From assembly GCA_946403755.1 (NCBI GenBank), contig CAMJBC010000007.1, positions 1-64,000 on the forward strand: 64,000 bases of DNA, read 5' to 3'. The DNA comes from an uncultured Mycoplasmatota bacterium (lineage in GTDB: Bacteria > Bacillota_I > Bacilli_A > RF39 > UBA660). Both the position numbers and the translations under genes were made by a program. Shown piece after piece: positions 1 to 64,000 of this stretch. Numbering within the stretch: the first letter of the stretch is position 1; each line of letters starts with the position of its first letter. The notes under the pieces were generated by a model. The model did no database searches. It was not told the origin of the DNA and saw nothing but the letters and a program-made list of their open reading frames with translations.

Positions 1-64
1 AGCACTTTTACGGCGAAAATAGTGTAAGCGAAGATAGCAAGTTGCCAATTTTTTTATTGCATGA
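1..64. other. Left edge, no assignable gene
   Basis: Reading frame 1 codes for eight residues and stops at 25-27, so these bases could be the last codons of a gene that begins outside the window. Frame 3 stays open to 209 but has no plausible start or ribosome binding site. The terminator at 65-90 fits an upstream transcript ending here. Nothing identifies the upstream gene. Confidence 0.3.
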
Positions 65-95
65 AAAACTTTCTTTTTTAAGAAAGTTTTATTTT
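65..95 (+). terminator. Intrinsic terminator of the gene left of the window
   Basis: A perfect 11-bp stem (65-75 with 80-90) encloses a TTTT loop and is followed by ATTTT. It separates the preceding transcript from the rel promoter at 100-129. Confidence 0.7.
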
Positions 96-99
96 GGTG

Positions 100-129
100 T
101 TGACTTTTATATTTTTAATGTGATATATT
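100..129 (+). promoter_or_regulatory. Sigma-A type promoter upstream of rel
   Basis: TTGACT at 100-105 and TATATT at 124-129 are separated by 18 bp. The implied transcript would carry a leader of about 130 nt before rel, with a small ORF at 159-209 and a hairpin at 222-243. Confidence 0.6.
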
Positions 130-158
130 TGAGTATATTTCAAATTTCAGGAGAGGTT

Positions 159-209
159 ATGATTAAATTCTTAGAAACTAAAAATTATTCAATTATACAC
201 ACAAATTAA
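159..209 (+). CDS. Putative 16-aa leader peptide upstream of rel
   Basis: ATG at 159 follows a purine-rich AGGAGAGG (148-155), and the frame runs 16 codons to TAA at 207-209, encoding MIKFLETKNYSIIHTN. It lies between a good promoter and a terminator-like hairpin just ahead of rel. The position fits a leader peptide in an attenuation system, but the peptide has no obvious run of regulatory codons. It could also be a chance ORF. Confidence 0.35.
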   Translation: MIKFLETKNYSIIHTN

Positions 210-221
210 TTGTTTTATGTG

Positions 222-254
222 CAGTAATATATAATTATTACTGTTTTTATTTTT
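222..254 (+). terminator. Terminator-like hairpin in the rel leader
   Basis: An 8-bp stem (222-229 with 236-243) has loop TATAAT and is followed by TTTTTATTTTT. It sits just ahead of the rel ribosome binding site (about 256-262). It could attenuate rel, although it has only two G-C pairs. The loop also matches a -10 hexamer, so a second promoter is an alternative reading. Confidence 0.4.
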
Positions 255-267
255 AAAGGAGGTAGTT

Positions 268-1638
268 ATGGATATAAGTATTGATGATATCATGGTTTTA
301 CTTAAAGATTATTCAGATCATGATAAGAAAAAAATTAAAAAAGCATATGAATATGCTGCTTTAGCTCATAATGGTCAGTATAGGTGCAGTGGCGAGCCAT
401 ACATAACTCATCCTTTACATGTTGCTAAGATTGTAGCTGAATTAATTCCTGATGCTGATACTATTTGTGCAGCACTATTACATGATACTATTGAGGATTG
501 TAATGTTACTTATGAAGACTTAAAGCATGAATTTGGTGAAACTGTTGCTAATTTAGTTGATGGAGTAACTAAAATGTCTGCCTTTAAATTTTTAACTAAA
601 AAAGAGCAAGATTTAAAATACACTAGAAAAGTTATTATTGGTAGTACAAAAGATATTAGAACAATAATTATTAAAATACCAGATAAATTACATAATATGT
701 CTACTATGAGATTTAAACCAAAAGATAGACAAGTTGCTAATGCTTTTGAAGCATTACATATATTTGCACCAATGGCTAATTCAATAGGGGCATATCATTG
801 GAAAAATGAGTTAGAAGATTTATCTTTTCAAATACTAGAACCAGATATTTATAAGGATTTATCTGATAGAAGAGCTTTGTTTTATGAACAAAATGAGGCT
901 TTAATAAAGGAAATATCTGATAAAATTAAAAGATTACTTGAATCAAATGATGTACCATGTGAAATAAAGAGCAGAGTTAAGAGTATTTATAGTATATATA
1001 AAAAGACAAATGAGGGTAATGATTTTGCATCTATACAAGATTTATTATCTATAAAAATAATAGTTGATGAATTATTAGACTGTTATTCTGCAGTACATTA
1101 TGTTCATAGGGAATATAATCCACTTGGAAACACATTCAAAGACTATATAGCTCATCCTAAAGTTAATAAATATAGAGCTTTACACTCAACAGTAATGGTT
1201 AAAGATAATGTACCTTTCCAAATGCAAATTAAGACTCCTAATATGGATTTAGTAGATGATTTAGGGCTTTGTGCATATTGGGGTATTTATGGACATAATG
1301 GATATCATAAAATGCAAAAAGATTTGGATAAAGATTTTCCTCTTTACTCTAAAATAAAAAGATTTGATGCTCAATATGAAAATGATGAAGAATTTATATA
1401 TCATTTAGAGGCAGAATTATCACCATATAAAACTTTTGTTTATAATTCTTCTGGTGAAATTATAGAATTACCATATGGTTCTAATGTAGAAAACTATTTA
1501 ACTGTAGTTGGAATTAATGTTGATGATGTAGATTATTGTACTGTTAATGGTAAAAGAGTTAGTCTCAAACAGTTGTTAAAAGATGATGATTTAGTATTTG
1601 TAAAGAAGAAAGATCAAAGAATATTATTACAAAAATGA
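268..1638 (+). CDS. rel: Short Rel/SpoT-type (p)ppGpp enzyme: HD + synthetase-like + TGS
   Basis: This 456-aa protein has three domains. The HD hydrolase domain (about 25-170) keeps H48 in ITHP, H72-D73 in ALLHDTIED and D139 in IPDKLHN. The synthetase-like domain (about 235-345) follows, then a TGS domain (about 388-452). It is much shorter than canonical Rel (about 730 aa) and lacks the ACT/zinc-finger region. The synthetase part looks weakened: the normal E-x-Q-I-R-T element reads QMQIKT (Q318 in place of Glu), and the R of DLxAIR is K263. The HD motifs are intact, so ppGpp hydrolysis is the safer prediction and synthesis is uncertain. A ribosome binding site AAAGGAGGT supports the start. 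Family assignment is firm; activity is inference. Confidence 0.88.
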   Translation: MDISIDDIMVLLKDYSDHDKKKIKKAYEYAALAHNGQYRCSGEPYITHPLHVAKIVAELIPDADTICAALLHDTIEDCNVTYEDLKHEFGETVANLVDGVTKMSAFKFLTKKEQDLKYTRKVIIGSTKDIRTIIIKIPDKLHNMSTMRFKPKDRQVANAFEALHIFAPMANSIGAYHWKNELEDLSFQILEPDIYKDLSDRRALFYEQNEALIKEISDKIKRLLESNDVPCEIKSRVKSIYSIYKKTNEGNDFASIQDLLSIKIIVDELLDCYSAVHYVHREYNPLGNTFKDYIAHPKVNKYRALHSTVMVKDNVPFQMQIKTPNMDLVDDLGLCAYWGIYGHNGYHKMQKDLDKDFPLYSKIKRFDAQYENDEEFIYHLEAELSPYKTFVYNSSGEIIELPYGSNVENYLTVVGINVDDVDYCTVNGKRVSLKQLLKDDDLVFVKKKDQRILLQK

Positions 1639-1658
1639 GTTTTACACTCATTTTTTAT
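1631..1658 (+). terminator. rel terminator, contains the stop codon
   Basis: A perfect 10-bp stem (1631-1640 with 1646-1655) has a 5-nt loop and continues into T-rich sequence. The rel TGA (1636-1638) lies inside the 5' arm. Confidence 0.8.
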
Positions 1659-1712
1659 TTTTAATATATTTTTAATGTTTTGTTGATAGTATAATATTAC
1701 TAGGAGATCTAT

Positions 1713-2885
1713 ATGACAAATAATATATGCGTAACTGATAAATGTGAAAAAGATAGATTCATAGTAAAAAAATATTTTGCTAAAGGAACGAGTGTTAATA
1801 AATATTTAAATGCAATCAATAAAAAAAGTGATATTGTTCCTAAAAAAGGTAAATATGTAGAAGTAAATTATGATTTTGATAGGATGCTTCATTATAGTGA
1901 TATAGAAAGTATGTTATTAAGTTTTAATAATTTAGATATAGTTACATTAGAAAAACTATATTTAACTGCAGATAATAGACAAATATATGGTATAGAAATA
2001 GGAAAAGGATCTAAAGTTATTTATATAGATGCTAATATTCATTCTGGTGAAGTTGGAAACACAGTAATGTTAATGAAATTTATGAGTGAATTATTGAATA
2101 GATATCATAATAATGATAAACAAGTTGTTAACATTTTAAATAATATTAAATTAGCTATTATTCCTTGTGTTACTCCTGATGGATATGAAGTATATAATTT
2201 TGGAAAAGAAAGTTTAAATAATAAAAAATTATGGTTATATAAAAACTATGACAAAATGAATATAGAACATATTAAATGTAATGCTAAAGGAGTAGATGTT
2301 AATAGAAATTTCCCTTCACAGCATGCTGGTTTATACTACAAAAGTGAAAAATTATTATCAAATGTTTCTCTTAGCAAAACACATAAAGATAATAGATTCT
2401 TTTGTGGGAAAGTTCTTGGTATAGAAAGTGAGACTAAATCATGTATGTATTTCATGAATAAACATTATAAAAATATTTATGTTTATTTAGATATGCATTC
2501 TCAAGGAAGAGTTATTTATAATGGTAAACCAAATTTATCAAATAAATTTAATAAAATAAGTAGAAAATTTGCTAACTATGTAAAAAGTTACAATGATTAT
2601 GAGGTATATGGTTTATCTTATGAAGAGGTTGGACAGGGTAATGATGGAACTGCTACTGACTATATGTCTGAGCTTGCTCATGGATTTAAATATAGTAGTG
2701 AAATACTTAGATTGTCATCTGGTAGTTATGTTGAATCAAAAGCAAAATTGTTGTATAATTATCCCATTGTAACAATGGAAACTCTAACAGAATATACTAG
2801 AGATGTTACTAAGTTTAAATATGAATATTATAATAAAAAAGTAAGAGATTTATTATTTGATATGTTAAATTGTGATTATTTATAG
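1713..2885 (+). CDS. M14 family zinc carboxypeptidase
   Basis: This 390-aa protein is an M14-type metallopeptidase. The zinc-binding HxxE is H110-S-G-E113 in NIHSGEVGN. The substrate-binding VDVNRNFP element is at about 194-201, the third zinc ligand is H262 in YLDMHSQG, and the likely catalytic Glu is in PIVTMETLTE (about E356). The first 85 residues are an unassigned extension, and no signal peptide is seen, so a cytoplasmic location is likely. Relatives include gamma-D-glutamyl-diaminopimelate peptidases that trim murein peptides, so muropeptide processing is possible but not shown. The ribosome binding site is AGGAGA at about 1700. It lies 9 bp ahead of the HtrA-like gene and is probably co-transcribed with it. 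Confidence 0.85.
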   Translation: MTNNICVTDKCEKDRFIVKKYFAKGTSVNKYLNAINKKSDIVPKKGKYVEVNYDFDRMLHYSDIESMLLSFNNLDIVTLEKLYLTADNRQIYGIEIGKGSKVIYIDANIHSGEVGNTVMLMKFMSELLNRYHNNDKQVVNILNNIKLAIIPCVTPDGYEVYNFGKESLNNKKLWLYKNYDKMNIEHIKCNAKGVDVNRNFPSQHAGLYYKSEKLLSNVSLSKTHKDNRFFCGKVLGIESETKSCMYFMNKHYKNIYVYLDMHSQGRVIYNGKPNLSNKFNKISRKFANYVKSYNDYEVYGLSYEEVGQGNDGTATDYMSELAHGFKYSSEILRLSSGSYVESKAKLLYNYPIVTMETLTEYTRDVTKFKYEYYNKKVRDLLFDMLNCDYL

Positions 2886-2894
2886 AGGTGAATT

Positions 2895-4034
2895 ATGGAA
2901 AAGAAAAAAGATAGAGAAGGTTTTGTATTAGGTGTAATAGTTACACTTATAATTTGTTTATTAGCATTTCTTGTTTATAGAAGATACTATATGCAAAATG
3001 ATTATATTGTTACTACTAATAGTAATGGTGAAACAACTAAAGTTGAAAAAAGTGTAACAATTACAGATACTGGAATTGCTGATGCTGTTGAAAAAGTATA
3101 TGATTCAGTAGTTGTAGTAGAAACATTTGTTAATGATAAAGCGTATGCTTCAGGAACTGGATTTGTATTTAAAACTAATGATAAGTTAGGTTATATAATA
3201 ACTAATCATCATGTTATTGCTAATGCTAATAAATATAAAGTAATTTTTACAAATAATAAAACTGTTGAAGCTACATTAGTAGGTAGTGATGAATATTCAG
3301 ATATAGCAGTATTAACTGTTAATAAAAGTGATGTTATTTCAGTAAGTGAAATAGGTAGTAGTAGTAAAATGAGAGTAGGAGATACTACTTTTGCAGTAGG
3401 GGCACCTATAGATTCAAGTGTTTATTCATGGACTGTTACAAGAGGAATATTAAGTGGTAAAAATAGATTAGTAGAAGTAAGTGGTACTAATAGGAATAAT
3501 TCATTTATTATGGAAGTATTACAAACAGATGCAGCTATTAATTCTGGTAATAGTGGAGGACCATTATGTAATGCTAATGGAGAAGTAATTGGTGTAACTA
3601 ATATGAAACTTGCTTCTTCACAAATCGAAGGAATGGGATTTGCTATTCCAATTGAAGATGCAACTAGTTATGCAGAAAGTATAATAAGTGGAAAAGGTGT
3701 TGAAAGACCATATTTAGGAGTATCATTATCAGATTATTCTACAACTACAAGTAATAGTAGTAGTGGAATATGGAGATTCTTTAACTTAGAAACTATTGAA
3801 ACTGGAGTATATGTTCAAACAGTTGAGAAAGATGGTGCAGCAGATAAAGCTGGAATTAAAGTAGGAGATAATATTAAGAAAGTAAATGGAGTAGAAGTAT
3901 CAGACACTTCACACTTCAAATATGAACTATATAAATATGAAATAGGTCAAACAATATCAATAACTATTGAAAGAGATGGTGCAACTAAAGATTTATCAGT
4001 TACTCTACAAAGTAATTTAGGAAATAAAAAGTAG
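2895..4034 (+). CDS. htrA: HtrA/DegP-like membrane-anchored serine protease with PDZ domain
   Basis: This 379-aa protein has an N-terminal transmembrane anchor at about 12-28 and an extracytoplasmic trypsin-like domain. The catalytic triad is H106 (TNHHVIANA), D136 (EYSDIAVL) and S220 (NSGNSGGPL). A single PDZ domain covers about 285-375, with a carboxylate-binding region near YLGVSLSD. The layout matches the HtrA proteases of Firmicutes, which degrade or refold damaged exported proteins. With the large exported Cys-rich proteins in this window, it is a plausible quality-control factor, which is inference. The M14 gene precedes it by 9 bp. Confidence 0.93.
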   Translation: MEKKKDREGFVLGVIVTLIICLLAFLVYRRYYMQNDYIVTTNSNGETTKVEKSVTITDTGIADAVEKVYDSVVVVETFVNDKAYASGTGFVFKTNDKLGYIITNHHVIANANKYKVIFTNNKTVEATLVGSDEYSDIAVLTVNKSDVISVSEIGSSSKMRVGDTTFAVGAPIDSSVYSWTVTRGILSGKNRLVEVSGTNRNNSFIMEVLQTDAAINSGNSGGPLCNANGEVIGVTNMKLASSQIEGMGFAIPIEDATSYAESIISGKGVERPYLGVSLSDYSTTTSNSSSGIWRFFNLETIETGVYVQTVEKDGAADKAGIKVGDNIKKVNGVEVSDTSHFKYELYKYEIGQTISITIERDGATKDLSVTLQSNLGNKK

Positions 4035-4056
4035 TGAATAATCACCACTTTTGTTG

Positions 4057-4069
4057 TATAATAATACAT
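4057..4069 (+). promoter_or_regulatory. -10 element of a leaderless promoter for the AlkD-like gene
   Basis: TATAAT at 4057-4062 ends exactly 7 nt before the ATG at 4070, which places transcription start at or next to the start codon. No ribosome binding site is present. Confidence 0.55.
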
Positions 4070-4744
4070 ATGAAACCAATTGATTATTTTTTTGAAATTA
4101 AAGATGATAAGTATAGAGATTTTACGGCTAAATTATTACCAACTGTAGATCCTAAAACAATAATAGGTGTTAAAATACCTGATGTTAAAGCTTATGCTAA
4201 AAAATATGTTAAGGATGAAGAATCTAAACAGTTTATTAACAAACTTCCACATGATTATATGGAAGAATATCTTTTACATGCACAAATAATTTCATTAAAT
4301 AAAAATATCGATGAAGTTATAGACCTATTAGATAAATTTTTACCATATGTTAATAACTGGAGTGTATGTGATACGATAAAACCAACTATAATAAAAAAAT
4401 ATCCTGATAAATTCTTATCAGTTATTAAAAAATGGATTAAATCAAAAGAGGAATATAGAGTTAGATTTTGCATAGTTATTTTATTAAACTATTATTTAGA
4501 TGATAATTTTAGTGATGAAATAAATGAATTAGTATTAAATGTTAAAAGAGATGAATTCTATATTAATATGGCTAGAGCTTGGTATTTTAGCTTTGCGTTA
4601 ATTAAACAATATGATAAAACAATTCATATTTTTGAAGAAGGATTATTAGATAAGTGGACTAATAATAAATCTATTCAAAAAGCTAGAGAAAGTTTTAGAA
4701 TAGATAATAATATAAAAGAAATTTTATTAAAGTATAAAAAGTAG
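4070..4744 (+). CDS. AlkD-like DNA alkylation repair protein (HEAT-repeat glycosylase)
   Basis: From ATG 4070 the product is 224 aa and begins MKPIDYFFEIKD. It is helical throughout and resembles the AlkD/AlkC HEAT-like family, with the motif VNNWSVCD (W-x-x-x-D region) that lines the DNA-binding cleft and holds the catalytic Asp. In-frame codons reach upstream to 4034 (GTG), but that part overlaps the htrA stop and has no family similarity, so 4070 is preferred. The family removes 3- and 7-alkylpurines from DNA. The mRNA appears leaderless. A second -10-like TATAAT (4744-4749) just past the stop probably serves the next gene. Confidence 0.85.
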   Translation: MKPIDYFFEIKDDKYRDFTAKLLPTVDPKTIIGVKIPDVKAYAKKYVKDEESKQFINKLPHDYMEEYLLHAQIISLNKNIDEVIDLLDKFLPYVNNWSVCDTIKPTIIKKYPDKFLSVIKKWIKSKEEYRVRFCIVILLNYYLDDNFSDEINELVLNVKRDEFYINMARAWYFSFALIKQYDKTIHIFEEGLLDKWTNNKSIQKARESFRIDNNIKEILLKYKK

Positions 4745-4774
4745 TATAATTATATAGAGACTTAGGAGGATGCA

Positions 4775-6991
4775 ATGTTAGAATTAAAAAACGTATCAAA
4801 ATTTTACTATAAAAAAGGTATGATTACGACTGGTTTTTCTAGAGTCAATCTAAAATTTGATATGGGTGAATTTGTCGCTATTACAGGTGAATCTGGTAGT
4901 GGTAAATCTACTTTATTAAATGTTATATCTGGTCTTGATTCTTATGAAGAAGGAGAGATGTATATTAATGGTGAAGAAACTAGCTATTATACTGAAAAAG
5001 ATTATGAGAATTATAGAAGAAAATATATTGGTAATATATTTCAAACATTTAACTTAGTAAATAGTTATACAGTTTATCAAAATATAGAATTAATATATTT
5101 AATAAATGGTTATAAAGCTCATGAAGTTAAAAAAGAAATAAATGAATTAATTAAAAAGGTAGATTTAGTTAAATATAAGAATAGAAAAGTATCTAAATTA
5201 TCTGGTGGTCAAAAACAAAGGGTTGCTATTGCTAGAGCATTAGCACAAAATACACCAATTATTTTAGCGGATGAACCAACCGGTAACTTAGATAAAAAAT
5301 CTAGTGAAAATGTTTTAGAGTTATTACATGAAGTATCTAAAGATAAACTAGTAATAGTAGTTACACATAATTATGATCAAATAGAACAATATGTAACCCG
5401 TAAAATTACTATGAATGATGGAAAAATAATTGAAGATAAAAGAATTAAACATCATGATGAAGTTAATAATACTATAGTAGTAAATCACAAAAATATGAGA
5501 GGATGCAGTAAAGCAAAATTAGGTATTCGAAATGCATTTAACATTTTATCTAAATTCTTAATTTTAACTGCAGTATATTTATATGTTGCGATTGAGCTAT
5601 TCTCAATATATATACTATTTAGTGATTCACAAACTCTATTATATGAAAGTGGATATAATAATTACTTTAATGCTGATGACTTAAATAGAGTTGTTATTTA
5701 TAAGAATGATAGAAGTGAAATAAATGAAACTGATTTTGATGAATTATCTAAATTAAGTAATGTAAAAGATATCATTAAAAATGACATTATATTAGAACAA
5801 GAATTATCTATACATGCTAATGATTATTATATTAGTGGCCGTATTTATAATATTAATGAATTAGATAAATTAGATTATGGTAGGATGCCTGAAAATGACG
5901 ATGAAGTAGTAATGGGTATTGATATGGGTGTCGATTATTATTTCAATAAATCAAGAATAGAAGAAACATTAAAACAAACATTTGAAGTATCAAATACATA
6001 TAGTAGTTTAACTAAAAAGAATAGAGAAATAAAAATAGTAGGTGTTAAACAAATAGATGATGAGTGGGAAGGAAAAATATATGCCACTGAGAACTTCATT
6101 AACGATATAAAAGATATTTATATTGAAAATGTAACATCAACTAAATATACTTTCTTAGGAAATGAATATCAAAGTTATAAAGAATCATTTGGAGAATTAG
6201 TTCCTAGTAAAAAAGTTCCTAAAGGAAAAGCAATTGTTTTAGAAGATTACATGTATTCATGTAAAAACTTTAATTGTAAAGGAAAAGCTATTAATATTAC
6301 TGCTAAAACACCATATTCTGAAATCAAAAAAACAGTAAAAGTATCTAAAATGTATAATAAAAAGAATATAACTAAATTAACTGGATATAAAATGGATGAT
6401 TTTGCTTCAGCTATATTTATTAATCCAGATGATTTTGAAGAGTTACATGATAGAAAGATATATCAAAGTAGTATTATTATAGAGGATAAAGAATTAGCAC
6501 AGACAACTTTAGAAGAATTAAAAAACATGGGTTATAAACCATTATATATGAGAGATACTGTTTATGATTCATCTTATAATACTATAGCTAGAATTTTTAA
6601 TATAGTTAAAGTTGCTATATATGCATTTGAATTATTAGTTATGTTCTTTATATCATATTTTGTAATTAAATTAGTATTAAAATCTAGAAATATATATTAT
6701 TCAACACTAAGAATTCTTGGTTGTACATTAAAAGATACTAAGAAATTATTAAATATTGAATTATTTACATTTGCTAATATAGGATATATTTTAGTAGCTG
6801 GATTCTTAATATTACAAAAAATGGGTATTATACATATTACTTTCTTTAGTGAAGCAGGAATACAAGCTAAACTATATCACTTTGTAGTTATATATATAGT
6901 AATATCATTAATGACTTTATTAACTACTGAGAGGTATTCAAGAAAACTATTTGTAGATAGTGTTATGAATACTTATAGGGAAGAGGTGTAA
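4775..6991 (+). CDS. ABC transporter, N-terminal ATPase fused to FtsX-like permease (subunit 1)
   Basis: This 738-aa protein starts with a LolD/MacB-type nucleotide-binding domain: Walker A GESGSGKST at about 38-46, signature LSGGQKQR, Walker B with DEPTGNLD. A transmembrane helix at about 257-280 follows, then a roughly 350-aa extracytoplasmic domain and a C-terminal cluster of three helices typical of FtsX permeases. A paralogous half-transporter begins 2 bp downstream, so the two likely form a heterodimer. MacB-like systems export peptides or act mechanically on envelope proteins; the substrate here is unknown. The start is supported by AGGAGG at about 4766. No two-component sensor, the common partner of bacitracin-type systems, lies next to it. 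Confidence 0.88.
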   Translation: MLELKNVSKFYYKKGMITTGFSRVNLKFDMGEFVAITGESGSGKSTLLNVISGLDSYEEGEMYINGEETSYYTEKDYENYRRKYIGNIFQTFNLVNSYTVYQNIELIYLINGYKAHEVKKEINELIKKVDLVKYKNRKVSKLSGGQKQRVAIARALAQNTPIILADEPTGNLDKKSSENVLELLHEVSKDKLVIVVTHNYDQIEQYVTRKITMNDGKIIEDKRIKHHDEVNNTIVVNHKNMRGCSKAKLGIRNAFNILSKFLILTAVYLYVAIELFSIYILFSDSQTLLYESGYNNYFNADDLNRVVIYKNDRSEINETDFDELSKLSNVKDIIKNDIILEQELSIHANDYYISGRIYNINELDKLDYGRMPENDDEVVMGIDMGVDYYFNKSRIEETLKQTFEVSNTYSSLTKKNREIKIVGVKQIDDEWEGKIYATENFINDIKDIYIENVTSTKYTFLGNEYQSYKESFGELVPSKKVPKGKAIVLEDYMYSCKNFNCKGKAINITAKTPYSEIKKTVKVSKMYNKKNITKLTGYKMDDFASAIFINPDDFEELHDRKIYQSSIIIEDKELAQTTLEELKNMGYKPLYMRDTVYDSSYNTIARIFNIVKVAIYAFELLVMFFISYFVIKLVLKSRNIYYSTLRILGCTLKDTKKLLNIELFTFANIGYILVAGFLILQKMGIIHITFFSEAGIQAKLYHFVVIYIVISLMTLLTTERYSRKLFVDSVMNTYREEV

Positions 6992-6993
6992 TA

Positions 6994-9417
6994 ATGATAA
7001 AACTAGAAAACGTAAATAAATATTTTTATAGACATAAAAAGAATCAAATACATGTTATTAATAACACATCTCTTACATTAGAAGAAAAAGGTTTAGTATC
7101 ATTACTAGGTCCATCTGGATGTGGTAAAACAACATTATTAAATACTATTGGTGGATTAGATAAAATTAATAGCGGAAAAATATTTGTAAATGGTACTAGA
7201 ATATCTAAAAGATCTGCTAAAAAAGTAGATAAAATTAGAAATTTAAATATTGGTTATATTTTTCAAGATTATAATCTATTAGATAATATGACTGTTTTTG
7301 ATAATGTAGCTTTATCTTTAAAAATAAATGGTATTAAAAATAAAGAAGAAATTAAAAAAAGAGTTTATTATGTACTAGAAAAAGTTGATATGTATAAATA
7401 TAGAAATAGACTTACTAGTATGTTATCTGGTGGTCAAAGACAAAGGGTTGGTATAGCAAGAGCTATAGTTAAAAATCCAAAAATAATTATTGCTGATGAA
7501 CCAACTGGAAACTTAGATAGTAGAAATACTATAGAAGTAATGAATATCATTAAAGCTATTTCTAAAGACAAACTAGTTATTTTAGTTACACATGAAAGAG
7601 AATTAGCAGAATTCTATTCAACTAGAATAATAGAAATAGAAGATGGAACAGTAGTTAATGATAGAAAGAATGAACATAATAATGAATTAGATTATAGAAT
7701 GGAAAGTAAAATATATCTAAAAGATTTTGATGTTCATGAAGTACTTAAAAATGAAGATGTAAGCGTTAATTTCTATAGTAATAAGAAAGAAAAACTTAAT
7801 ATTAATGTTATTATTCAAAATGGAAATATATTTATAGAAACTGATACTAATAATAAAGTAGAGTTAGCAAGAGATGCCAACATAGAATTAATAGATGATC
7901 ACTATAAAAAAATATCTAAAGAAGATGCAGATAAGTATGATTTTGATATGGATAGTGTTAGTGATAAAAAATATAAGACTAAATATTCATCTATATTAAA
8001 TCCAATTTCTTTGTTAATTGAAGGATTTAGAAAAGTTAGAGATTATACTATTATTAAAAAACTATTATTAATAGGTTTCTTTACAGCAGGATTATTTATA
8101 TTTTTCTCAATATCATCATTATTTGGTATTAATAGAGTAGATGATGCTAATTTCATTAAATATAATAAAAACTATTTAATAGTTGATATGGAAAAAGTTA
8201 ATGTTGAAGACTTTGATACTTTAAAAAAAGATGAAAAAACTATATATGTAATACCTGGTAATAGTATTGTTAATGCTTCATTACCATATACAGAATACTA
8301 TCAAACGTATTATATGTCTGATCATTTAGAAGTAACATTATCTGGAACAAATATGGTATCTGAAAAAGATGTTGTAAGTGGTAGAATGCCAGAAAATGAA
8401 AAAGAAATATTAATAGATAGAAAAGTATATAAAAATGCTAAAGAAGCAAATTCAGTTTATTCAGTAGGTATATATAGTGCTGAAGATTTAATAGGTAGAA
8501 AAATAACATTTGGTCCATTACTTGAATATACAATAGTTGGGGTAACTGATTTATCAAGTCCTGGATTATATGTTGATCCTAGTGAAATGACTAATATTAT
8601 ATACTTTGGAAAAGATGATTCTTATTATTCACCTGATGAAAAAACTATAGATAAAGAATTTGTTGATTATGAACTTGTACAAGACCAAATAAAACTTAAA
8701 AAAGGAAAATATCCTAAAAATCCTTATGAAGTTATGGTTCATTATGATTATAAAGATGAATATAAACTAAATAAAACTATTAATTATAAAATTAATAAAA
8801 AGAAAGTTAAAGTAGTAGGTTATTATACAAGTAATCAAATTAAAGATAAATATCTTGTATCTAAAGATACTATTGATATTAGTAATGTTATTAATAATTC
8901 AGATTTAATGATATTCACTAATAATAAAGATGAATACATTAGTAAATACAAAGATATATATAATGTTAAAGATTCCTATATTCATAGTAGAAATGAATAT
9001 ATTAAAGAGAAAAAAGATGATGTCAAAGCTGTAGTTAAAGCTAGTGTTATATTCTTAGCTATATCATTAGTTGAAATATATTTGATGATTAGATCAAGTT
9101 TCTTATCTAGAATTAAAGAAGTTGGTATTTTAAGGGCAATAGGAGTTAAAAAGCAAGATATATATAAGATGTTTACTGGAGAAATAATTGTTATAACTAC
9201 TCTTGCTAGTGTACCTGGTGTATTATTTATGGCATATGCTTTAAATCAAATATCATTTATGGATGCTATTAATGATAAGTTCTTAGTAGACGCTAAAACA
9301 ATAATAATTACAATAATATTCTCATATTTATTTAACTTATTTGTAGGATTATTACCAGTATACAAAACAATTAGAAAAACACCAGCTCAAATTCTTAGTA
9401 GAACTGATATTCAATAA
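6994..9417 (+). CDS. ABC transporter, N-terminal ATPase fused to FtsX-like permease (subunit 2)
   Basis: This 807-aa partner of the preceding gene has Walker A GPSGCGKTT, signature LSGGQRQR and DEPTGNLD. It differs by a roughly 110-residue charged insertion (about 225-340) between the ATPase and the first transmembrane helix, absent from subunit 1. The extracytoplasmic domain and the last three helices, with RIKEVGILRAIGVKKQDI, are classic FtsX/MacB permease features. The 2-bp spacing from subunit 1 implies co-translation. The shared terminator at 9418-9444 ends this operon. Confidence 0.88.
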   Translation: MIKLENVNKYFYRHKKNQIHVINNTSLTLEEKGLVSLLGPSGCGKTTLLNTIGGLDKINSGKIFVNGTRISKRSAKKVDKIRNLNIGYIFQDYNLLDNMTVFDNVALSLKINGIKNKEEIKKRVYYVLEKVDMYKYRNRLTSMLSGGQRQRVGIARAIVKNPKIIIADEPTGNLDSRNTIEVMNIIKAISKDKLVILVTHERELAEFYSTRIIEIEDGTVVNDRKNEHNNELDYRMESKIYLKDFDVHEVLKNEDVSVNFYSNKKEKLNINVIIQNGNIFIETDTNNKVELARDANIELIDDHYKKISKEDADKYDFDMDSVSDKKYKTKYSSILNPISLLIEGFRKVRDYTIIKKLLLIGFFTAGLFIFFSISSLFGINRVDDANFIKYNKNYLIVDMEKVNVEDFDTLKKDEKTIYVIPGNSIVNASLPYTEYYQTYYMSDHLEVTLSGTNMVSEKDVVSGRMPENEKEILIDRKVYKNAKEANSVYSVGIYSAEDLIGRKITFGPLLEYTIVGVTDLSSPGLYVDPSEMTNIIYFGKDDSYYSPDEKTIDKEFVDYELVQDQIKLKKGKYPKNPYEVMVHYDYKDEYKLNKTINYKINKKKVKVVGYYTSNQIKDKYLVSKDTIDISNVINNSDLMIFTNNKDEYISKYKDIYNVKDSYIHSRNEYIKEKKDDVKAVVKASVIFLAISLVEIYLMIRSSFLSRIKEVGILRAIGVKKQDIYKMFTGEIIVITTLASVPGVLFMAYALNQISFMDAINDKFLVDAKTIIITIIFSYLFNLFVGLLPVYKTIRKTPAQILSRTDIQ

Positions 9418-9449
9418 AAAAGAGTTAGAAAATCTAACTCTTTTATTTT
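9418..9449. terminator. Bidirectional terminator between the ABC operon and a convergent gene
   Basis: A perfect 12-bp stem (9418-9429 with 9433-9444) has an AAA loop and T-rich flanks in both orientations. It starts just after the plus-strand stop, and the minus-strand gene ends at 9451. Confidence 0.8.
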
Positions 9450-9450
9450 A

Positions 9451-9756
9451 TTATCCTGGACAAGAACTACATGTTGCTATTAAATATACTATCCATGCAG
9501 CAAATACAAGTGTTATCATGGCAAATGTAAATACTCCTTTAGTAAATTTATTAGTTGGATATTTAACTTTAGAATATACTATTAATACCATTCCAACTAT
9601 ATATGATACTGGTAGTATGAAACTTGAAATATTTGATATATGAAAAAAACAAAAAAGTGGAATCACAAGTATAAATAATAATGCTAAACTTGATGTAATA
9701 GGTGCATCTTTTTCATCATCATATTTATTTTTAATTTTATTATTCTTATTTGCCAT
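9451..9756 (-). CDS. Small three-helix membrane protein, unknown function
   Basis: This 101-aa protein has a charged N-terminal stretch (KNNKIKNKYDDEKD) and then about three hydrophobic helices, ending in CSSCPG. I do not recognise the family. AGGAGA precedes the ATG, and a minus-strand TATAAT (complement of 9781-9786) gives a promoter with a short leader. The C-terminal Cys-x-x-Cys near the membrane face is its only notable motif. Confidence 0.6.
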   Translation of the reverse strand: MANKNNKIKNKYDDEKDAPITSSLALLFILVIPLFCFFHISNISSFILPVSYIVGMVLIVYSKVKYPTNKFTKGVFTFAMITLVFAAWIVYLIATCSSCPG

Positions 9757-9849
9757 ATAATTCTCCTATTTTGTATGGTAATTATAACATATTTTTTATA
9801 TTATATACTAGATTTTATAAAAAAAATGTGTTAACATTAATTGTAATTG

Positions 9850-10040
9850 ATTGTGAAGGAAAGAAAGAAATATGGATTTCTTAGAGAGTTTACGTGTGGT
9901 GAAAGTAAATAATGAAGTATTTCCCGAATGGTTCTGGAGTCAAAACGTATGTCTGCGTTAAAGATTTAAGTGCATGTAAGTCATGAATTAAGGTGGTACC
10001 GCGGAATATTTCGTCCTTAATTTATGACTTTTTATTTTTT
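9850..10040 (+). promoter_or_regulatory. T-box riboswitch controlling metG
   Basis: The T-box core AAGGTGGTACCGCGG is at 9990-10004. Upstream are a GA-rich Stem I segment (AGAGAG at about 9882) and a GGTGAAAGT element. A probable methionine specifier is ATG 9928-9930 within CCGAATGGTTCTGGAGT; this choice is inference. The terminator form is explicit: 9979-9993 pairs with 10015-10029 (one G-U) and is followed by a T run. The T-box overlaps the terminator's 5' arm, the standard antiterminator competition. Uncharged tRNA-Met would favour read-through into metG. Confidence 0.92.
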
Positions 10041-10056
10041 TAAGGAGGGAATAAAA

Positions 10057-11598
10057 ATGGAAAATAAAAAGTTTTATATTACAACACCAATTTATTATCC
10101 AAGTGCAGAATTTCATATAGGACACTGTTATACTACTGTTATTGCTGATGCATTAGCCAGATATAAAAGATTAGCTGGATATGATGTATTTTTTCAAACT
10201 GGAACAGATGAACATGGGCAAAAGATAGAAAAGAAAGCAGAAGAAGCAGGTGTAACACCAATTGAGTATATTAATCCTATTGTTGATAATGCTAAAGATT
10301 TATGGAAAAGTTTACAAATAAGCTATGATTATTTTATCAGAACTACTGATGAACAACATGTAAAGGCTATACAAAAGATTTTCAAGAAAATGTATGATAA
10401 AGGAGATATTTACAAAGGAGAATACAAAGGACTTTACTGTACACCTTGTGAATCATTCTGGACTGAATCTCAGTTAGACGAAGATGGAAGATGTCCTGAT
10501 TGCCATAGAGAAGTAAAAGAAGTATCTGAAGAAGCTTATTTCTTTAAGTTGTCTGCATATCAAGATAAATTGGTTAAATTCTATGATGAACATCCTGGCT
10601 TCATATTACCATTAACACGTAAGAATGAAATGTTAAATAATTTTATTAATCCAGGATTAGAAGATTTATGTGTATCAAGAACATCATTTACATGGGGTGT
10701 ACCTGTAGACTTTGATCCAGGTCATGTTGTATATGTTTGGGTTGATGCATTATCTAACTATATTACTTCACTTGGATATCCAGATGAAAATGCTGAATTA
10801 TTTAAAAAATATTGGCCAGCTGATTTACACCTAGTAGGTAAAGAAATAGTAAGATTTCATACTATTATATGGCCATGCATGTTAATGAGTCTTGGACTTG
10901 AACTTCCAAAACAAGTATTTGGTCATGGATGGTTAATAATTGATGGTGGTAAGATTTCTAAATCACTTGGTAATTATAAAGATCCAAGAGATTATATAAA
11001 CACATATGGTGTTGATGCTGTTAGATATTTCTTATTAAGAGAAGTTCCTTTTGGAAATGATGGTTCATTCTCAGAAGAAGCATTAATAACAAGAACTAAT
11101 GCTGATTTGGTTAATACTTTAGGTAATTTAGTTAATAGAACTATTGCGATGAGCAAAAAGTACTTTGATTCTAAAGTAGAAAATCCTAAAGTTAATGAAT
11201 CAGTTGATGATAGTATTATTAGTTATGCTAAAATGTTACCAAGTTTAGTTGATAATAAAATGAACGCATTAAAAGCTAATGAAGCTTTAGAAGATATATT
11301 TGAATTATTAAAGAGAAGTAATAAATATATTGATGATACTACTCCATGGATTCTTGCTAAAGATGAAGCTAATAATGATAGATTAAAAACTGTTTTATAT
11401 AATTTACTTGAAAGTATTAGAATTAGCGCTATCTTATTAAGAGCTTTTATTCCTAGTACTAGTGATAGAATATTTAAAATGCTAAATACTAAAAATATTG
11501 AATTTGATACATTAGAATTTGGTAATTTAGAAACAAATATTACATTAAACGAATCAGAAATATTATTTAATAGAATTGAAGTTAAAGAAGAAAAATAG
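10057..11598 (+). CDS. metG: Methionyl-tRNA synthetase
   Basis: The start is ATG 10057, placed by AAGGAGGGA at 10042-10050. An in-frame ATG at 10024 lies inside the riboswitch terminator and is rejected. The product is 513 aa. HIGH is in SAEFHIGHCYTT, the KMSKS equivalent is GKISKSLGN, and the CP insertion has a four-Cys zinc knuckle (CTPC and CPDC). It is the short form without the C-terminal EMAP tRNA-binding domain found in many bacterial MetRS. The enzyme charges tRNA-Met and is regulated by the T-box upstream. The stop codon lies in a terminator stem shared with the convergent gene. Confidence 0.97.
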   Translation: MENKKFYITTPIYYPSAEFHIGHCYTTVIADALARYKRLAGYDVFFQTGTDEHGQKIEKKAEEAGVTPIEYINPIVDNAKDLWKSLQISYDYFIRTTDEQHVKAIQKIFKKMYDKGDIYKGEYKGLYCTPCESFWTESQLDEDGRCPDCHREVKEVSEEAYFFKLSAYQDKLVKFYDEHPGFILPLTRKNEMLNNFINPGLEDLCVSRTSFTWGVPVDFDPGHVVYVWVDALSNYITSLGYPDENAELFKKYWPADLHLVGKEIVRFHTIIWPCMLMSLGLELPKQVFGHGWLIIDGGKISKSLGNYKDPRDYINTYGVDAVRYFLLREVPFGNDGSFSEEALITRTNADLVNTLGNLVNRTIAMSKKYFDSKVENPKVNESVDDSIISYAKMLPSLVDNKMNALKANEALEDIFELLKRSNKYIDDTTPWILAKDEANNDRLKTVLYNLLESIRISAILLRAFIPSTSDRIFKMLNTKNIEFDTLEFGNLETNITLNESEILFNRIEVKEEK

Positions 11599-11621
11599 TG
11601 AACATTTAGTTCACTATTTTT
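11591..11621. terminator. Bidirectional terminator of metG and the transglutaminase-like gene
   Basis: A perfect 13-bp stem (11591-11603 with 11609-11621) encloses a 5-nt loop. The metG TAG (11596-11598) is in the left arm. The minus-strand stop (11606-11608) falls at the loop. Confidence 0.85.
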
Positions 11622-12541
11622 AATTCATCATTACTATATAAATTATTTTTTTCAAGTTTAGGATACCAGTTTTCATTTGATAAAATATATCCATCAAATT
11701 TATCTTGTTTTAAACCATCATAATACATATAATGATTTTCTTTTATACAAGCTGCTACTGTTGAATCAAAGTAATAATATTTACCATCTACTTCAACAAT
11801 ATTCCACATATGAGAACCAGTTGTTGATCCTCTAACTATATATGAATTAATTCCTAATCTTTGGAATATTACTTGAGCTGTTTTAGCAAAACCAGCACAT
11901 ACAGCATTATGATTTACAAATACATTATATATTGTTTGATTTTTACTATCTCCAGTAAATATAGTATCATATGTAGCATTTTGTCCTATCCAATTATATA
12001 CATATTTAATTTTTTCTTTATCAGACATACCTTCAGTCTCTTTAACAATTTGATTTATTTTATAATTAATAATCATTTCACCGATATCATCCATAAAAGG
12101 TAATTTAAATGATTTTCTAATTCTAAATGTTAAGATTCCTGTATCAAATTTATACTGAGCATCCCAACTTGCAAATGATAGTAGTTCTGGATGATCAATC
12201 CATATAGCATTAACTGCAGAACTCATTAGAGAATAACATTCTTGATAATCTTTGCAACCATATTCTTCTGGAGTTTGTTGAGTAACTCTTTTTCCTCTTT
12301 TAATTCTGTCCATCATGAAATCATACATAGCTTTTTCTTTATCGTTTAAGTAATTGTTATATATTCTTCCATCAGACATATAAATACTATTAACATATTG
12401 ATGATCATCTTTATCGACATTAGGATTTTTATTTAATATTTTTTGCCCTAGAAAGAAAAGGCCAACCACTATTAAAACAAAGCATACAAACTTTCTTCTA
12501 TCATATAAATTATTGTAAATAGATTTAATAAGTGGAATCAT
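11606..12541 (-). CDS. Membrane-anchored transglutaminase-like cysteine protein
   Basis: This 311-aa protein has one N-terminal transmembrane helix (about 17-33) and an extracytoplasmic transglutaminase-like core. The catalytic Cys is in NAVCAGFAKTAQ, the His in GSHMWNIVEV and the Asp in YYYFDST, in the family order C-H-D. Bacterial members act as peptidases or amide-forming enzymes at the cell surface, and the substrate cannot be told from sequence. A minus-strand extended -10 (TGC then TATAAT, complement of 12557-12565) and GGTGAT support the start. It is divergent from the DUF6273-like gene. Confidence 0.85.
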   Translation of the reverse strand: MIPLIKSIYNNLYDRRKFVCFVLIVVGLFFLGQKILNKNPNVDKDDHQYVNSIYMSDGRIYNNYLNDKEKAMYDFMMDRIKRGKRVTQQTPEEYGCKDYQECYSLMSSAVNAIWIDHPELLSFASWDAQYKFDTGILTFRIRKSFKLPFMDDIGEMIINYKINQIVKETEGMSDKEKIKYVYNWIGQNATYDTIFTGDSKNQTIYNVFVNHNAVCAGFAKTAQVIFQRLGINSYIVRGSTTGSHMWNIVEVDGKYYYFDSTVAACIKENHYMYYDGLKQDKFDGYILSNENWYPKLEKNNLYSNDELKIVN

Positions 12542-12596
12542 ATTATCACCAATATGATTATAGCATATTTATCTTTTATTTTTAATTGTTTTATTT

Positions 12597-12609
12597 TATA
12601 ATAATTGTT
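12597..12609 (+). promoter_or_regulatory. -10 element of a leaderless promoter
   Basis: TATAAT at 12597-12602 is followed by exactly 7 nt and then ATG 12610. No Shine-Dalgarno sequence is present. The spacing is the same as at 4057 and 15814. Confidence 0.55.
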
Positions 12610-13797
12610 ATGAAAAATGTGAGTAAATATATAATTGTTTTTGTTATTTTTGTATTAATAATGTCAGGTATATTAATATATTTTTCATATAGAAGAGAAA
12701 GAATAGATTTAACTAATGATGGTAAACAACTACTAAATCAAGTTAAAGAATATCAAAGTGGTAATTATACTTTAAAAGAAGGTATGATTTATTCAAGTAC
12801 TGGTTCTTTAATGAATGATAAATATCTTTTTGGTGGTAATGGAAGTATTAATATAGATAAATATGGAAATATTAGTTTTGACATTAGTTATAAAAATCAT
12901 CATATTTGTAAAACTAAATTAGGGAATGTGTCAGTTTCTAATAAATGTTCCAATAAAGAATTAAAATTAGAAATGGTTAAAAATAATGATACTATATCTT
13001 TTATATCTAATTATGAAAATTTATCATATAAAATATCCAAAAAAGATGATTTTTATGGAGAATGGATAAAAAGTAAAGATAAAAATATAGTTATATCTTC
13101 ATATAGTACAGGTGATAATTATATTTGGTTTAAAGATAATGATGGAATATTGAGTAATGTATATACATTTAATGTTGATTGTTTAAATGTACGTGGAGAA
13201 GAGTATGATAAAAATACATTTTATTGCCTTGGATCTAAAGTTAAATTAGATAATAAAGAATGGTTAGTTTTAGAAAGCAAATCTAATCAAACAACATTAA
13301 TGTTAGCAGATAGTTTATTAGATAGATATGCTATGTGTGATAAAGATACTAGTGATTTTTGTTATTATAAAAAAGATATATCTAGTCCATATACATGGGA
13401 AAATTCTATAGTTAATTATTATTTAAATAATACATTTATTAATGAATTATCGGATGATACTAAAAGTTCTCTAGTAGAAAGAAAAATATGTAATGATTAT
13501 GGGGATTCTGGATGCAATAATAGTGGTTGTGGTGGATATCTTGAAGAAGATATTAATAGAAAAGGATATCCTTGTGAAAAATATGTTACTTCTAAAATAA
13601 GAATTATTACATATGAAGAATATAATGAAGTATATAATAATTTAGAAAATTTAAAAGATTTTGATGGTAATTATTGGGTATTAAATGGTTATAATAAAAA
13701 TTATGCTTCAACAGTTGAAAAAGAAGGAAATATATTTATTTTAGAAAATCCAACTTCTAAAAAAGATGTAAGACCAGTTTTAACTATTTCAAAATAG
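12610..13797 (+). CDS. Membrane-anchored protein with C-terminal DUF6273-like domain
   Basis: From ATG 12610 the product is 395 aa. A transmembrane helix (about 7-24) is followed by a roughly 170-residue beta-rich extracellular region and a C-terminal domain (about 195-395). That domain has a WENSIVNYYLNNTF-type helix, a Cys-rich insertion (CNDYGDSGCNNSGCGG) and the ending DVRPVLTIS. These are hallmarks of DUF6273, a family common in Firmicute surface proteins and often joined to Ig-like repeats. The function is unknown. The mRNA appears leaderless. The next gene follows after 54 bp with its own promoter. Confidence 0.7.
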   Translation: MKNVSKYIIVFVIFVLIMSGILIYFSYRRERIDLTNDGKQLLNQVKEYQSGNYTLKEGMIYSSTGSLMNDKYLFGGNGSINIDKYGNISFDISYKNHHICKTKLGNVSVSNKCSNKELKLEMVKNNDTISFISNYENLSYKISKKDDFYGEWIKSKDKNIVISSYSTGDNYIWFKDNDGILSNVYTFNVDCLNVRGEEYDKNTFYCLGSKVKLDNKEWLVLESKSNQTTLMLADSLLDRYAMCDKDTSDFCYYKKDISSPYTWENSIVNYYLNNTFINELSDDTKSSLVERKICNDYGDSGCNNSGCGGYLEEDINRKGYPCEKYVTSKIRIITYEEYNEVYNNLENLKDFDGNYWVLNGYNKNYASTVEKEGNIFILENPTSKKDVRPVLTISK

Positions 13798-13805
13798 CAA
13801 AATAC

Positions 13806-13834
13806 TTGAATTTTATTAGTAAAATTGATATTAT
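13806..13834 (+). promoter_or_regulatory. Promoter of the TasA-like gene
   Basis: TTGAAT at 13806-13811 and TATTAT at 13829-13834 have a 17-bp spacer. AGGTGAAT follows at 13841 as ribosome binding site for ATG 13852. Confidence 0.6.
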
Positions 13835-13851
13835 TAGTATAGGTGAATAAT

Positions 13852-14418
13852 ATGGAAGAAGCTAAAGGACAAACTATATTTTTATCAGTTATAGCAATAG
13901 CAACACTACTAGTTGCAATTGTAGGAGCTACTTTTGCTTGGTTTAATATTTCTTTAACAGGAAATGAAGAAACTAAGAATATAGTTATTACAACAGCATC
14001 ATTAAGTTCAATTACCTTTGAAGATGGAGCTGAAATAGATGCTACTAATATTTTTCCAGGAACAGATAAAGTTAAAACATTTACAATAGCTCAAACTGAT
14101 CCATCAGCAACTGAAACAATTAATTATAATATTAAATTAAATGTTATTAAAAATACTTTATCACCAAATGCAAATGGTGCATTTGTAAATAGTATTAAAG
14201 GTGAAGGAAATACTAATGGTGGTAAACTTGTTGAATTAAATGAAGCAGTTGTTCCAGAAGAAAGTAGTGTTCTTGGTACTGGTTCTTTAGTTGGATATGA
14301 AACACATACATATACTTACACATTATCACTTAAAAACCTTGATGAAGATCAAAGTTCAGTATTAGGAAAAGAATTTAGTGGTTATATTTCTGCTAACTTA
14401 GTAAGTATTGAAAAATAA
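13852..14418 (+). CDS. TasA/camelysin-like secreted protein with SipW-type signal peptide
   Basis: The start is ATG 13852 after AGGTGA; an upstream in-frame GTG at 13843 overlaps the ribosome binding site and is rejected. The product is 188 aa. The signal segment is ILSVIAIATLLVAIVGATFAWF-like (seen as SVIAIATLLVAIVGATFAWF), the form processed by SipW-type signal peptidases. A beta-rich mature domain of about 160 residues with no Cys follows. Relatives include TasA, the biofilm fibre protein, and camelysin. A SipW-like peptidase is encoded two genes downstream, which supports the substrate relationship. Whether it forms fibres here is inference. Confidence 0.78.
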   Translation: MEEAKGQTIFLSVIAIATLLVAIVGATFAWFNISLTGNEETKNIVITTASLSSITFEDGAEIDATNIFPGTDKVKTFTIAQTDPSATETINYNIKLNVIKNTLSPNANGAFVNSIKGEGNTNGGKLVELNEAVVPEESSVLGTGSLVGYETHTYTYTLSLKNLDEDQSSVLGKEFSGYISANLVSIEK

Positions 14419-14427
14419 TGTAAATTT

Positions 14428-14452
14428 AAAGTGAAGAAATTCACTTTTTTTT
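14428..14452 (+). terminator. Terminator after the TasA-like gene
   Basis: An 8-bp stem (14428-14435 with 14440-14447) has a GAAA tetraloop and a following T run. Confidence 0.75.
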
Positions 14453-14461
14453 TGACCTTTA

Positions 14462-14490
14462 TTGTAAATAAAATATAAATTTGCTATGAT
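14462..14490 (+). promoter_or_regulatory. Promoter of the second SipW-associated gene
   Basis: TTGTAA at 14462-14467 and TATGAT at 14485-14490 are 17 bp apart. TGC just before the -10 makes an extended -10. Confidence 0.55.
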
Positions 14491-14513
14491 AATTATGATA
14501 TGGAGGTCTACAT

Positions 14514-15056
14514 ATGAATAAGAAATTTCATGTTATTATGTATATTATTATTCTAATAGTTGTATTAGCTATGTTTAGTGGAACTGCATATGCATATTAT
14601 AAAAAAGTAATAGTTAAAGATGAGGCTAATGTAACAATAAAAACTATTAATTTATTGGTTGAATATGATAAAGGAAGTAAAATCAATCTTAATGATTTTA
14701 AATATGATGAAGAATACTCTCATTCTTTTTCTATTAATAATGATAGTGTAGATGAAATAGGTAAATATAAATTACAATTTGAAATAATAACACCATTTAA
14801 TAAAGCAATAGATGATAACTTCATCTATAATTTAGAATGTACTACAGAAAGTGCAGATAATATAAACAAATTAATTAAAATAGAAGATACACCAGTACCA
14901 GTATCTAATAAAGAAATAGGTAGTGGGGTTATTACACCAAATACAGTTCATAATTGTAAAGTTAATTTTAAAGTTAAAAATAATAATCAAGATAAAGAAT
15001 ATTTAAAAGACAAAATATTTGTTGCTAAAGTAAAAGTTCTTTCAAGTAATGAGTAG
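14514..15056 (+). CDS. Small secreted protein, likely SipW substrate
   Basis: This 180-aa protein has a hydrophobic signal segment (about 7-27) ending SGTAYAYYKK, similar to SipW-dependent signals. A roughly 150-residue, probably beta-sandwich domain with two Cys (in NLECTTE and VHNCKVN) follows. It resembles small TasA/camelysin-related proteins, but I cannot name a family with certainty. GGAGGT precedes the ATG. Its end is followed within about 10 bp by the SipW-like peptidase, so the two are likely co-transcribed and functionally linked. Confidence 0.6.
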   Translation: MNKKFHVIMYIIILIVVLAMFSGTAYAYYKKVIVKDEANVTIKTINLLVEYDKGSKINLNDFKYDEEYSHSFSINNDSVDEIGKYKLQFEIITPFNKAIDDNFIYNLECTTESADNINKLIKIEDTPVPVSNKEIGSGVITPNTVHNCKVNFKVKNNNQDKEYLKDKIFVAKVKVLSSNE

Positions 15057-15066
15057 GGGGATTACA

Positions 15067-15783
15067 ATGGAAGAGGAAAAAAGTATAAAAATAAGAAAAA
15101 CTATTAAAAAGGTAACAAATATTATTTCATATGCATTTATTACTATATTAATGATAATAGCTGCATTTTTAATACTATATGTTATATGTGGACAAATTGC
15201 TAAAAAGAGAAATGAAAATCCACCATTTGCACTATATACAATAATTAGTCCAAGTATGGAACCAAATATTAAAGTATTTGATGTTGTTTTTGTTAAAAAA
15301 ACAAATGTTAAGAAATTAAAAGAGGGGGATATAATAACTTTCTATTCAACAAATACTTTCTTTGGTAATACACCAATTACTCATAGGATTGTTGAAATAT
15401 TACAATTACCTGATGTAGAAATAGCATTTAGAGTAAAAGGAGATGCTAATAGTGTACCTGATGAAGAAAAAGTTATACCTAGTAATATTATAGGAAAAGT
15501 TATGTTTAAAGTTCCTAAACTAGGTAAAATGCAATATTATTTAGCATCTAAAAAAGGATGGATAATAGCTATACTAGTACCATCATTATTAATATTAGGA
15601 TATGATGTATTTAAGATAATAAGATTATTATTATTAAAAAGAAAGTTAAATAGTTATAACACTGAAAATAAAGAAACTATAGATCAAATAGAAAATGAAA
15701 GAAAACAAGAAATAATTAATAGTCAAATTAATAATAGTGTTATTCAAATAACTAATGATGAAAATAAAGAAGATTCTGAATAG
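15067..15783 (+). CDS. sipW: SipW-like signal peptidase I (ER/archaeal type)
   Basis: The start is ATG 15067 behind TAGGGGG; an earlier in-frame ATG at 15049 overlaps the previous stop and has no ribosome binding site. The 238-aa product has an N-terminal helix (about 20-42), the catalytic Ser in IISPSMEPN, His in TPITHRIVEI where typical bacterial enzymes have Lys, and the FRVKGDANSVPDEE box. A second helix lies at about 163-185, before a charged tail. Ser-His catalysis defines the ER-type SipW group, which matures TasA-like proteins. The two upstream secreted proteins are its probable substrates. Confidence 0.9.
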   Translation: MEEEKSIKIRKTIKKVTNIISYAFITILMIIAAFLILYVICGQIAKKRNENPPFALYTIISPSMEPNIKVFDVVFVKKTNVKKLKEGDIITFYSTNTFFGNTPITHRIVEILQLPDVEIAFRVKGDANSVPDEEKVIPSNIIGKVMFKVPKLGKMQYYLASKKGWIIAILVPSLLILGYDVFKIIRLLLLKRKLNSYNTENKETIDQIENERKQEIINSQINNSVIQITNDENKEDSE

Positions 15784-15795
15784 AATCTTCTTTGA
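15766..15795 (+). terminator. Terminator of the sipW operon, contains the stop codon
   Basis: A perfect 12-bp stem (15766-15777 with 15782-15793) has loop GAAT. The sipW TAG (15781-15783) is at the loop/right-arm junction, so the last codons form the left arm. Confidence 0.7.
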
Positions 15796-15813
15796 TTATT
15801 AAGTAAAATGTGT

Positions 15814-15826
15814 TATCATAAAGCAC
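15814..15826 (+). promoter_or_regulatory. -10 element of a leaderless promoter
   Basis: TATCAT at 15814-15819 follows a TGT extension and ends 7 nt before ATG 15827. No ribosome binding site is visible. Confidence 0.5.
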
Positions 15827-16321
15827 ATGACTAAAGATTTTAGACGAAGACTTTATGCATTAATATCTTCATACATCATATTAATAGGATGTTATCTTTC
15901 GTCATGGCATAAAAATGAAGTATCATATAATACTAGTTATGAATATCAAAGTGAAGATCCATATGCATATTTTAGAAATGGAAAAATATATATATGTGAT
16001 CAAGAAACAATAGATAGAATTAGAGATGATAGTACTCATGATTTATATGTAATAGATCAACGAGATAATAGAGATCCAAATATGAGAATATGTAATTCAT
16101 ATGAGGTAATTAATCCTGTTGATATGTATAAATTGTTAAAAATACTATTAAGATATGAAAGTGAGCATCCAAGTAGATGGAATAGAAGTTTAATAACCAT
16201 GATATTAGAATGGCTAGCTCATGATGCTAGTTATTATTGTGGTGTTGAAACTACTAGAACAGCAGAAGTAGATTTAAATAATGAGGATGAAAGCACATAT
16301 TCACTCTTATATAAAAAGTAA
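15827..16321 (+). CDS. Small putative lipoprotein or membrane-anchored protein, unknown
   Basis: This 164-aa protein has a basic N-terminus (MTKDFRRR), a hydrophobic stretch and a possible lipobox LIGC at about 19-22. The rest is polar, rich in charged residues and Tyr, with a few Cys (YICDQE, RICNSY, YYCGVE). I do not recognise the family. It appears to be translated from a leaderless mRNA and ends about 30 bp before pcrA. Confidence 0.5.
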   Translation: MTKDFRRRLYALISSYIILIGCYLSSWHKNEVSYNTSYEYQSEDPYAYFRNGKIYICDQETIDRIRDDSTHDLYVIDQRDNRDPNMRICNSYEVINPVDMYKLLKILLRYESEHPSRWNRSLITMILEWLAHDASYYCGVETTRTAEVDLNNEDESTYSLLYKK

Positions 16322-16352
16322 TTATATGTTAAAATATTACGGTGAGGTAAAT

Positions 16353-18434
16353 ATGACATTAAATGATAGACAATTAGAAGCAGTTAACCATAAAGAAGGA
16401 CCTTGTCTTGTTTTAGCAGGAGCAGGTTCTGGAAAAACAAGAGTATTAACAGAAAGAATTATTAAATTAATAGATGATGGTATTAGTCCATATAATATTT
16501 TGGCTATTACTTTTACAAATAAAGCTGCAAAAGAAATGAAGGAAAGAGTAGAAGCAAAGTTAGGTAGTTTATCTGACTCTATTTTTATTGGCACTTTTCA
16601 TTCTTTTGGACTTAGAATACTTAGAGAAAATTATAGAGAATGTGGTTACTCATCAAATATAACTATTTTAGATACAGATGATGCTAAATCATTAATTAAA
16701 AGAATTATTAAAGAGATGGATTTAGACCCAAGAGATTATGATATTAAACATATTATTAACAGAATAAGCTCATCTAAAAATGATGGAGTTACTCCTAGTG
16801 AATTTAAAAGATTATTTTTAAGAGAAGATGATCAAATAATAGGAGTAGTTTATGAAAAATATTTACAATTATTAAAGGAAAATAATTCTGTAGATTTTGA
16901 TGATTTATTATTAAAACCAGTCGAACTATTAAAACATAATCCTGAAGTATTAGATAAATATCAAGAAAGATTTCAATATATATTAGTAGATGAATATCAA
17001 GATACTAATAGTATTCAATATGAATTATGCAAATTATTAGCTAAAAAGTATAATAATATTTTTGTAGTAGGAGATGCTAATCAATCTATTTATTCATGGA
17101 GAAATGCTGATTATAGAAATATTCTTAATTTTGAAAAAGATTATAAAAATGCAAAAGTTATTTTATTAGAAGAAAATTATAGAAGTACTGGAACTATATT
17201 AGATGCAGCTAACTCTGTAATTAGACATAATACTGAAGGTAAAAAATTGAAATTATGGACTTCAGAAGATGATGGTGAAAAAGTAGACTATATTCGAGTA
17301 GAAGATGAATTAAAAGAAGCAGATTATGTTGTTAATAAAATAAAAGATATGGTTTCTCTTGGATATAGTTATGAAGATTTTGCAGTATTATATAGAACTA
17401 ATGCCCAAAGTAGAGTTGTTGAAGATGCATTTTTAAGAGAAAATATTCCATATAATATTATAGGTAGTTATTATTTCTATAGTAGAAAAGAAATAAAAGA
17501 TTTAATAGCTTATTTAAATGTAATATACAATCCTAGTGATTCAGTTAGTTTAGAAAGAATTATAAATGAACCTAAAAGAGGTATAGGAGCTAAAACTATT
17601 TCTAATTTATTAGAAGAATCAGCTATTAGCGGTATTCCTATGTTTGAAGTTATTAAAGAAGGAAAAGAATTAGTATTCAAAAATTTAATATTAGAATTAA
17701 TTGAAGATTCTAAACAAATGAGTTTATCTGAATTAATAGAAGATGTTCTTGTTAAAACTGGACTTAGATCATACTATGAAAATGAAAAAACTATTGAAAG
17801 TGATACTAAAGTAGAAAACTTAAATGAATTTAAGAGTATAGCTGTATCATTTGAAGAAAATGGTATATATGATTTACAAGCATTCTTAGAAAGTGTAATG
17901 CTTGTAAGTGATAGAGGACAATATAAAGATGATACTAATAAAGTAAATGTAATGACACTTCATTCAGCTAAAGGATTAGAATTTAAAGTAGTATTTATTT
18001 TAGGCTTAGAAGAGGGTATATTTCCGCATAATAGAAGTTTTGAAAGTTTAAGTGAATTAGAAGAAGAAAGAAGATTAATGTATGTAGGAATAACAAGAGC
18101 CAAGAAAAAATTATATTTATTAAGTGCTAGAAATAGAATGCTTTTTGGTAAAACTAGTTCTACAGTAGAAAGTAGATTTATTAAAGAAATAGATGATGAA
18201 TTTATTAATAAAGAAAATACTATATCTAAAGAAGTAGTTAAAGAACATAAAGTAATTGGAGATATGTATAATAGTTCTTCTGATGATTTAAAACCTGGTG
18301 ATAAAGTAACTCATTCAATATTTGGAGATGGTGTAGTAGTATCAATCAGTTCAGGATTAGCAACAATAGCATTTAGTTATAAAATTGGTATTAAAACTAT
18401 AGCAGCTAATCATAAATACTTAACTAAGAGATAA
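16353..18434 (+). CDS. pcrA: ATP-dependent DNA helicase PcrA/UvrD
   Basis: ATG 16353 follows GGTGAGG and matches the family N-terminus (LNDRQLEAVNHKEGP). Upstream in-frame codons from 16281 overlap the previous gene and are rejected. The 693-aa superfamily 1A helicase has Walker A AGAGSGKTR, Walker B DEYQDTN, motif III QSIYSWRNAD, TLHSAKGLEF and the VGITRAKK box. A C-terminal Tudor-like segment (GDKVTHSIFGDGVVVSI) is the PcrA element that binds RNA polymerase. It works in DNA repair, plasmid replication and resolution of transcription conflicts. Confidence 0.96.
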   Translation: MTLNDRQLEAVNHKEGPCLVLAGAGSGKTRVLTERIIKLIDDGISPYNILAITFTNKAAKEMKERVEAKLGSLSDSIFIGTFHSFGLRILRENYRECGYSSNITILDTDDAKSLIKRIIKEMDLDPRDYDIKHIINRISSSKNDGVTPSEFKRLFLREDDQIIGVVYEKYLQLLKENNSVDFDDLLLKPVELLKHNPEVLDKYQERFQYILVDEYQDTNSIQYELCKLLAKKYNNIFVVGDANQSIYSWRNADYRNILNFEKDYKNAKVILLEENYRSTGTILDAANSVIRHNTEGKKLKLWTSEDDGEKVDYIRVEDELKEADYVVNKIKDMVSLGYSYEDFAVLYRTNAQSRVVEDAFLRENIPYNIIGSYYFYSRKEIKDLIAYLNVIYNPSDSVSLERIINEPKRGIGAKTISNLLEESAISGIPMFEVIKEGKELVFKNLILELIEDSKQMSLSELIEDVLVKTGLRSYYENEKTIESDTKVENLNEFKSIAVSFEENGIYDLQAFLESVMLVSDRGQYKDDTNKVNVMTLHSAKGLEFKVVFILGLEEGIFPHNRSFESLSELEEERRLMYVGITRAKKKLYLLSARNRMLFGKTSSTVESRFIKEIDDEFINKENTISKEVVKEHKVIGDMYNSSSDDLKPGDKVTHSIFGDGVVVSISSGLATIAFSYKIGIKTIAANHKYLTKR

Positions 18435-18503
18435 TGCTTATTGTTAATAGTTTGTAAAAAATAAAAATTTTAGTTGCAATAATTTCAAATATTATTTATG
18501 ATA

Positions 18504-18538
18504 AATATGTAAGTATACGTAAATATACGTGTTATGAT
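18504..18538 (+). promoter_or_regulatory. Phased direct repeats and -10 upstream of the WXG100-like gene
   Basis: TATACGT occurs at 18514-18520 and 18524-18530, exactly 10 bp apart, with a degenerate copy (AATATGT) at 18504-18510 in the same phase. A -10 TATGAT is at 18533-18538, and its expected -35 (about 18510-18515) is poor. Repeats on one helix face over a weak -35 suggest an activator-dependent promoter. Confidence 0.5.
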
Positions 18539-18565
18539 ATGACTATTTGTTAAGGAGGATAGGGA

Positions 18566-19183
18566 ATGAATCATAAAGTTAATAGTGTACAAAATCTATA
18601 TGAAGATGCAGTAGGATTATTTAATAATGTTGTAACAGGAGGAGCTAATACTAGCGCTGATACAATAATTACTAATATTAAAGCTGGAATCGATAATCTA
18701 AAAGGATGTTGGGAAGGAAAAGATGCAGGAGTTCAAATCCAAAATCTAGTTGTAGTTCACAATGGAATGGTAGAAATTAGAAATGCATTAGGAAGCCTAG
18801 CAGTAGATTCAAGTAAAATAGCATCTAACTATAGAAATATCCAAAATGCAAACGGAGCAGGATTAGAAGAATTAGGAGTTCTAAATTGCGAAGAAAGAGC
18901 TAAAACAGAAGATTATAGTGATACAAGAGATACTGTATCTATCACTGAAGAAGCTAATCAAGGAAAAGCAAAAGTAGATGCTGCTAACGATGCAATGGAT
19001 GGATTCATTGGAGATGTTAAGAAATACTATGGTCAAATCATGGATAACTGGACAAGTGGTACAGGAAGAGATCAAGCAACTGAAGCATTCGATACATTCT
19101 TAGCTAATTCAGGAAAATACAAAGAAACACTAAATAGCGTTTCTGAAAGTATTACACAAGCTATTAAGAATTATCAATTCTAA
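18566..19183 (+). CDS. Tandem WXG100-like secreted protein
   Basis: This 205-aa helical protein has two WXG100-like halves. The first half (about 1-95) carries WEG in NLKGCWEGKDAG, and the second (about 125-205) carries W-T-S-G in IMDNWTSGTGRD. Each Trp motif sits between long amphipathic helices. Typical WXG100 proteins are about 100 aa with one motif and leave through type VII secretion without a signal peptide, and none is seen here. No EssC/FtsK-type ATPase lies in the window. It has a strong ribosome binding site (TAAGGAGG) and its own regulated-looking promoter and terminator. It heads the secretion locus. The WXG100 call rests on motif and helical pattern only. Confidence 0.6.
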   Translation: MNHKVNSVQNLYEDAVGLFNNVVTGGANTSADTIITNIKAGIDNLKGCWEGKDAGVQIQNLVVVHNGMVEIRNALGSLAVDSSKIASNYRNIQNANGAGLEELGVLNCEERAKTEDYSDTRDTVSITEEANQGKAKVDAANDAMDGFIGDVKKYYGQIMDNWTSGTGRDQATEAFDTFLANSGKYKETLNSVSESITQAIKNYQF

Positions 19184-19195
19184 TAATAAAAAAAT

Positions 19196-19218
19196 AAGCA
19201 TAGAAATATGCTTTTTTT
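19196..19218 (+). terminator. Terminator of the WXG100-like gene
   Basis: A 7-bp stem (19196-19202 with 19207-19213) has a GAAA loop and a run of Ts. Confidence 0.75.
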
Positions 19219-19231
19219 ATTTGTCTTATTA

Positions 19232-19240
19232 TGCTATAAT
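19232..19240 (+). promoter_or_regulatory. Extended -10 promoter of the 872-aa gene
   Basis: TGC followed by TATAAT (19235-19240) lies about 30 bp before the ATG. No good -35 is seen. Confidence 0.4.
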
Positions 19241-19270
19241 TTATTTAGAATAGGATAAAAGAGGGTAAAT

Positions 19271-21889
19271 ATGGCAAATATATTTAAACAAATGCAAAGT
19301 CGTCAAATACAAAAAAAGGCCAATAATTTCATTAAAAGTCTCGAAGGTAAAAGTGATAGATATATTGAACATGCATATCTAGATAACAAAGAGCTTAGAA
19401 ATAATGAAATTGTTTTAAGTTATATATTTTTTAAACACCCTGATCTTATTAAAATATTACCAATTAAATTTCAAATAGAAAGAATTAATAGTAATCTTTC
19501 TATGTTTAAGTATGCAAGTATAGATGTAAAAAAGAAAATAGTTTCTGGATGGTTAAAAGGCAATAAATTCTTTATGAATGCTAATGTTGTTCAATTTGAT
19601 CCAGAAGAAATGGCATCTTTCTTAAAATTATATTTTAAACAACCTGAAGATATAGCTAAATTATTTATGGATGATTTAAGAAGAGTTATTAAAACTCTAG
19701 CTGATTCTGATATAAAAGAAACAGAAAAAGTAATTGATCAAATTAAAGATAAATTAGATGACAGACAATGGGAATATATTTTAGAAGTAAATCCTATTTT
19801 CATTAAATATGCTTCACAAGCAATACAAAATAAATATGCTGATGATGAAAGATTTAATAAATATATAAATGGTGAAGCAAGAAATGTATTTGTTGATAGA
19901 CAAATAGAAAAAATAAAAGAGGATTTATCTGTTTTATATACAATGAATATTGATGTTCAAAAAGAATTTGTACATAAATATCCATTTATGATAAATTATC
20001 TAGATGAAAAAACTATGATAGAAGTTCTAAAATATGATATAGAACTAATTAAGTATGTTAATATGCCTGCATTAAAGAATAACACTGATAAAACACAAGA
20101 AGTTATTTATGGTGTTCTTGATAATGTAGAAAATAAATCTATGAAAGAAGTAGTAGATATATTTATAAATAAATGTGTATTAACAGCTAAAGGTAAATTA
20201 TATAGATATGATAGTTCTAGTAATGATATGAGTTATCAATATACAAAGAGAGCTATAAAAATGATTCAAAGTTTAAGTTTGAATCAAATATCTGCTTTAG
20301 TAAATATAGATGCTAATTATGCATTACCATATATAATACCAATTTATAATGAAGATACAGAAAAAGATTTAAAAGAAAGTGAAACAATGGCAGCTAATGC
20401 TAGATGTTTAAAACTTTTCGAATTTTACTATGGTGAAAAAATATATGAACAATATTATAAGGTTATTAATAAAATATATGTAGAATATATGAATAACTTA
20501 GATAAATATGATTATACTAAGGACTATAATTGTATATTTGAATTATTTAAAGTTTTATTTAATAAACAAATAATAGCTAAAAATAATCCACAAAAAATAA
20601 CAGTATTTTTGGGTATGTCAATGTTATATAAAACAGGTAATAGTAATGAAACTAGACCTGCTACTGTTAAATTATTAAATGAAATAATTAATACAGCATA
20701 TGATGTTGAAATAAATAATGATAAAGATATATATGATATTAATACATTAGAAATATATGATAAAAGATTTGGATTTATTAATCCAAAATTATTACATGAA
20801 TTTGATAGATTTAATTTTGTAAATATGTCTAGTTTACTATTATTAATTAAATCTAATACAGCTAGAAAATTCTTTGAAATATATTATGGTATAGTATCTA
20901 AAATATATACTGAGAATAAAGAAACATTATATAGATGTATAGAAAACTTTGGTAATTATTATGAAATATTAGCTAATGTAGAAGGGCAAAGATTAAGTAC
21001 AGAAGAAAAGAAAAATTTATTAATATTATTATCTTCTTTTGCAAATCCAGTTAATATTACTAATAGAAGTCAATTATTAAGTTATGATCTATTAGTTATT
21101 AAAAAATTTGTAGAAAACTTAAGTGCTGTTAAAGATATAAATGTTTATAAAAATGTTCTTGCTAATTTCTTATTTAATAAAGGATATGACTTAAATGGAA
21201 ATTTTGGTTGGTTAGATGTATCAACTATTAAAGAAATAATGGATATTTATGATGTAGCTAGTTTAGAAGATGCTAATGCTGGTGGTAAGAAGATATTTAA
21301 TGAAGAAGAACTTGCTTTATTTGCTATGATTAAATTATTATTTAATACAGATGATTTAAGTATAATATTACAATATATAGAAAATATAGTAACTATTAAA
21401 AATACTAGAAATACTATACCAATTATAGATTTGTTTAATAAAATTAAGAAATATAGATTAGAAATAATAAATGCTCAAATAGTAACAATTAGAGATATTG
21501 AAGTACTTGGTATTGATAGACCAGAAATAGTTAAAAAGAGTGTTCAAGAAGGAGTTACTATTTATAGAATTATTAAACAAGATTTCAGAGTATTATGTTC
21601 TGAATCTGATGATGGAATAGAATTCTGTTGCGAAAGTGTATTAAAACTAGAAAAGAATTGTTATGGATATAATCAATTAATTAAAAATGGTTCTCTAAGA
21701 TTTACTACTGATGATGGTAAAACAATTATTAAGATTAATAAAGATAATAAAGAACAAGTTTCAAATAAACCTAATTTCTTAATAGTTATTAAAGACTTAA
21801 ATGATAGTTTAATAGATATTGCTAAAGAAAAAGGTTTAGTAATAGTACAAATAGATAATGGAATGGAGGATACAGGATTCTATGAATGA
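19271..21889 (+). CDS. Large helical cytoplasmic protein, unknown
   Basis: This 872-aa protein has no signal peptide or transmembrane helix. It is almost entirely alpha-helical with repeat-like stretches (for example 215-275, with short helices separated by aspartate/asparagine turns), suggesting a solenoid scaffold. The last 120 residues change character to beta-rich (EVLGIDRPEIVK to FLIVIKDLNDS) and form a separate domain. I do not recognise the family. It lies between the WXG100-like gene and the membrane/Cys-rich genes and overlaps the next small gene by 8 nt, so a role in the same machine is plausible. Confidence 0.6.
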   Translation: MANIFKQMQSRQIQKKANNFIKSLEGKSDRYIEHAYLDNKELRNNEIVLSYIFFKHPDLIKILPIKFQIERINSNLSMFKYASIDVKKKIVSGWLKGNKFFMNANVVQFDPEEMASFLKLYFKQPEDIAKLFMDDLRRVIKTLADSDIKETEKVIDQIKDKLDDRQWEYILEVNPIFIKYASQAIQNKYADDERFNKYINGEARNVFVDRQIEKIKEDLSVLYTMNIDVQKEFVHKYPFMINYLDEKTMIEVLKYDIELIKYVNMPALKNNTDKTQEVIYGVLDNVENKSMKEVVDIFINKCVLTAKGKLYRYDSSSNDMSYQYTKRAIKMIQSLSLNQISALVNIDANYALPYIIPIYNEDTEKDLKESETMAANARCLKLFEFYYGEKIYEQYYKVINKIYVEYMNNLDKYDYTKDYNCIFELFKVLFNKQIIAKNNPQKITVFLGMSMLYKTGNSNETRPATVKLLNEIINTAYDVEINNDKDIYDINTLEIYDKRFGFINPKLLHEFDRFNFVNMSSLLLLIKSNTARKFFEIYYGIVSKIYTENKETLYRCIENFGNYYEILANVEGQRLSTEEKKNLLILLSSFANPVNITNRSQLLSYDLLVIKKFVENLSAVKDINVYKNVLANFLFNKGYDLNGNFGWLDVSTIKEIMDIYDVASLEDANAGGKKIFNEEELALFAMIKLLFNTDDLSIILQYIENIVTIKNTRNTIPIIDLFNKIKKYRLEIINAQIVTIRDIEVLGIDRPEIVKKSVQEGVTIYRIIKQDFRVLCSESDDGIEFCCESVLKLEKNCYGYNQLIKNGSLRFTTDDGKTIIKINKDNKEQVSNKPNFLIVIKDLNDSLIDIAKEKGLVIVQIDNGMEDTGFYE

Positions 21890-22049
21890 TGAATTAAAAC
21901 AAGAATTAGAAGAATTAAAACAAGATAAAACTGTATTTTCTGAATATATTAAAGCTTTCTATAATATAGAAAAAGTTCAAGATAACTATAAGAATACAGA
22001 TGAATTTAAAATAATAGAAAAATTCATAAAAAATAAGAATGATAATTAA
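21882..22049 (+). CDS. Small acidic helical protein, unknown
   Basis: The 55-aa product starts at ATG 21882, preceded by GGAGG inside the end of the 872-aa gene. The two overlap by 8 nt in different frames, implying translational coupling. The sequence is a charged helix (ELKQELEELKQDK) followed by a second helical part. The stop codon lies in the terminator. It is probably a partner of the upstream protein; the function is unknown. Confidence 0.55.
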   Translation: MNDELKQELEELKQDKTVFSEYIKAFYNIEKVQDNYKNTDEFKIIEKFIKNKNDN

Positions 22050-22060
22050 TCATTCTTTTT
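22035..22060 (+). terminator. Terminator, contains the stop codon
   Basis: A 9-bp stem (22035-22043 with 22049-22057) is followed by Ts. The TAA at 22047-22049 is at the loop/right-arm boundary. Confidence 0.7.
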
Positions 22061-22074
22061 TATTGTTCTAATGT

Positions 22075-22103
22075 TTGAAAAAGAATATAATGTATGCTAA
22101 AAT
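22075..22103 (+). promoter_or_regulatory. Promoter of the thioredoxin-fold gene
   Basis: TTGAAA at 22075-22080 and TAAAAT at 22098-22103 are 17 bp apart, with a TGC extended -10. Confidence 0.65.
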
Positions 22104-22121
22104 TATTTTATAGGAGGATAT

Positions 22122-22649
22122 ATGATAAACTTATTTAACAAAGAAACTCCAAAGAAAAACTATATGATAGTTTTAATAGTATCTATTCTTGTTATAGCAT
22201 TTGCGTTATATGTAAGAGTTATATACTTAAATAATAAAGATAATATACGTGATAAAAGTATATTTGAAAGAGAAAATAGTGTAGTTAGTAGTATTAATAT
22301 TGATGATTTAGAATTCGTTGTTTCTGAATCAAATGATATTGTTTTATATATAAGTTATAATGGTAATCAAGATATTAAAAATATGGAAAGAAAACTTTAT
22401 AGAGATATAGTAAGAAATGATTATGTCGATAAAGTTTTGTACCTAAATGTTAGTGAATTAAAAGAAGATAATAAATATATTTCAAAATTAAAAGAAAAAA
22501 TGCCTAATATAAAAGGTGATATAAGTGATGCCCCAATAATGGTTTATATAAAAGAAGGGGAAGCAATTGAAGCAGTTAATAGTGAATTTAAGATGATAGA
22601 TTTTTCTGTTTTAGAGAAATTATTTGAAAAATATGAAATTTCTCAATAA
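22122..22649 (+). CDS. Membrane-anchored thioredoxin-fold protein lacking CxxC
   Basis: This 175-aa protein has one N-terminal transmembrane helix (about 14-34) and an extracytoplasmic domain with a thioredoxin-like order. There is a beta strand (DIVLYISYNG), a helix (NQDIKNMERKLYR), a strand with VLYLNVSEL, then a cis-Pro-like strand (DAPIMVYIKEGEAI). The place where CxxC would sit reads YNGNQD, and the protein has no Cys, so it cannot do thiol exchange itself. It resembles accessory proteins of the bacteriocin-transport/PedC kind in outline only. It lies directly before two giant Cys-rich exported proteins, so a chaperone or holdase role is conceivable. The fold call is inference. Confidence 0.5.
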   Translation: MINLFNKETPKKNYMIVLIVSILVIAFALYVRVIYLNNKDNIRDKSIFERENSVVSSINIDDLEFVVSESNDIVLYISYNGNQDIKNMERKLYRDIVRNDYVDKVLYLNVSELKEDNKYISKLKEKMPNIKGDISDAPIMVYIKEGEAIEAVNSEFKMIDFSVLEKLFEKYEISQ

Positions 22650-22716
22650 TAGATAAAAATACTTCTTAAATTTATTGTTTTGTGATAATATATATTATAG
22701 AGATAGTAGGTGTCAT

Positions 22717-25700
22717 ATGAAAAAGTTTTTGGTATTTGTAATTGCTTTATTTATGTTTGGTATAACAGTTAAAGCAGATTGTTTAGAAAAGGAGTATTTA
22801 GATTGGTCTTATGATTTGAAACCAGTATTTACTGTATTTAATTATAATGATCATCAAGATTTAGATATTGAGAAATATAAATATGCTTATTTCTTATCAT
22901 TATCTAAACAAAGAGACGATATAACGTTTACAGTTACTGATAAATATAATAATACAGTACCAGCTAGTGATTATGAAGAATTAAAGTTGTATGCTGTTGG
23001 ATTATATAATGGTGTAGACGAAGAATCATATAAAATAAATGTATATGGTACTGCTAAAGGTACATGTGCTAATGAATTGATAACTACACTTGAATATACA
23101 GTACCTGCATATAATGAATATTATAAAACACAATATTGTGATAAATACAAAGAACATGAGTTATGCCAAGTATTTACAAATGCTACAAAAGGTATGACAC
23201 GTGATGAATTTAATACAATAATGAAAGAATATGAAGAAGGAAAGAATAAAGGGCTACTTAAGGTTGTTTTAAATTTCTTAAGTAAAGCTTGGATTTATAT
23301 AGTGTGTATACTAGTTCCAGTGATTGGAGTTTCAATATATTATAATATTAAAATTAAAAGGTATAAAAAAATGAGAAATAGACATGAAGTTAGAAGAAAA
23401 CATTATATATTTGTATTCTTATTATTAATTTGTTTAACTACTGTAAAAGTTAATGCTTCACTTACTTGTGGAGATGCAACTATTACAGAAACAGGTATAA
23501 CAAGTGCTGGATGGGCAACAAGAATGATAATGTGTGATTTTTATGATACAGGTAGAGTAACTGTATTTGGAGCTGGAGGTACAACATCAGCTGGTACTAC
23601 TAATGGAAGCCCAAATATTAGTGAGATGGGCACTGGTTATGGTAGTATGGCTGATGCAGTAGCTGCTGGAGAACAATTAGTTGCTCAAACAGTTTATTCA
23701 GCAGATGGTAAAAGTGCTAGTGAAATACTTGTTCCAATGTGTCTTGCTAAAGAAGATACTGATCCAGGAAAAAAATGGACGTTAGCTACAAAAAAATGTA
23801 CTTGCCAAGATTATGATCAACCTTGTTATGATCAAGAAACAGGAAATATTACTTCTTATTCTTGCCCAGGTGAACCATATGATTGTTCAACAGAAAATTT
23901 AGTTCAAGGAGAAGATGCAGAATGTAATGCTTGTCCTGGAAATACAAAAGAAGAAGGCGAGTGTACTAAAGAATACTATATTACATGTCCTATCTATGCA
24001 TGTAGTCCAGTTGAAAAGACTGTTGAAGGATGGTGTAATGCTAAATTTAAAGTAGGAAGCGATGATGCTTACTGCGTTAACCCTAGTGATAAATTCCCAC
24101 ATGGAATACCAAATAACTATCAAACTCAAAAGTTTGATCCAACTACTTGTTCAAGTAGTACTGATACTCCAGATTGTGGATTTGCTAATATATTAATTGA
24201 AGCAGCTTATTATAATCAAAATCATTCAAATAAGATTTCATATGAAACCATTAACTTTGCTTTAAGACTTTGGTCTGGTGAAGTTCAACTTGGTGGTTTC
24301 TATAGAGTAGGTCTTGCTTATATGATGGGTTATGGATGTAATGAATATGTTGCATATCCTGCAGGAAATCCAAATGTATATCTAGCATCATTAGAATACA
24401 TAACTAGATTATATTTTGAAGCTATATCAAGAGAAGGAGTAGATCATAGTGTAGAATCACTTATTAATAATAACTTCTTTAGTGCTATAGCTTGTAAACC
24501 TGGACAATTAGGTGTTGTATGTCATGGTCAAACAGATACTTATGTTCAAGCATTTGCATTATATTTTAATACTTACTTTGGTAATGATTTTAGAAATCAT
24601 TTAGCAGCATTATATGGTGGTAGAGAAACAGAACCAATAGCAGCTACAGTATCAAGTGAAGTAATAGATGAATATAGTGTAGTAGAAGTAAAATATAGAG
24701 AAGAAGTAACAATCGGTGAAAAAATCGAATGTTCTGATATAAAAGCTAAAAAAGCTTCAGGTAAAACATTAACTGAAGATGAACAAAAAGTATTAAATTA
24801 TTGTAACAATGAAATTACTCATGTAATTGGAGTAAGACCTGATGGAACAATGATTGATCTTGCTACTAAGACAATTGTTACAGACTTAAATGGTGATGGA
24901 GTAATCAACGCAAAAGATTTCTTGTTATTACCACAAGGAGAAACATATGACTTTTCTTATTGTCAAAAGAATAGTTGTTTCTCACCAACAGTTTATTTTG
25001 CAATTTGCGATACTGTTAAAAAAGAAGAAGAAAGATACGAAACAATATATACAACAATTAGATATACAGAATCTGGTTCAAGATATAGTATTAAGAAATA
25101 CTTAGCTTGTGGTTCAGGAGATTATCAAATAATGTTCTCTTATGATGAAGATGAGGGACCAACTAATATTTGGGATGAAACAACTCCAACAGTATTAGAA
25201 CCAACTAAAACAGTTACTGTAGACTTCTATTGTTATGATGAGGGTGGATGTGATAATTACACATTAAGAACTGAAGAAAAATGTGCTAGATCATCTGGAA
25301 GCCATGGTTCATTAACAATAAAAGATCCATCATTAAGTTGTATTGTTAATATGCAAAGTACTGTTGCTAAGAACTCTTATGATTATAGTAATTTCTTCGG
25401 AGTAAATAGTGATTTCTGTAAGATTTATTGTAGTGATAGTGCTGAATTCTATATGGCTGATAAAGTTGATATTTATTCAGGTTTATCATTCAAATTAGAT
25501 ATAGAATATGATGTATTTAAGAATAATAAAACAAATAGACCAATATCTAATGTAGTATTAATGAAAAGAGATTGTGTATCTAAGATATTCTATGATAACA
25601 ATAACTTTGAAAGTGGTACTGATTGGACACAAAAGTATTCAGGATTAAGTAGTAATCCAAAGAACTGGAAAGAATTACATGCTGCACTTAAAAAATATGG

Positions 25701-26937
25701 TCTTGCAGCAGGACATATAAATCAAATTGAATATGATTTATATAACTGTAATTTATATTCAGATATTCCTGTATATCGTCCAAAAGAGAATAAGATAGGA
25801 AATGTATATAATAGAATTAAAGAAATTTATTCTGCTGAAAATAGTTATGGATTTAATGGAGATAAATATGGTTATAACTTTGATTCTAAATTATCTGAAA
25901 CAGATAATAATATAATTTATTCAGATGTTAAATATGGCGGTGGTGCTCTATATGTTAACTCTAAAAATAGAGTAGGTGCTGAATATGGTGACGTTAAATT
26001 AAATTATGTAATTAACAATCATAATAAATATTCTGGAAATGTTTCTCCAGTAACATATTGTAAAGGTACTAAGTGCTTCGCTTATGATAAAGAGGGCGAT
26101 GAATATAAGATGCCTGATGAATATGGTAGTGGAACAGGTAGAGTTATTTCAACAGCTCAAGGAAGTGGAATACCTACAAATGATTATGCTTACTTCTCAA
26201 TAGTAAATGAAGTAGACTTCTATAATGATAGTAGATTCCAAGTTGAAACATATACTGGAAATATATTTGATGCTACTAATAAAGAAAAAGATGATGATTA
26301 TACTGATTTAGATAAATATATATATCCAGTAGCTAAAGATGCTAGTGTTGAATGTAAGGGTGATAAATGTAGCCTAGATCATAGATTTAACGTTTTACAA
26401 ACATATTATAGAAAAATGGGTAGTGGTACAAATGCATTTAAAGATGCTATTAAATCAGTAACTCATACTTGCCCAGTGGAATATAAACCAATACCACTTG
26501 AAAACAAAAATGAGGCAATATATAGAAATGTTGATATTTCTAACTTATTCCCAACAACTTTAAGTGATGGTTCAAGAAGAATTGGAGCTAACTGGCAAAA
26601 TTCAACAGCTTATATTGAAGAAATAGAAAATTATGTTAAGGGTAATGGTGAAGTTAAATACTATGAAACTCACCTTGAATATAGTTATACTCTTTCAGCT
26701 GATACATTGAAGAAAATAAAAGAATATAATTCTCAAACAGCTGGTTCTAAATCATATGTTGATAACTCTATAGAAAAAGGATCTTGTGTAGATGCTAATG
26801 GTAAGAAATTTGATTGTAGAACTAAATTTATTTCAACAATCAATAGTAATACAAACTCATATGGAGTTGTTAACAATAGACAAGGACAAGAAAGAGGAGT
26901 TTCCGAATATACTGCTGATAAAAAAGATGAAGACTAA
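22717..26937 (+). CDS. Giant Cys-rich exported protein A with internal second signal peptide
   Basis: The start is ATG 22717 after TAGGTG; earlier in-frame codons are rejected. The product is 1406 aa. Signal peptide 1 covers 1-20 (cleavage likely after TVKA). A roughly 170-residue exported module has a C141/C150 pair in YYKTQYCDKYKEHELC. A transmembrane helix (about 191-209) and a basic cytoplasmic loop (210-229) follow, then a second signal-like segment ending TTVKVNA at 247. The remaining roughly 1160-residue Cys-rich domain would be released if cut there. It contains a FCVNP-like YCVNPSDK region, an EF-hand loop (726-737) and a C-terminal RGVSEYT. No LPxTG-type tail is seen. It is paralogous along its whole length to the next gene. 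The function is unknown; a surface adhesin or pilus cargo is likely. Confidence 0.7.
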   Translation: MKKFLVFVIALFMFGITVKADCLEKEYLDWSYDLKPVFTVFNYNDHQDLDIEKYKYAYFLSLSKQRDDITFTVTDKYNNTVPASDYEELKLYAVGLYNGVDEESYKINVYGTAKGTCANELITTLEYTVPAYNEYYKTQYCDKYKEHELCQVFTNATKGMTRDEFNTIMKEYEEGKNKGLLKVVLNFLSKAWIYIVCILVPVIGVSIYYNIKIKRYKKMRNRHEVRRKHYIFVFLLLICLTTVKVNASLTCGDATITETGITSAGWATRMIMCDFYDTGRVTVFGAGGTTSAGTTNGSPNISEMGTGYGSMADAVAAGEQLVAQTVYSADGKSASEILVPMCLAKEDTDPGKKWTLATKKCTCQDYDQPCYDQETGNITSYSCPGEPYDCSTENLVQGEDAECNACPGNTKEEGECTKEYYITCPIYACSPVEKTVEGWCNAKFKVGSDDAYCVNPSDKFPHGIPNNYQTQKFDPTTCSSSTDTPDCGFANILIEAAYYNQNHSNKISYETINFALRLWSGEVQLGGFYRVGLAYMMGYGCNEYVAYPAGNPNVYLASLEYITRLYFEAISREGVDHSVESLINNNFFSAIACKPGQLGVVCHGQTDTYVQAFALYFNTYFGNDFRNHLAALYGGRETEPIAATVSSEVIDEYSVVEVKYREEVTIGEKIECSDIKAKKASGKTLTEDEQKVLNYCNNEITHVIGVRPDGTMIDLATKTIVTDLNGDGVINAKDFLLLPQGETYDFSYCQKNSCFSPTVYFAICDTVKKEEERYETIYTTIRYTESGSRYSIKKYLACGSGDYQIMFSYDEDEGPTNIWDETTPTVLEPTKTVTVDFYCYDEGGCDNYTLRTEEKCARSSGSHGSLTIKDPSLSCIVNMQSTVAKNSYDYSNFFGVNSDFCKIYCSDSAEFYMADKVDIYSGLSFKLDIEYDVFKNNKTNRPISNVVLMKRDCVSKIFYDNNNFESGTDWTQKYSGLSSNPKNWKELHAALKKYGLAAGHINQIEYDLYNCNLYSDIPVYRPKENKIGNVYNRIKEIYSAENSYGFNGDKYGYNFDSKLSETDNNIIYSDVKYGGGALYVNSKNRVGAEYGDVKLNYVINNHNKYSGNVSPVTYCKGTKCFAYDKEGDEYKMPDEYGSGTGRVISTAQGSGIPTNDYAYFSIVNEVDFYNDSRFQVETYTGNIFDATNKEKDDDYTDLDKYIYPVAKDASVECKGDKCSLDHRFNVLQTYYRKMGSGTNAFKDAIKSVTHTCPVEYKPIPLENKNEAIYRNVDISNLFPTTLSDGSRRIGANWQNSTAYIEEIENYVKGNGEVKYYETHLEYSYTLSADTLKKIKEYNSQTAGSKSYVDNSIEKGSCVDANGKKFDCRTKFISTINSNTNSYGVVNNRQGQERGVSEYTADKKDED
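24892..24927 (+). other. EF-hand/dockerin-like calcium loop inside giant protein A
   Basis: The encoded loop DLNGDGVINAKD (residues about 726-737) has Asp/Asn/Asp/Gly at calcium-loop positions and a following hydrophobic helix start (FLLLP). It resembles half of a type I dockerin. Paralogue B has no equivalent. Confidence 0.55.
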
Positions 26938-26958
26938 TTGAAAAATTAGTCTTTTTTT
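26930..26958 (+). terminator. Terminator of giant protein A, contains the stop codon
   Basis: A perfect 10-bp stem (26930-26939 with 26944-26953) has a GAAA loop and a T run. The TAA at 26935-26937 is in the left arm. Confidence 0.85.
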
Positions 26959-27021
26959 AATTGTATAAATATGATAAAATTATATTGAGTAATTATATAC
27001 AATAATATGGCAGGTAGAAAT

Positions 27022-30000
27022 ATGAAAAATATATCAAAATTAATTATATGTATATTATGTTTCATTGCATTTAGTTTTAATGTTAAAGCTGCATGTAATG
27101 ATCCTGAATTAAATGACTTTGTTGAGGGCTTAAAAATAGAGTTTTTTGCGCCTAGATTAGAATCAGATTTTTCAAAAGAATATCTTGATAAAATAGGCAA
27201 TGCTACAACAGCTGGATATGCATATTATTTTATATTTAATAAACAAGAATTTGGTGATAAAAAAATACAAGATATTTTAGAAATAGAAGCAATTGATGGA
27301 TCAGGTAAACCTGGTGAATGGAAATATCAAGAACCTATTGCTAAATATGGAGTAGGTGGATACAACGCTGTTGAAGAAGAAATATACACTTTAAGAATTA
27401 AAGCTGTATCTGGTAAATGTAAGGGACAAGTATTAAAATCATCAACTTACACTATTCCACAATTTAATATGTATGTTCAAACTGCATATTGTGAAAAATA
27501 TCCACATCATGAATTATGCCAAACATTTACTGATAAAACTAAAAATATGAATGACGCTGATTTTGGAAAAGCAATGCGTGAATATGAACAAGAAATTAAC
27601 AACAATAAAAAAACATTAAAAGATTTATTCTTAAAATACTATACATATGTTTTGTGCGTTGTAGTACCATTTGTATTAGTATCAATTTATTATAAGAGAA
27701 GAATTAAAAGATTAATTAAACTTAAGAGTCAAGAAGAGGAAAGACATATTACTAGAAGAAAAGTTGAATTATTCTTTATTGCATTTTTACTTCTTATGCC
27801 AACTTTAAAAGCAGCATCTGAAGAATGTACTATCGAAGTAAGAGAAGTTAGTCAATTAGTAACAGTTCCAGGAATTAAAGTTAGTGTTGAACACTGTGGA
27901 TGGGGTGAAAGCGGACTTTGGAATGGACAAAAATTTACTACAACTGGTCATGGGTCTACATTTCAAGCAATTAGATGGGGTAAACAGGAAGTTTGGGCTC
28001 AAGTTCGTGGTTGCTATGATGAAGGCTGGTATGGCAAAATTAAAAGATGTATTATGAAAGAAGATGGAGGCCAAGGTCAAATTCATATTGAAAAAACAGC
28101 AACAACAATGTGTGCTGATAATGGTGCCGAATGTATCTATGAAAAAAAATGGCATGAACCAAAATATGATCCCGAAACAAATACAACAACTGAAGGTTAT
28201 TGGGAAGATATAAAAGGTTGGGAATGTTGGGGTTCGTGTGGTAAAGAAAAAAGATGGTGTGGACAAAGATCATATTCATCAACAAAATCTGCTAATTTTG
28301 ATGGAGCACACGCTGCTGCAATGGGAACATTATGTGAGGATGCTGAAAAAGATTGCAAATCTCAAGCTGAAGGTGAAGCTAGTGGAACAGTTTCTTGCGA
28401 GGAAGTAATAGAATGTGAAGAAACTTCTTGGACTATTTGTCCGATGTATCCTTGCGAAGCTACTAGAGATCTAGTTGAACCTACAACAACTGAATATACT
28501 ATACATGGCGTTGAGGCATTTTGTGTAAATCCAGGAGAAAAGGCTGCTGAAAAATATAAAGAAGTTACTATTGATGCTAATGAGTGTACAAATGGAAACT
28601 CTTCAGTAGATTGCGGTTTTGTAAATATTTTATTGGAAGCAAAATATTTTAATGAATATACAAACAAAAATAAACCATACAAAATACCGGATGAAATAAT
28701 TAATTTAGCTATGCGTTTATGGGGAGCATATACAAATCAAGGAGGCTTTGGTACCATTGGTATTGGAGTATTTACTGGTCCTGATTGTAAAATAGAACAA
28801 GACCAATATGGATGGGCTCCAGGGTCACCATGTTTAGATATGGTATATTTAAATCCAGCAACTGGAAAACCAGATGATAGTTATTTAAATGTTTACGTTA
28901 AAACAGTAGAATATATGTTAAGTAATCCAAGTAAAGTATCAACTGTATCTTTAGGAGCATATGATTCACTTAGAAGTGTTGAAATAGAAGAAGCAACAAC
29001 AATATTTAGCGGATTAGAATGTGTAGATGGCGAAGGAGTAATGTGTGGTAATGACAACATGAAATATGCTTTAGCATTATTCTATAACACTAAAAATGGT
29101 AATAAAAAATTTAAAGAACATATGAATACAGTGTTTGGTTCATTATCTACTAGACCTGTTGATATAACTATTTCATCTCAATCACAAACTCAAACAATAG
29201 CAAGTAATGAAACAGCTGTTTATGAAGAAGTTGATTGTGTTAGAGATGCAAATGGTAATTGTAAAATTAATAAAACAATATTAAATATAGAATTTAGTGA
29301 AGAAATTACAACTAATTCTAAGAGAATAGATTGTACTGATTTAAGAAATAAAAAGAAAAACAATCAAAGTTTAACAGCAGAAGAATTAACAATGCTTAAC
29401 TATTGTAATATTGAAGTTACTGAAGTTAGAGCTTACCATAATGATGGTTCTTATACTCTTTATACTAATAATACATATAGAGAATGTAGTGCTGATGATG
29501 TATGTGGAGCATCACATCCTTATTCAGGTGCTATTGGTAGTATTACTGCCTGTCAAAAATCAACGTGTATTGCTGAAACAAGGGTATATGCTGATTGTAA
29601 AGAGGATGTTAAAAAGATTGTTACAAAAATTAAATATAAACAAACTAAATCTGAGCATGGATTTAAAAAATATGTATCTTGTAATACTGCTAATCCAAGA
29701 GTAAATGCTGGTTTAGTTAACCAATTCTTATATAAAATGGAACCAATTGATAGAATAGTTGATGCTGGAATTGGTGAGGATGAAATAGTTGAATTAGAAA
29801 CATATCCATATTGTGAAGTTGATTGTAAAGATTTAACTATTAAGGAAAGCAAAAAGAAATGTGATGAACCTCAAGCATCTAAGATTAGCAACTATGCAAG
29901 TTCATCAAGCAAAAAAACATACGAAACTTCAATTCATGATCCATCATTAAGTTGTATTTTAAATACTTATCCAGAACGTAAGACAACTTATGATTATAGT

Positions 30001-31812
30001 GATTATTTTGGAGTAAATACTGATGTATGTAGAGTTTATTGTAGTGATTCAGCTCACTTCTATCTACCAGAAAAATCTGTTATATACACAGGATTATCTA
30101 TGAAGTATGATATTGAGTATTCACTATTTGGAGAAAATAGATCTAAAAAATCATTAACAAGTATTGTTGAAATGAGAAGAGACTGTGTTTCTGAAATATA
30201 TTTTGATTATGTAGATTCAAGTAAAACATTCCAGTCTATAGCTCGTAAGTATGGTTTTGATTCATCAATGGTAAATAATTATACTGTTAATGATTGGATA
30301 TCATTATATAATGCTGTTTATCATAGAGTTACTAATTATGAAAACAAACGTAATGAAACATTAGTAAAATTAATATATGATTTATATAATTGTAATATGT
30401 TTAGTAATATTCCAATTGAAAGACCAAAAGATGATACTACTGGCCCAATCTTTACAAATGTAATACCAGAAAAATATGGTAATAATTATGGTTTTGAAGA
30501 TTGTACTATTAATGAATCAACAAATACATGTTTAACATATGATGGTATGACTTATGATGGTGGTGCTAAATTTGCAAATGATTCAATAGCTAAATCAAAA
30601 GGAGCAGCTGAAGTTGGTGATACAAGAGATACAATTCAATATAAACATACAGTTGAATTAAATGATAAAATTAATGGTAAGAACTTACCAGTAATTAGTA
30701 ATGTTAGATATTGTAAAGGAAAAGGATGTTTTGATTATTTACAATTTGTAATTAGTGATCCTGATAAAGTAGATGAGAATCTTAAGAAAGGTGAATATGC
30801 TTTACCTAATGTTAGAGTATCTTTACCAGCTGCAGGAAAACTATTTGTTGTAAATGCATATAATCCTGAAACTGAAAAATATGAGGCTACACAAAAATCA
30901 TTTATAGAATATGATAGTGACACACCTCAATTACAAAAGGTACCTTTTGTTACTAATAGTAAAGAATTATCTAACAAATATATACCAAATTCAGATTATG
31001 CATATTTTACTATATCAACTAGAGTAGGGTTCTATAATGATAGTGAGTTCCAAGTTCAACCGTATTCAGGCCATTTATATGATGTAACTAGTGGTTCACC
31101 ATATTATGAAGAAAAAACAGATTATAGAACTAATCTTGATAAAGGATTATATCCAATAGATCAAAGATTAAATGAATGTACAGTAGTTGCGGAAAGCAAG
31201 AAAGGTACAAATTATTATAAATGCGAAACTGTTAGTTATTTTGGTGCTATGAATACATATCATAGAAACTTTGGTGAATTAACTAATGGTACTAATGTTC
31301 CTAAAGCATTAGATAAATTCTATTTAGCTATTAATGCTTCTGATAAAACTAAGTTTACATGTAGTTTTATTGGTAAATATTCATTTGATAATTTACCTCA
31401 AGCTGCATATAGAAATGTTGAGTTAACAAATATGTTCCCATCTGATAGAATGATAGGTAAGAACTGGAATACAGAAGCAGCTGAAAAGTATAGAGAAAAT
31501 ATAAAAAATTATATTGAAAGTAAAAGTATTGTTGAGTATTATAATTCTCACCTTGAATATAGTTATTCATTTACTCATGATGCGTTAATGAAAATAAGAG
31601 AAGATAATGCTAAAACACAAACTTATACTAACAACAATATTTACGGTAATACGATAAAAACTGTAAAAAATAACTCATATATTAAGCTACGAAGTCGATT
31701 TATTGATATAATAGAGACAGATGGTAATGCTTATGGTGCAGAAAATAATCGTAAAGATAAACGAAGAGGTGTTTCAGAATACACCGAAGAAGTAGAGAAG
31801 GAGGAAGGTTAA
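27022..31812 (+). CDS. Giant Cys-rich exported protein B with internal second signal peptide
   Basis: ATG 27022 has GCAGGTAG upstream; ATG 27007 overlaps that ribosome binding site. The product is 1596 aa with the same plan as protein A. Signal peptide 1 spans 1-23 (VKA). An exported module carries the C157/C166 pair in YVQTAYCEKYPHHELC, followed by a transmembrane helix (about 207-224), a basic loop (225-247) and a second signal-like segment ending TLKA at 264. A roughly 1330-residue Cys-rich domain follows. Shared blocks with A include AFCVNPGEK, CGFVNILLEA, MRLWG, IHDPSLSCIL and the C-terminal RGVSEYT. The next gene starts 2 nt after the stop. Its extra length relative to A lies mostly in the first part of the Cys-rich domain. 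The function is unknown. Confidence 0.7.
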   Translation: MKNISKLIICILCFIAFSFNVKAACNDPELNDFVEGLKIEFFAPRLESDFSKEYLDKIGNATTAGYAYYFIFNKQEFGDKKIQDILEIEAIDGSGKPGEWKYQEPIAKYGVGGYNAVEEEIYTLRIKAVSGKCKGQVLKSSTYTIPQFNMYVQTAYCEKYPHHELCQTFTDKTKNMNDADFGKAMREYEQEINNNKKTLKDLFLKYYTYVLCVVVPFVLVSIYYKRRIKRLIKLKSQEEERHITRRKVELFFIAFLLLMPTLKAASEECTIEVREVSQLVTVPGIKVSVEHCGWGESGLWNGQKFTTTGHGSTFQAIRWGKQEVWAQVRGCYDEGWYGKIKRCIMKEDGGQGQIHIEKTATTMCADNGAECIYEKKWHEPKYDPETNTTTEGYWEDIKGWECWGSCGKEKRWCGQRSYSSTKSANFDGAHAAAMGTLCEDAEKDCKSQAEGEASGTVSCEEVIECEETSWTICPMYPCEATRDLVEPTTTEYTIHGVEAFCVNPGEKAAEKYKEVTIDANECTNGNSSVDCGFVNILLEAKYFNEYTNKNKPYKIPDEIINLAMRLWGAYTNQGGFGTIGIGVFTGPDCKIEQDQYGWAPGSPCLDMVYLNPATGKPDDSYLNVYVKTVEYMLSNPSKVSTVSLGAYDSLRSVEIEEATTIFSGLECVDGEGVMCGNDNMKYALALFYNTKNGNKKFKEHMNTVFGSLSTRPVDITISSQSQTQTIASNETAVYEEVDCVRDANGNCKINKTILNIEFSEEITTNSKRIDCTDLRNKKKNNQSLTAEELTMLNYCNIEVTEVRAYHNDGSYTLYTNNTYRECSADDVCGASHPYSGAIGSITACQKSTCIAETRVYADCKEDVKKIVTKIKYKQTKSEHGFKKYVSCNTANPRVNAGLVNQFLYKMEPIDRIVDAGIGEDEIVELETYPYCEVDCKDLTIKESKKKCDEPQASKISNYASSSSKKTYETSIHDPSLSCILNTYPERKTTYDYSDYFGVNTDVCRVYCSDSAHFYLPEKSVIYTGLSMKYDIEYSLFGENRSKKSLTSIVEMRRDCVSEIYFDYVDSSKTFQSIARKYGFDSSMVNNYTVNDWISLYNAVYHRVTNYENKRNETLVKLIYDLYNCNMFSNIPIERPKDDTTGPIFTNVIPEKYGNNYGFEDCTINESTNTCLTYDGMTYDGGAKFANDSIAKSKGAAEVGDTRDTIQYKHTVELNDKINGKNLPVISNVRYCKGKGCFDYLQFVISDPDKVDENLKKGEYALPNVRVSLPAAGKLFVVNAYNPETEKYEATQKSFIEYDSDTPQLQKVPFVTNSKELSNKYIPNSDYAYFTISTRVGFYNDSEFQVQPYSGHLYDVTSGSPYYEEKTDYRTNLDKGLYPIDQRLNECTVVAESKKGTNYYKCETVSYFGAMNTYHRNFGELTNGTNVPKALDKFYLAINASDKTKFTCSFIGKYSFDNLPQAAYRNVELTNMFPSDRMIGKNWNTEAAEKYRENIKNYIESKSIVEYYNSHLEYSYSFTHDALMKIREDNAKTQTYTNNNIYGNTIKTVKNNSYIKLRSRFIDIIETDGNAYGAENNRKDKRRGVSEYTEEVEKEEG

Positions 31813-31813
31813 T

Positions 31814-32395
31814 ATGAAGGAATCCATGTGGGGTTATATGTTAATAGCTTTAGGACTAGCTGTAATTACAATCATAGTTTTAGTTCAAAATATTACTACA
31901 ACTCAGGAGGAAGATTATTATCTAACTAGAGAAATTTTAGAGGCATCAATGATTGATGCAGTCGACTATGGTACTTTTAGAACTACAGGAGAGGTTTCTA
32001 TAATAAAAGAAAAATTTGTAGAAGTATTTATTAGAAGATTTGCTGAAAGTGTAAGTGGTGTTAAAGATTATACTATTGAATTTTATGATATTAGTGAAAA
32101 TCCTCCTAAAGCAACTGTTAGAATTCTTACAAATTCTGGATCTAAAAATGGAGAAAATCAATCAGTTTCTGTTAGTGAAAGTGCTGATGAATTCAATGTT
32201 GCTTTAAATACATATTTAACAGGTATTCTAGAAACAACAGATACTTATTTATCTGAAAAATCTGAATATTGTCGTGTTAAAGAAGATAAAAAAGATTCTA
32301 ATGGCAATGTAGTTAAAGACGCTCATGGAAAAGTAGTTAAAATTGATGCTATATGCCCTGATTATACTAACTGTCAAGACAATTCATGTAATTAA
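31814..32395 (+). CDS. Pilin-like protein (TadE-like), N-terminal MKESMWGY
   Basis: This 193-aa protein has a short start MKESMWGY, a single hydrophobic helix (about 8-26) and an extracytoplasmic domain with two conserved-looking Cys near the end (AICPDY, NCQDNSC). The layout, with a few polar residues, a helix and a small globular domain, is that of Tad minor pilins. The M-[KR]-E-[SA] start recurs in the pilin-like genes at 39671 and 39988. It lies 2 nt after giant protein B and before the sortase. The GAAGGAGGAAGG ribosome binding site lies inside the end of B, so translation is probably coupled. Confidence 0.6.
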   Translation: MKESMWGYMLIALGLAVITIIVLVQNITTTQEEDYYLTREILEASMIDAVDYGTFRTTGEVSIIKEKFVEVFIRRFAESVSGVKDYTIEFYDISENPPKATVRILTNSGSKNGENQSVSVSESADEFNVALNTYLTGILETTDTYLSEKSEYCRVKEDKKDSNGNVVKDAHGKVVKIDAICPDYTNCQDNSCN

Positions 32396-32418
32396 GACTT
32401 CATTTGAAGTCTTTTTTA
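32394..32418 (+). terminator. Terminator after the giant protein B unit
   Basis: An 8-bp stem (32394-32401 with 32406-32413) has loop ATTT and a T run. It overlaps the stop codon (32393-32395). Confidence 0.75.
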
Positions 32419-32494
32419 TTTGTGTAAAGTGATATTTCATTTTGTGCATAAAATATGGTATTATGGTAATATATATTATAGGAAGGTAAGTATA

Positions 32495-34141
32495 TTGAAA
32501 GAGTATATTGTAATATCATTAGAAGGAAATACTTTAGTCTTTAATTATAGAACTATTACTCCTGAAGAGGAAAAGTTTGTTAATAACAATAGTTTTTTTA
32601 AAGACAGTCTTTTTTATACTCTAAAATACTATAAAAGTAATAAAAAGAAAGTATATAATACAATAGAAGTAAATACTAATAATATGTTTGTATCTACAAT
32701 GAGAATTAGTAGATTAATTACTTTTAAATATGCTTATATGTTATTTGATGGTTTAAAATTATCATCACTAGTATTAGATTTTTCATCAACAATTGATATG
32801 GAAGATTATGAATTATTTTTATCATCAGATACTTTAAAGAATATTGATTGTTATTTTATGCCAAGTACTTATGTAAATAAGTTCACTGCTAAGGGTGTAA
32901 AAGTTAACATGTTTTCAACAAAAAAATTATCTAATAGATTTATGTCAGGACAAAATGTATTAACAGAAGATTCATTATATTATAAGAAAACTGTTAATGT
33001 TAATGAAGATTATCCTGAATTAATAGATGATATTACTGAATTTTTAAAAATTAATTATAAATTAAAAGCTATACATTTATATGTATTTTCTAAAGAATTA
33101 ATTAATTCAATAATAGATTTAGTTAAACAAGATGAATCTAGAAATGTAGTTGTATTTTTACACCAAGGTTATGATAAAGGAAACTTTATTGTTAATAACT
33201 TCTCTTGGTTAAAAGAAATAAGTGAAAAATGTAAAGAAGATTATACATGTGAATTTAGAATTATATATTCATCATCTTTCTTAAAAAATAATTTATTTAA
33301 ACAATTAACATTTAATAATTTAAAATTAATATCTATTTTATGTATATATGTATCAGTTGTATGTATTATGCTTATTAAATCATATGAATATATAGAAAAA
33401 ATGAGTATTAATACATTATCTAGTGACTTAATTAATGATTCATATGCTGTACCTGATTATTATGTTGAAGAAGCTGATGGAGATGGTGATGGCGTATATG
33501 TTGTTGATCCATTAGAAGAAAAAGATGAAATATCAACAATGACTAAAGAAGAAGTTAAAAGTAAATATAGTTTTGATAGATCATTTAAGAAATTAAAGAA
33601 AATTAACAAAGAAACAGTTGGATACTTAGTTGTTAATAATACTGAGATATCATACCCAGTAGTGCAACATTCAGATAATAGTTATTATTTAAAAAGAGAT
33701 TTTTATAAAAGAGTAACTAGTATGGGATGGATTTATCTAGATTATAGAAATAATATAGAAGAATTAAATGATAATAATATTATTTATGGACATAGCATGT
33801 TAAATGGAACTATGTTTGGTACACTTAAGAAGGTATTATCTTCATCTTGGAGAAAAGAAGATGAAAATATGATAATAACTTTAGATACAGAGCAAGGTCA
33901 TTTAAAATTTAAAATATTCTCTGCTTATAAAGTTGATTATACAACTGATTATTTAAAAACTGATTTTGCTAATAAAAAGGAAAAAGAAGCATTTATTAAG
34001 TTAATTAGTGGTAGAAGTAGTTTTAAATCCAAAACTAAAGTTACTGCTAAAGATAAAATATTAACTTTATCTACATGTACAGGAAGTAATAATAAAAGAT
34101 TAGTTGTACATGCAGTATTAATAGGAGATGAAGAAGAATGA
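32495..34141 (+). CDS. Class B-type sortase fused to a large cytoplasmic domain
   Basis: A TTG at 32495 is chosen because GGAAGG lies 8-13 nt upstream; upstream in-frame codons have no ribosome binding site. The product is 548 aa. Residues 1 to about 275 are a soluble alpha/beta domain I do not recognise. A transmembrane helix follows (about 281-300), then an acidic linker and a sortase domain (about 360-548). Catalytic residues are H433 in IYGHSM, C528 in TLSTC and R535 in NNKRLVVHA. The TLSTC and length fit class B sortases. A cytoplasmic domain this large is unusual, because sortases normally have only a short N-terminal anchor. No LPxTG/NPxTN-type tail was found in the neighbours. It overlaps the next gene by 4 nt (ATGA). 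Confidence 0.85.
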   Translation: MKEYIVISLEGNTLVFNYRTITPEEEKFVNNNSFFKDSLFYTLKYYKSNKKKVYNTIEVNTNNMFVSTMRISRLITFKYAYMLFDGLKLSSLVLDFSSTIDMEDYELFLSSDTLKNIDCYFMPSTYVNKFTAKGVKVNMFSTKKLSNRFMSGQNVLTEDSLYYKKTVNVNEDYPELIDDITEFLKINYKLKAIHLYVFSKELINSIIDLVKQDESRNVVVFLHQGYDKGNFIVNNFSWLKEISEKCKEDYTCEFRIIYSSSFLKNNLFKQLTFNNLKLISILCIYVSVVCIMLIKSYEYIEKMSINTLSSDLINDSYAVPDYYVEEADGDGDGVYVVDPLEEKDEISTMTKEEVKSKYSFDRSFKKLKKINKETVGYLVVNNTEISYPVVQHSDNSYYLKRDFYKRVTSMGWIYLDYRNNIEELNDNNIIYGHSMLNGTMFGTLKKVLSSSWRKEDENMIITLDTEQGHLKFKIFSAYKVDYTTDYLKTDFANKKEKEAFIKLISGRSSFKSKTKVTAKDKILTLSTCTGSNNKRLVVHAVLIGDEEE

Positions 34142-34773
34142 AAAAGTGGTTAATTGCTATATTATTGATTTGTCCTATATTTATAAAGGCAGAGTGTAAT
34201 TATAATAAACATACAGAATTTTCAAATTTTGCTAATTATATTACATATGAAACAGAATATAGTAAGAGTGATGCTAAATTTACTATTACATTCTATAATG
34301 TAATAAAAGGTTTATCATTTAAAATAGGTAAGAACACATTTGAACCTACTGAAAATGATACTATAGTATTAACAGATATAGAAGAAGGAAGAATATTAGA
34401 CATATATGTTTATGGAACTGATGGATGTAGTTCTCAAGTAGGTAATTTAAATGTAACATTGCCATATTATAATCCATATTATGGTACTGAAATATGCAAA
34501 GGATATGAGAATTTAACATTATGTGCATCTAATTTTACTGCTACTAAAGCTACTAAACAAATGATTGAAAAAACCAAAGAAAGTTATGATAATGTTATAA
34601 TACAAGAATCTAATGAAACAACTGAAGAACCAAGTGCAATTAAAGAAATTGGTTCAAAAGTATGGGATTTCTTTGTTAAATATGTATCAAAAGTATTATT
34701 AATAATAGGATCTGGTGTTTTATCAGTTATATATTATGATAATAAATTAAGTAAAGTAGAACATGGAATATAA
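34138..34773 (+). CDS. Stand-alone copy of the giant-protein N-terminal module
   Basis: This 211-aa protein has a signal peptide (1-18, cleavage after IFIKA), an exported domain and a C-terminal transmembrane helix (about 180-200) with a short basic tail. The segment NLNVTLPYYNPYYGTEIC and the following LC, nine residues after the first Cys, match the same blocks in giant proteins A and B. Unlike them it stops after the first transmembrane helix and has no second signal peptide or Cys-rich domain. It overlaps the sortase by 4 nt, so the two are co-translated. The arrangement suggests the module is a membrane adaptor of the secretion machine. Confidence 0.7.
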   Translation: MKKWLIAILLICPIFIKAECNYNKHTEFSNFANYITYETEYSKSDAKFTITFYNVIKGLSFKIGKNTFEPTENDTIVLTDIEEGRILDIYVYGTDGCSSQVGNLNVTLPYYNPYYGTEICKGYENLTLCASNFTATKATKQMIEKTKESYDNVIIQESNETTEEPSAIKEIGSKVWDFFVKYVSKVLLIIGSGVLSVIYYDNKLSKVEHGI

Positions 34774-34799
34774 AATCAACTTTTGTTGATTTTTATTTG
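34772..34799 (+). terminator. Terminator after the sortase/module operon
   Basis: A perfect 9-bp stem (34772-34780 with 34785-34793) has loop TTTT and T-rich sequence after it. Confidence 0.75.
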
Positions 34800-34819
34800 T
34801 TTTTAATTATTGTTTTATA

Positions 34820-34849
34820 TTGAAATAAAATAAAGAAGTGTGTTATAAT
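34820..34849 (+). promoter_or_regulatory. Promoter of the Tad core operon
   Basis: TTGAAA at 34820-34825 and TATAAT at 34844-34849 have an 18-bp spacer, with a TG upstream of the -10. It drives the genes from 34886 to 39604. Confidence 0.7.
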
Positions 34850-34885
34850 ACTTTATAGAATAGATAGTTCTAAGGAGGAATAAAA

Positions 34886-35716
34886 ATGAGGAGTATTTTG
34901 GTAGGAGTAAAAAGATTTTTAACAAATAAGAACACTATAACAATACTAGCTATTGTTGGTTCTTTAGTGTTACTATATTGGGCTTATAATAAAAGAATTG
35001 AAGATGCTACTAGTCCTAAACCAGTAGTTGTTGCAATTAGTGAAATAGGTCCAAGAACACTTATTACAAGTGATTTAATTACAGTAAAGAAGATTCCAGG
35101 ATCAGTAATAAAAGATGTTTATTACAATACAAATGATGTAGTAGGAAAATATGTATCTAATGACGCTGTAATTCCAGCAAATGGAATGTTTTATGAAAGC
35201 ATGGTAAAAACTTGGGAACAACTTCCAAGAAGTGTTTATGGAGAAATTCCAAATGGAAATACAGTAGTTGCTTTACAGGTAACTTTAGATAGTACATATG
35301 GAAATTCAATTTTCCCTGGAAACTATATAGATTTATACTATAAAGACATTGATGATAATGGAAAATTAATGGTACAAAAGTTTATCGAAAGTATCAAGGT
35401 TTTAGCTGTTCTTGATTCAAATGGTAGAAGCGTATTTGAAACAAATGGTGCTTTATCAGCCCCAGCATATTTGATGTTTAGTGTACCAGAAGATATTCAC
35501 TTATTATTACAAAAGGCAACTTTCTTAGATAGTACAATATTCCCAGTACCAAGAAATGCTAATTATTCAAATGGAACTCCTAGAGAAACAAGAGTAGTAA
35601 GTACTTATATTAAAGAATATATATTAAATAGAGCAGTTGATGTTAATGCTAAAGATCACAACTTAACAATTAGTACTGATGATGGTAGTAAGATTGACGC
35701 TATGATAGTAGAGTAG
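34886..35716 (+). CDS. CpaB/RcpC-like SAF-domain pilus assembly protein (copy 1)
   Basis: This 276-aa protein has an N-terminal transmembrane helix (about 16-34) and an extracytoplasmic SAF domain (about 45-110) with VAISEIGPRTLITSDLI and the DVVGKYVSND block. A second beta-rich region with GNSIFPGNYIDLYY follows. This is the layout of CpaB/RcpC, which in diderms links the inner platform to the secretin and in monoderms is thought to interact with peptidoglycan. A paralogue begins 10 bp downstream. AAGGAGG supports the start. Confidence 0.82.
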   Translation: MRSILVGVKRFLTNKNTITILAIVGSLVLLYWAYNKRIEDATSPKPVVVAISEIGPRTLITSDLITVKKIPGSVIKDVYYNTNDVVGKYVSNDAVIPANGMFYESMVKTWEQLPRSVYGEIPNGNTVVALQVTLDSTYGNSIFPGNYIDLYYKDIDDNGKLMVQKFIESIKVLAVLDSNGRSVFETNGALSAPAYLMFSVPEDIHLLLQKATFLDSTIFPVPRNANYSNGTPRETRVVSTYIKEYILNRAVDVNAKDHNLTISTDDGSKIDAMIVE

Positions 35717-35726
35717 GAGGAAAGAA

Positions 35727-36515
35727 ATGAAGGCATTACAAAATAAAACAGTAGTTACAATTTTAGCTGGTATTATCTGCGTAGCTATTCTAGCTATCTC
35801 TTATTACAATAGAGTTAATAAAAAAATTAGTGCTGTTCCAGTACCAATTGCTAAAGTAGATTTAGTAGCTAGAGAACAAATTACTGCTGATAAAATTGAT
35901 AGTATTAAAGTTGCAAGTTCTGCAATTACTAAGAATGTTCTTAGAGATACAAAAGATATTGAAAAGAAATATGTAAATTATAATACAAAAATTCCAAAAG
36001 GTAGTTTCTTTTATACAAATGCTGTAGTTGATTGGTCAGTTATGCCAGATGCAGCATGGAGTGAAATTAGTGATGATACTACAATCGTATCATTACCAGT
36101 TAATAATAGATCTACTTATGGTAACTCAATTTATCCAGGAGACAAAATAGATTTATATTATCGTACTCAAGATAAGGGATTACTTGTTTATGGTAAATTG
36201 ATTGAAGGTATTACAGTATTAGCAGTTAAAGATAGCCAAGGTTATCATATTAATCAAAAATCTGCTAGTCAAAAAGATGCTGTAGCATTAATATTTAATG
36301 TTCCAGAAGATCAACATTTATTATTAAGAAAGGCATTATATTTAGATGGTAGTGGTTTAATTCCAGTACCAAGAAATGCTGCATATTCACAAAGTGATGT
36401 TGAAGCTAATATTAGTAGTGAATACTTAAAAGGTTTAATTAATAATAGATGTAAAGAAGTACCACTTGATACAGTGGCTAATAATAATACAACAAATGTT
36501 AAAGTAACTGAATAA
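35727..36515 (+). CDS. CpaB/RcpC-like SAF-domain pilus assembly protein (copy 2)
   Basis: This 262-aa paralogue of the previous gene shares the N-terminal helix, the SAF region (AKVDLVAREQITADKIDS), GNSIYPGDKIDLYY and the PVPRNAAYS block. The presence of two copies suggests two interacting SAF subunits, possibly a hetero-oligomer. The ATPase gene follows after 26 bp. Both copies lack extra C-terminal domains. Confidence 0.82.
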   Translation: MKALQNKTVVTILAGIICVAILAISYYNRVNKKISAVPVPIAKVDLVAREQITADKIDSIKVASSAITKNVLRDTKDIEKKYVNYNTKIPKGSFFYTNAVVDWSVMPDAAWSEISDDTTIVSLPVNNRSTYGNSIYPGDKIDLYYRTQDKGLLVYGKLIEGITVLAVKDSQGYHINQKSASQKDAVALIFNVPEDQHLLLRKALYLDGSGLIPVPRNAAYSQSDVEANISSEYLKGLINNRCKEVPLDTVANNNTTNVKVTE

Positions 36516-36541
36516 AAAAATAGAATGAAAGAAGGGTAAAA

Positions 36542-37891
36542 ATGGAGGATGTTGTTTTTTCACAAATAGATTTTGGCTTATTAATGCCTCTTTTAGAGGA
36601 TGATGATATAACAGATATTTCTTATTCCAATAATGGTCAATTATGGGTTAAAACACTTTCTCAAGGTGTTCAACCAAGACATATAGAAGGATTAACTAAT
36701 GAAGTTATTGAAAAGCTTGCTTTCCAATGTTCTAATGTCATGGGAAAAACATTTAATATGGCACACCCTTTTCTAGATGCTGAAAGTGCTGAGCTTCGTC
36801 TTAATTTTGTTCATAATAGTATAGCTACTAATGGAGTTGCACTATTAATAAGAAAAACTCCAGCAAAAATAAGACTTAATAAAGAAAAATTAGTTGAAGA
36901 AGATTATGTATCAGTTAAGTTACATGATTTTCTAATAACATGTGTTCAAGGACACTGTAATATACTTGTTAGTGGAGAAACTGGTTCAGGTAAAACAGAG
37001 CTAGTTAAATACTTAGCAAGTCATACTAAAGAAGATGAAAAGATAATTACTATTGAAGATACTTTAGAACTTCACTTAGATAAGATTTATCCTAATAGAG
37101 ATATAGTGGCTATGAAAACAAATAATATAGCATCTTATTCTGATGTGTTAGTTACTTGTATGCGTCAAAACCCAAGATGGATTTTACTATCAGAGGTTCG
37201 TTCTGCTGAAGCTGTTATGGCTGTAAGAAACTCTATTTCTTCAGGTCACAACATTTTATCAACAATCCACTCTGATAAAGCATCAAGTATTCCAATGCGT
37301 CTTTATTCACTATTAGAATCAAGTCAGGAAATTGATCAATTCTTAAAGAGTATACATAGATATGTTCAAATTGGTATTCATGTTAAAGGTTTCTTCTCTA
37401 AGAAGTATGGAAGATTTCAAAGAGAGATTACTCAAGTTTGTGAATTCTATGTTGATGATGAAGCTAATGAAGCTAAAGTTAATGTTATGTATCAAAGAGA
37501 CTTAGCTGGAAATGAAACATATAATAATCCAACTAGTCATTTAATAGATTATTTAGCTAGTCAAGGTGTTGAAATGAGACCTGATCCATTTGTTCCAATT
37601 GATAGTACATTAAAGGAAACTACTGAGGAACCAAATGTTGAGGTAAATAATGATGTTAATGTAGTACAAGTTGAGGCTACTCCAGAAGAAGCTCCAGCAG
37701 AAACTGCTCCAGTCGAAGCACCGGCTGAAACACCTGCGGAGGCACCTACTGAAGTTGCTGTGGCTGAACCACAAGATGCTACACCTGCAGCTGATGAAGC
37801 TACAATAGTTTTAGATACTCCTGTGGTAACTGAAAATGCACCACAAGAAGCAAGCCCAAGTGGTAGTAATTTTGAAATATTAGATATATAG
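36542..37891 (+). CDS. cpaF: CpaF/TadA-type secretion ATPase with acidic Pro/Ala-rich tail
   Basis: This 449-aa protein is in the VirB11/CpaF ATPase family. An N-terminal domain (1 to about 130) precedes Walker A GETGSGKTE (about 144-152), an Asp box (IITIEDTLE), Walker B RWILLSEVR and a His box (HNILSTIHSDK). It powers pilus assembly and retraction at the inner face of the membrane. From about residue 355 a low-complexity tail rich in Glu, Pro, Ala and Val follows, with markedly higher local GC; typical CpaF proteins have no such tail. It ends with hydrophobic FEILDI, which may be a docking motif. The TadB gene begins 13 bp later. Confidence 0.93.
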   Translation: MEDVVFSQIDFGLLMPLLEDDDITDISYSNNGQLWVKTLSQGVQPRHIEGLTNEVIEKLAFQCSNVMGKTFNMAHPFLDAESAELRLNFVHNSIATNGVALLIRKTPAKIRLNKEKLVEEDYVSVKLHDFLITCVQGHCNILVSGETGSGKTELVKYLASHTKEDEKIITIEDTLELHLDKIYPNRDIVAMKTNNIASYSDVLVTCMRQNPRWILLSEVRSAEAVMAVRNSISSGHNILSTIHSDKASSIPMRLYSLLESSQEIDQFLKSIHRYVQIGIHVKGFFSKKYGRFQREITQVCEFYVDDEANEAKVNVMYQRDLAGNETYNNPTSHLIDYLASQGVEMRPDPFVPIDSTLKETTEEPNVEVNNDVNVVQVEATPEEAPAETAPVEAPAETPAEAPTEVAVAEPQDATPAADEATIVLDTPVVTENAPQEASPSGSNFEILDI

Positions 37892-37904
37892 GAGGTGTAT
37901 TTAG

Positions 37905-38804
37905 ATGTATATTGAAGTAATTATTGTCGGAATAATAATTTTATTTGTATTTATCTATAGACAAAATACAGGTAATAACTCTTATAAGTTTATTGCAAGA
38001 ACTGTAGGTAATACATATGAAAAATTCTCTCCTTATTCATTTAGAGTAGTTCGTGAGAAAGCTAAAGAATTAGGACAAGAATATACTGCTAGACAATATA
38101 CAATTCAAGTAGTTATATTTGGTGTAACTGCAGCATTTGTTTCATACTTATACTTCTATAGTATATTATGGAGTTTAATATATGCAGCAGCAGCTATTGC
38201 TTTTATACCATATTTAGCTTATATGAGATGTAAAAAAGCATATAGTGAATTTATATTTGAACAAATACAAATATATACTACTAACGTAATTATGGAATAT
38301 AATACACAACAATCATTTGTAAAATCTTTAGAAGGAGTTAGAGATTCTGGAGTATTAGAAGAACCATTATTATCAGATGTTAAAGAAATGATTCAAATGG
38401 CATATGATAGTGGTACTATTGATGATGCTGTTAGATTCATGAATGAAAAATATGATTATTATGTAGTTAAAAACATGCATCAATTATTCATTCAAATCAC
38501 TAGAGAAGGTTCTAAAGATTCAGGTGAAGCTTTAGAAGGAATGCAAATGGATATAGACATGCTTGTTGAAAGTGTATATAGAGATAGAATAGATAGAACA
38601 ACTTTCTATAAACAATTTATTACATTTGGTATTATGTTATACTTCCTAGTTTTATTAGTACAATTGTTAATAGGAAGCGATGGTTATTTAACAATACTTG
38701 GTAAGTGGTACGTTGTGTTATTGCTGCACTGCGTAATACTTATAAATACGTTCTTCTTATTATCAGGTATTAAATTTTACCATGAGGATGTGGGGGCTGA
38801 ATAA
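37905..38804 (+). CDS. tadB: TadB-like T2SSF platform protein
   Basis: This 299-aa inner-membrane platform protein of the type II secretion F family has an N-terminal helix (MYIEVIIVGIIILFVFIY), a middle helical hairpin (about 70-110), a cytoplasmic F domain (about 120-220) and two C-terminal helices. It partners TadC and the CpaF ATPase. GGAGGTG overlaps the cpaF stop, so the genes are translationally coupled. Its TAA shares one nucleotide with the TadC ATG. Confidence 0.88.
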   Translation: MYIEVIIVGIIILFVFIYRQNTGNNSYKFIARTVGNTYEKFSPYSFRVVREKAKELGQEYTARQYTIQVVIFGVTAAFVSYLYFYSILWSLIYAAAAIAFIPYLAYMRCKKAYSEFIFEQIQIYTTNVIMEYNTQQSFVKSLEGVRDSGVLEEPLLSDVKEMIQMAYDSGTIDDAVRFMNEKYDYYVVKNMHQLFIQITREGSKDSGEALEGMQMDIDMLVESVYRDRIDRTTFYKQFITFGIMLYFLVLLVQLLIGSDGYLTILGKWYVVLLLHCVILINTFFLLSGIKFYHEDVGAE

Positions 38805-39604
38805 TGATAGAGATTGTAATAGTTGGAGTAATAATGATTTTTGTATTTACCTATGTTGGAGCTTTCAACTTTGGTAAATTTGTAGATGATAATAAAGCAT
38901 TGTTTGGAAGATTAAAAGAAGATGATTATGATTTCTTCTTAAGATCTAAATATGGTGAACAAGTAGATCTTAACTTAAAATTCCAAAGCAGAGTAAAAAC
39001 TGCAATAATATCTTTATTATTTACATCTGTATTAGCAATAGCATATTTTGATAATGTTAATGTTGCTGTTAAATTGGTAGTTGTAATAGGAGTTACATAT
39101 TTCATGTATAAAGATGATTATACAAGAGTTAAAAACTATTATAGAGTACACTTACATGATATTAACTTAAAATTACCATATTATTTAAAAAGTTTAGAGA
39201 TATTAATTCAACACTATACAGTTCCTGTAGCAATTACAAGAAGTGTAGAAGAAGCACCTGAAATGTTTAAACCAGGTCTTAGAGAATTAATAGCTGCTAT
39301 TGACGCTGGAGATGCAACAATTGAGCCATATATGGCATTTGCAAGAAGATATCCAGTTAGAGATTCAATGAGAATGATGAGACTACTTTATAGACTTAGT
39401 CTTGGTAGTCAAGAAAGAAAACAAGAACAATTAACTGTTTTCTCAAGAACAATATCAAATTTACAAGCTAAATCAAGAGATACTAAGTATAAAGAAAGAC
39501 TTGATAAAATGGAAAAGAAAACAATGACTATGTTAGTAGCAACAGGTGCTGGCGTAATGGTTGTTCTTCTATTATCTGTTTTACAAACATTTGGCAGTAT
39601 GTAA
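38804..39604 (+). CDS. tadC: TadC-like T2SSF platform protein
   Basis: This 266-aa second platform protein has an N-terminal helix (MIEIVIVGVIMIFVFTYV) strikingly like that of TadB, two helices at about 67-100, an F domain (LPYYLKSLEILIQHY to SLGSQERKQEQ) and a C-terminal helix (MLVATGAGVMVVLLLSVL). It starts within the TadB stop codon. The Tad core operon ends with this gene; the next gene has its own promoter. Confidence 0.88.
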   Translation: MIEIVIVGVIMIFVFTYVGAFNFGKFVDDNKALFGRLKEDDYDFFLRSKYGEQVDLNLKFQSRVKTAIISLLFTSVLAIAYFDNVNVAVKLVVVIGVTYFMYKDDYTRVKNYYRVHLHDINLKLPYYLKSLEILIQHYTVPVAITRSVEEAPEMFKPGLRELIAAIDAGDATIEPYMAFARRYPVRDSMRMMRLLYRLSLGSQERKQEQLTVFSRTISNLQAKSRDTKYKERLDKMEKKTMTMLVATGAGVMVVLLLSVLQTFGSM

Positions 39605-39613
39605 CCAATTCTA

Positions 39614-39642
39614 TTGAACCAAAAAAAAATATGTCGTATAAT
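39614..39642 (+). promoter_or_regulatory. Strong promoter of the small pilin gene
   Basis: TTGAAC at 39614-39619 and TATAAT at 39637-39642 have an optimal 17-bp spacer. Confidence 0.75.
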
Positions 39643-39670
39643 TAATATATAGTATAAAGGAGGATATACA

Positions 39671-39952
39671 ATGAAAGAAGCAACTGGTGAATTAAACATG
39701 ACTATTATAACTGTTATTGCTATTGCTGCTATCGTAGCACTATTCTATTACGCAGTTTGGCCATTAATTGAAACAATGTTAATGCAAAACACTTGTAATA
39801 CTTATGGTACTGATTTTTATGCAGTAAAAGATAAGAGCTTTAACGGAACAGTTCAAGGTCAAGCTACAGTTAATGTATGGTGTTGCTGTAGAGGTCAAAG
39901 TGGTTCAAAACCAACTGCATGTACAAATGACTGTGTAACTATTGAAAAATAA
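39671..39952 (+). CDS. Flp-like major pilin candidate, Cys-rich C-terminus
   Basis: This 93-aa protein has MKEATGELN and then a long hydrophobic helix (about 10-35, with the IAIAAIVALFYYAVW stretch), as in Flp pilins. A 50-residue tail holds six Cys in CNTYG, NVWCCCRG, TACTND and DCVTIEK. ATG-ELN may be a prepilin cleavage site, although the Flp G/xxxxEY motif is not exact. A dedicated strong promoter and AAAGGAGG agree with high expression, as expected of a major subunit. No prepilin peptidase gene is present in the window. Confidence 0.65.
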   Translation: MKEATGELNMTIITVIAIAAIVALFYYAVWPLIETMLMQNTCNTYGTDFYAVKDKSFNGTVQGQATVNVWCCCRGQSGSKPTACTNDCVTIEK

Positions 39953-39987
39953 TAAAAAAAATAATATAGAAAGAAGGGAAAACTTGT

Positions 39988-40548
39988 ATGAGAGAATCAA
40001 TTGGTGGAATGTGGTTATTTAGCATTGTAATTACTTTTATTGCGCTCTTTTCAAGTTTTCTTGCTTATTCTATAAGTTATACTAGAGCGTTTAATACAAA
40101 AAACGAAATAATTAATTTAATTGAGAGAAGTGAAGGATACACACCATGTTCTAAAGGAATGGATGATAATGCCGGAGCAGATAATGATGGTCAATGTGAT
40201 GTTAAAAACATGACTGAAGAACAATTAAAAGAGAATAAAAGTGTTGAAGCTCAAGCTTTCTATAAAATAATGAAAGCAGGATATAATTATTCAACAGCTG
40301 AAACTATTGATTGCACTTCAGTAGGACATGGACCTGATGCTAATAAAGATGGTGGATATTGTGTTACTAAATATTGTACTGATAGTGAAGGCTTAAATAA
40401 TAAGTTTTCAGTATATTATAAAGTCACTACATTTATTGCCTTACAAGTTCCTGTACTTGATATAACATTTAATATTCCAATTACAGGTGAAACTAGAACA
40501 ATATATTATGATAGTGGAGACACACAATGTGTAACAGGAGGGGAATAA
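39988..40548 (+). CDS. TadE-like minor pilin
   Basis: This 186-aa protein begins MRESIGGMW, with one helix (about 8-30) that continues into an amphipathic helix (YTRAFNTKNEIINLIERS), as in TadE/TadF. A globular domain with several Cys follows (TPCSKG, QCDVKN, DCTSVG, GYCVTKYC, TQCVTG). The start resembles the pilin-like proteins at 31814 and 39671. It lies 35 bp after the Flp-like gene and 4 bp before the CpaE-like gene and is likely part of that operon. Confidence 0.68.
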   Translation: MRESIGGMWLFSIVITFIALFSSFLAYSISYTRAFNTKNEIINLIERSEGYTPCSKGMDDNAGADNDGQCDVKNMTEEQLKENKSVEAQAFYKIMKAGYNYSTAETIDCTSVGHGPDANKDGGYCVTKYCTDSEGLNNKFSVYYKVTTFIALQVPVLDITFNIPITGETRTIYYDSGDTQCVTGGE

Positions 40549-40552
40549 TAGT

Positions 40553-41569
40553 ATGAATGTAATGATCTATAATAAATATAAAGACCTTCTAATGGGACTT
40601 AACATAGATGTTATGAAGTCACTAGAAGGTGTTTATAATGTAGACGAAATTATTGATACGTTTACTAATTTTTATTATGATAAAATGATATTAGATATTA
40701 CAGCTATTAGAGATTATCAAAATACTGATAATTTACAAAAATTAGCTATGAATATCAATATGGAAAATGTCATTCTTTTATTAGATGATAATCCAGAGAC
40801 AGATACTAAAACATATCTATCTAAATTAATATCATTAGGAATTTATAACTTTACTAAAAATGTTGATGGAATTAATTATTTATTAGTTCATCCTCATTCA
40901 TATAGAGATGTTGTAAATATTCATAATTTATCTGAATTAGATTCTCAAATGGCAGCTAATAGTGCACCTGCAGCAGCAGTTGCAGCAGCTATTCCAGAGC
41001 AACCTGCTAATACATTTATTCCAGATATTCCTATGGACTCTCCAGCACCTAAAACTGGAAATAATAGGGTAAGAATAATTGGATTTAAAAATGTAACTCC
41101 ACATGCTGGGGCAACTTCACTAATCTATATGATTAAAAAACAACTAGGTAGTGCTAGAAGATGTATTGCTATGGAAGTTAATAGAGTAGATTTCTTATAC
41201 TTTAATGAACCTGGAATGGTAAGTACAACTTCTAACGATATTTTTAAAGATGTTATGAAAAATCAAGATAATGATGTTATATTATTAGACTTAAATGATT
41301 ATAATGATTTAGAAATATGTACTGATGTTATATATTTAATTGAACCATCAACTATAATGATTAATAAAATGATGAGAAAGAATAAGAGTATTTTAGAAAG
41401 TCTTAAGAGTGAAACAGTTGTACTTAATAGAAGTGCACTAAATTCTGAAGATGTAGCTACATTTGAATATGAAACTAAGCTTAGAGTACTTTTTGCTATC
41501 CCAAATGTTGATGATAGACAGGCTGTTATCGGGCCTATTAAAAATTTTGTTAATAAACTAAACTTATAA
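40553..41569 (+). CDS. CpaE/TadZ-like ATPase with atypical P-loop
   Basis: This 338-aa protein has an N-terminal domain (about 1-130), an Ala/Pro-rich linker (about 135-172) and a MinD/ParA-like domain (about 175-338). The P-loop reads NVTPHAGATSL, without the double Lys of classic deviant Walker A motifs. VILLDLNDYND is the Walker B region. CpaE/TadZ proteins localise Tad pilus machinery in the cell. Loss of the P-loop Lys suggests altered or absent ATP hydrolysis, which is inference. GGAGGGG supports the start. Confidence 0.72.
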   Translation: MNVMIYNKYKDLLMGLNIDVMKSLEGVYNVDEIIDTFTNFYYDKMILDITAIRDYQNTDNLQKLAMNINMENVILLLDDNPETDTKTYLSKLISLGIYNFTKNVDGINYLLVHPHSYRDVVNIHNLSELDSQMAANSAPAAAVAAAIPEQPANTFIPDIPMDSPAPKTGNNRVRIIGFKNVTPHAGATSLIYMIKKQLGSARRCIAMEVNRVDFLYFNEPGMVSTTSNDIFKDVMKNQDNDVILLDLNDYNDLEICTDVIYLIEPSTIMINKMMRKNKSILESLKSETVVLNRSALNSEDVATFEYETKLRVLFAIPNVDDRQAVIGPIKNFVNKLNL

Positions 41570-41591
41570 TGTAAAAAAAGCCTTGGTTTTA

Positions 41592-41620
41592 TTGACAAAA
41601 ACGGATAATTAATATACAAT
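41592..41620 (+). promoter_or_regulatory. Consensus promoter of the VirB2-like gene
   Basis: TTGACA at 41592-41597 and TACAAT at 41615-41620 have a 17-bp spacer. It is the best match to the sigma-A consensus seen in this window. Confidence 0.8.
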
Positions 41621-41642
41621 TTAATTAATGGAGGGATATATT

Positions 41643-42023
41643 ATGTTAAATTTTATTAGCCTATTAAGTGATTATAGTGAAACAAGTGATTTATGTGCTG
41701 ATTTAGCACCAGCTTTAAGAATTGTTGGTGTAGTATATAAAGGTATTCAAATCGTTGTACCAATCATTTTAATTATTGTTGGTATGCTTGATTTTGCTAA
41801 AGCTGTTACAGAAAAGAAAGAAGATAACATTAAAGAAGCTCAAAAGAAACTTATCCAAAAAGCAATTGCAGCTGTAGCTGTATTCTTAGTAACAGTTATA
41901 GTTGGTGTTCTTATGAGAATTGTTGGAAACAATGATTACAAAGGTTGTATGGAGTGTATTACTGGTCCATTCTCAACTAATTGTAAAAAGAACGTTGAAC
42001 AATCTCAAAAAGATTATAATTAA
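41643..42023 (+). CDS. VirB2/TrbC-like two-helix membrane protein
   Basis: ATG 41643 follows GGAGGG; an in-frame ATG at 41628 overlaps the ribosome binding site. The product is 126 aa. Two hydrophobic helices (about 25-50 and 68-92) are joined by a short basic/acidic loop (KAVTEKKEDNIKEAQKK), with a Cys-containing tail (GCMECITGP, NCKKNVEQ). This is the topology of VirB2/TrbC pilins. None of the usual type IV secretion partners (VirB4, VirD4, relaxase) is nearby. Its own consensus promoter and strong terminator suggest abundant expression. Its position at the end of the Tad locus makes it a candidate extra subunit or membrane conduit. Confidence 0.6.
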   Translation: MLNFISLLSDYSETSDLCADLAPALRIVGVVYKGIQIVVPIILIIVGMLDFAKAVTEKKEDNIKEAQKKLIQKAIAAVAVFLVTVIVGVLMRIVGNNDYKGCMECITGPFSTNCKKNVEQSQKDYN

Positions 42024-42032
42024 TAAGAATAT

Positions 42033-42060
42033 AAAGAGTAGAAATACTCTTTTTTTTTGG
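42033..42060 (+). terminator. Terminator of the VirB2-like gene
   Basis: An 8-bp stem (42033-42040 with 42045-42052) has a GAAA loop and a run of Ts. Confidence 0.85.
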
Positions 42061-42072
42061 CTTTTTGTTAAG

Positions 42073-42101
42073 TTGAAAAAATAGTAATAAAATGGTATAA
42101 T
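42073..42101 (+). promoter_or_regulatory. Promoter of the LtaS-like gene
   Basis: TTGAAA at 42073-42078 and TATAAT at 42096-42101 have a 17-bp spacer and a TG extension. Confidence 0.7.
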
Positions 42102-42120
42102 TGCCACGAAGGTTATTTAT

Positions 42121-44136
42121 ATGAAAACAAAGAAGAAAAGTGTTACAAATAATATTAAAAAGTTTGTAAAAAATAATATCTTATTTATATCATATATACT
42201 TTTATCTGTAATAACAGAAATTTTTTTGCGTATATCAACAGTAGGTGGTCATTTTTATATAAAAGCATTATATGCTGACTTAGCTGTTGTTTTATTACTA
42301 GGATCTTTTGGTTATTTATTTAAACCTAAAAATAGATTTACTTATTATTTTATATTACTTTTCTTTTATGTTGGATTATGTGTTGCTAATATAATATATT
42401 ATCAATTTTATACATCATTTATTTCAGTAGATTTATTTGCGACAGCATCTATGATTACTCAAGTAGATGATTCTTTATTTGCTAAAATGCATTTTAGACA
42501 TTTCTTATTTTTAATATTTTTAGTCATATTTATATTAATACATAGAAAACTTAAAAAAGATAAATATTATGAATTATTAGCTAATAATGAAGAAAATATT
42601 AAATATAGAAGAATAATTATTCCAATTATTTTAATAGTAATATTCTTATTTTCAATATCAATATATGATATTGGTAAATATGCTAAAAAATGGAATAGAG
42701 AAAATATACTTAGAAGATATGGAATGTATGTTTATACAATTACTGATTTAGTACAAAGCGTACATCCTAAAATAGATAATTTATATGGATATGATGAAGA
42801 AGCATTATTGTTTAGAAATTACTATTCATGTAAATGGGAAGATGAAAAAACAGTTAATCAATATACTAATAGATTTAAAGATAAAAATGTTTTATTTATA
42901 CATATGGAAAGTATTCAAAACTTCTTGATTGATTTAAAAATAAATGAAGAAGAGGTAACACCATTTTTAAATAAAATAGCTAAAGAAGGAATATACTTTA
43001 ATAAATTTTATCCACAAATTAGTATAGGTACATCTTCAGATACAGAGTTTACATTATTAACTGGTTTAATGCCATCATCAAGTGGTACTGTATTTGTTAA
43101 TTATTATGATAGAAAATATTATGGTATGCCAGAATACTTTAATAAAATGGGTTATTATTCATTTAGTATGCATGCTAATGATGCTGATTATTGGAATAGA
43201 AAAGTAATGCATGAAAGGTTAGGATATAATAACTTCTTTGCTAAAGAAAGTTTTGAAGTACCTGAAGATCTTGAATCAGATAAATTAGTTGGATTAGGTT
43301 TAAGTGATAAAGAATTCTTTAATCAATTAATACCTAAATTAAAAGATATTAAAAATGAAAAAGACAAATACTTTGGAACAATAATTACATTATCTAATCA
43401 TTCTCCTTTTAATGATTTAGAAGCATATGGTGACTTTGATGTCACTATGAAATATTCTTATGTTAATGCAAGAGGTAGAAGAATTAGTGGTAATTCACCA
43501 TATTTAGAAAATACTACAATGGGTAAATATCTTAAATCTTCTCATTATGCAGATAGTGCTTTAAAAGACCTTTTTGAGGGCCTTAAGAGAGAAAACTTAC
43601 TTGATAACACAATTATAGTATTATATGGAGATCATGAAGCTAGAATACCTAAAAATGACTTTGAATTATTATATAATTATGATCCTAAAGAAAATGCATT
43701 AATTAGTAGAGATGATGAAGAATATATTAGTATGGATAATTATGCATACGATTTATTAAAGAGTACACCATTAATTATATGGTCAAATGAAGAAGAATTT
43801 GAAAGTACTATTGAAAAAACAATGGGTATGTATGATGTATTACCTACGATAGCAAATATGTTTGGATTTAAAGAAAAATATTCTTTAGGCCATGATATAT
43901 TTGATGATAAAGAAGGTATAGTAGTATTCCCAAATGGAAATGTATTAACTGATTCAGTTTATTATAGTAATTTAAATGAAGAATATATTTCATTAAATGA
44001 TAATCCTATTAGTGAAGATTATATTAATAATATTAAAGAGTATGCTAATGAAATATTAGAAGTATCTAATGGAATAGTAACTCACAATCTAATAGAATTA
44101 GAGACTAATAAAGTAGGGAAGTGTATAAAAAAATAA
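42121..44136 (+). CDS. LtaS-like phosphoglycerol transferase / sulfatase-fold enzyme
   Basis: This 671-aa protein has about five N-terminal transmembrane helices (to about residue 190) and an extracellular sulfatase-fold domain (about 255-610). Metal-binding elements are HMESIQN and LYGDHEAR. The active-site block reads IGTSSDTEF: the residue directly before S-D, which is the nucleophile Thr (TSDxEF) in LtaS, is Ser305. The family transfers glycerol-phosphate from phosphatidylglycerol to lipoteichoic acid or membrane glycans. With the TagO/TagF cluster downstream, the cell probably has glycerophosphate polymers. Ser as nucleophile would still be chemically reasonable. Confidence 0.85.
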   Translation: MKTKKKSVTNNIKKFVKNNILFISYILLSVITEIFLRISTVGGHFYIKALYADLAVVLLLGSFGYLFKPKNRFTYYFILLFFYVGLCVANIIYYQFYTSFISVDLFATASMITQVDDSLFAKMHFRHFLFLIFLVIFILIHRKLKKDKYYELLANNEENIKYRRIIIPIILIVIFLFSISIYDIGKYAKKWNRENILRRYGMYVYTITDLVQSVHPKIDNLYGYDEEALLFRNYYSCKWEDEKTVNQYTNRFKDKNVLFIHMESIQNFLIDLKINEEEVTPFLNKIAKEGIYFNKFYPQISIGTSSDTEFTLLTGLMPSSSGTVFVNYYDRKYYGMPEYFNKMGYYSFSMHANDADYWNRKVMHERLGYNNFFAKESFEVPEDLESDKLVGLGLSDKEFFNQLIPKLKDIKNEKDKYFGTIITLSNHSPFNDLEAYGDFDVTMKYSYVNARGRRISGNSPYLENTTMGKYLKSSHYADSALKDLFEGLKRENLLDNTIIVLYGDHEARIPKNDFELLYNYDPKENALISRDDEEYISMDNYAYDLLKSTPLIIWSNEEEFESTIEKTMGMYDVLPTIANMFGFKEKYSLGHDIFDDKEGIVVFPNGNVLTDSVYYSNLNEEYISLNDNPISEDYINNIKEYANEILEVSNGIVTHNLIELETNKVGKCIKK

Positions 44137-44157
44137 AGCTATTTAGCTTTATTTTTT
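44128..44157. terminator. Bidirectional terminator between the LtaS-like and cohesin genes
   Basis: A 13-bp A/T-rich stem (44128-44140 with 44145-44157) has loop ATTT. The plus-strand stop (44134-44136) and the minus-strand stop (44139-44141) both lie in the left arm or loop. Confidence 0.8.
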
Positions 44158-45629
44158 GTTTGTTTCTTTTTAGTAGCTTTTTTAGTTTTAATATCTTTAT
44201 CATCTACATTTTCTAATGGTTTAACATCTTTATTTTCATCTTCTACTACTTTTTCAACACTTTTTAATTCTTTTTCTTTTTTCTTTTCTTCGGCTTGTTT
44301 AGTTTTTTCTTCAATCATATTTAATAATTTTTTTAATTTCTTTTTAGATTTAGAACTAGCTATAAGAGCAAATAGAGTAATAAACATCATAAGTCCACAA
44401 GCAGATGCTAGAATAATAACTATATCTTTTAAATCATTTTTAGTATCTTGTGTTACGATTGGTGTTTTAACATCATCTTTTTTCTCTTCAGCATATCTAA
44501 TAGCAGTATTAGTTTCTTCATCATATAAATAATAATTATCTTTACCGGTATTTAAATTTCTAGCTTTTAATATATGATAATTAGCATAAGCAAGTTTTAA
44601 AGAACTAAATGTATGATTTCCAATTACTATAGAGCTTTTAGTATAATCTTTACCAAAATCTCTATCTATTTCAAGAGGATATAAATCTAATTCATCTAAT
44701 TTAACATCAAAATATTCACTATATGTATTATTTTCAGCATCATAAATATATAATTTAGTTTCCTCACTATCTTTTAAACCAACTAATGTATAATTGTTAG
44801 TTTCATTAAAGAAAGCAGGTACATCTATATCATTTATTTTAATTGTTGTTTTTTCAAAGTCTTCTGGTGCTGTTAATGCACTTTCTCTTTTAACAACAGT
44901 TAAATCTTTTCCGTCAATATTTACAGTTATAGGATTAGGATCAATTACATTAACAATTACTTTATAAGTTCTTGTACTACCATTTTGAGCTTTAACAACT
45001 ATTTTAAATACATTTTCTCCTTCAGCAACATTATGTTTACCTCTACCAGATACTGATGATTTACTATCAGCTACACTAGCTTTAATATTAACACTTGTTG
45101 TATTTGAATTAGCTTCAACTCTATATTCTAAAGTATCTTTTTTAAATGCTGGAGATAATTTAAGTCCATCAACAGATAAACTTTTTAAATAATTATTTTT
45201 AGAATATGTTGCTTCTAATTGAGCTTGAGTTATAACTTTAACTGATTTAGTACCTGCACTAACACTTAATTTCTTTTCATCCAAAGAATAAGCACCATAA
45301 CTTTTAACTCCTATTTTTCCAGTACCAGTACCAATTGCTTTAAATTTATATGTATAAGTTTTAGATTTAATATTTTTATTTCCATTATAATCTCCAACTA
45401 CAGGACTTTCTCCAGAAACAAATTTAAATATTTTACTATCATAGGTTGGGGTAAATTCCCAAGAACCTAACGCTTTACTAGAAGATATTTTTATCTTAAC
45501 AGTAAATGTATTTCCAACAACAACTTGACCAGTTGAAGATACTGAAATGCTAGCATCAGCTGCTTTAGCACCTATGACAAAGCTAAATGCAACAAATATT
45601 GTAAACAATGCTTTAATTATTTTTTTCAT
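44139..45629 (-). CDS. Membrane-anchored cohesin-domain protein
   Basis: This 496-aa protein has a signal peptide (1 to about 23, IGAKA), a cohesin-like domain (about 25-140) with VVVGNTFTVKIKISSS and ALGSWEFTPTYDSKIFKFV, and a cadherin-like beta-sandwich domain (about 150-235, NNYLKSLSVDGLKLSPAF). A further beta-rich region follows, then a C-terminal transmembrane helix (about 402-424) and a Lys/Glu-rich cytoplasmic tail. Cohesins bind dockerins with calcium. The gene upstream in the same operon, 9 bp away, encodes a dockerin. This protein is therefore a likely membrane receptor for that enzyme. AGGAGG precedes the start. Confidence 0.78.
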   Translation of the reverse strand: MKKIIKALFTIFVAFSFVIGAKAADASISVSSTGQVVVGNTFTVKIKISSSKALGSWEFTPTYDSKIFKFVSGESPVVGDYNGNKNIKSKTYTYKFKAIGTGTGKIGVKSYGAYSLDEKKLSVSAGTKSVKVITQAQLEATYSKNNYLKSLSVDGLKLSPAFKKDTLEYRVEANSNTTSVNIKASVADSKSSVSGRGKHNVAEGENVFKIVVKAQNGSTRTYKVIVNVIDPNPITVNIDGKDLTVVKRESALTAPEDFEKTTIKINDIDVPAFFNETNNYTLVGLKDSEETKLYIYDAENNTYSEYFDVKLDELDLYPLEIDRDFGKDYTKSSIVIGNHTFSSLKLAYANYHILKARNLNTGKDNYYLYDEETNTAIRYAEEKKDDVKTPIVTQDTKNDLKDIVIILASACGLMMFITLFALIASSKSKKKLKKLLNMIEEKTKQAEEKKKEKELKSVEKVVEDENKDVKPLENVDDKDIKTKKATKKKQTKNKAK

Positions 45630-45638
45630 AATTACCTC

Positions 45639-45840
45639 CTATAACTTTTTATCACCTTTAATATGTTTTTGTATTTGTAATAAATCTAGAATAGTGACAT
45701 CTCCATCACCAGAAGTATCACCAGCATATGAATATGCATCTATTAATAATTTATCTTTTTTAATATGCTTTCTAACTTGTAATAGATCTAATATAGTAAC
45801 ATCCCCATCACCAGAAGTATCTCCATTTATTACAAATGTA
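45639..45840 (-). repeat. Dockerin repeat pair
   Basis: Two copies encode GDTSGDGDVTILDLLQ followed by [VI]-[RQ]-KHIK. Each has the calcium-loop Asp/Ser/Asp/Asp pattern and the following helix. The repeats are also nearly identical in DNA sequence, so the duplication may be recent or maintained. Confidence 0.85.
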
Positions 45841-47822
45841 TATGTTTTAGTTTCAACTACTGTTGATATAGTTGCTGTATAACCAGTTGCTATTAAACCA
45901 TTTGTTACTTCATTACCATTTGGATCTTTAATAACAACGTTTTGAGTACCAGTACTTCTAAGTAATGCAACTAAACTATTAATATCAGTATTATTATGAA
46001 CATTTGTTAGATATGTATTATTTGTATTTAATCCTGAAGCTTGAATGCTTTGATCTACTGTAGTAGTATCATCTACTTTTTTAATAGTAATAGTATATTT
46101 CTTTTCTTCATTAACTTGAGATGTAACAGTTACTGTAAAATCTGTTTCATTTTCAGGTATTTCAAAAGTACCATTTCCTTCTAATGTAGATAATTCTCCT
46201 TCTTTTTCAGCATTTATAGTTACTTGAGTTGTACTTGTTGGTACATAAACTTCATAAGTTAATATATCTGATTCAAAAGCAGGTGATAAATAGAATCCTT
46301 CAACACTAAGTGATTTTAAATTATTATTTGTGTCACCTGAATTAGGAAGGCTAGTGTATGCTGGCATATTTCTATAAACTGGAATATCAAATACAAATTG
46401 TGTATTTAACATACCACCATTTTTATATGCAGTATATGATTGGCCACCTTCAGTAGCAGGTGCTTGAATATTTGTCATATATTGATGAGTGAAGCTAGTT
46501 GAATATGGGTTAGGGCAAACATTGAATTTTTGATAATAAACAGTTCCTTGACCTTTATTGATATATCCATTAGCTAAGAATGATATACCTTCAGTAATAG
46601 CAGTTTCAATATTATTCCATGGTTCCCCACTTCTATTAATAACTTTAGCTGCATATAGTAAACCTCTTAATACTGAGTTTACTTTAATACCTTGTATTGT
46701 ATCTTCATAAGCACCAATATTAAAGAAATTATAATATCCACTATATGTATTACCATTAAAAGTGAATTCAGCACCACTTGTTGAATCACTTCCATTAGGA
46801 CCAACTTCTAATCTAATTCTGCTTGCTATTGCAAGAGGACTTATTCTTTTATTTCTACCAGCATTTACCATTGGAATAGTATATTTATCATCTGATAATT
46901 TTCCATCTCCAAATATTGTTTTAACTAAAGTAGGATAATTTTCTTCTAAAGCATCTGTATAATCTAATTTTTCAAACATAAAGATTCTACTTTCAGTTAA
47001 CCAGTTTCTAGGATCCATATAAAATGCTATAACTGCTGAATTAACTTTAAACCATGATGCACCCTCTGCTGGAGTAGTGGAAGTTCTATAATTGTTATTT
47101 GTTGTTTGCATATAACATTTTCCTTCTTCAGCATTAACAGCATGTGTAAAATCATATGTTGTATCAGTAGCTACAAAAGACCATTCTGGATATTTAATAT
47201 GTAAATGTGTTAAATAAGGAATATATGAATCTGGAAAACCAGCAGCTTTTAATACTTCAGTATATTCAGGATCTTCAGCTATTGTATCTTCTCTTTTAGT
47301 AACATAGTTTTTACATATATATCCTTCTTTACTACCATAATATCTAATTTTATACCATTTACCACTAGAACAAGAAGCATTATTACCATTTACTTCTTCA
47401 AGTATAGTAACATTTACACCAAGAGATAATGAATTAATCTTAGTAGATGAAGTTGTTGCTTTTTCTCTAACCCCAACATCATTAGCATTAACTCTAGCGG
47501 TATAATTAACAACATTTATTCCTGAAAAAGCAGTATCAGTATATCTAACATAGTTAGAACATACATATCCTTCTTTTTCTTTATATCTAACTTTTAACCA
47601 TCCATTAGCGCATCCAGTTCCACTAACAGTTGTTTTATCAAGTACAGTAATTGATGTACCTGAATTAACTGTATAAAGTATACTAGAACCTGTAGTAGAT
47701 GGATTAACTCTTATTCTTACTGAAGACCCAGTTATTACTGCACTATATTCTTCAGCATTTAAAAATGAAGGCATTAAAATAAATAAAAATATAATAAATA
47801 ATGTTTTAAAACTTTTATTCAC
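45639..47822 (-). CDS. Secreted SH3/glucosaminidase autolysin with C-terminal dockerin
   Basis: A GTG start at 47822 is chosen because GGAGGTG lies just upstream; in-frame codons to 47879 lack a ribosome binding site. The 727-aa product has a signal peptide (about 1-23, FLNA), two bacterial SH3 domains (about 25-90 and 110-175), a LytB-like endo-beta-N-acetylglucosaminidase domain (about 200-490, with RIRLEVGPNG holding the likely catalytic Glu) and a cadherin-like sandwich (about 520-600). It ends in a dockerin of two near-identical 22-residue repeats (GDTSGDGDVTILDLLQ). It would cleave peptidoglycan and attach to the cohesin partner. Confidence 0.85.
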   Translation of the reverse strand: MNKSFKTLFIIFLFILMPSFLNAEEYSAVITGSSVRIRVNPSTTGSSILYTVNSGTSITVLDKTTVSGTGCANGWLKVRYKEKEGYVCSNYVRYTDTAFSGINVVNYTARVNANDVGVREKATTSSTKINSLSLGVNVTILEEVNGNNASCSSGKWYKIRYYGSKEGYICKNYVTKREDTIAEDPEYTEVLKAAGFPDSYIPYLTHLHIKYPEWSFVATDTTYDFTHAVNAEEGKCYMQTTNNNYRTSTTPAEGASWFKVNSAVIAFYMDPRNWLTESRIFMFEKLDYTDALEENYPTLVKTIFGDGKLSDDKYTIPMVNAGRNKRISPLAIASRIRLEVGPNGSDSTSGAEFTFNGNTYSGYYNFFNIGAYEDTIQGIKVNSVLRGLLYAAKVINRSGEPWNNIETAITEGISFLANGYINKGQGTVYYQKFNVCPNPYSTSFTHQYMTNIQAPATEGGQSYTAYKNGGMLNTQFVFDIPVYRNMPAYTSLPNSGDTNNNLKSLSVEGFYLSPAFESDILTYEVYVPTSTTQVTINAEKEGELSTLEGNGTFEIPENETDFTVTVTSQVNEEKKYTITIKKVDDTTTVDQSIQASGLNTNNTYLTNVHNNTDINSLVALLRSTGTQNVVIKDPNGNEVTNGLIATGYTATISTVVETKTYTFVINGDTSGDGDVTILDLLQVRKHIKKDKLLIDAYSYAGDTSGDGDVTILDLLQIQKHIKGDKKL

Positions 47823-47849
47823 AATACACCTCCATTCTTTCATTATAAA

Positions 47850-47860
47850 AATTATAGCAA
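47850..47860 (-). promoter_or_regulatory. Extended -10 of the dockerin/cohesin operon
   Basis: On the minus strand TGC precedes TATAAT (complement of 47851-47859). It lies about 30 nt upstream of the GTG start. The -35 is weak. Confidence 0.45.
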
Positions 47861-47966
47861 AACTAGGCCTTTTTTGCATTAGAATAGGCTATACTTTACA
47901 TATATTATTTGAAATAATATTATTAATTTATCAAATTAAATGTTAAAATTAAAAATAGGTGATAAT

Positions 47967-48401
47967 ATGATAAATTTTTTACATTCATTAATAATAGTTG
48001 TTGCTGGAGCTATAGCTATAGCTGGAATGATACCAGCTGCTATAAATTATTTAGCTTTTGTATTTGTAATACCAATTGTAGTAGAGTTTTATTTACTACA
48101 TAGAACTAGTGTTACATATGGTGGTTATGAATTAAAAAATAATATAACTAAAATTGTTATTTTTAAGATACTTAGTTTCTTAAGTTTTTTAGTTATAGTA
48201 CTAACTAAAGGTGGAATAAAAGGATTAACACAAAGTTATTATTCTTTAGCTTTTAGTTCAATTTTTATATTAATTAGTTTAATATATTGGGTAAAATTCT
48301 TCCTTTCATTATCAAGAATAAAAAGAGAATTATATCAAGTTCAACAACAAAATAATACTGAAATAAATGAGCAACAAGAAACTTCTACTACAAATAATTA
48401 A
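47967..48401 (+). CDS. Four-helix membrane protein, unknown
   Basis: ATG 47967 follows ATAGGTGAT; earlier in-frame codons from 47940 lack a ribosome binding site. The 144-aa protein has about four hydrophobic helices (about 7-25, 27-45, 62-82 and 95-115) and a Gln/Asn/Thr-rich tail (VQQQNNTEINEQQETSTTNN). I do not recognise it. It lies just before tagO, but a terminator separates the two. Confidence 0.55.
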   Translation: MINFLHSLIIVVAGAIAIAGMIPAAINYLAFVFVIPIVVEFYLLHRTSVTYGGYELKNNITKIVIFKILSFLSFLVIVLTKGGIKGLTQSYYSLAFSSIFILISLIYWVKFFLSLSRIKRELYQVQQQNNTEINEQQETSTTNN

Positions 48402-48406
48402 TCATA

Positions 48407-48440
48407 AAATGTGGAAATAATGCCACATTTGTTTTATAAT
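48407..48440 (+). terminator. Terminator followed by the tagO -10
   Basis: An 8-bp stem (48407-48414 with 48423-48430) is followed by TTTGTTTT. TATAAT at 48435-48440 is then the probable -10 for tagO, so the T tract leads straight into a promoter. Confidence 0.6.
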
Positions 48441-48460
48441 ATTTGTAGGGGAGTGAAATA

Positions 48461-49522
48461 ATGAACTTTGTAATTAATGGACACAATATATTTTTAATAG
48501 TGGGTGTATGCTTTATAGCTTCTGTTATTTTCGTACATATTATGAAAAAGGTAGCTATATTTTTACATGTTTTAGATATGCCTGATAAAAAAAGAAAAAT
48601 ACATACTAAACCAATGCCTTTATTAGGTGGAATAGGTATATTTTTAGCATTTTTATTAGGATACATGTTATTTGCAGAAAAAAATAATTTAATGTTATCA
48701 ATATTAATATCATCATTTTTAATTATGTTGTTAGGTTTATTTGATGATATGACTAAAAGTGAAACACCAATGCCTAATAAATATAAAGTAATAGTTCAAG
48801 TAATAGTAGCTTGTATAATTGTATTTTATGGTGGATTAAAGCTAACTAGAACAACTTTTTTAGGATTAGCTATTAATTTTGATGCTATTCCATTATTACC
48901 TGAATTATTATCAATATTAATTATTGTTGCAATTATAAATGCTATGAATTTAATAGATGGTTTAGATGGATTATGTGCAGGTATATCATCAATTTATTTC
49001 TTAACAATAGCTATTTTAGGATTTGTATTAAATAAATTTGGTGGTTTAGATGTAATATTAAGTTTAATAATGCTAGGTTGTACTCTTGGATATTTGGTAC
49101 ATAATTTCCCACCAGCTAAAATATATCAAGGAGATGCAGGTAGTACATTCTGTGGAGCTATGATAGCTGTTATATGCTTAATTGGATTTAAAACAACAAC
49201 AGTAGCTTCATTAATAGTGCCAGTATTTATTTTAGCAATACCTATTTTAGATACATTATTTGCTATTATAAGAAGAAAATTAAAAGGACAAAAAATAGAT
49301 CAAGCTGATAAAGAACATATACATCATCAATTATTAAAGAAATTCTCTAAAAAGAGTTCATTATTAATAATTTATGCTATTAATGTATTGTTCTCTGTAA
49401 CAACAATCTTCTATACTATAGGAGATAAGAAATTATCAATTGTTTGTTATGTTTTATTAGCAGCTATAGTTCTATTCTTAATATTAAAAACAAATGTAAT
49501 TTTTGATAGAAAAAACAAATAA
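48461..49522 (+). CDS. tagO: UDP-GlcNAc:undecaprenyl-phosphate GlcNAc-1-phosphate transferase (TagO/WecA family)
   Basis: This 353-aa polytopic protein of the MraY/WecA family has LLGGIGIF, GLFDDMTKSE, the NLIDGLDGLCAG loop, YQGDAGSTFCG and the cytoplasmic HIHHQLLKKFSKK element specific to WecA/TagO. It carries out the first step of wall teichoic acid or related polymer synthesis on undecaprenyl phosphate at the inner membrane face. It heads a cluster with two glycerophosphate transferases, GalE and a Wzx-type flippase. The start is supported by GGGGAG. Confidence 0.93.
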   Translation: MNFVINGHNIFLIVGVCFIASVIFVHIMKKVAIFLHVLDMPDKKRKIHTKPMPLLGGIGIFLAFLLGYMLFAEKNNLMLSILISSFLIMLLGLFDDMTKSETPMPNKYKVIVQVIVACIIVFYGGLKLTRTTFLGLAINFDAIPLLPELLSILIIVAIINAMNLIDGLDGLCAGISSIYFLTIAILGFVLNKFGGLDVILSLIMLGCTLGYLVHNFPPAKIYQGDAGSTFCGAMIAVICLIGFKTTTVASLIVPVFILAIPILDTLFAIIRRKLKGQKIDQADKEHIHHQLLKKFSKKSSLLIIYAINVLFSVTTIFYTIGDKKLSIVCYVLLAAIVLFLILKTNVIFDRKNK

Positions 49523-49611
49523 TAATTTAAAGAATAGGATAAAATTTAAAATTTATTCTATTTTTTTATTTACAATTATTATGTTAAAATATAATTATTA
49601 GGAGGGTTAAT

Positions 49612-51186
49612 ATGAGTATAAATGTAGGCTCTAATATTTTTCCTATATTCTCAAGAGGGAAAAAACATTTTAATATATTTTCTTTATGTACTTATAAAAT
49701 AGAAACTAATAAGTTTGATATTAAAGATAGTTATATTGAAATAGCTAATAAAAAATTTCCTATTAAATATTATTTTGGAAAAGGGATTAGAATATCAAAA
49801 AGAAGATATATTAACTTATATTCAGCTAAATTAGATTATGAAAAATTAATGGATATGGAAATACATAATCCAATTCATTTCCATTTTAAAAGCAATAAAA
49901 AAGATATTGTTATAGATTATAAATATAATTTAATATATGGTAATTTTGGTATAGGATCTCATTCTAAAATACATGATTATGATGGTTTAAATTTATGTTG
50001 TTATATTAGACAAAATGCTGGTAATACATTTGTAGTTACAGTTAGAAATAAAAACTATACAGATCATGATTTTTGGAAAATATTAGCAGCTTGGTTTTTA
50101 TCATTATTTTCATTTAGAAGTAAAATTATTTTATTATATGAAAAGAACAATGAAAAATATGAAGAAAGTGCAGCTGCTGTGTATGAAAAACTAATTGATG
50201 AGGGTTATCCTGCTTATTACATTTTAAATAAAAATAGTAAACATTGGGTAAATATTAAAAAGAAATATTTAAAAAATGTTATACAGTCTTATACATTTAA
50301 ACATTATTATTACTATTTTAAATGTCGTAAATTTATTGGTACTGAAAGTGTAGCGCATTCTATGGAACTTAGAAGTACTAATAGATTATTAAATATTAAA
50401 AGATTCTTAAAAAGATATAAATATGTATTCTTACAACATGGAGTTATGTATATGGTATCTTTAGATTCTAAAGAACGTACAGCATTTACAAAAGGTAGAA
50501 CAATGCCTAAAAGTTCTAAGATAGTTGTATCTTCTAAATTAGAAGCTAAACACTTTACTGATTTAGGTGGATTTGAAATGGATGACCTATATATAACAGG
50601 TTTACCAGCATATGATAGAAACAAAGTTAATAAGGATGCAGATCATATCACTATTATGACTACATGGAGACCTTGGGATTTTAATGTTTTAGAATCAAAT
50701 TATAAAGAAGCTGGTTACTATAAAATGATAGTAAATATAATTAATAATATACCTAAAAAGTATAAAGATAAAATATATTTATTACCACATCCATTAGTTA
50801 AAGAAAGAATTGAAAATACAGATTTAGCTTATTTAATACCAGATGATATTAGTTATGATAAAGTATTAGAAAAAACAGCTTTATTAATAACAGATTACTC
50901 AAGTATTTCTTATTCATCATTTTATAGAGGAAGTAATGTAATATTCTGTTGGATGGAAAAAGATGAATGTATGGAACATTATGGAGCACATCTAATGCTT
51001 AATGATAAAAATACTTTTGGAGATGTATGTTATAATTATAGTGAATTAGGGGATTTAATAGATAAAAATTATTTAAAACCTCAAACTAAACATCATAAAG
51101 ATAATTATTCAAAAATAGTTGAATTCCATGATGGAAAAAATACTGAAAGGTTAGTTAATTTTTTAAAACGAGACAAATTTATTTAA
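49612..51186 (+). CDS. CDP-glycerol glycerophosphotransferase family protein 1 (TagB/TagF-like)
   Basis: This 524-aa protein has an N-terminal region of about 170 residues of unassigned beta-rich character, then a CDP-glycerol transferase domain (about 180-510). Motifs include LQHGVMYMV, ITGLPAYDRN, LLPHPLVKER, TALLITDYSSISYS and the FYRGSNVIF region. The family adds glycerol-phosphate from CDP-glycerol to a lipid-linked acceptor. AGGAGGG precedes the ATG. The next gene, 9 bp later, is a second member. Confidence 0.88.
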   Translation: MSINVGSNIFPIFSRGKKHFNIFSLCTYKIETNKFDIKDSYIEIANKKFPIKYYFGKGIRISKRRYINLYSAKLDYEKLMDMEIHNPIHFHFKSNKKDIVIDYKYNLIYGNFGIGSHSKIHDYDGLNLCCYIRQNAGNTFVVTVRNKNYTDHDFWKILAAWFLSLFSFRSKIILLYEKNNEKYEESAAAVYEKLIDEGYPAYYILNKNSKHWVNIKKKYLKNVIQSYTFKHYYYYFKCRKFIGTESVAHSMELRSTNRLLNIKRFLKRYKYVFLQHGVMYMVSLDSKERTAFTKGRTMPKSSKIVVSSKLEAKHFTDLGGFEMDDLYITGLPAYDRNKVNKDADHITIMTTWRPWDFNVLESNYKEAGYYKMIVNIINNIPKKYKDKIYLLPHPLVKERIENTDLAYLIPDDISYDKVLEKTALLITDYSSISYSSFYRGSNVIFCWMEKDECMEHYGAHLMLNDKNTFGDVCYNYSELGDLIDKNYLKPQTKHHKDNYSKIVEFHDGKNTERLVNFLKRDKFI

Positions 51187-51195
51187 GGAGAATAT

Positions 51196-52323
51196 ATGAC
51201 AGTATTAATTAGTTTATTTAAATGGCATTTACAAATTGTTTATTTCTTTATTAAATTATTTACAAAAGTAGATAATAAAAAGATATTATTTTTAAGTAGA
51301 CAGAGTAATGAACCATCTATTGATTTTGAATTGATGAGGGATGATTTACATAAAAGATATCCTGATTATGAATTAACAATTCTAACTAAAAGAATGAATA
51401 GAAGAAATTTTATTGCATATTATTTTCATTTATATAAACAAATGACTAGTATTGCAAAATCTAAAGTTGTTTTAGCAGACGATTATATTATTCCAATATC
51501 AATTTTAAAACATAAAAAAGAAACAACTATTATAGAAATATGTCATGGTATTAGTAATATTAAACAATTTGGTTATCAAACATTAAAGAAAGAATCTGGT
51601 AGAGGAGAAAAGATGGCTAAATTAATGAAGATGCATAGAGGATATGATTATTTAATATCAACATCTGCAGAAACATCTAAATTTTATGCCAAAGCATTTG
51701 ATATGCCATTATCTAAAATAGTTAATATTGGTAATCCAAAGATAGATTATATTTTAGGTCTTGGTAAATATAAAGACAAAGTATATAAAAAATATCCTAA
51801 ATTAAAAGATAAACCAACTATTTTATATGTATCTACTTTTAGAACATATGATGATGATTTTTTAGAACAATTTGTTAAGGCTGCTCCTACTGATAAATTT
51901 AATATTATTATTAATATTCATCCAACTGCATATGACTATCATCCTGATATAGATAAATATATAACTAATGATGAAATATATCGTTGTAGAGATTTTTCAA
52001 CTCAAGAATTATTATCAGTAGCAGATATATGTATAACAGATTATTCTTCATTTATATTTGAATGTGCTATATTAGAAAAACCAACATATTTATTTATTAG
52101 TGATTATAAAAAATATATAAAGAACAATGGTTTAAATGTAGATGTTAAGAAAGAATTAGGTAAATATGCTTTTGAAGATGCTAAAAAAATGTTTAAAGAA
52201 ATCTCAAAAAATAAATATGATTATTCAGTAATAAAACAATTAAAAGATAAATATGTTTCAAATTGTGATGGCAAAGCAACACAAACATTAGTAGATTTTT
52301 TAATAGAACAAACTAAAAAATAA
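51196..52323 (+). CDS. CDP-glycerol glycerophosphotransferase family protein 2 (TagF-like)
   Basis: This 375-aa single-domain member of the family has CHGISNIKQFG, IGNPKIDYIL, NIHPTAYDYHP and the DICITDYSSFIFE nucleotide-binding block. It lacks the N-terminal extension of its neighbour and could be the primase (TagB-like) while the other acts as polymerase, or the reverse. The stop codon lies in a terminator stem. Confidence 0.88.
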   Translation: MTVLISLFKWHLQIVYFFIKLFTKVDNKKILFLSRQSNEPSIDFELMRDDLHKRYPDYELTILTKRMNRRNFIAYYFHLYKQMTSIAKSKVVLADDYIIPISILKHKKETTIIEICHGISNIKQFGYQTLKKESGRGEKMAKLMKMHRGYDYLISTSAETSKFYAKAFDMPLSKIVNIGNPKIDYILGLGKYKDKVYKKYPKLKDKPTILYVSTFRTYDDDFLEQFVKAAPTDKFNIIINIHPTAYDYHPDIDKYITNDEIYRCRDFSTQELLSVADICITDYSSFIFECAILEKPTYLFISDYKKYIKNNGLNVDVKKELGKYAFEDAKKMFKEISKNKYDYSVIKQLKDKYVSNCDGKATQTLVDFLIEQTKK

Positions 52324-52347
52324 AACCTATTAGGTTTTATTTTTTTG
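52318..52347 (+). terminator. Terminator, contains the TagF-like stop codon
   Basis: An 11-bp stem (52318-52328 with 52332-52342) has a 3-nt loop and then Ts. The TAA at 52321-52323 is in the left arm. Confidence 0.75.
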
Positions 52348-52389
52348 AATATATATGGTAAAATAGTAATGGTCTTAGGAGGTCAATTT

Positions 52390-53388
52390 ATGAAAATACT
52401 AGTTACAGGTGGAACAGGCTATATAGGAAGTCATACATGTGTAGAATTATTAAATGAAGGTTATGAAGTAGTTATAATAGATAATTTATATAACTCTAAA
52501 ATTGAAACAGTTGATTATATTGAAAAAATAACAGGTAAAAAAGTTAAATTTTATAAAGATGATTGCTGTGATAAAGAAGCATTGAGAAAAATATTTAAAG
52601 AAAATAAAATAGATGCAGTTATTCACTTTGCTGGATATAAAGCAGTAGGTGAATCAGTTAAATTACCATTAAATTATTATCATAATAATTTAGGTTCTGC
52701 TATTATATTATGTGAAGTAATGAAAGAATTTAATTGTAAAAATATTATTTTCTCTTCTTCAGCAACAGTTTATGGTAATTCAAAAAGAGTTCCATTTAAA
52801 GAAACTTACAAATTATCAACAACTAATCCATATGGAACTACTAAAATGTTTATAGAAAGAATACTTACAGATTTACATATATCAGATGAAGATTGGAATG
52901 TAGTATTACTTAGATACTTTAATCCAATTGGAGCTCATCCTAGTGGATTAATTGGTGAAGATCCAAACGGAATACCAAATAATTTAATGCCATATGTTGT
53001 TAAAGTAGCAACAGGAGAACTAGAATGTTTAAGTATATTTGGTAATGATTATCCAACTAAAGATGGTACTGGAGTAAGAGATTATATCCATGTAGTAGAT
53101 TTAGCAGTTGGACATGTTAAAGCTTTAGAAAAAATTCAAAAAGATAATGGATTATTTATATATAATTTAGGTACTGGAGAAGGATATAGTGTACTTGATA
53201 TAGTTAATACTTTTGAAAGAGTTAACAAAGTTAAAGTTAATCACAAATTTGCACCAAGAAGAAAAGGTGATATAGCAACATGTTTAGCAGATCCTTCTAA
53301 AGCAGAAAAAGAATTAAATTTTAAAGCAACTAGAACACTAGAAGAAATGTGTAGAGATGCATATAATTATGCAGTAAAGAATAGGTGA
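52390..53388 (+). CDS. galE: UDP-glucose 4-epimerase
   Basis: ATG 52390 follows TTAGGAGGTC; in-frame codons from 52345 lie in the promoter/terminator region. The 332-aa short-chain dehydrogenase-fold enzyme has the NAD motif GGTGYIGSH, the S-x24-YxxxK catalytic set (SSSATVYG and NPYGTTKMF) and the RYFNPIGAHPSG block. It interconverts UDP-glucose and UDP-galactose (or the GlcNAc forms). In this cluster it probably supplies a sugar nucleotide for the surface polymer. Confidence 0.95.
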   Translation: MKILVTGGTGYIGSHTCVELLNEGYEVVIIDNLYNSKIETVDYIEKITGKKVKFYKDDCCDKEALRKIFKENKIDAVIHFAGYKAVGESVKLPLNYYHNNLGSAIILCEVMKEFNCKNIIFSSSATVYGNSKRVPFKETYKLSTTNPYGTTKMFIERILTDLHISDEDWNVVLLRYFNPIGAHPSGLIGEDPNGIPNNLMPYVVKVATGELECLSIFGNDYPTKDGTGVRDYIHVVDLAVGHVKALEKIQKDNGLFIYNLGTGEGYSVLDIVNTFERVNKVKVNHKFAPRRKGDIATCLADPSKAEKELNFKATRTLEEMCRDAYNYAVKNR

Positions 53389-53395
53389 AAAAAGA

Positions 53396-53980
53396 ATGAA
53401 TATTTATGATTTTGATGGAACAATTTATGATGGAGATTCTACAAAAGATATAATTAAGTATGGGTTTAAAAGACATCCATTTATGGTTTTAAAATGTTTA
53501 AAAAGAGCTAGAAGAGCTAATGCTGATTTTGGATTAGGATTAGGTACTTTTGAACAAGTTAAAGAAGAATTACTAGCTTTTATATTTAAAATGAAAAATT
53601 ATCCAAAATTCATAAATGATTTTGTCGAATCACATATGAAAAAGATTAAACCATTATATAAATCAAGACATACAGATAATGATGTGATAGTAACCGCATC
53701 ATATGATTTATGGGTAAATTTATTTGCTAGAAAACTTGGAGTTAGAAATGTAATAGCTACTAGAGTAGATCCAAGTGGTAAAATAATGGGTATTAATTGT
53801 AAAGGTGATGAAAAATTAAGAAGAATTAGAGAAGCTCTTCCTAATATTCCTATTGAGAATGCTTATACTGATTCTCAAAGTGATGAAGTTTTATTAATTA
53901 ATGCCGCTAATGGTTATGTAATTGAAGGAAATAAGGTAATTCCTTATGTAAGAGGTTATAAATTTAAAAAGAAAGATTAA
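53396..53980 (+). CDS. HAD-superfamily phosphatase, SerB-like fold
   Basis: This 194-aa protein has HAD motif I NIYDFDGTIYDGDST, motif II VTASYD and motif III/IV with KGDEKLRR and AYTDSQSDEVLL. The arrangement is that of phosphoserine-phosphatase-like HADs with a small cap. The substrate is unknown; its position between galE and a flippase suggests a sugar-phosphate or lipid-linked intermediate. The spacing is 7 bp to galE and 5 bp to the next gene. Confidence 0.82.
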   Translation: MNIYDFDGTIYDGDSTKDIIKYGFKRHPFMVLKCLKRARRANADFGLGLGTFEQVKEELLAFIFKMKNYPKFINDFVESHMKKIKPLYKSRHTDNDVIVTASYDLWVNLFARKLGVRNVIATRVDPSGKIMGINCKGDEKLRRIREALPNIPIENAYTDSQSDEVLLINAANGYVIEGNKVIPYVRGYKFKKKD

Positions 53981-53985
53981 TTATT

Positions 53986-55425
53986 ATGGCTAAAAGTGTA
54001 AGAAAGAATTATTTTTATAATTTATTATATGAAATTGTTGTTCTTGTCGTACCATTAATAACAGCACCATATTTATCAAGAGTATTAGGTGCTGATGGAA
54101 TAGGTGTATCTAGTTATACACTTTCTATTGTGTCATATTTTATAATTGTTGCTAATTTAGGAACATCTAGTTATGGTAGTAGAGAAATAGCTATGGCAAG
54201 AGATAATAAAAAGGAAATGTCCAAAGTATTTTGGGAACTTTTTGGTTTGAAAATATTTACTGGTCTAATTTCATTAGCAGGATATATGTTCTTTTTATCA
54301 GCGCAAGTAAAATATAATATTATATTTCAAATACAAGCATTAAATATTTTAGCTAATATACTTAATATTACATTCTTATATCAAGGTATAGAACATTATA
54401 AAATGATATCTATAAGAAATATAATAGTTAAAATTTCTTGTACTATAGCTGTATTTATTTTTGTTAAAGAAAAAAGTGATTTAGATTTATATATTTTAAT
54501 ACATAGTATTTCATTAGTATTAAGTTCTATAATATTATGGTCTCATTTATTTAAAATAGTAGAAAGAGTACCTTTAAAAAGATTAAAAGTATTACATCAT
54601 TTTAAATCTACAATAATTTATTTCTTACCACAAATAGCTACTCAAATATATACTGTGCTTGATAAAACTATGATTGGTTTAATAACACAACAAGAAACTG
54701 AAAATGGATATTATGAACAAGCTCATAAATTAATACATGTTTGTCAAACTGTATTAACATCATTAAATGCTGTTATGTATCCAAGAATGTCATATTTATT
54801 TAAGAATAAACAATTTGATGAAATGAAATTAAGAGTTAATAAATCACTTAATTTTGAACAATTATTAGGTATACCTATGGTTATAGGTCTTGCATGTATA
54901 TCTTATGGATTTGTTGGATGGTATTTTGGACCTGATTTTGAAAAAGTTAAATTATTATTAGTAGTATTTGCTCCAATATTATTAATAATTGCATTTAGTA
55001 ATTGTATTAGTGCTCAAATATTAAATCCAATAGGTAAAAGATTACAAAGTGCTAAAGTATTATTTGTAGGAGCAGGTGTAAACCTAGTAGCAAATGCACT
55101 ATTAATACCAAGAATAGCAAGTATGGGTGCAACAATAGCATCAGTACTTGCAGAGTTTGTTATAATGGTAATTTATTTCATAATGGCAAAGGATTACATA
55201 TCATTTAAAGAAATGACTAAGAGAACATATCAATATTTAATAGCTGGTATATTTATGGCAGGAGTATTACTATTCATGTTATTTAACATGAAGATGAGTG
55301 CATTAACTACATTTATGGAAATTCTATTAGGTTCAATAGTATATTTTGGAATATTATTGATATTTAAAAATGAACTTGTTATGGAAGGAATTAAAATAAT
55401 AAAGAAAAAGTTTAAAAAAGCTTAG
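53986..55425 (+). CDS. Wzx-type polysaccharide flippase
   Basis: This 479-aa protein has about 12-14 transmembrane helices, the N-terminal LLYEIVVLVVPLITAPYLSR and GADGIGVSSYTLSIV typical of PST/MATE-fold oligosaccharide flippases, and YFLPQIATQIYTVLDKTMIG in the middle. It moves undecaprenyl-linked units across the membrane. Wall teichoic acid pathways normally use the TarGH ABC transporter, so a Wzx in this setting suggests a block-assembled polymer. Confidence 0.9.
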   Translation: MAKSVRKNYFYNLLYEIVVLVVPLITAPYLSRVLGADGIGVSSYTLSIVSYFIIVANLGTSSYGSREIAMARDNKKEMSKVFWELFGLKIFTGLISLAGYMFFLSAQVKYNIIFQIQALNILANILNITFLYQGIEHYKMISIRNIIVKISCTIAVFIFVKEKSDLDLYILIHSISLVLSSIILWSHLFKIVERVPLKRLKVLHHFKSTIIYFLPQIATQIYTVLDKTMIGLITQQETENGYYEQAHKLIHVCQTVLTSLNAVMYPRMSYLFKNKQFDEMKLRVNKSLNFEQLLGIPMVIGLACISYGFVGWYFGPDFEKVKLLLVVFAPILLIIAFSNCISAQILNPIGKRLQSAKVLFVGAGVNLVANALLIPRIASMGATIASVLAEFVIMVIYFIMAKDYISFKEMTKRTYQYLIAGIFMAGVLLFMLFNMKMSALTTFMEILLGSIVYFGILLIFKNELVMEGIKIIKKKFKKA

Positions 55426-55457
55426 TTGTCAACAAAAAAGTGTTGACAACCTTTTTT
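55425..55457 (+). terminator. Terminator of the surface-polymer cluster; holds the rpsP -35
   Basis: A 9-bp stem (55425-55433 with 55442-55450) is followed by CTTTTTTATTT. The right arm contains TTGACA at 55443-55448. Confidence 0.8.
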
Positions 55458-55471
55458 ATTTGGTGTAATAT
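55443..55471 (+). promoter_or_regulatory. rpsP promoter overlapping the upstream terminator
   Basis: TTGACA at 55443-55448 and TAATAT at 55466-55471 have a 17-bp spacer. The -35 is part of the terminator stem. Confidence 0.6.
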
Positions 55472-55500
55472 ATCATTGACAAGGAAGGAGTGTACGACAT

Positions 55501-55770
55501 ATGGCAGTAAAAATTAGACTAAGAAGAATGGGTGCTAAAAAAAGACCATTTTACCGTTTAGTAGTAGCTGATTCAAGAGCTAAAAGAGATGGTAGTGTAA
55601 TTGAATCTATTGGAACTTATATGCCTTTAGAAGCAGAAAAATTTAATGTAAATAAAGAAGCTGCTTTAAATTGGCTTAAGGAAGGAGCTCAACCTACAGA
55701 TACAGCAAAGAATATTCTTAGTGAAGTAGGTGTTATGGAAGAATTCCATAAATCAAAAAAGAATAAATAA
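55501..55770 (+). CDS. rpsP: 30S ribosomal protein S16
   Basis: This 89-aa protein matches bS16 in full, starting [20 protein letters not shown] and continuing with [11 protein letters not shown]. It is a small-subunit assembly protein. AAGGAGTG lies upstream. The TAA shares its last A with the ATG of khpA. Confidence 0.98.
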
Positions 55771-56012
55771 TGAATTTAGTAGAATTTTCTGAATTAATTG
55801 TTAAAAAATTAGTTAAAGAACCTGATCTTGTAAAAGTACAAGAATTTGAAGGTGAAAATGAAAATGTTATTGAAATCATTGTAGCTGAAGATGATATGGG
55901 TAGAGTTATTGGTAAAAAAGGTAAAATAGCAACTAGTATCAAAACTTTAATTCAAGCTAAAGCTTATAATGAAGGCAATAAAAAAGTTAAAGTTAATATA
56001 GATTCATTTTAA
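55770..56012 (+). CDS. khpA: KhpA, KH-domain RNA-binding protein
   Basis: This 80-aa protein is a single KH domain with the GKKG loop (RVIGKKGKIATS). It is normally encoded next to rpsP and acts with KhpB in RNA binding and envelope control. It overlaps rpsP by 1 nt. The usual downstream genes rimM and trmD are not here, as the next gene is of unknown type. The stop codon abuts the terminator at 56011-56031. Confidence 0.92.
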   Translation: MNLVEFSELIVKKLVKEPDLVKVQEFEGENENVIEIIVAEDDMGRVIGKKGKIATSIKTLIQAKAYNEGNKKVKVNIDSF

Positions 56013-56037
56013 GAACTTACAATTAGTTCTTTTTTTA
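56011..56037 (+). terminator. Terminator of rpsP-khpA
   Basis: A 7-bp stem (56011-56017 with 56025-56031) is followed by a T run and overlaps the khpA stop. Confidence 0.7.
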
Positions 56038-56100
56038 TGGAATAGTTGCAATTTATAAAAAATATAGTATAATAATTTTGCTTTAAAGGGGGGTAATAGT

Positions 56101-56739
56101 ATGACAAATGAAAATGAAATGCTTTTAGAAAGTCGTTTTCCATCATTTGATCTTGAACCAGGAGAAAGAAATTTTTATTTAAGTTTATTAGCACTTACCA
56201 AGGAAGTAGAATCTAGTACTAGAGTAGTAGATCCTTCTAGGCCATTAGCTAGTTTTGAAACATTACCAGATTCTGAACATTCAATATTTATAGATGAAGA
56301 TGATTCATGGCCAATATTTTCTTCAATATTTAGTGAAAAAGGTAAAAAGCAATCTGTACCAAAGAAAAAAGTAGCACCAACACCATTTGAAATGGTTACT
56401 ATGGTATTAAGAAAAAATGAAAATGGAACTATTTCATTTAATGGGGCTATTGGAAATAATATTGAAAGTAAATGGATAGATGGTTTAATAGAAAAAATAG
56501 GTAAACGTAAATATAATATTACTACTAATGTATATAGATTATATGAACATCTTAGAGATTCTGAAAAAATGTATAGAGTAGAAGATGATTTTTGTTTATT
56601 AGATGATAAAACTCTAAGAGAGACACGTTATTATGATCATATTAGATTTGAACTACCATCTGAGGCAGAATTACCAGCATTAACTCCAGAATTACAAGAT
56701 GAATTTGTTGATGGATTATTAATGAAATTAGAAAAATAG
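56101..56739 (+). CDS. Protein of unknown function, C-terminal region with conserved-looking fold
   Basis: This 212-aa soluble protein has no signal peptide or transmembrane helix. A disordered-looking acidic N-terminal part (to about residue 95) precedes a more ordered C-terminal part (about 96-212), which has RKNENGTISFNGAIGN and a helical segment NVYRLYEHLRDSE. I do not recognise it. GGGGGTAA precedes the ATG. The stop lies in a terminator stem. Confidence 0.55.
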   Translation: MTNENEMLLESRFPSFDLEPGERNFYLSLLALTKEVESSTRVVDPSRPLASFETLPDSEHSIFIDEDDSWPIFSSIFSEKGKKQSVPKKKVAPTPFEMVTMVLRKNENGTISFNGAIGNNIESKWIDGLIEKIGKRKYNITTNVYRLYEHLRDSEKMYRVEDDFCLLDDKTLRETRYYDHIRFELPSEAELPALTPELQDEFVDGLLMKLEK

Positions 56740-56762
56740 TTAGAATTCCTAACTATTTTTTA
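56732..56762 (+). terminator. Terminator, contains the stop codon
   Basis: A perfect 12-bp stem (56732-56743 with 56749-56760) has a 5-nt loop. The TAG at 56737-56739 is in the left arm. Confidence 0.8.
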
Positions 56763-56787
56763 TGTTATAATATTTTTGGTGATATAA

Positions 56788-57045
56788 ATGAGAGAGATTA
56801 AAATAGGAAAAATATATAAACATTTTAAAGGTAATTTATACAAAGTATTAGATATTGTATATGATAGTGAATCAAATAATGATGAAGAATTTAAAAAAGT
56901 AGTTGTATATGAAGCACAATATGGAGATCATTTAAGATGGGCAAGACCATATGATATGTTTAATAGTTTAGTTGATAAAGAAAAATATCCTGATGTTAAA
57001 CAAAAATATAGATTTGAAGAGGTAAAAAGTGTAAAGAATAGTTGA
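56788..57045 (+). CDS. DUF1653 family protein
   Basis: This 85-aa protein has the DUF1653 pattern: GKIYKHFKGNLYKVLDI near the start, VVYEAQYG in the middle and WARPYDMF toward the end. The family is small and uncharacterised, with a barrel-like fold predicted. A -10 TATAAT (56766-56771) and GGTGAT give a short leader. The stop (TGA) lies in a weak hairpin at 57035-57054. Confidence 0.85.
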   Translation: MREIKIGKIYKHFKGNLYKVLDIVYDSESNNDEEFKKVVVYEAQYGDHLRWARPYDMFNSLVDKEKYPDVKQKYRFEEVKSVKNS

Positions 57046-57058
57046 AAATAACTATTTT
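57035..57058 (+). terminator. Weak terminator after the DUF1653 gene
   Basis: A 7-bp stem (57035-57041 with 57048-57054) is followed by only a short T-rich stretch. The TGA overlaps the stem. Confidence 0.5.
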
Positions 57059-57089
57059 ACATGTTATTCTAAGATTAGGTTGTGGTAAT

Positions 57090-57134
57090 ATGTTGATATT
57101 TTTTAGTAATGAAAATGTATTATTAAGTAAATAG
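57090..57134 (+). CDS. Putative 14-aa leader peptide upstream of prs-tsaC
   Basis: The ORF MLIFFSNENVLLSK ends at TAG 57132-57134. It is followed at once by a weak hairpin (57135-57139 with 57148-57152) and seven Ts, and then the ribosome binding site of the next gene. It may be a leader peptide with an attenuator, as in front of rel, or it may be chance. Confidence 0.25.
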   Translation: MLIFFSNENVLLSK

Positions 57135-57159
57135 GAGTATTTTTATGTACTCTTTTTTT
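57133..57159 (+). terminator. Possible attenuator before prs-tsaC
   Basis: A 5-bp stem, extendable by G-U and A-U pairs, is followed by TTTTTTT about 15 nt before the start codon. Confidence 0.4.
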
Positions 57160-57172
57160 GTGGAGGTTTAAT

Positions 57173-58891
57173 ATGAAAGAGCAACTAGAAAATGAAAAGT
57201 TAAGATTAATTTGTTTTAAAAGTGCATCTGAATTAGGAAAAAGTGTTGATAAACAATTGGTTGAAATGTATGGATATGATCCTAAAAAATATACATTTCT
57301 AGTACCAATCAATGAATACTTTTTTGAAGATGGACATTCAAAAGTAGAAATTAATTCTACAGTAAGAGGAAAAGAATTATTTTTCTTAACAGATATTGGG
57401 AATTATAGTATTTCTTATAAAATGCATGGTTTTTATAATCATACAAGTCCTAATGATTTAATACAACAATTAAAGGATGGAATAAATGCAAGTAATTGTC
57501 ATGCTGATAATATTAATATAGTAATGCCTCTTTTATATAATGGAAGACAACATAGAAGAAAAACTAGAGAACCTCTATCTTGTGGAGCAACATTAAGAGA
57601 ACTTGATAATTTACCAAGAATTAAAAGCTTAATTACATTTGATGCTCATGATCAAGGTGTAGAACATGCTACACATAATATGGAATTTGATAATGTATTT
57701 GTTACTAATATAATATTAGAACATTTTATAAATGATGTACCTGCTGAACAATTAAAAAACATGGTTTTCGTAGCACCAGATAGTGGAGCCAATGGAAGAA
57801 GAGATATATATTTAAACTCATTTAATTCAGAACAAGTAAATAGAGATGCTGGAGGATTCTATAAAGTTAGAGATTTTAATCATTTTGAAGATGGAAAATA
57901 TCCAGTTATATCTCATGAATATATAGGACATTCAGATTTAAGTGGTAAAACTGCAATAGTAGTAGATGATATGATATCTAGTGGTGGTAGTATGTTTGAT
58001 ACTATTGAAGTTTTAAAAAGCAAAGGTGCAGATCATATTTACATAATGGTAACATATTCATTATTTACTAAAGGTATAAAAGATTTTAGAAATTATTATG
58101 ATAAAAAGATGCTTGATGGATTATATGTAAGTAATTTATCTTATATACCAGAAGAGTATAGAGAAGAACCTTGGTTACATGTATGTGATTGTTCTAGAAC
58201 AGTAGCAGAAGTAATATATAATATTCATAATGATCAATCTATTACAAGCATATTAACAGATAGATCAGAACCAATAAAATTATTAGAAAAGAAGTTTAAA
58301 ATGAAAGATATAATAGAAAATATAGAAAATGGAAATTTAGTAATAGTACCAACAGATACAGTTTATGGTATTTCATGTGATGCTACTAATAAAGAAGCTG
58401 TTGAAAAAGTATTCGTAGCTAAAAAAAGAGAGAAAAAACCTTTAATAGTTATGGTATCTAGTATAGATATGTTAAAAAAATATGTTAAACCATTAAATGA
58501 TTTAGAGCAAAAATTAATATATAAATATTGGCCTAATTCATTAACAGTATTATTTAAAAAGAAAAATAATTTACCGGATGAAATAACTTGTGGAAGTGAT
58601 TATGTTGGTATTAGAATGCCAGATAATAAATTCTTATTAGATTTAATGGAAAAAATAAATAAACCAATAGTATCAACAAGTGCTAATATATCAGGAAGCA
58701 GTGTAATAACTAAAACTGATATGATAGATCCATCATTAAAGAAACATATTTCTTATGTATATGATGATGGAGAAAAAACTAATGTAGCATCAACATTAAT
58801 TCAAGTTGATGGATATAAAATTAAGATACTTAGAGAAGGGGAATTAGCTGAACAAATAAGACAAGATTTTAAAGAATTTATTGATGAATAA
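57173..58891 (+). CDS. Fusion of PRPP synthetase (Prs) with TsaC/YrdC tRNA-modification domain
   Basis: ATG 57173 follows GTGGAGGT. The product is 572 aa. Residues 1 to about 372 are a divergent ribose-phosphate pyrophosphokinase, with the flexible-loop region GRQHRRKTREP, FDAHDQGVEHA and the PRPP loop AIVVDDMISSGGSMFDT. Residues 377-572 are a YrdC/TsaC domain with VIVPTDTVYGISCDA, AKKREKKPL and IVSTSANISGSS, which makes threonylcarbamoyl-AMP for tRNA t6A. The two domains are joined in one frame without a frameshift. A Met at the start of the TsaC part (58301) could allow internal initiation, but no good ribosome binding site is visible there. These enzymes are normally separate. PRPP and t6A synthesis both use ATP; no direct metabolic link is obvious. 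Confidence 0.87.
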   Translation: MKEQLENEKLRLICFKSASELGKSVDKQLVEMYGYDPKKYTFLVPINEYFFEDGHSKVEINSTVRGKELFFLTDIGNYSISYKMHGFYNHTSPNDLIQQLKDGINASNCHADNINIVMPLLYNGRQHRRKTREPLSCGATLRELDNLPRIKSLITFDAHDQGVEHATHNMEFDNVFVTNIILEHFINDVPAEQLKNMVFVAPDSGANGRRDIYLNSFNSEQVNRDAGGFYKVRDFNHFEDGKYPVISHEYIGHSDLSGKTAIVVDDMISSGGSMFDTIEVLKSKGADHIYIMVTYSLFTKGIKDFRNYYDKKMLDGLYVSNLSYIPEEYREEPWLHVCDCSRTVAEVIYNIHNDQSITSILTDRSEPIKLLEKKFKMKDIIENIENGNLVIVPTDTVYGISCDATNKEAVEKVFVAKKREKKPLIVMVSSIDMLKKYVKPLNDLEQKLIYKYWPNSLTVLFKKKNNLPDEITCGSDYVGIRMPDNKFLLDLMEKINKPIVSTSANISGSSVITKTDMIDPSLKKHISYVYDDGEKTNVASTLIQVDGYKIKILREGELAEQIRQDFKEFIDE

Positions 58892-58919
58892 AAGAACTAG
58901 TAATAGTTCTTTTTTTTAG
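58891..58919 (+). terminator. Terminator of prs-tsaC
   Basis: A 9-bp stem (58891-58899 with 58904-58912) is followed by a T run. It overlaps the last base of the TAA. Confidence 0.8.
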
Positions 58920-58944
58920 AGCATATTTTTAATATTTTGTCAAA

Positions 58945-58972
58945 TTGACTATTCTTTTTTTATTAGTATAAT
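58945..58972 (+). promoter_or_regulatory. Promoter of the DHH phosphodiesterase gene
   Basis: TTGACT at 58945-58950 and TATAAT at 58967-58972 have a 16-bp spacer. Confidence 0.7.
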
Positions 58973-58980
58973 AATTGGTA

Positions 58981-58996
58981 TCACTTTTAAAAGTGA
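58981..58996 (+). promoter_or_regulatory. 16-bp perfect palindrome in the 5' leader
   Basis: TCACTTTTAAAAGTGA lies just past the predicted transcription start (about 58979). It may be a repressor operator or a small RNA hairpin ahead of the ribosome binding site (GAGGAAG). Confidence 0.45.
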
Positions 58997-59015
58997 GAGA
59001 GGAAGTATTTTAAAA

Positions 59016-60131
59016 ATGCCAGAAAATAAAGTTATCAAGGAAACGACTGAAGAAGATAAATTACTTCAAAAGTTAAATTCTGCAAAGAATACCTTAGATA
59101 AACTATTTGAAGAAAGCGATAGAGTATTTATAACAGGTCATTTAGAGCCAGATATGGATGCTATAGGAGCTGCTATTGGGATGTCTCTATTATGTAAAAA
59201 GAATAAAAGGAAGAGTTATATTGTCGTAGATGAACCAATTGAAAAAAATGCAAGAGAGTTTATCTTAGAGACAAAAGATGAAATTGAATATATTAGTGCT
59301 AGTCAAGTACCAGAATTATTAACTGATAAAAGTATGCTAATTTCAGTTGATAATAATAAAGTTGGTAGAACATCTGTTAAAGATTATTTAAATAGATTCC
59401 AATCTGTATTTATATTGGATCATCATAACGAAGATGAAGGTACTATCAAAACACCATATAAGTGTATTGATACTAAATTTTCTAGTACTTGTGAAGCAGT
59501 AAGTGTTCTAGCTTTTTTATCAAGAGCAAAATTACCTCAACATGTTACTAATTATTTATATGCAGGTATTAAATTAGATACAAAAGATTTTACAAAAAAT
59601 GTTAGTACATCATTATCACATCAAGTCGCAGGTAAATTAATACTAAAAGGAGCAAATCTTAAATATATTAAAAGATGGTTTAAGAGAAGCCCAGAAGAGG
59701 ATCAAATAATTCAAGAATTAACTAGTAAAGCAGTTGTTTATCCTTATACATATGCTGTTTCATGTGTTACTGATGAAAATAAAACATATTCATCAGTAGA
59801 TTTAGCAAAAGCAGCAGATGCATTACTTAATTATGATTTTTCTGCAATATTTGTTATTGCTAAAACAGATGAAGATAGTATAGCTATTAGTGCTAGAAGT
59901 AATGGAGATGTTGATGTAGGAAAAATAATGAGTTGCTATAATCTAGTAAAAGGTGGACGTGGAGGAGGTACTCCAATATCTGCAGGTGCTCAAGTTAAGG
60001 GTAGAACTATAGAAGAAGTAAGAAAAATACTAAGTGGATTATTAATTCCATGTAATATAGTAACTGAACAACAACCAACTGAAGGACAAAAACAATTATT
60101 ATTAACTGATCAAAAGAAAACAACTGATTAA
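59016..60131 (+). CDS. DHH/DHHA1 phosphodiesterase (GdpP/NrnA-like, stand-alone)
   Basis: This 371-aa protein has a DHH domain with GHLEPDMDAIG (H42, D46, D48), SVDNNKVGR and ILDHHNE, and a DHHA1 domain toward the C-terminus. It lacks the membrane, PAS and GGDEF parts of GdpP and is closest in layout to NrnA-type nanoRNases or short c-di-AMP phosphodiesterases. The DHHA1 nucleotide-binding motif, normally GGGH, reads GGGTPISAGA with Thr in place of His. Which substrate it uses is open. The gene is convergent with helD and the two overlap by 4 bp. Confidence 0.87.
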   Translation: MPENKVIKETTEEDKLLQKLNSAKNTLDKLFEESDRVFITGHLEPDMDAIGAAIGMSLLCKKNKRKSYIVVDEPIEKNAREFILETKDEIEYISASQVPELLTDKSMLISVDNNKVGRTSVKDYLNRFQSVFILDHHNEDEGTIKTPYKCIDTKFSSTCEAVSVLAFLSRAKLPQHVTNYLYAGIKLDTKDFTKNVSTSLSHQVAGKLILKGANLKYIKRWFKRSPEEDQIIQELTSKAVVYPYTYAVSCVTDENKTYSSVDLAKAADALLNYDFSAIFVIAKTDEDSIAISARSNGDVDVGKIMSCYNLVKGGRGGGTPISAGAQVKGRTIEEVRKILSGLLIPCNIVTEQQPTEGQKQLLLTDQKKTTD

Positions 60132-60142
60132 TCAGTTGTTTT
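60117..60142. terminator. Perfect 26-bp palindromic terminator shared by two convergent genes
   Basis: The left half (60117-60129) and right half (60130-60142) are exact reverse complements. Both genes end inside it, so both proteins end in KTTD. Confidence 0.85.
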
Positions 60143-62176
60143 TTCTTGATTATAAATTATTAAATGATGTTGACTTCTCGTACATGATACATAATATAAA
60201 TATCTTTCATCATATGTATATTTATTATCTTTTTCTGTATATACAATAGTAGCATCAAATTCTAATCCTTTTGCCATATAAGATGGTAGAGTAACTAGTT
60301 TTCTTGAAAATGCTTTTGAATTATTAGCTATTAATACTAAATCATCTAAATCTTTATGTAATAATTTATATATTTTACTAGCTTCAGTATCTGTTTTAGT
60401 TATAATAGCAATACTTCTATTATCTTTACTTAATTCATTTATATCTTTAATCATTTGCTCTTTAAGATTTTCTTCTGTTCTAAACTCTACTGGTATATGA
60501 GTATCTCTTCTAATTGCTGATACTAGGTTTAATCCAAGTATTTTATTAGTATGTTCTATTATTTCAGGACTAGATCTATATGTTTTAGTAAGTTCTATAT
60601 AATTTGTTCCTTCTTTAAATACACTTTCTAAATCTTTTAATGATTTATATTGATAATAAGGATTAATTGTTTGATTTATATCTCCCAGTATAGTAAATTT
60701 ACTTTTCTTAAGTATTTTCTTTAATAATATATATTGAAGTATATTATAATCTTGAGCTTCATCAATAATAGTTTGTTCTATTGTATAATCATTACCTAAG
60801 AATTTAAGTAAACTTTTCATATATACAAACAAACATGCATCTTCAAATGATATTTCTTTACCATCTAATCTGTTTATATATGAATCAGGTAATTCTTTAT
60901 GATATGCATTTATAAATTCTTCACTTTTAAAGAAGTTTTTATAAATTTCTTTCATATCAATTGATATGTTTAATCTTTCTCTTAACCATTTTCTTATTTG
61001 TCTTTGTCTTGATTTATTACCTTTAAATTCCATATCAGCTATCTTAGTAGCTATTTCATCTATTCTTTCAAATAATGGAATTGATGAATATCTTTCTTTT
61101 AGATAATAATTTAATTTTGATTTTTCAACATATAAATCATGATTTAATATTTCTGAAGTAAATGAAGCTTTTTTAACATAATTTTTAATATATTCTTCTA
61201 TTACTGGTATTATTTCATTTGACTGTTTAAATTTAATTAAATCAGTAAATCCTTCCTCATGTTTATAATATCTTTCTATAAACGTTGTAAATGTCTCTAT
61301 AGATTTATATTCTGTTATATATGTTTCTAAGAAATCACTAAATGTTGTTTCTTTTGTATTTTCTTCACCAAGTTCAGGAAGTACATTAGATATATATTCA
61401 CTAAATACTTTATTAGGTGCGAATATTAATACTTTATCACTTGTTAAGTTTTTAATCTTATAGAGTAGGAAAGCTATTCTATGAAGAGCAACACTTGTTT
61501 TACCAGAACCTGCTATACCTTGAACTATTAAATTTTTATCTTTAACATTTCTTATTATTGCATTTTGTTCTGTTTGAATAGTATTAACTATATTTTTCAT
61601 ATATTCATCAGTCTTATTAGCAAGTACTTCTTGTAATAATTCATCTTGAACATTTAGTTTTGAATCAAAAACTCTTTTAATTTTTGAATCTTCTATAGTA
61701 AACTGTCGTTTATTATGAAGATAACCTTTAATTATTCCTCCTGGTGCTTCATATTGTGCATCTCCAGATTCATAATCATAAAAGATACTAGATATCGGAG
61801 CACGCCAATCAAAAATGATATTTTCATCATCCTTAGTCAAATAAGTAAGTCCAATGTAGATATCATTTTTACCTTCATCACTTTCAAAAACTATTTTTGC
61901 AAAATATGGAGAGTTTTGTATTTGATATAGTTTCTTATAGTATTTTGCTTTCATCTCTAAATTATCAATTTCCTGATCATTATTAGACATGATAGTTTTC
62001 ATTTCAGTTGGATCTAGTTCAGCTCTAGTATCCCATACAAATTTTTTGAATTCCTGCTGTTTCTCTTCATTGTCATATAAATCTTGTGCTAGAGCAGAAA
62101 TCTGTTCTCGTAAAAGTTTCGTTGTAAAATCCAAATGCAGAGTCTCTTTTTTTAATTCTTCTTCACTTAAATTCAT
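60128..62176 (-). CDS. helD: HelD-like RNA polymerase-recycling helicase
   Basis: This 682-aa UvrD-family protein has the HelD N-terminal coiled-coil arm (about 1-80, including LLREQISALAQDLYDN), a beta domain (IIFDWRAPISSIFYD) and split helicase domains with Walker A GIAGSGKTSVALHR. Further motifs are TIIDEAQDYN and ILGDINQT, then LTKTYRSSPEI and YYVSCTRSQHHL. HelD proteins release stalled RNA polymerase from DNA after termination. The N-terminal arm and length fit the Bacillus type. The start has AGGAGG upstream on the minus strand (about 62182-62187). Confidence 0.9.
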   Translation of the reverse strand: MNLSEEELKKETLHLDFTTKLLREQISALAQDLYDNEEKQQEFKKFVWDTRAELDPTEMKTIMSNNDQEIDNLEMKAKYYKKLYQIQNSPYFAKIVFESDEGKNDIYIGLTYLTKDDENIIFDWRAPISSIFYDYESGDAQYEAPGGIIKGYLHNKRQFTIEDSKIKRVFDSKLNVQDELLQEVLANKTDEYMKNIVNTIQTEQNAIIRNVKDKNLIVQGIAGSGKTSVALHRIAFLLYKIKNLTSDKVLIFAPNKVFSEYISNVLPELGEENTKETTFSDFLETYITEYKSIETFTTFIERYYKHEEGFTDLIKFKQSNEIIPVIEEYIKNYVKKASFTSEILNHDLYVEKSKLNYYLKERYSSIPLFERIDEIATKIADMEFKGNKSRQRQIRKWLRERLNISIDMKEIYKNFFKSEEFINAYHKELPDSYINRLDGKEISFEDACLFVYMKSLLKFLGNDYTIEQTIIDEAQDYNILQYILLKKILKKSKFTILGDINQTINPYYQYKSLKDLESVFKEGTNYIELTKTYRSSPEIIEHTNKILGLNLVSAIRRDTHIPVEFRTEENLKEQMIKDINELSKDNRSIAIITKTDTEASKIYKLLHKDLDDLVLIANNSKAFSRKLVTLPSYMAKGLEFDATIVYTEKDNKYTYDERYLYYVSCTRSQHHLIIYNQEKTTD

Positions 62177-62270
62177 TAAACCTCCTATAAACTTAAGTAT
62201 ACATTTAGTCTAAATTCAACGGTAATGAAAAAATATTATCAAATAAAATAATATTTGTCAACAATTTTTA

Positions 62271-62299
62271 TTGTTTTAGGTATATTAAAATGCTAAAAT
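62271..62299 (+). promoter_or_regulatory. Promoter of the paired membrane-protein genes
   Basis: TTGTTT at 62271-62276 and TAAAAT at 62294-62299 have a 17-bp spacer and a TGC extended -10. Confidence 0.6.
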
Positions 62300-62321
62300 T
62301 ATAATAGGAGATTAGAATAAT

Positions 62322-62891
62322 ATGGAAAAAGACTATTTTGAACAATATATGACTTATCTAGATGATTTATATGAACATGATTCAGCATTAGTTGTTAAAA
62401 AAGCAGATCATTATTTAAATATGTTAACTAGACAACATAGAATACTACCAAGAATGTCTGATGAACAATTAGATACTTTTTTAGTGTGTATTGGATGTAT
62501 TTTAATAGCTTTATGTGGATTTATTAATTTTGGTGAAGGAATATACTTTTTAGGATTAATATTTTTTATGGCTGGATTTTTAGTAGGATTATATGCCCCT
62601 GTATTTGGTTTAATATTTTTATTTTCACATGGATTAGTAGGTTTTGGCATAATGAATGGCGAACTAATTGAGACAATAAAAAATAGCCCAATTTTATCTG
62701 ATGGTGGTGCATTAAATAATCCTTATATTGCTAGTACATTCTTCTTATTAGGTTTTTCTGTATTATTAATAATACTTCAAAGTTTAATACCTAAAATTAG
62801 AGGAATTAAACATATAAAACCAATAATAGTATTTATGTTTTTATTAGGTATGTTTTTACTCAGAATATTACCTTATAAATTAGGATTATAA
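62322..62891 (+). CDS. Paralogous membrane protein 1 with FSHGL/NSPILSDG motif
   Basis: This 189-aa protein has a cytoplasmic N-terminal helical part (about 1-55) and about five transmembrane helices. It contains FSHGLVGFGIMNGEL and NSPILSDGG, blocks shared with the next gene. I do not recognise the family. The hydrophobic pattern outside these blocks also matches its neighbour, so the two arose by tandem duplication. AGGAGA supports the start. Confidence 0.6.
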   Translation: MEKDYFEQYMTYLDDLYEHDSALVVKKADHYLNMLTRQHRILPRMSDEQLDTFLVCIGCILIALCGFINFGEGIYFLGLIFFMAGFLVGLYAPVFGLIFLFSHGLVGFGIMNGELIETIKNSPILSDGGALNNPYIASTFFLLGFSVLLIILQSLIPKIRGIKHIKPIIVFMFLLGMFLLRILPYKLGL

Positions 62892-62903
62892 TAGGAGGAT
62901 AAT

Positions 62904-63473
62904 ATGTCACACAAATATTCTAAAAAAGATTATGGAATGCTTATTGGTAGAATAAGAGATGAACATTCAAAAAATCCTCGTAGAGCAGAAAGAGAAGCTT
63001 ATCGCTTACTATATAAAGATAATAAAATAAATAGTAAAGGAATACCAAAATTTATAAATAATCTTGGTACAGTATGTTTAATATTTTTACTAGTATTCTT
63101 ATTATTTGGAAAATATAACGCTTTATTAGGTGTTGCCGGACTTGCATTCTTTTCTGCCATGTTATTAGTTTTAAAAGAACCACAATCTAATAGTATTATA
63201 TTTGTCTTTTCTCATGGTTTAACTGGATATGCAATGATGAATGGAGAGATGTTTTATAATATGATAAATAGTCCAATTTTATCTGATGGACTTAGTGTTA
63301 TATTAATTCTTTTAATAGTAGCAGGTATTTTATTAATAGCTGGAGTATCTTATGCAGTATTATATTGTTTATCAGATGATCTACGATTAAATCCAGTAAA
63401 TAGAAATATACCAACTTTACTAGCAACAATATCAACAATAGTAATACATTTGACATATATATTTTTGATTTAA
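62904..63473 (+). CDS. Paralogous membrane protein 2 with FSHGL/NSPILSDG motif
   Basis: This 189-aa protein has a basic N-terminal part (about 1-55) with a KNPRRAEREAYRLLYKDNK helix, then about four transmembrane helices. It shares FSHGLTGYAMMNGEM and NSPILSDG with the previous gene, which is the same length. It begins 12 bp after its paralogue, so the two are co-expressed and may form a heteromer. The function is unknown. Confidence 0.6.
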   Translation: MSHKYSKKDYGMLIGRIRDEHSKNPRRAEREAYRLLYKDNKINSKGIPKFINNLGTVCLIFLLVFLLFGKYNALLGVAGLAFFSAMLLVLKEPQSNSIIFVFSHGLTGYAMMNGEMFYNMINSPILSDGLSVILILLIVAGILLIAGVSYAVLYCLSDDLRLNPVNRNIPTLLATISTIVIHLTYIFLI

Positions 63474-63488
63474 TGTTTATTTAATATT

Positions 63489-63540
63489 AAGCATCTACAA
63501 TGTAAATATGAAAGGAGATAGATGCTTATAGAATACTAAA
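63489..63540 (+). other. Hairpin with an enclosed ribosome binding site and 5-codon ORF
   Basis: A 9-bp stem (63489-63497 with 63519-63527) closes a 21-nt loop containing AAAGGAGA. An ATG at 63522 in the right arm opens a five-codon frame (MLIEY). It may be a regulatory structure or a small RNA. Nothing else is coded between 63474 and 63588. Confidence 0.3.
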
Positions 63541-63588
63541 TCAAAATAATATATATTGCTAATGTAAACCTTTTAAATTTAATATATT

Positions 63589-63618
63589 AAGCAAGGTAAT
63601 ATATACCTTGCTTTTATT
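63589..63618 (+). terminator. Terminator in the 63.5-kb intergenic region
   Basis: A perfect 10-bp stem (63589-63598 with 63604-63613) has loop ATATA and is followed by TTATTAT. It ends the membrane-protein operon or a small RNA starting near 63489. Confidence 0.8.
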
Positions 63619-63645
63619 ATGGTATAATATTTATAGGTGAGGAAA

Positions 63646-64000
63646 ATGAGTTCAAGTATAGAAGAAATTGTTTCAGGTTTAAGAATAAAAGAAAAGAAAC
63701 AACAATTATTAAAAAATAAAGAAAGAATATTACATCTTAAATATCAAATGTCACAATTAACATTTAATAGACAAGTGGGTTTATATGCTTTTACTATAGA
63801 TGAAATGGAATATTTAATACATGAAACTAAAAGATGTAGTGATGAAAAAAGACATGAATTATTTGCTAAGATAAAAGAACTAGAAGCAAAAGCTATAAGT
63901 ATGCAAGAAGATCCTCTAGTTAAACAATATATAGAATTAAGAGATGAATATGTTAGATTATTATTTGATAATGATTATTTCGTAACAGTAAATATTGGTT
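63646..64000 (+). CDS. Coiled-coil protein, truncated by the window edge
   Basis: ATG 63646 follows AGGTGAGG, with a TATAAT -10 at about 63622. The frame stays open for 118 codons to the end of the window. The product begins MSSSIEEIVSGLRIKEKKQQ and is rich in Lys/Glu/Leu heptads, then continues through YLIHETKRCSDEKRHELF as a second helix. No domain is recognised. It is probably cytoplasmic; the C-terminal part lies outside. Confidence 0.6.
   Translation, partial: MSSSIEEIVSGLRIKEKKQQLLKNKERILHLKYQMSQLTFNRQVGLYAFTIDEMEYLIHETKRCSDEKRHELFAKIKELEAKAISMQEDPLVKQYIELRDEYVRLLFDNDYFVTVNIG

Follow-up and report, generated by a model that had tools for sequence, protein, structure and literature searches.

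The window (the whole stretch of DNA that was analysed, 64,000 nucleotides) belongs to a 1.19 Mb assembly of 13 contigs with a low G+C content; the named organisms closest to it are uncultured gut Bacilli/Tenericutes. On its forward strand lie two giant genes, here called A and B. A is a single open frame from the ATG at 22717 to 26937, encoding 1406 amino acids, and B is an open frame from 27022 to 31812, the longest possible frame starting at 27007 and encoding 1601 amino acids (translation table 11 in both cases). Protein A begins with a signal peptide, MKKFLVFVIALFMFGITVKA/D (22717-22776; the slash marks a predicted cut), recognized by its hydrophobic core and AXA-type site and ending with VKA/D at residue 20. 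There follow an exported module 1 (22777-23289), a transmembrane helix (23290-23349, residues ~192-211), a basic, predicted cytoplasmic linker (23350-23391) that contains a run of seven adenines and an in-frame ATG, and a second hydrophobic segment with the features of an internal signal peptide (23392-23457). The core of this segment spans residues 231-243 (13 residues), the motif VNA occupies 245-247, and cleavage is predicted at KVNA/SL after residue 247. The remainder is module 2, a giant cysteine-rich exported domain of 1159 amino acids with 41 cysteines (23458-26934).

Protein B is built in the same way. Its signal peptide, MKNISKLIICILCFIAFSFNVKA/A (27022-27090), ends with VKA/A at residue 23, and its module 1 (27091-27636) is homologous to that of A, both being exported domains of ~170-180 residues. 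The transmembrane helix (27637-27693, residues ~206-224) is followed by a basic, predicted cytoplasmic linker without any in-frame ATG, GTG or TTG (27694-27756) and by the putative internal signal peptide (27757-27813), with a core at 250-259 (10 residues), the motif LKA at 262-264 and a predicted cleavage TLKA/AS after residue 264. Module 2 (27814-31809) counts ~1330 amino acids and 47 cysteines. The original prediction had described this succession, in which a signal peptide and an exported module are followed by a transmembrane helix, a basic loop, a second hydrophobic segment with a signal-peptidase-like site, and the Cys-rich domain, and all of it is present in both proteins. The loop has the excess of basic residues that had been claimed, with 10 K/R against 1 D/E in A and 11 against 4 in B.

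For module 1 of A, AlphaFold2 predicts an Ig/FN3-like beta-sandwich (mean pLDDT 81.6); Foldseek found no confident match for this model, and VIA-align returned only common Ig/FN3-like matches with Z scores of at most 7. The model of A module 2 is of moderate confidence (mean pLDDT 67). It had no significant match in Foldseek, and none turned up either when the module-2 profile was run against solved structures. VIA-align nevertheless pointed to a stretch early in module 2 that resembles a thioester domain (23959-24636, approximate boundaries), with a conserved cysteine at residue 453. The module scores Z 9.8, 9.4 and 8.1 against the TIE thioester domains 6fwv, 6fwy and 6fx6, and the next, unrelated structure scores 5.6. 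The thioester cysteine is kept in most of 38 family members. The glutamine of the TQxA motif, on the other hand, is an asparagine in A and B and is variable elsewhere, so that a canonical thioester is unlikely; a glutamine occurs at this position in only two of the 38 members (L022 and L026, in a TQLA or IQLA context). The Pfam family TED (PF08341) matched one of the 38 members (E 0.0015) and neither A nor B. Since the glutamine is not conserved and this match is lacking, A and B are not filed as TED adhesins. A dockerin match on A (E 0.011, below the cut-off) was set aside, since it reflects a weak resemblance to an EF-hand around DLNGDG. At the C-termini of A and B, no LPxTG-like motif, transmembrane segment or basic tail was found, the tails ending with RGVSEYT and charged residues.

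The region of A and B is the 5' part of a locus that resembles those of Tad/Flp pili. Immediately downstream lies a gene for a small TadE-like membrane protein of the DUF5411 family (PF17424, 31814-32395, forward strand, E 1.4e-48), a family found in 311 of the 386 sampled family genomes. It is followed, on the same strand, by a class B sortase whose N-terminal part is long (32420-34141, TIGR03064, E 6.9e-53) and by an unfused, stand-alone paralogue of module 1 consisting of signal peptide, domain, transmembrane segment and short tail (34138-34773, module-1 HMM E 2.5e-40). The sorting motif of a sortase substrate is absent from both giant proteins, even though the sortase is encoded within this Tad-type locus. 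The Tad/Flp core itself extends from 34886 to 41569, also on the forward strand, with two CpaB/RcpC proteins, a CpaF ATPase (36542), TadB/TadC-like proteins (37905 and 38804), an Flp-like pilin (~39666-39937), a TadE-like protein (39988) and a TadZ-like protein (40553). CpaB and CpaF were assigned by Pfam and the other Tad genes by sequence anatomy and gene order. CpaF, two TadB/TadC-like proteins, CpaB/RcpC, an Flp-like pilin and a TadE-like protein thus stand together here, as in a Tad/Flp pilus locus. The thioester-domain-like fold and the surrounding Tad locus suggest an adhesin, either at the cell surface or at the tip of a Tad pilus, as the likeliest role of the giant domain.

Other genes of the window may be mentioned here. 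At 18566-19183, a WXG100-like protein (TIGR03930, E 3.3e-9, below the cut-off) adjoins an 872-aa protein without Pfam match; genes of a T7SS were not noticed in its vicinity. At 13843-15783, two small exported proteins stand beside a signal peptidase of the SipW/archaeal type (TIGR02228, E 2.4e-28), an arrangement reminiscent of TasA/SipW-type matrix loci. In a related genome (G395; L113, 11435-11853 and 16086-16504), both DUF5411 copies carry in-frame stops (TAG and TAA), while the giant genes upstream of them are intact.

The relatives encode the same proteins in two genes instead of one. In the first relatives whose genes were complete, a separate gene of 216-271 amino acids encodes module 1 directly 5' of the giant gene, and the latter opens with a signal peptide of its own. 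Loci of relatives were reached with CpaF and DUF5411 as anchors; a degenerate pattern derived from module 2 of B gave no matches in a scan of genome contigs, because this module diverges too fast. The module-1 HMM was run over about 100 loci, which came from genus members, from 80 named contigs and from other sources. This gave 111 stand-alone matches, and fusions to a giant protein occurred only in A and B of the window, besides one odd ORF of 497 amino acids. In 76 of the 77 pairs that were fetched, the module-1 gene is separate from its giant neighbour, overlapping or nearly touching it. The most common arrangement is a 4-nucleotide overlap (ATGA, -4) between the start of the giant gene and the stop of the module-1 gene, and spacings of -1, +1 and +4 nucleotides also occur. 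In these pairs, too, the giant gene begins with a signal peptide of its own. The two genes of the relatives are translationally coupled pairs, and from the prevalence of separate, touching genes it follows that A and B are gene fusions.

Fusions also exist elsewhere in the family. Module-1 profile searches covered 386 family genomes, 145 genomes with one per genus, and 241 of the order, which together make ~450 distinct genomes; matches were listed completely for the 145-genome search, and for the other two the statements hold among the matches listed. Long open frames among the matches listed are A (1426), B (1607), one in genome G102 (1558) and one in genome G043 (513), the last two being the only fused ORFs listed from outside the window. 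The ORF of G102, which belongs to another genus, encodes 1556 amino acids on the minus strand (L115:2454-7124). Its junction reads ...KKKKLFLLLLILVLLPFTAHA/EE, with the site TAHA/E, and it adjoins ftsQ/murB/murG, away from the Tad locus of that genome; it is a separate fusion event. The ORF of G043 has the junction ...HFILVLIILFSLSISSNINA/LT, with the site NINA/L followed by YCVDPG, and is interrupted further on by a frameshift. The original prediction had called such a gene uncommon in bacteria. That judgement is reasonable, since within the family itself a fused ORF occurs in 3 of ~450 genomes among the matches listed, but polyproteins processed by signal peptidase are already known (see below).

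As to the origin of A and B, their modules 2 are sisters in a tree (SH-aLRT 99), and a tree of module 1 does not resolve whether the modules 1 are. The linkers have the codons AGA CAT nnn nnT AGA AGA AAA in common, and several relatives carry split pairs in tandem. The simplest history would be a single fusion followed by tandem duplication of the fused gene. In one locus (L111, 10002-10820 and 14312-14989), the tandem module-1 copies are near-identical and their giant partners different, which suggests gene conversion or a recent duplication of module 1 alone.

Whether the second hydrophobic segment behaves as a signal peptide or as a transmembrane helix can be approached by comparison with the split proteins. 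A cleavage site was defined as alanine at -1 combined with a residue at -3 that is small or aliphatic, located 1-9 residues past the hydrophobic core. Such a site accompanies 89% of the signal peptides at the N-termini of split giant proteins (n=66) and 74% of the module-1 signal peptides (n=84), against 2% of the module-1 transmembrane helices (n=87) and 8% of internal transmembrane-like segments (n=987). It is present at all four fused junctions (A, B, G102 and G043). Signal peptides have a mean core length of 14.8, module-1 transmembrane segments one of 17.8, and the internal segments of A and B, with 13 and 10, are short. A small home-made logistic classifier, used in a supporting role only, gives the internal segments signal-peptide-like scores of 0.90 (A) and 0.83 (B), and the module-1 transmembrane segments of the same proteins 0.39 and 0.001. 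Its cross-validated accuracy rises from 0.73 with the core to 0.85 with the motif added and 0.96 with the following charges as well. The core as such thus separates the two classes poorly, for which reason the argument is founded on the cleavage motif and on homology.

This homology extends to the site itself. In an alignment, the junction of A, ...RRKHYIFVFLLLICLTTVKVNA/SLTCGDATITETGITSAG, corresponds to the start of the split giant protein L104, MNKKTLKVLISLALLFVFTSNVNA/SLRC...VTITETGITDAG, and to that of the split L101, ...TTTVNA/SLVC...VTITETGITPAG. KVNA/SLTC of A is aligned with NVNA/SLRC and TVNA/SLVC, and the three proteins have TITETGIT in common further downstream. A and its split relatives agree in where the cut is predicted and in where the mature protein would begin. 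The assignment of the second segment as a signal peptide, already made in the original prediction, is supported by its match to the relatives' N-terminal signal peptides in position and sequence, by its short core and by its site. Judged by these comparisons, the internal segment is the ancestral N-terminal signal peptide of the giant gene, enclosed by gene fusion. The genome encodes homologues of signal peptidase I.

On this basis we infer the following course of events, to which we assign a probability of about 0.76. The ancestral pair would have consisted of a membrane-anchored module-1 protein, with signal peptide, Ig/FN3-like domain, C-terminal transmembrane segment and short basic tail, and of a giant Cys-rich protein that was secreted by a signal peptide of its own. 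One fusion of this coupled pair and a subsequent tandem copy of the fused gene would have given A and B. In the fused protein, the first signal peptide would bring the chain to Sec and be removed, and module 1 would be translocated until its transmembrane helix halts the transfer, with the basic loop remaining on the cytoplasmic side. Translocation would then be resumed at the former signal peptide of the giant protein, which now lies within the chain, and type I signal peptidase would cut behind VNA in A and LKA in B. The products would be the ancestral ones that the relatives make from two genes, namely module 1, retained in the membrane, and the released giant domain, and they would arise at a constant ratio of 1:1. 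Cleavage into these two products is the best reading of the sequences.

It could also be imagined that the fused proteins stay uncleaved, the second segment being a genuine transmembrane helix that forms a membrane hairpin with that of module 1 and tethers the giant domain to the surface. A helix, a basic loop and a second helix are topologically sound, and a new tether could be of help to proteins that have neither an LPxTG-like tail nor a C-terminal transmembrane segment. However, the cores, of 13 and 10 residues, are short for a membrane span and correspond to those of signal peptides; an uncleaved helix has no need of the small-residue site that all four junctions display; and in the relatives the giant protein is secreted from its own cleavable-looking signal peptide. 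We consider such a hairpin unlikely.

The fusion in A depends on the run of seven adenines at 23365-23371 in its linker, through which its single frame passes. With one adenine fewer, module 1 would end with KRYKK and a stop, and the giant gene would start as MRNRHEVRRKHYIF at an ATGA overlap, the commonest arrangement of the family. The fusion could reflect an error of one base in the homopolymer, slippage that took place recently, or a site that is prone to it. In the case of an error (seven adenines for six), A would be an ordinary overlapping pair and only B would be fused, an explanation that recommends itself by the way in which the loss of one base restores the usual layout. Yet 24 further coding A/T runs of at least seven occur in the window, all within intact ORFs, so such errors are infrequent. 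Moreover, B is a fusion whose linker offers no codon for an in-frame start, and the two proteins are sister sequences in module 2 and have linker codons in common. An error in A seems improbable. A search for the junction of A in viral contigs gave no matches. B has no such loophole: with neither ATG nor GTG nor TTG in frame in its linker, it must be read as one protein, and the idea that the fused ORF is an annotation accident was rejected, given the lack of a stop and of an internal start and the codons that its linker has in common with that of A. The fusion of A is therefore less certain than that of B. The homopolymer, the gene fusion and the Tad-pilus context are points that go beyond the original prediction.

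Very improbable, finally, is an internal translation start by which the long ORF would also yield module 2 on its own without any peptidase: A does have an in-frame ATG (23371, residue 219) 28 residues before the site, with a weak AAGG 9 nucleotides 5' of it, but the linker of B has no start codon, the only in-frame start-like codon of G102 is a TTG inside the hydrophobic core, and the product would bear the same signal peptide with the same place of cutting.

Polyproteins matured in this manner have precedents. FbcH of Bradyrhizobium japonicum, the cytochrome b/c1 polyprotein, is encoded by one gene and gives two products by signal peptidase cleavage at an internal signal peptide, while its relatives have two genes. 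A and B are like FbcH in the internal signal peptide of the second product and in the two-gene relatives. They differ in that both parts of FbcH are respiratory subunits, whereas A and B would combine a small membrane protein with a giant Cys-rich surface protein in a pilus locus, with a predicted cleavage. LtaS of Staphylococcus aureus is cut internally by SpsB at A217/S218 (PMC10865820). There too, a type I signal peptidase site past an internal hydrophobic segment allows a large extracellular domain to be freed (PMC10865820), as predicted for A and B, but LtaS is a single polytopic enzyme with a regulatory cleavage and no fusion of coupled genes. In view of FbcH and LtaS, internal processing by signal peptidase is not a new mechanism. 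The novelty lies in the substrate, which combines a giant Cys-rich surface protein with a small membrane partner, in the fact that the fusion recurs in three lineages, and in the direct comparison that many split relatives allow.

The surroundings have their parallels as well. Tad pili elsewhere bear adaptable tip complexes (PMC12075869), and DUF5411 operons of Clostridia are predicted to be secretion or pilus systems (PMC9523054). These Tad/Flp tip loci (PMC12075869) and DUF5411 operons (PMC9523054) are similar to the window in having a CpaF-type ATPase, a PilC/GspF-type protein and DUF5411, and large variable proteins beside Tad minor pilins. The window differs from these loci in its pair of module-1 and giant proteins with cleavable signal peptides, which form a polyprotein in A and B, while a TadG-type tip is a minor pilin. 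With the TED adhesins and TIE proteins (6fwv, 6fwy, 6fx6), A has in common a cysteine that is mostly conserved and, early in module 2, the predicted fold; A and B differ from them by the asparagine in place of the TQxA glutamine, a position variable in the relatives, by the lack of a C-terminal sortase signal and by their richness in cysteine.

It is tempting to speculate that fusion to a polyprotein processed by signal peptidase arose at least three times in this family, tolerated or favoured as the internal signal peptide restores the products in a 1:1 ratio, and that slippage at the seven adenines could switch between a polyprotein and two proteins; this is a tentative and rather doubtful extension. 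The same protein pair occurs in nature, recurrently, as two genes or as what appears to be a self-separating polyprotein. Because it exists in both forms, the equivalence of an internal and an N-terminal signal peptide is testable on native sequences. That they are fused suggests that module 1 and the giant protein are partners, physically or in stoichiometry, and the Tad-pilus-like locus with these parts is widespread in uncultured gut Bacilli.
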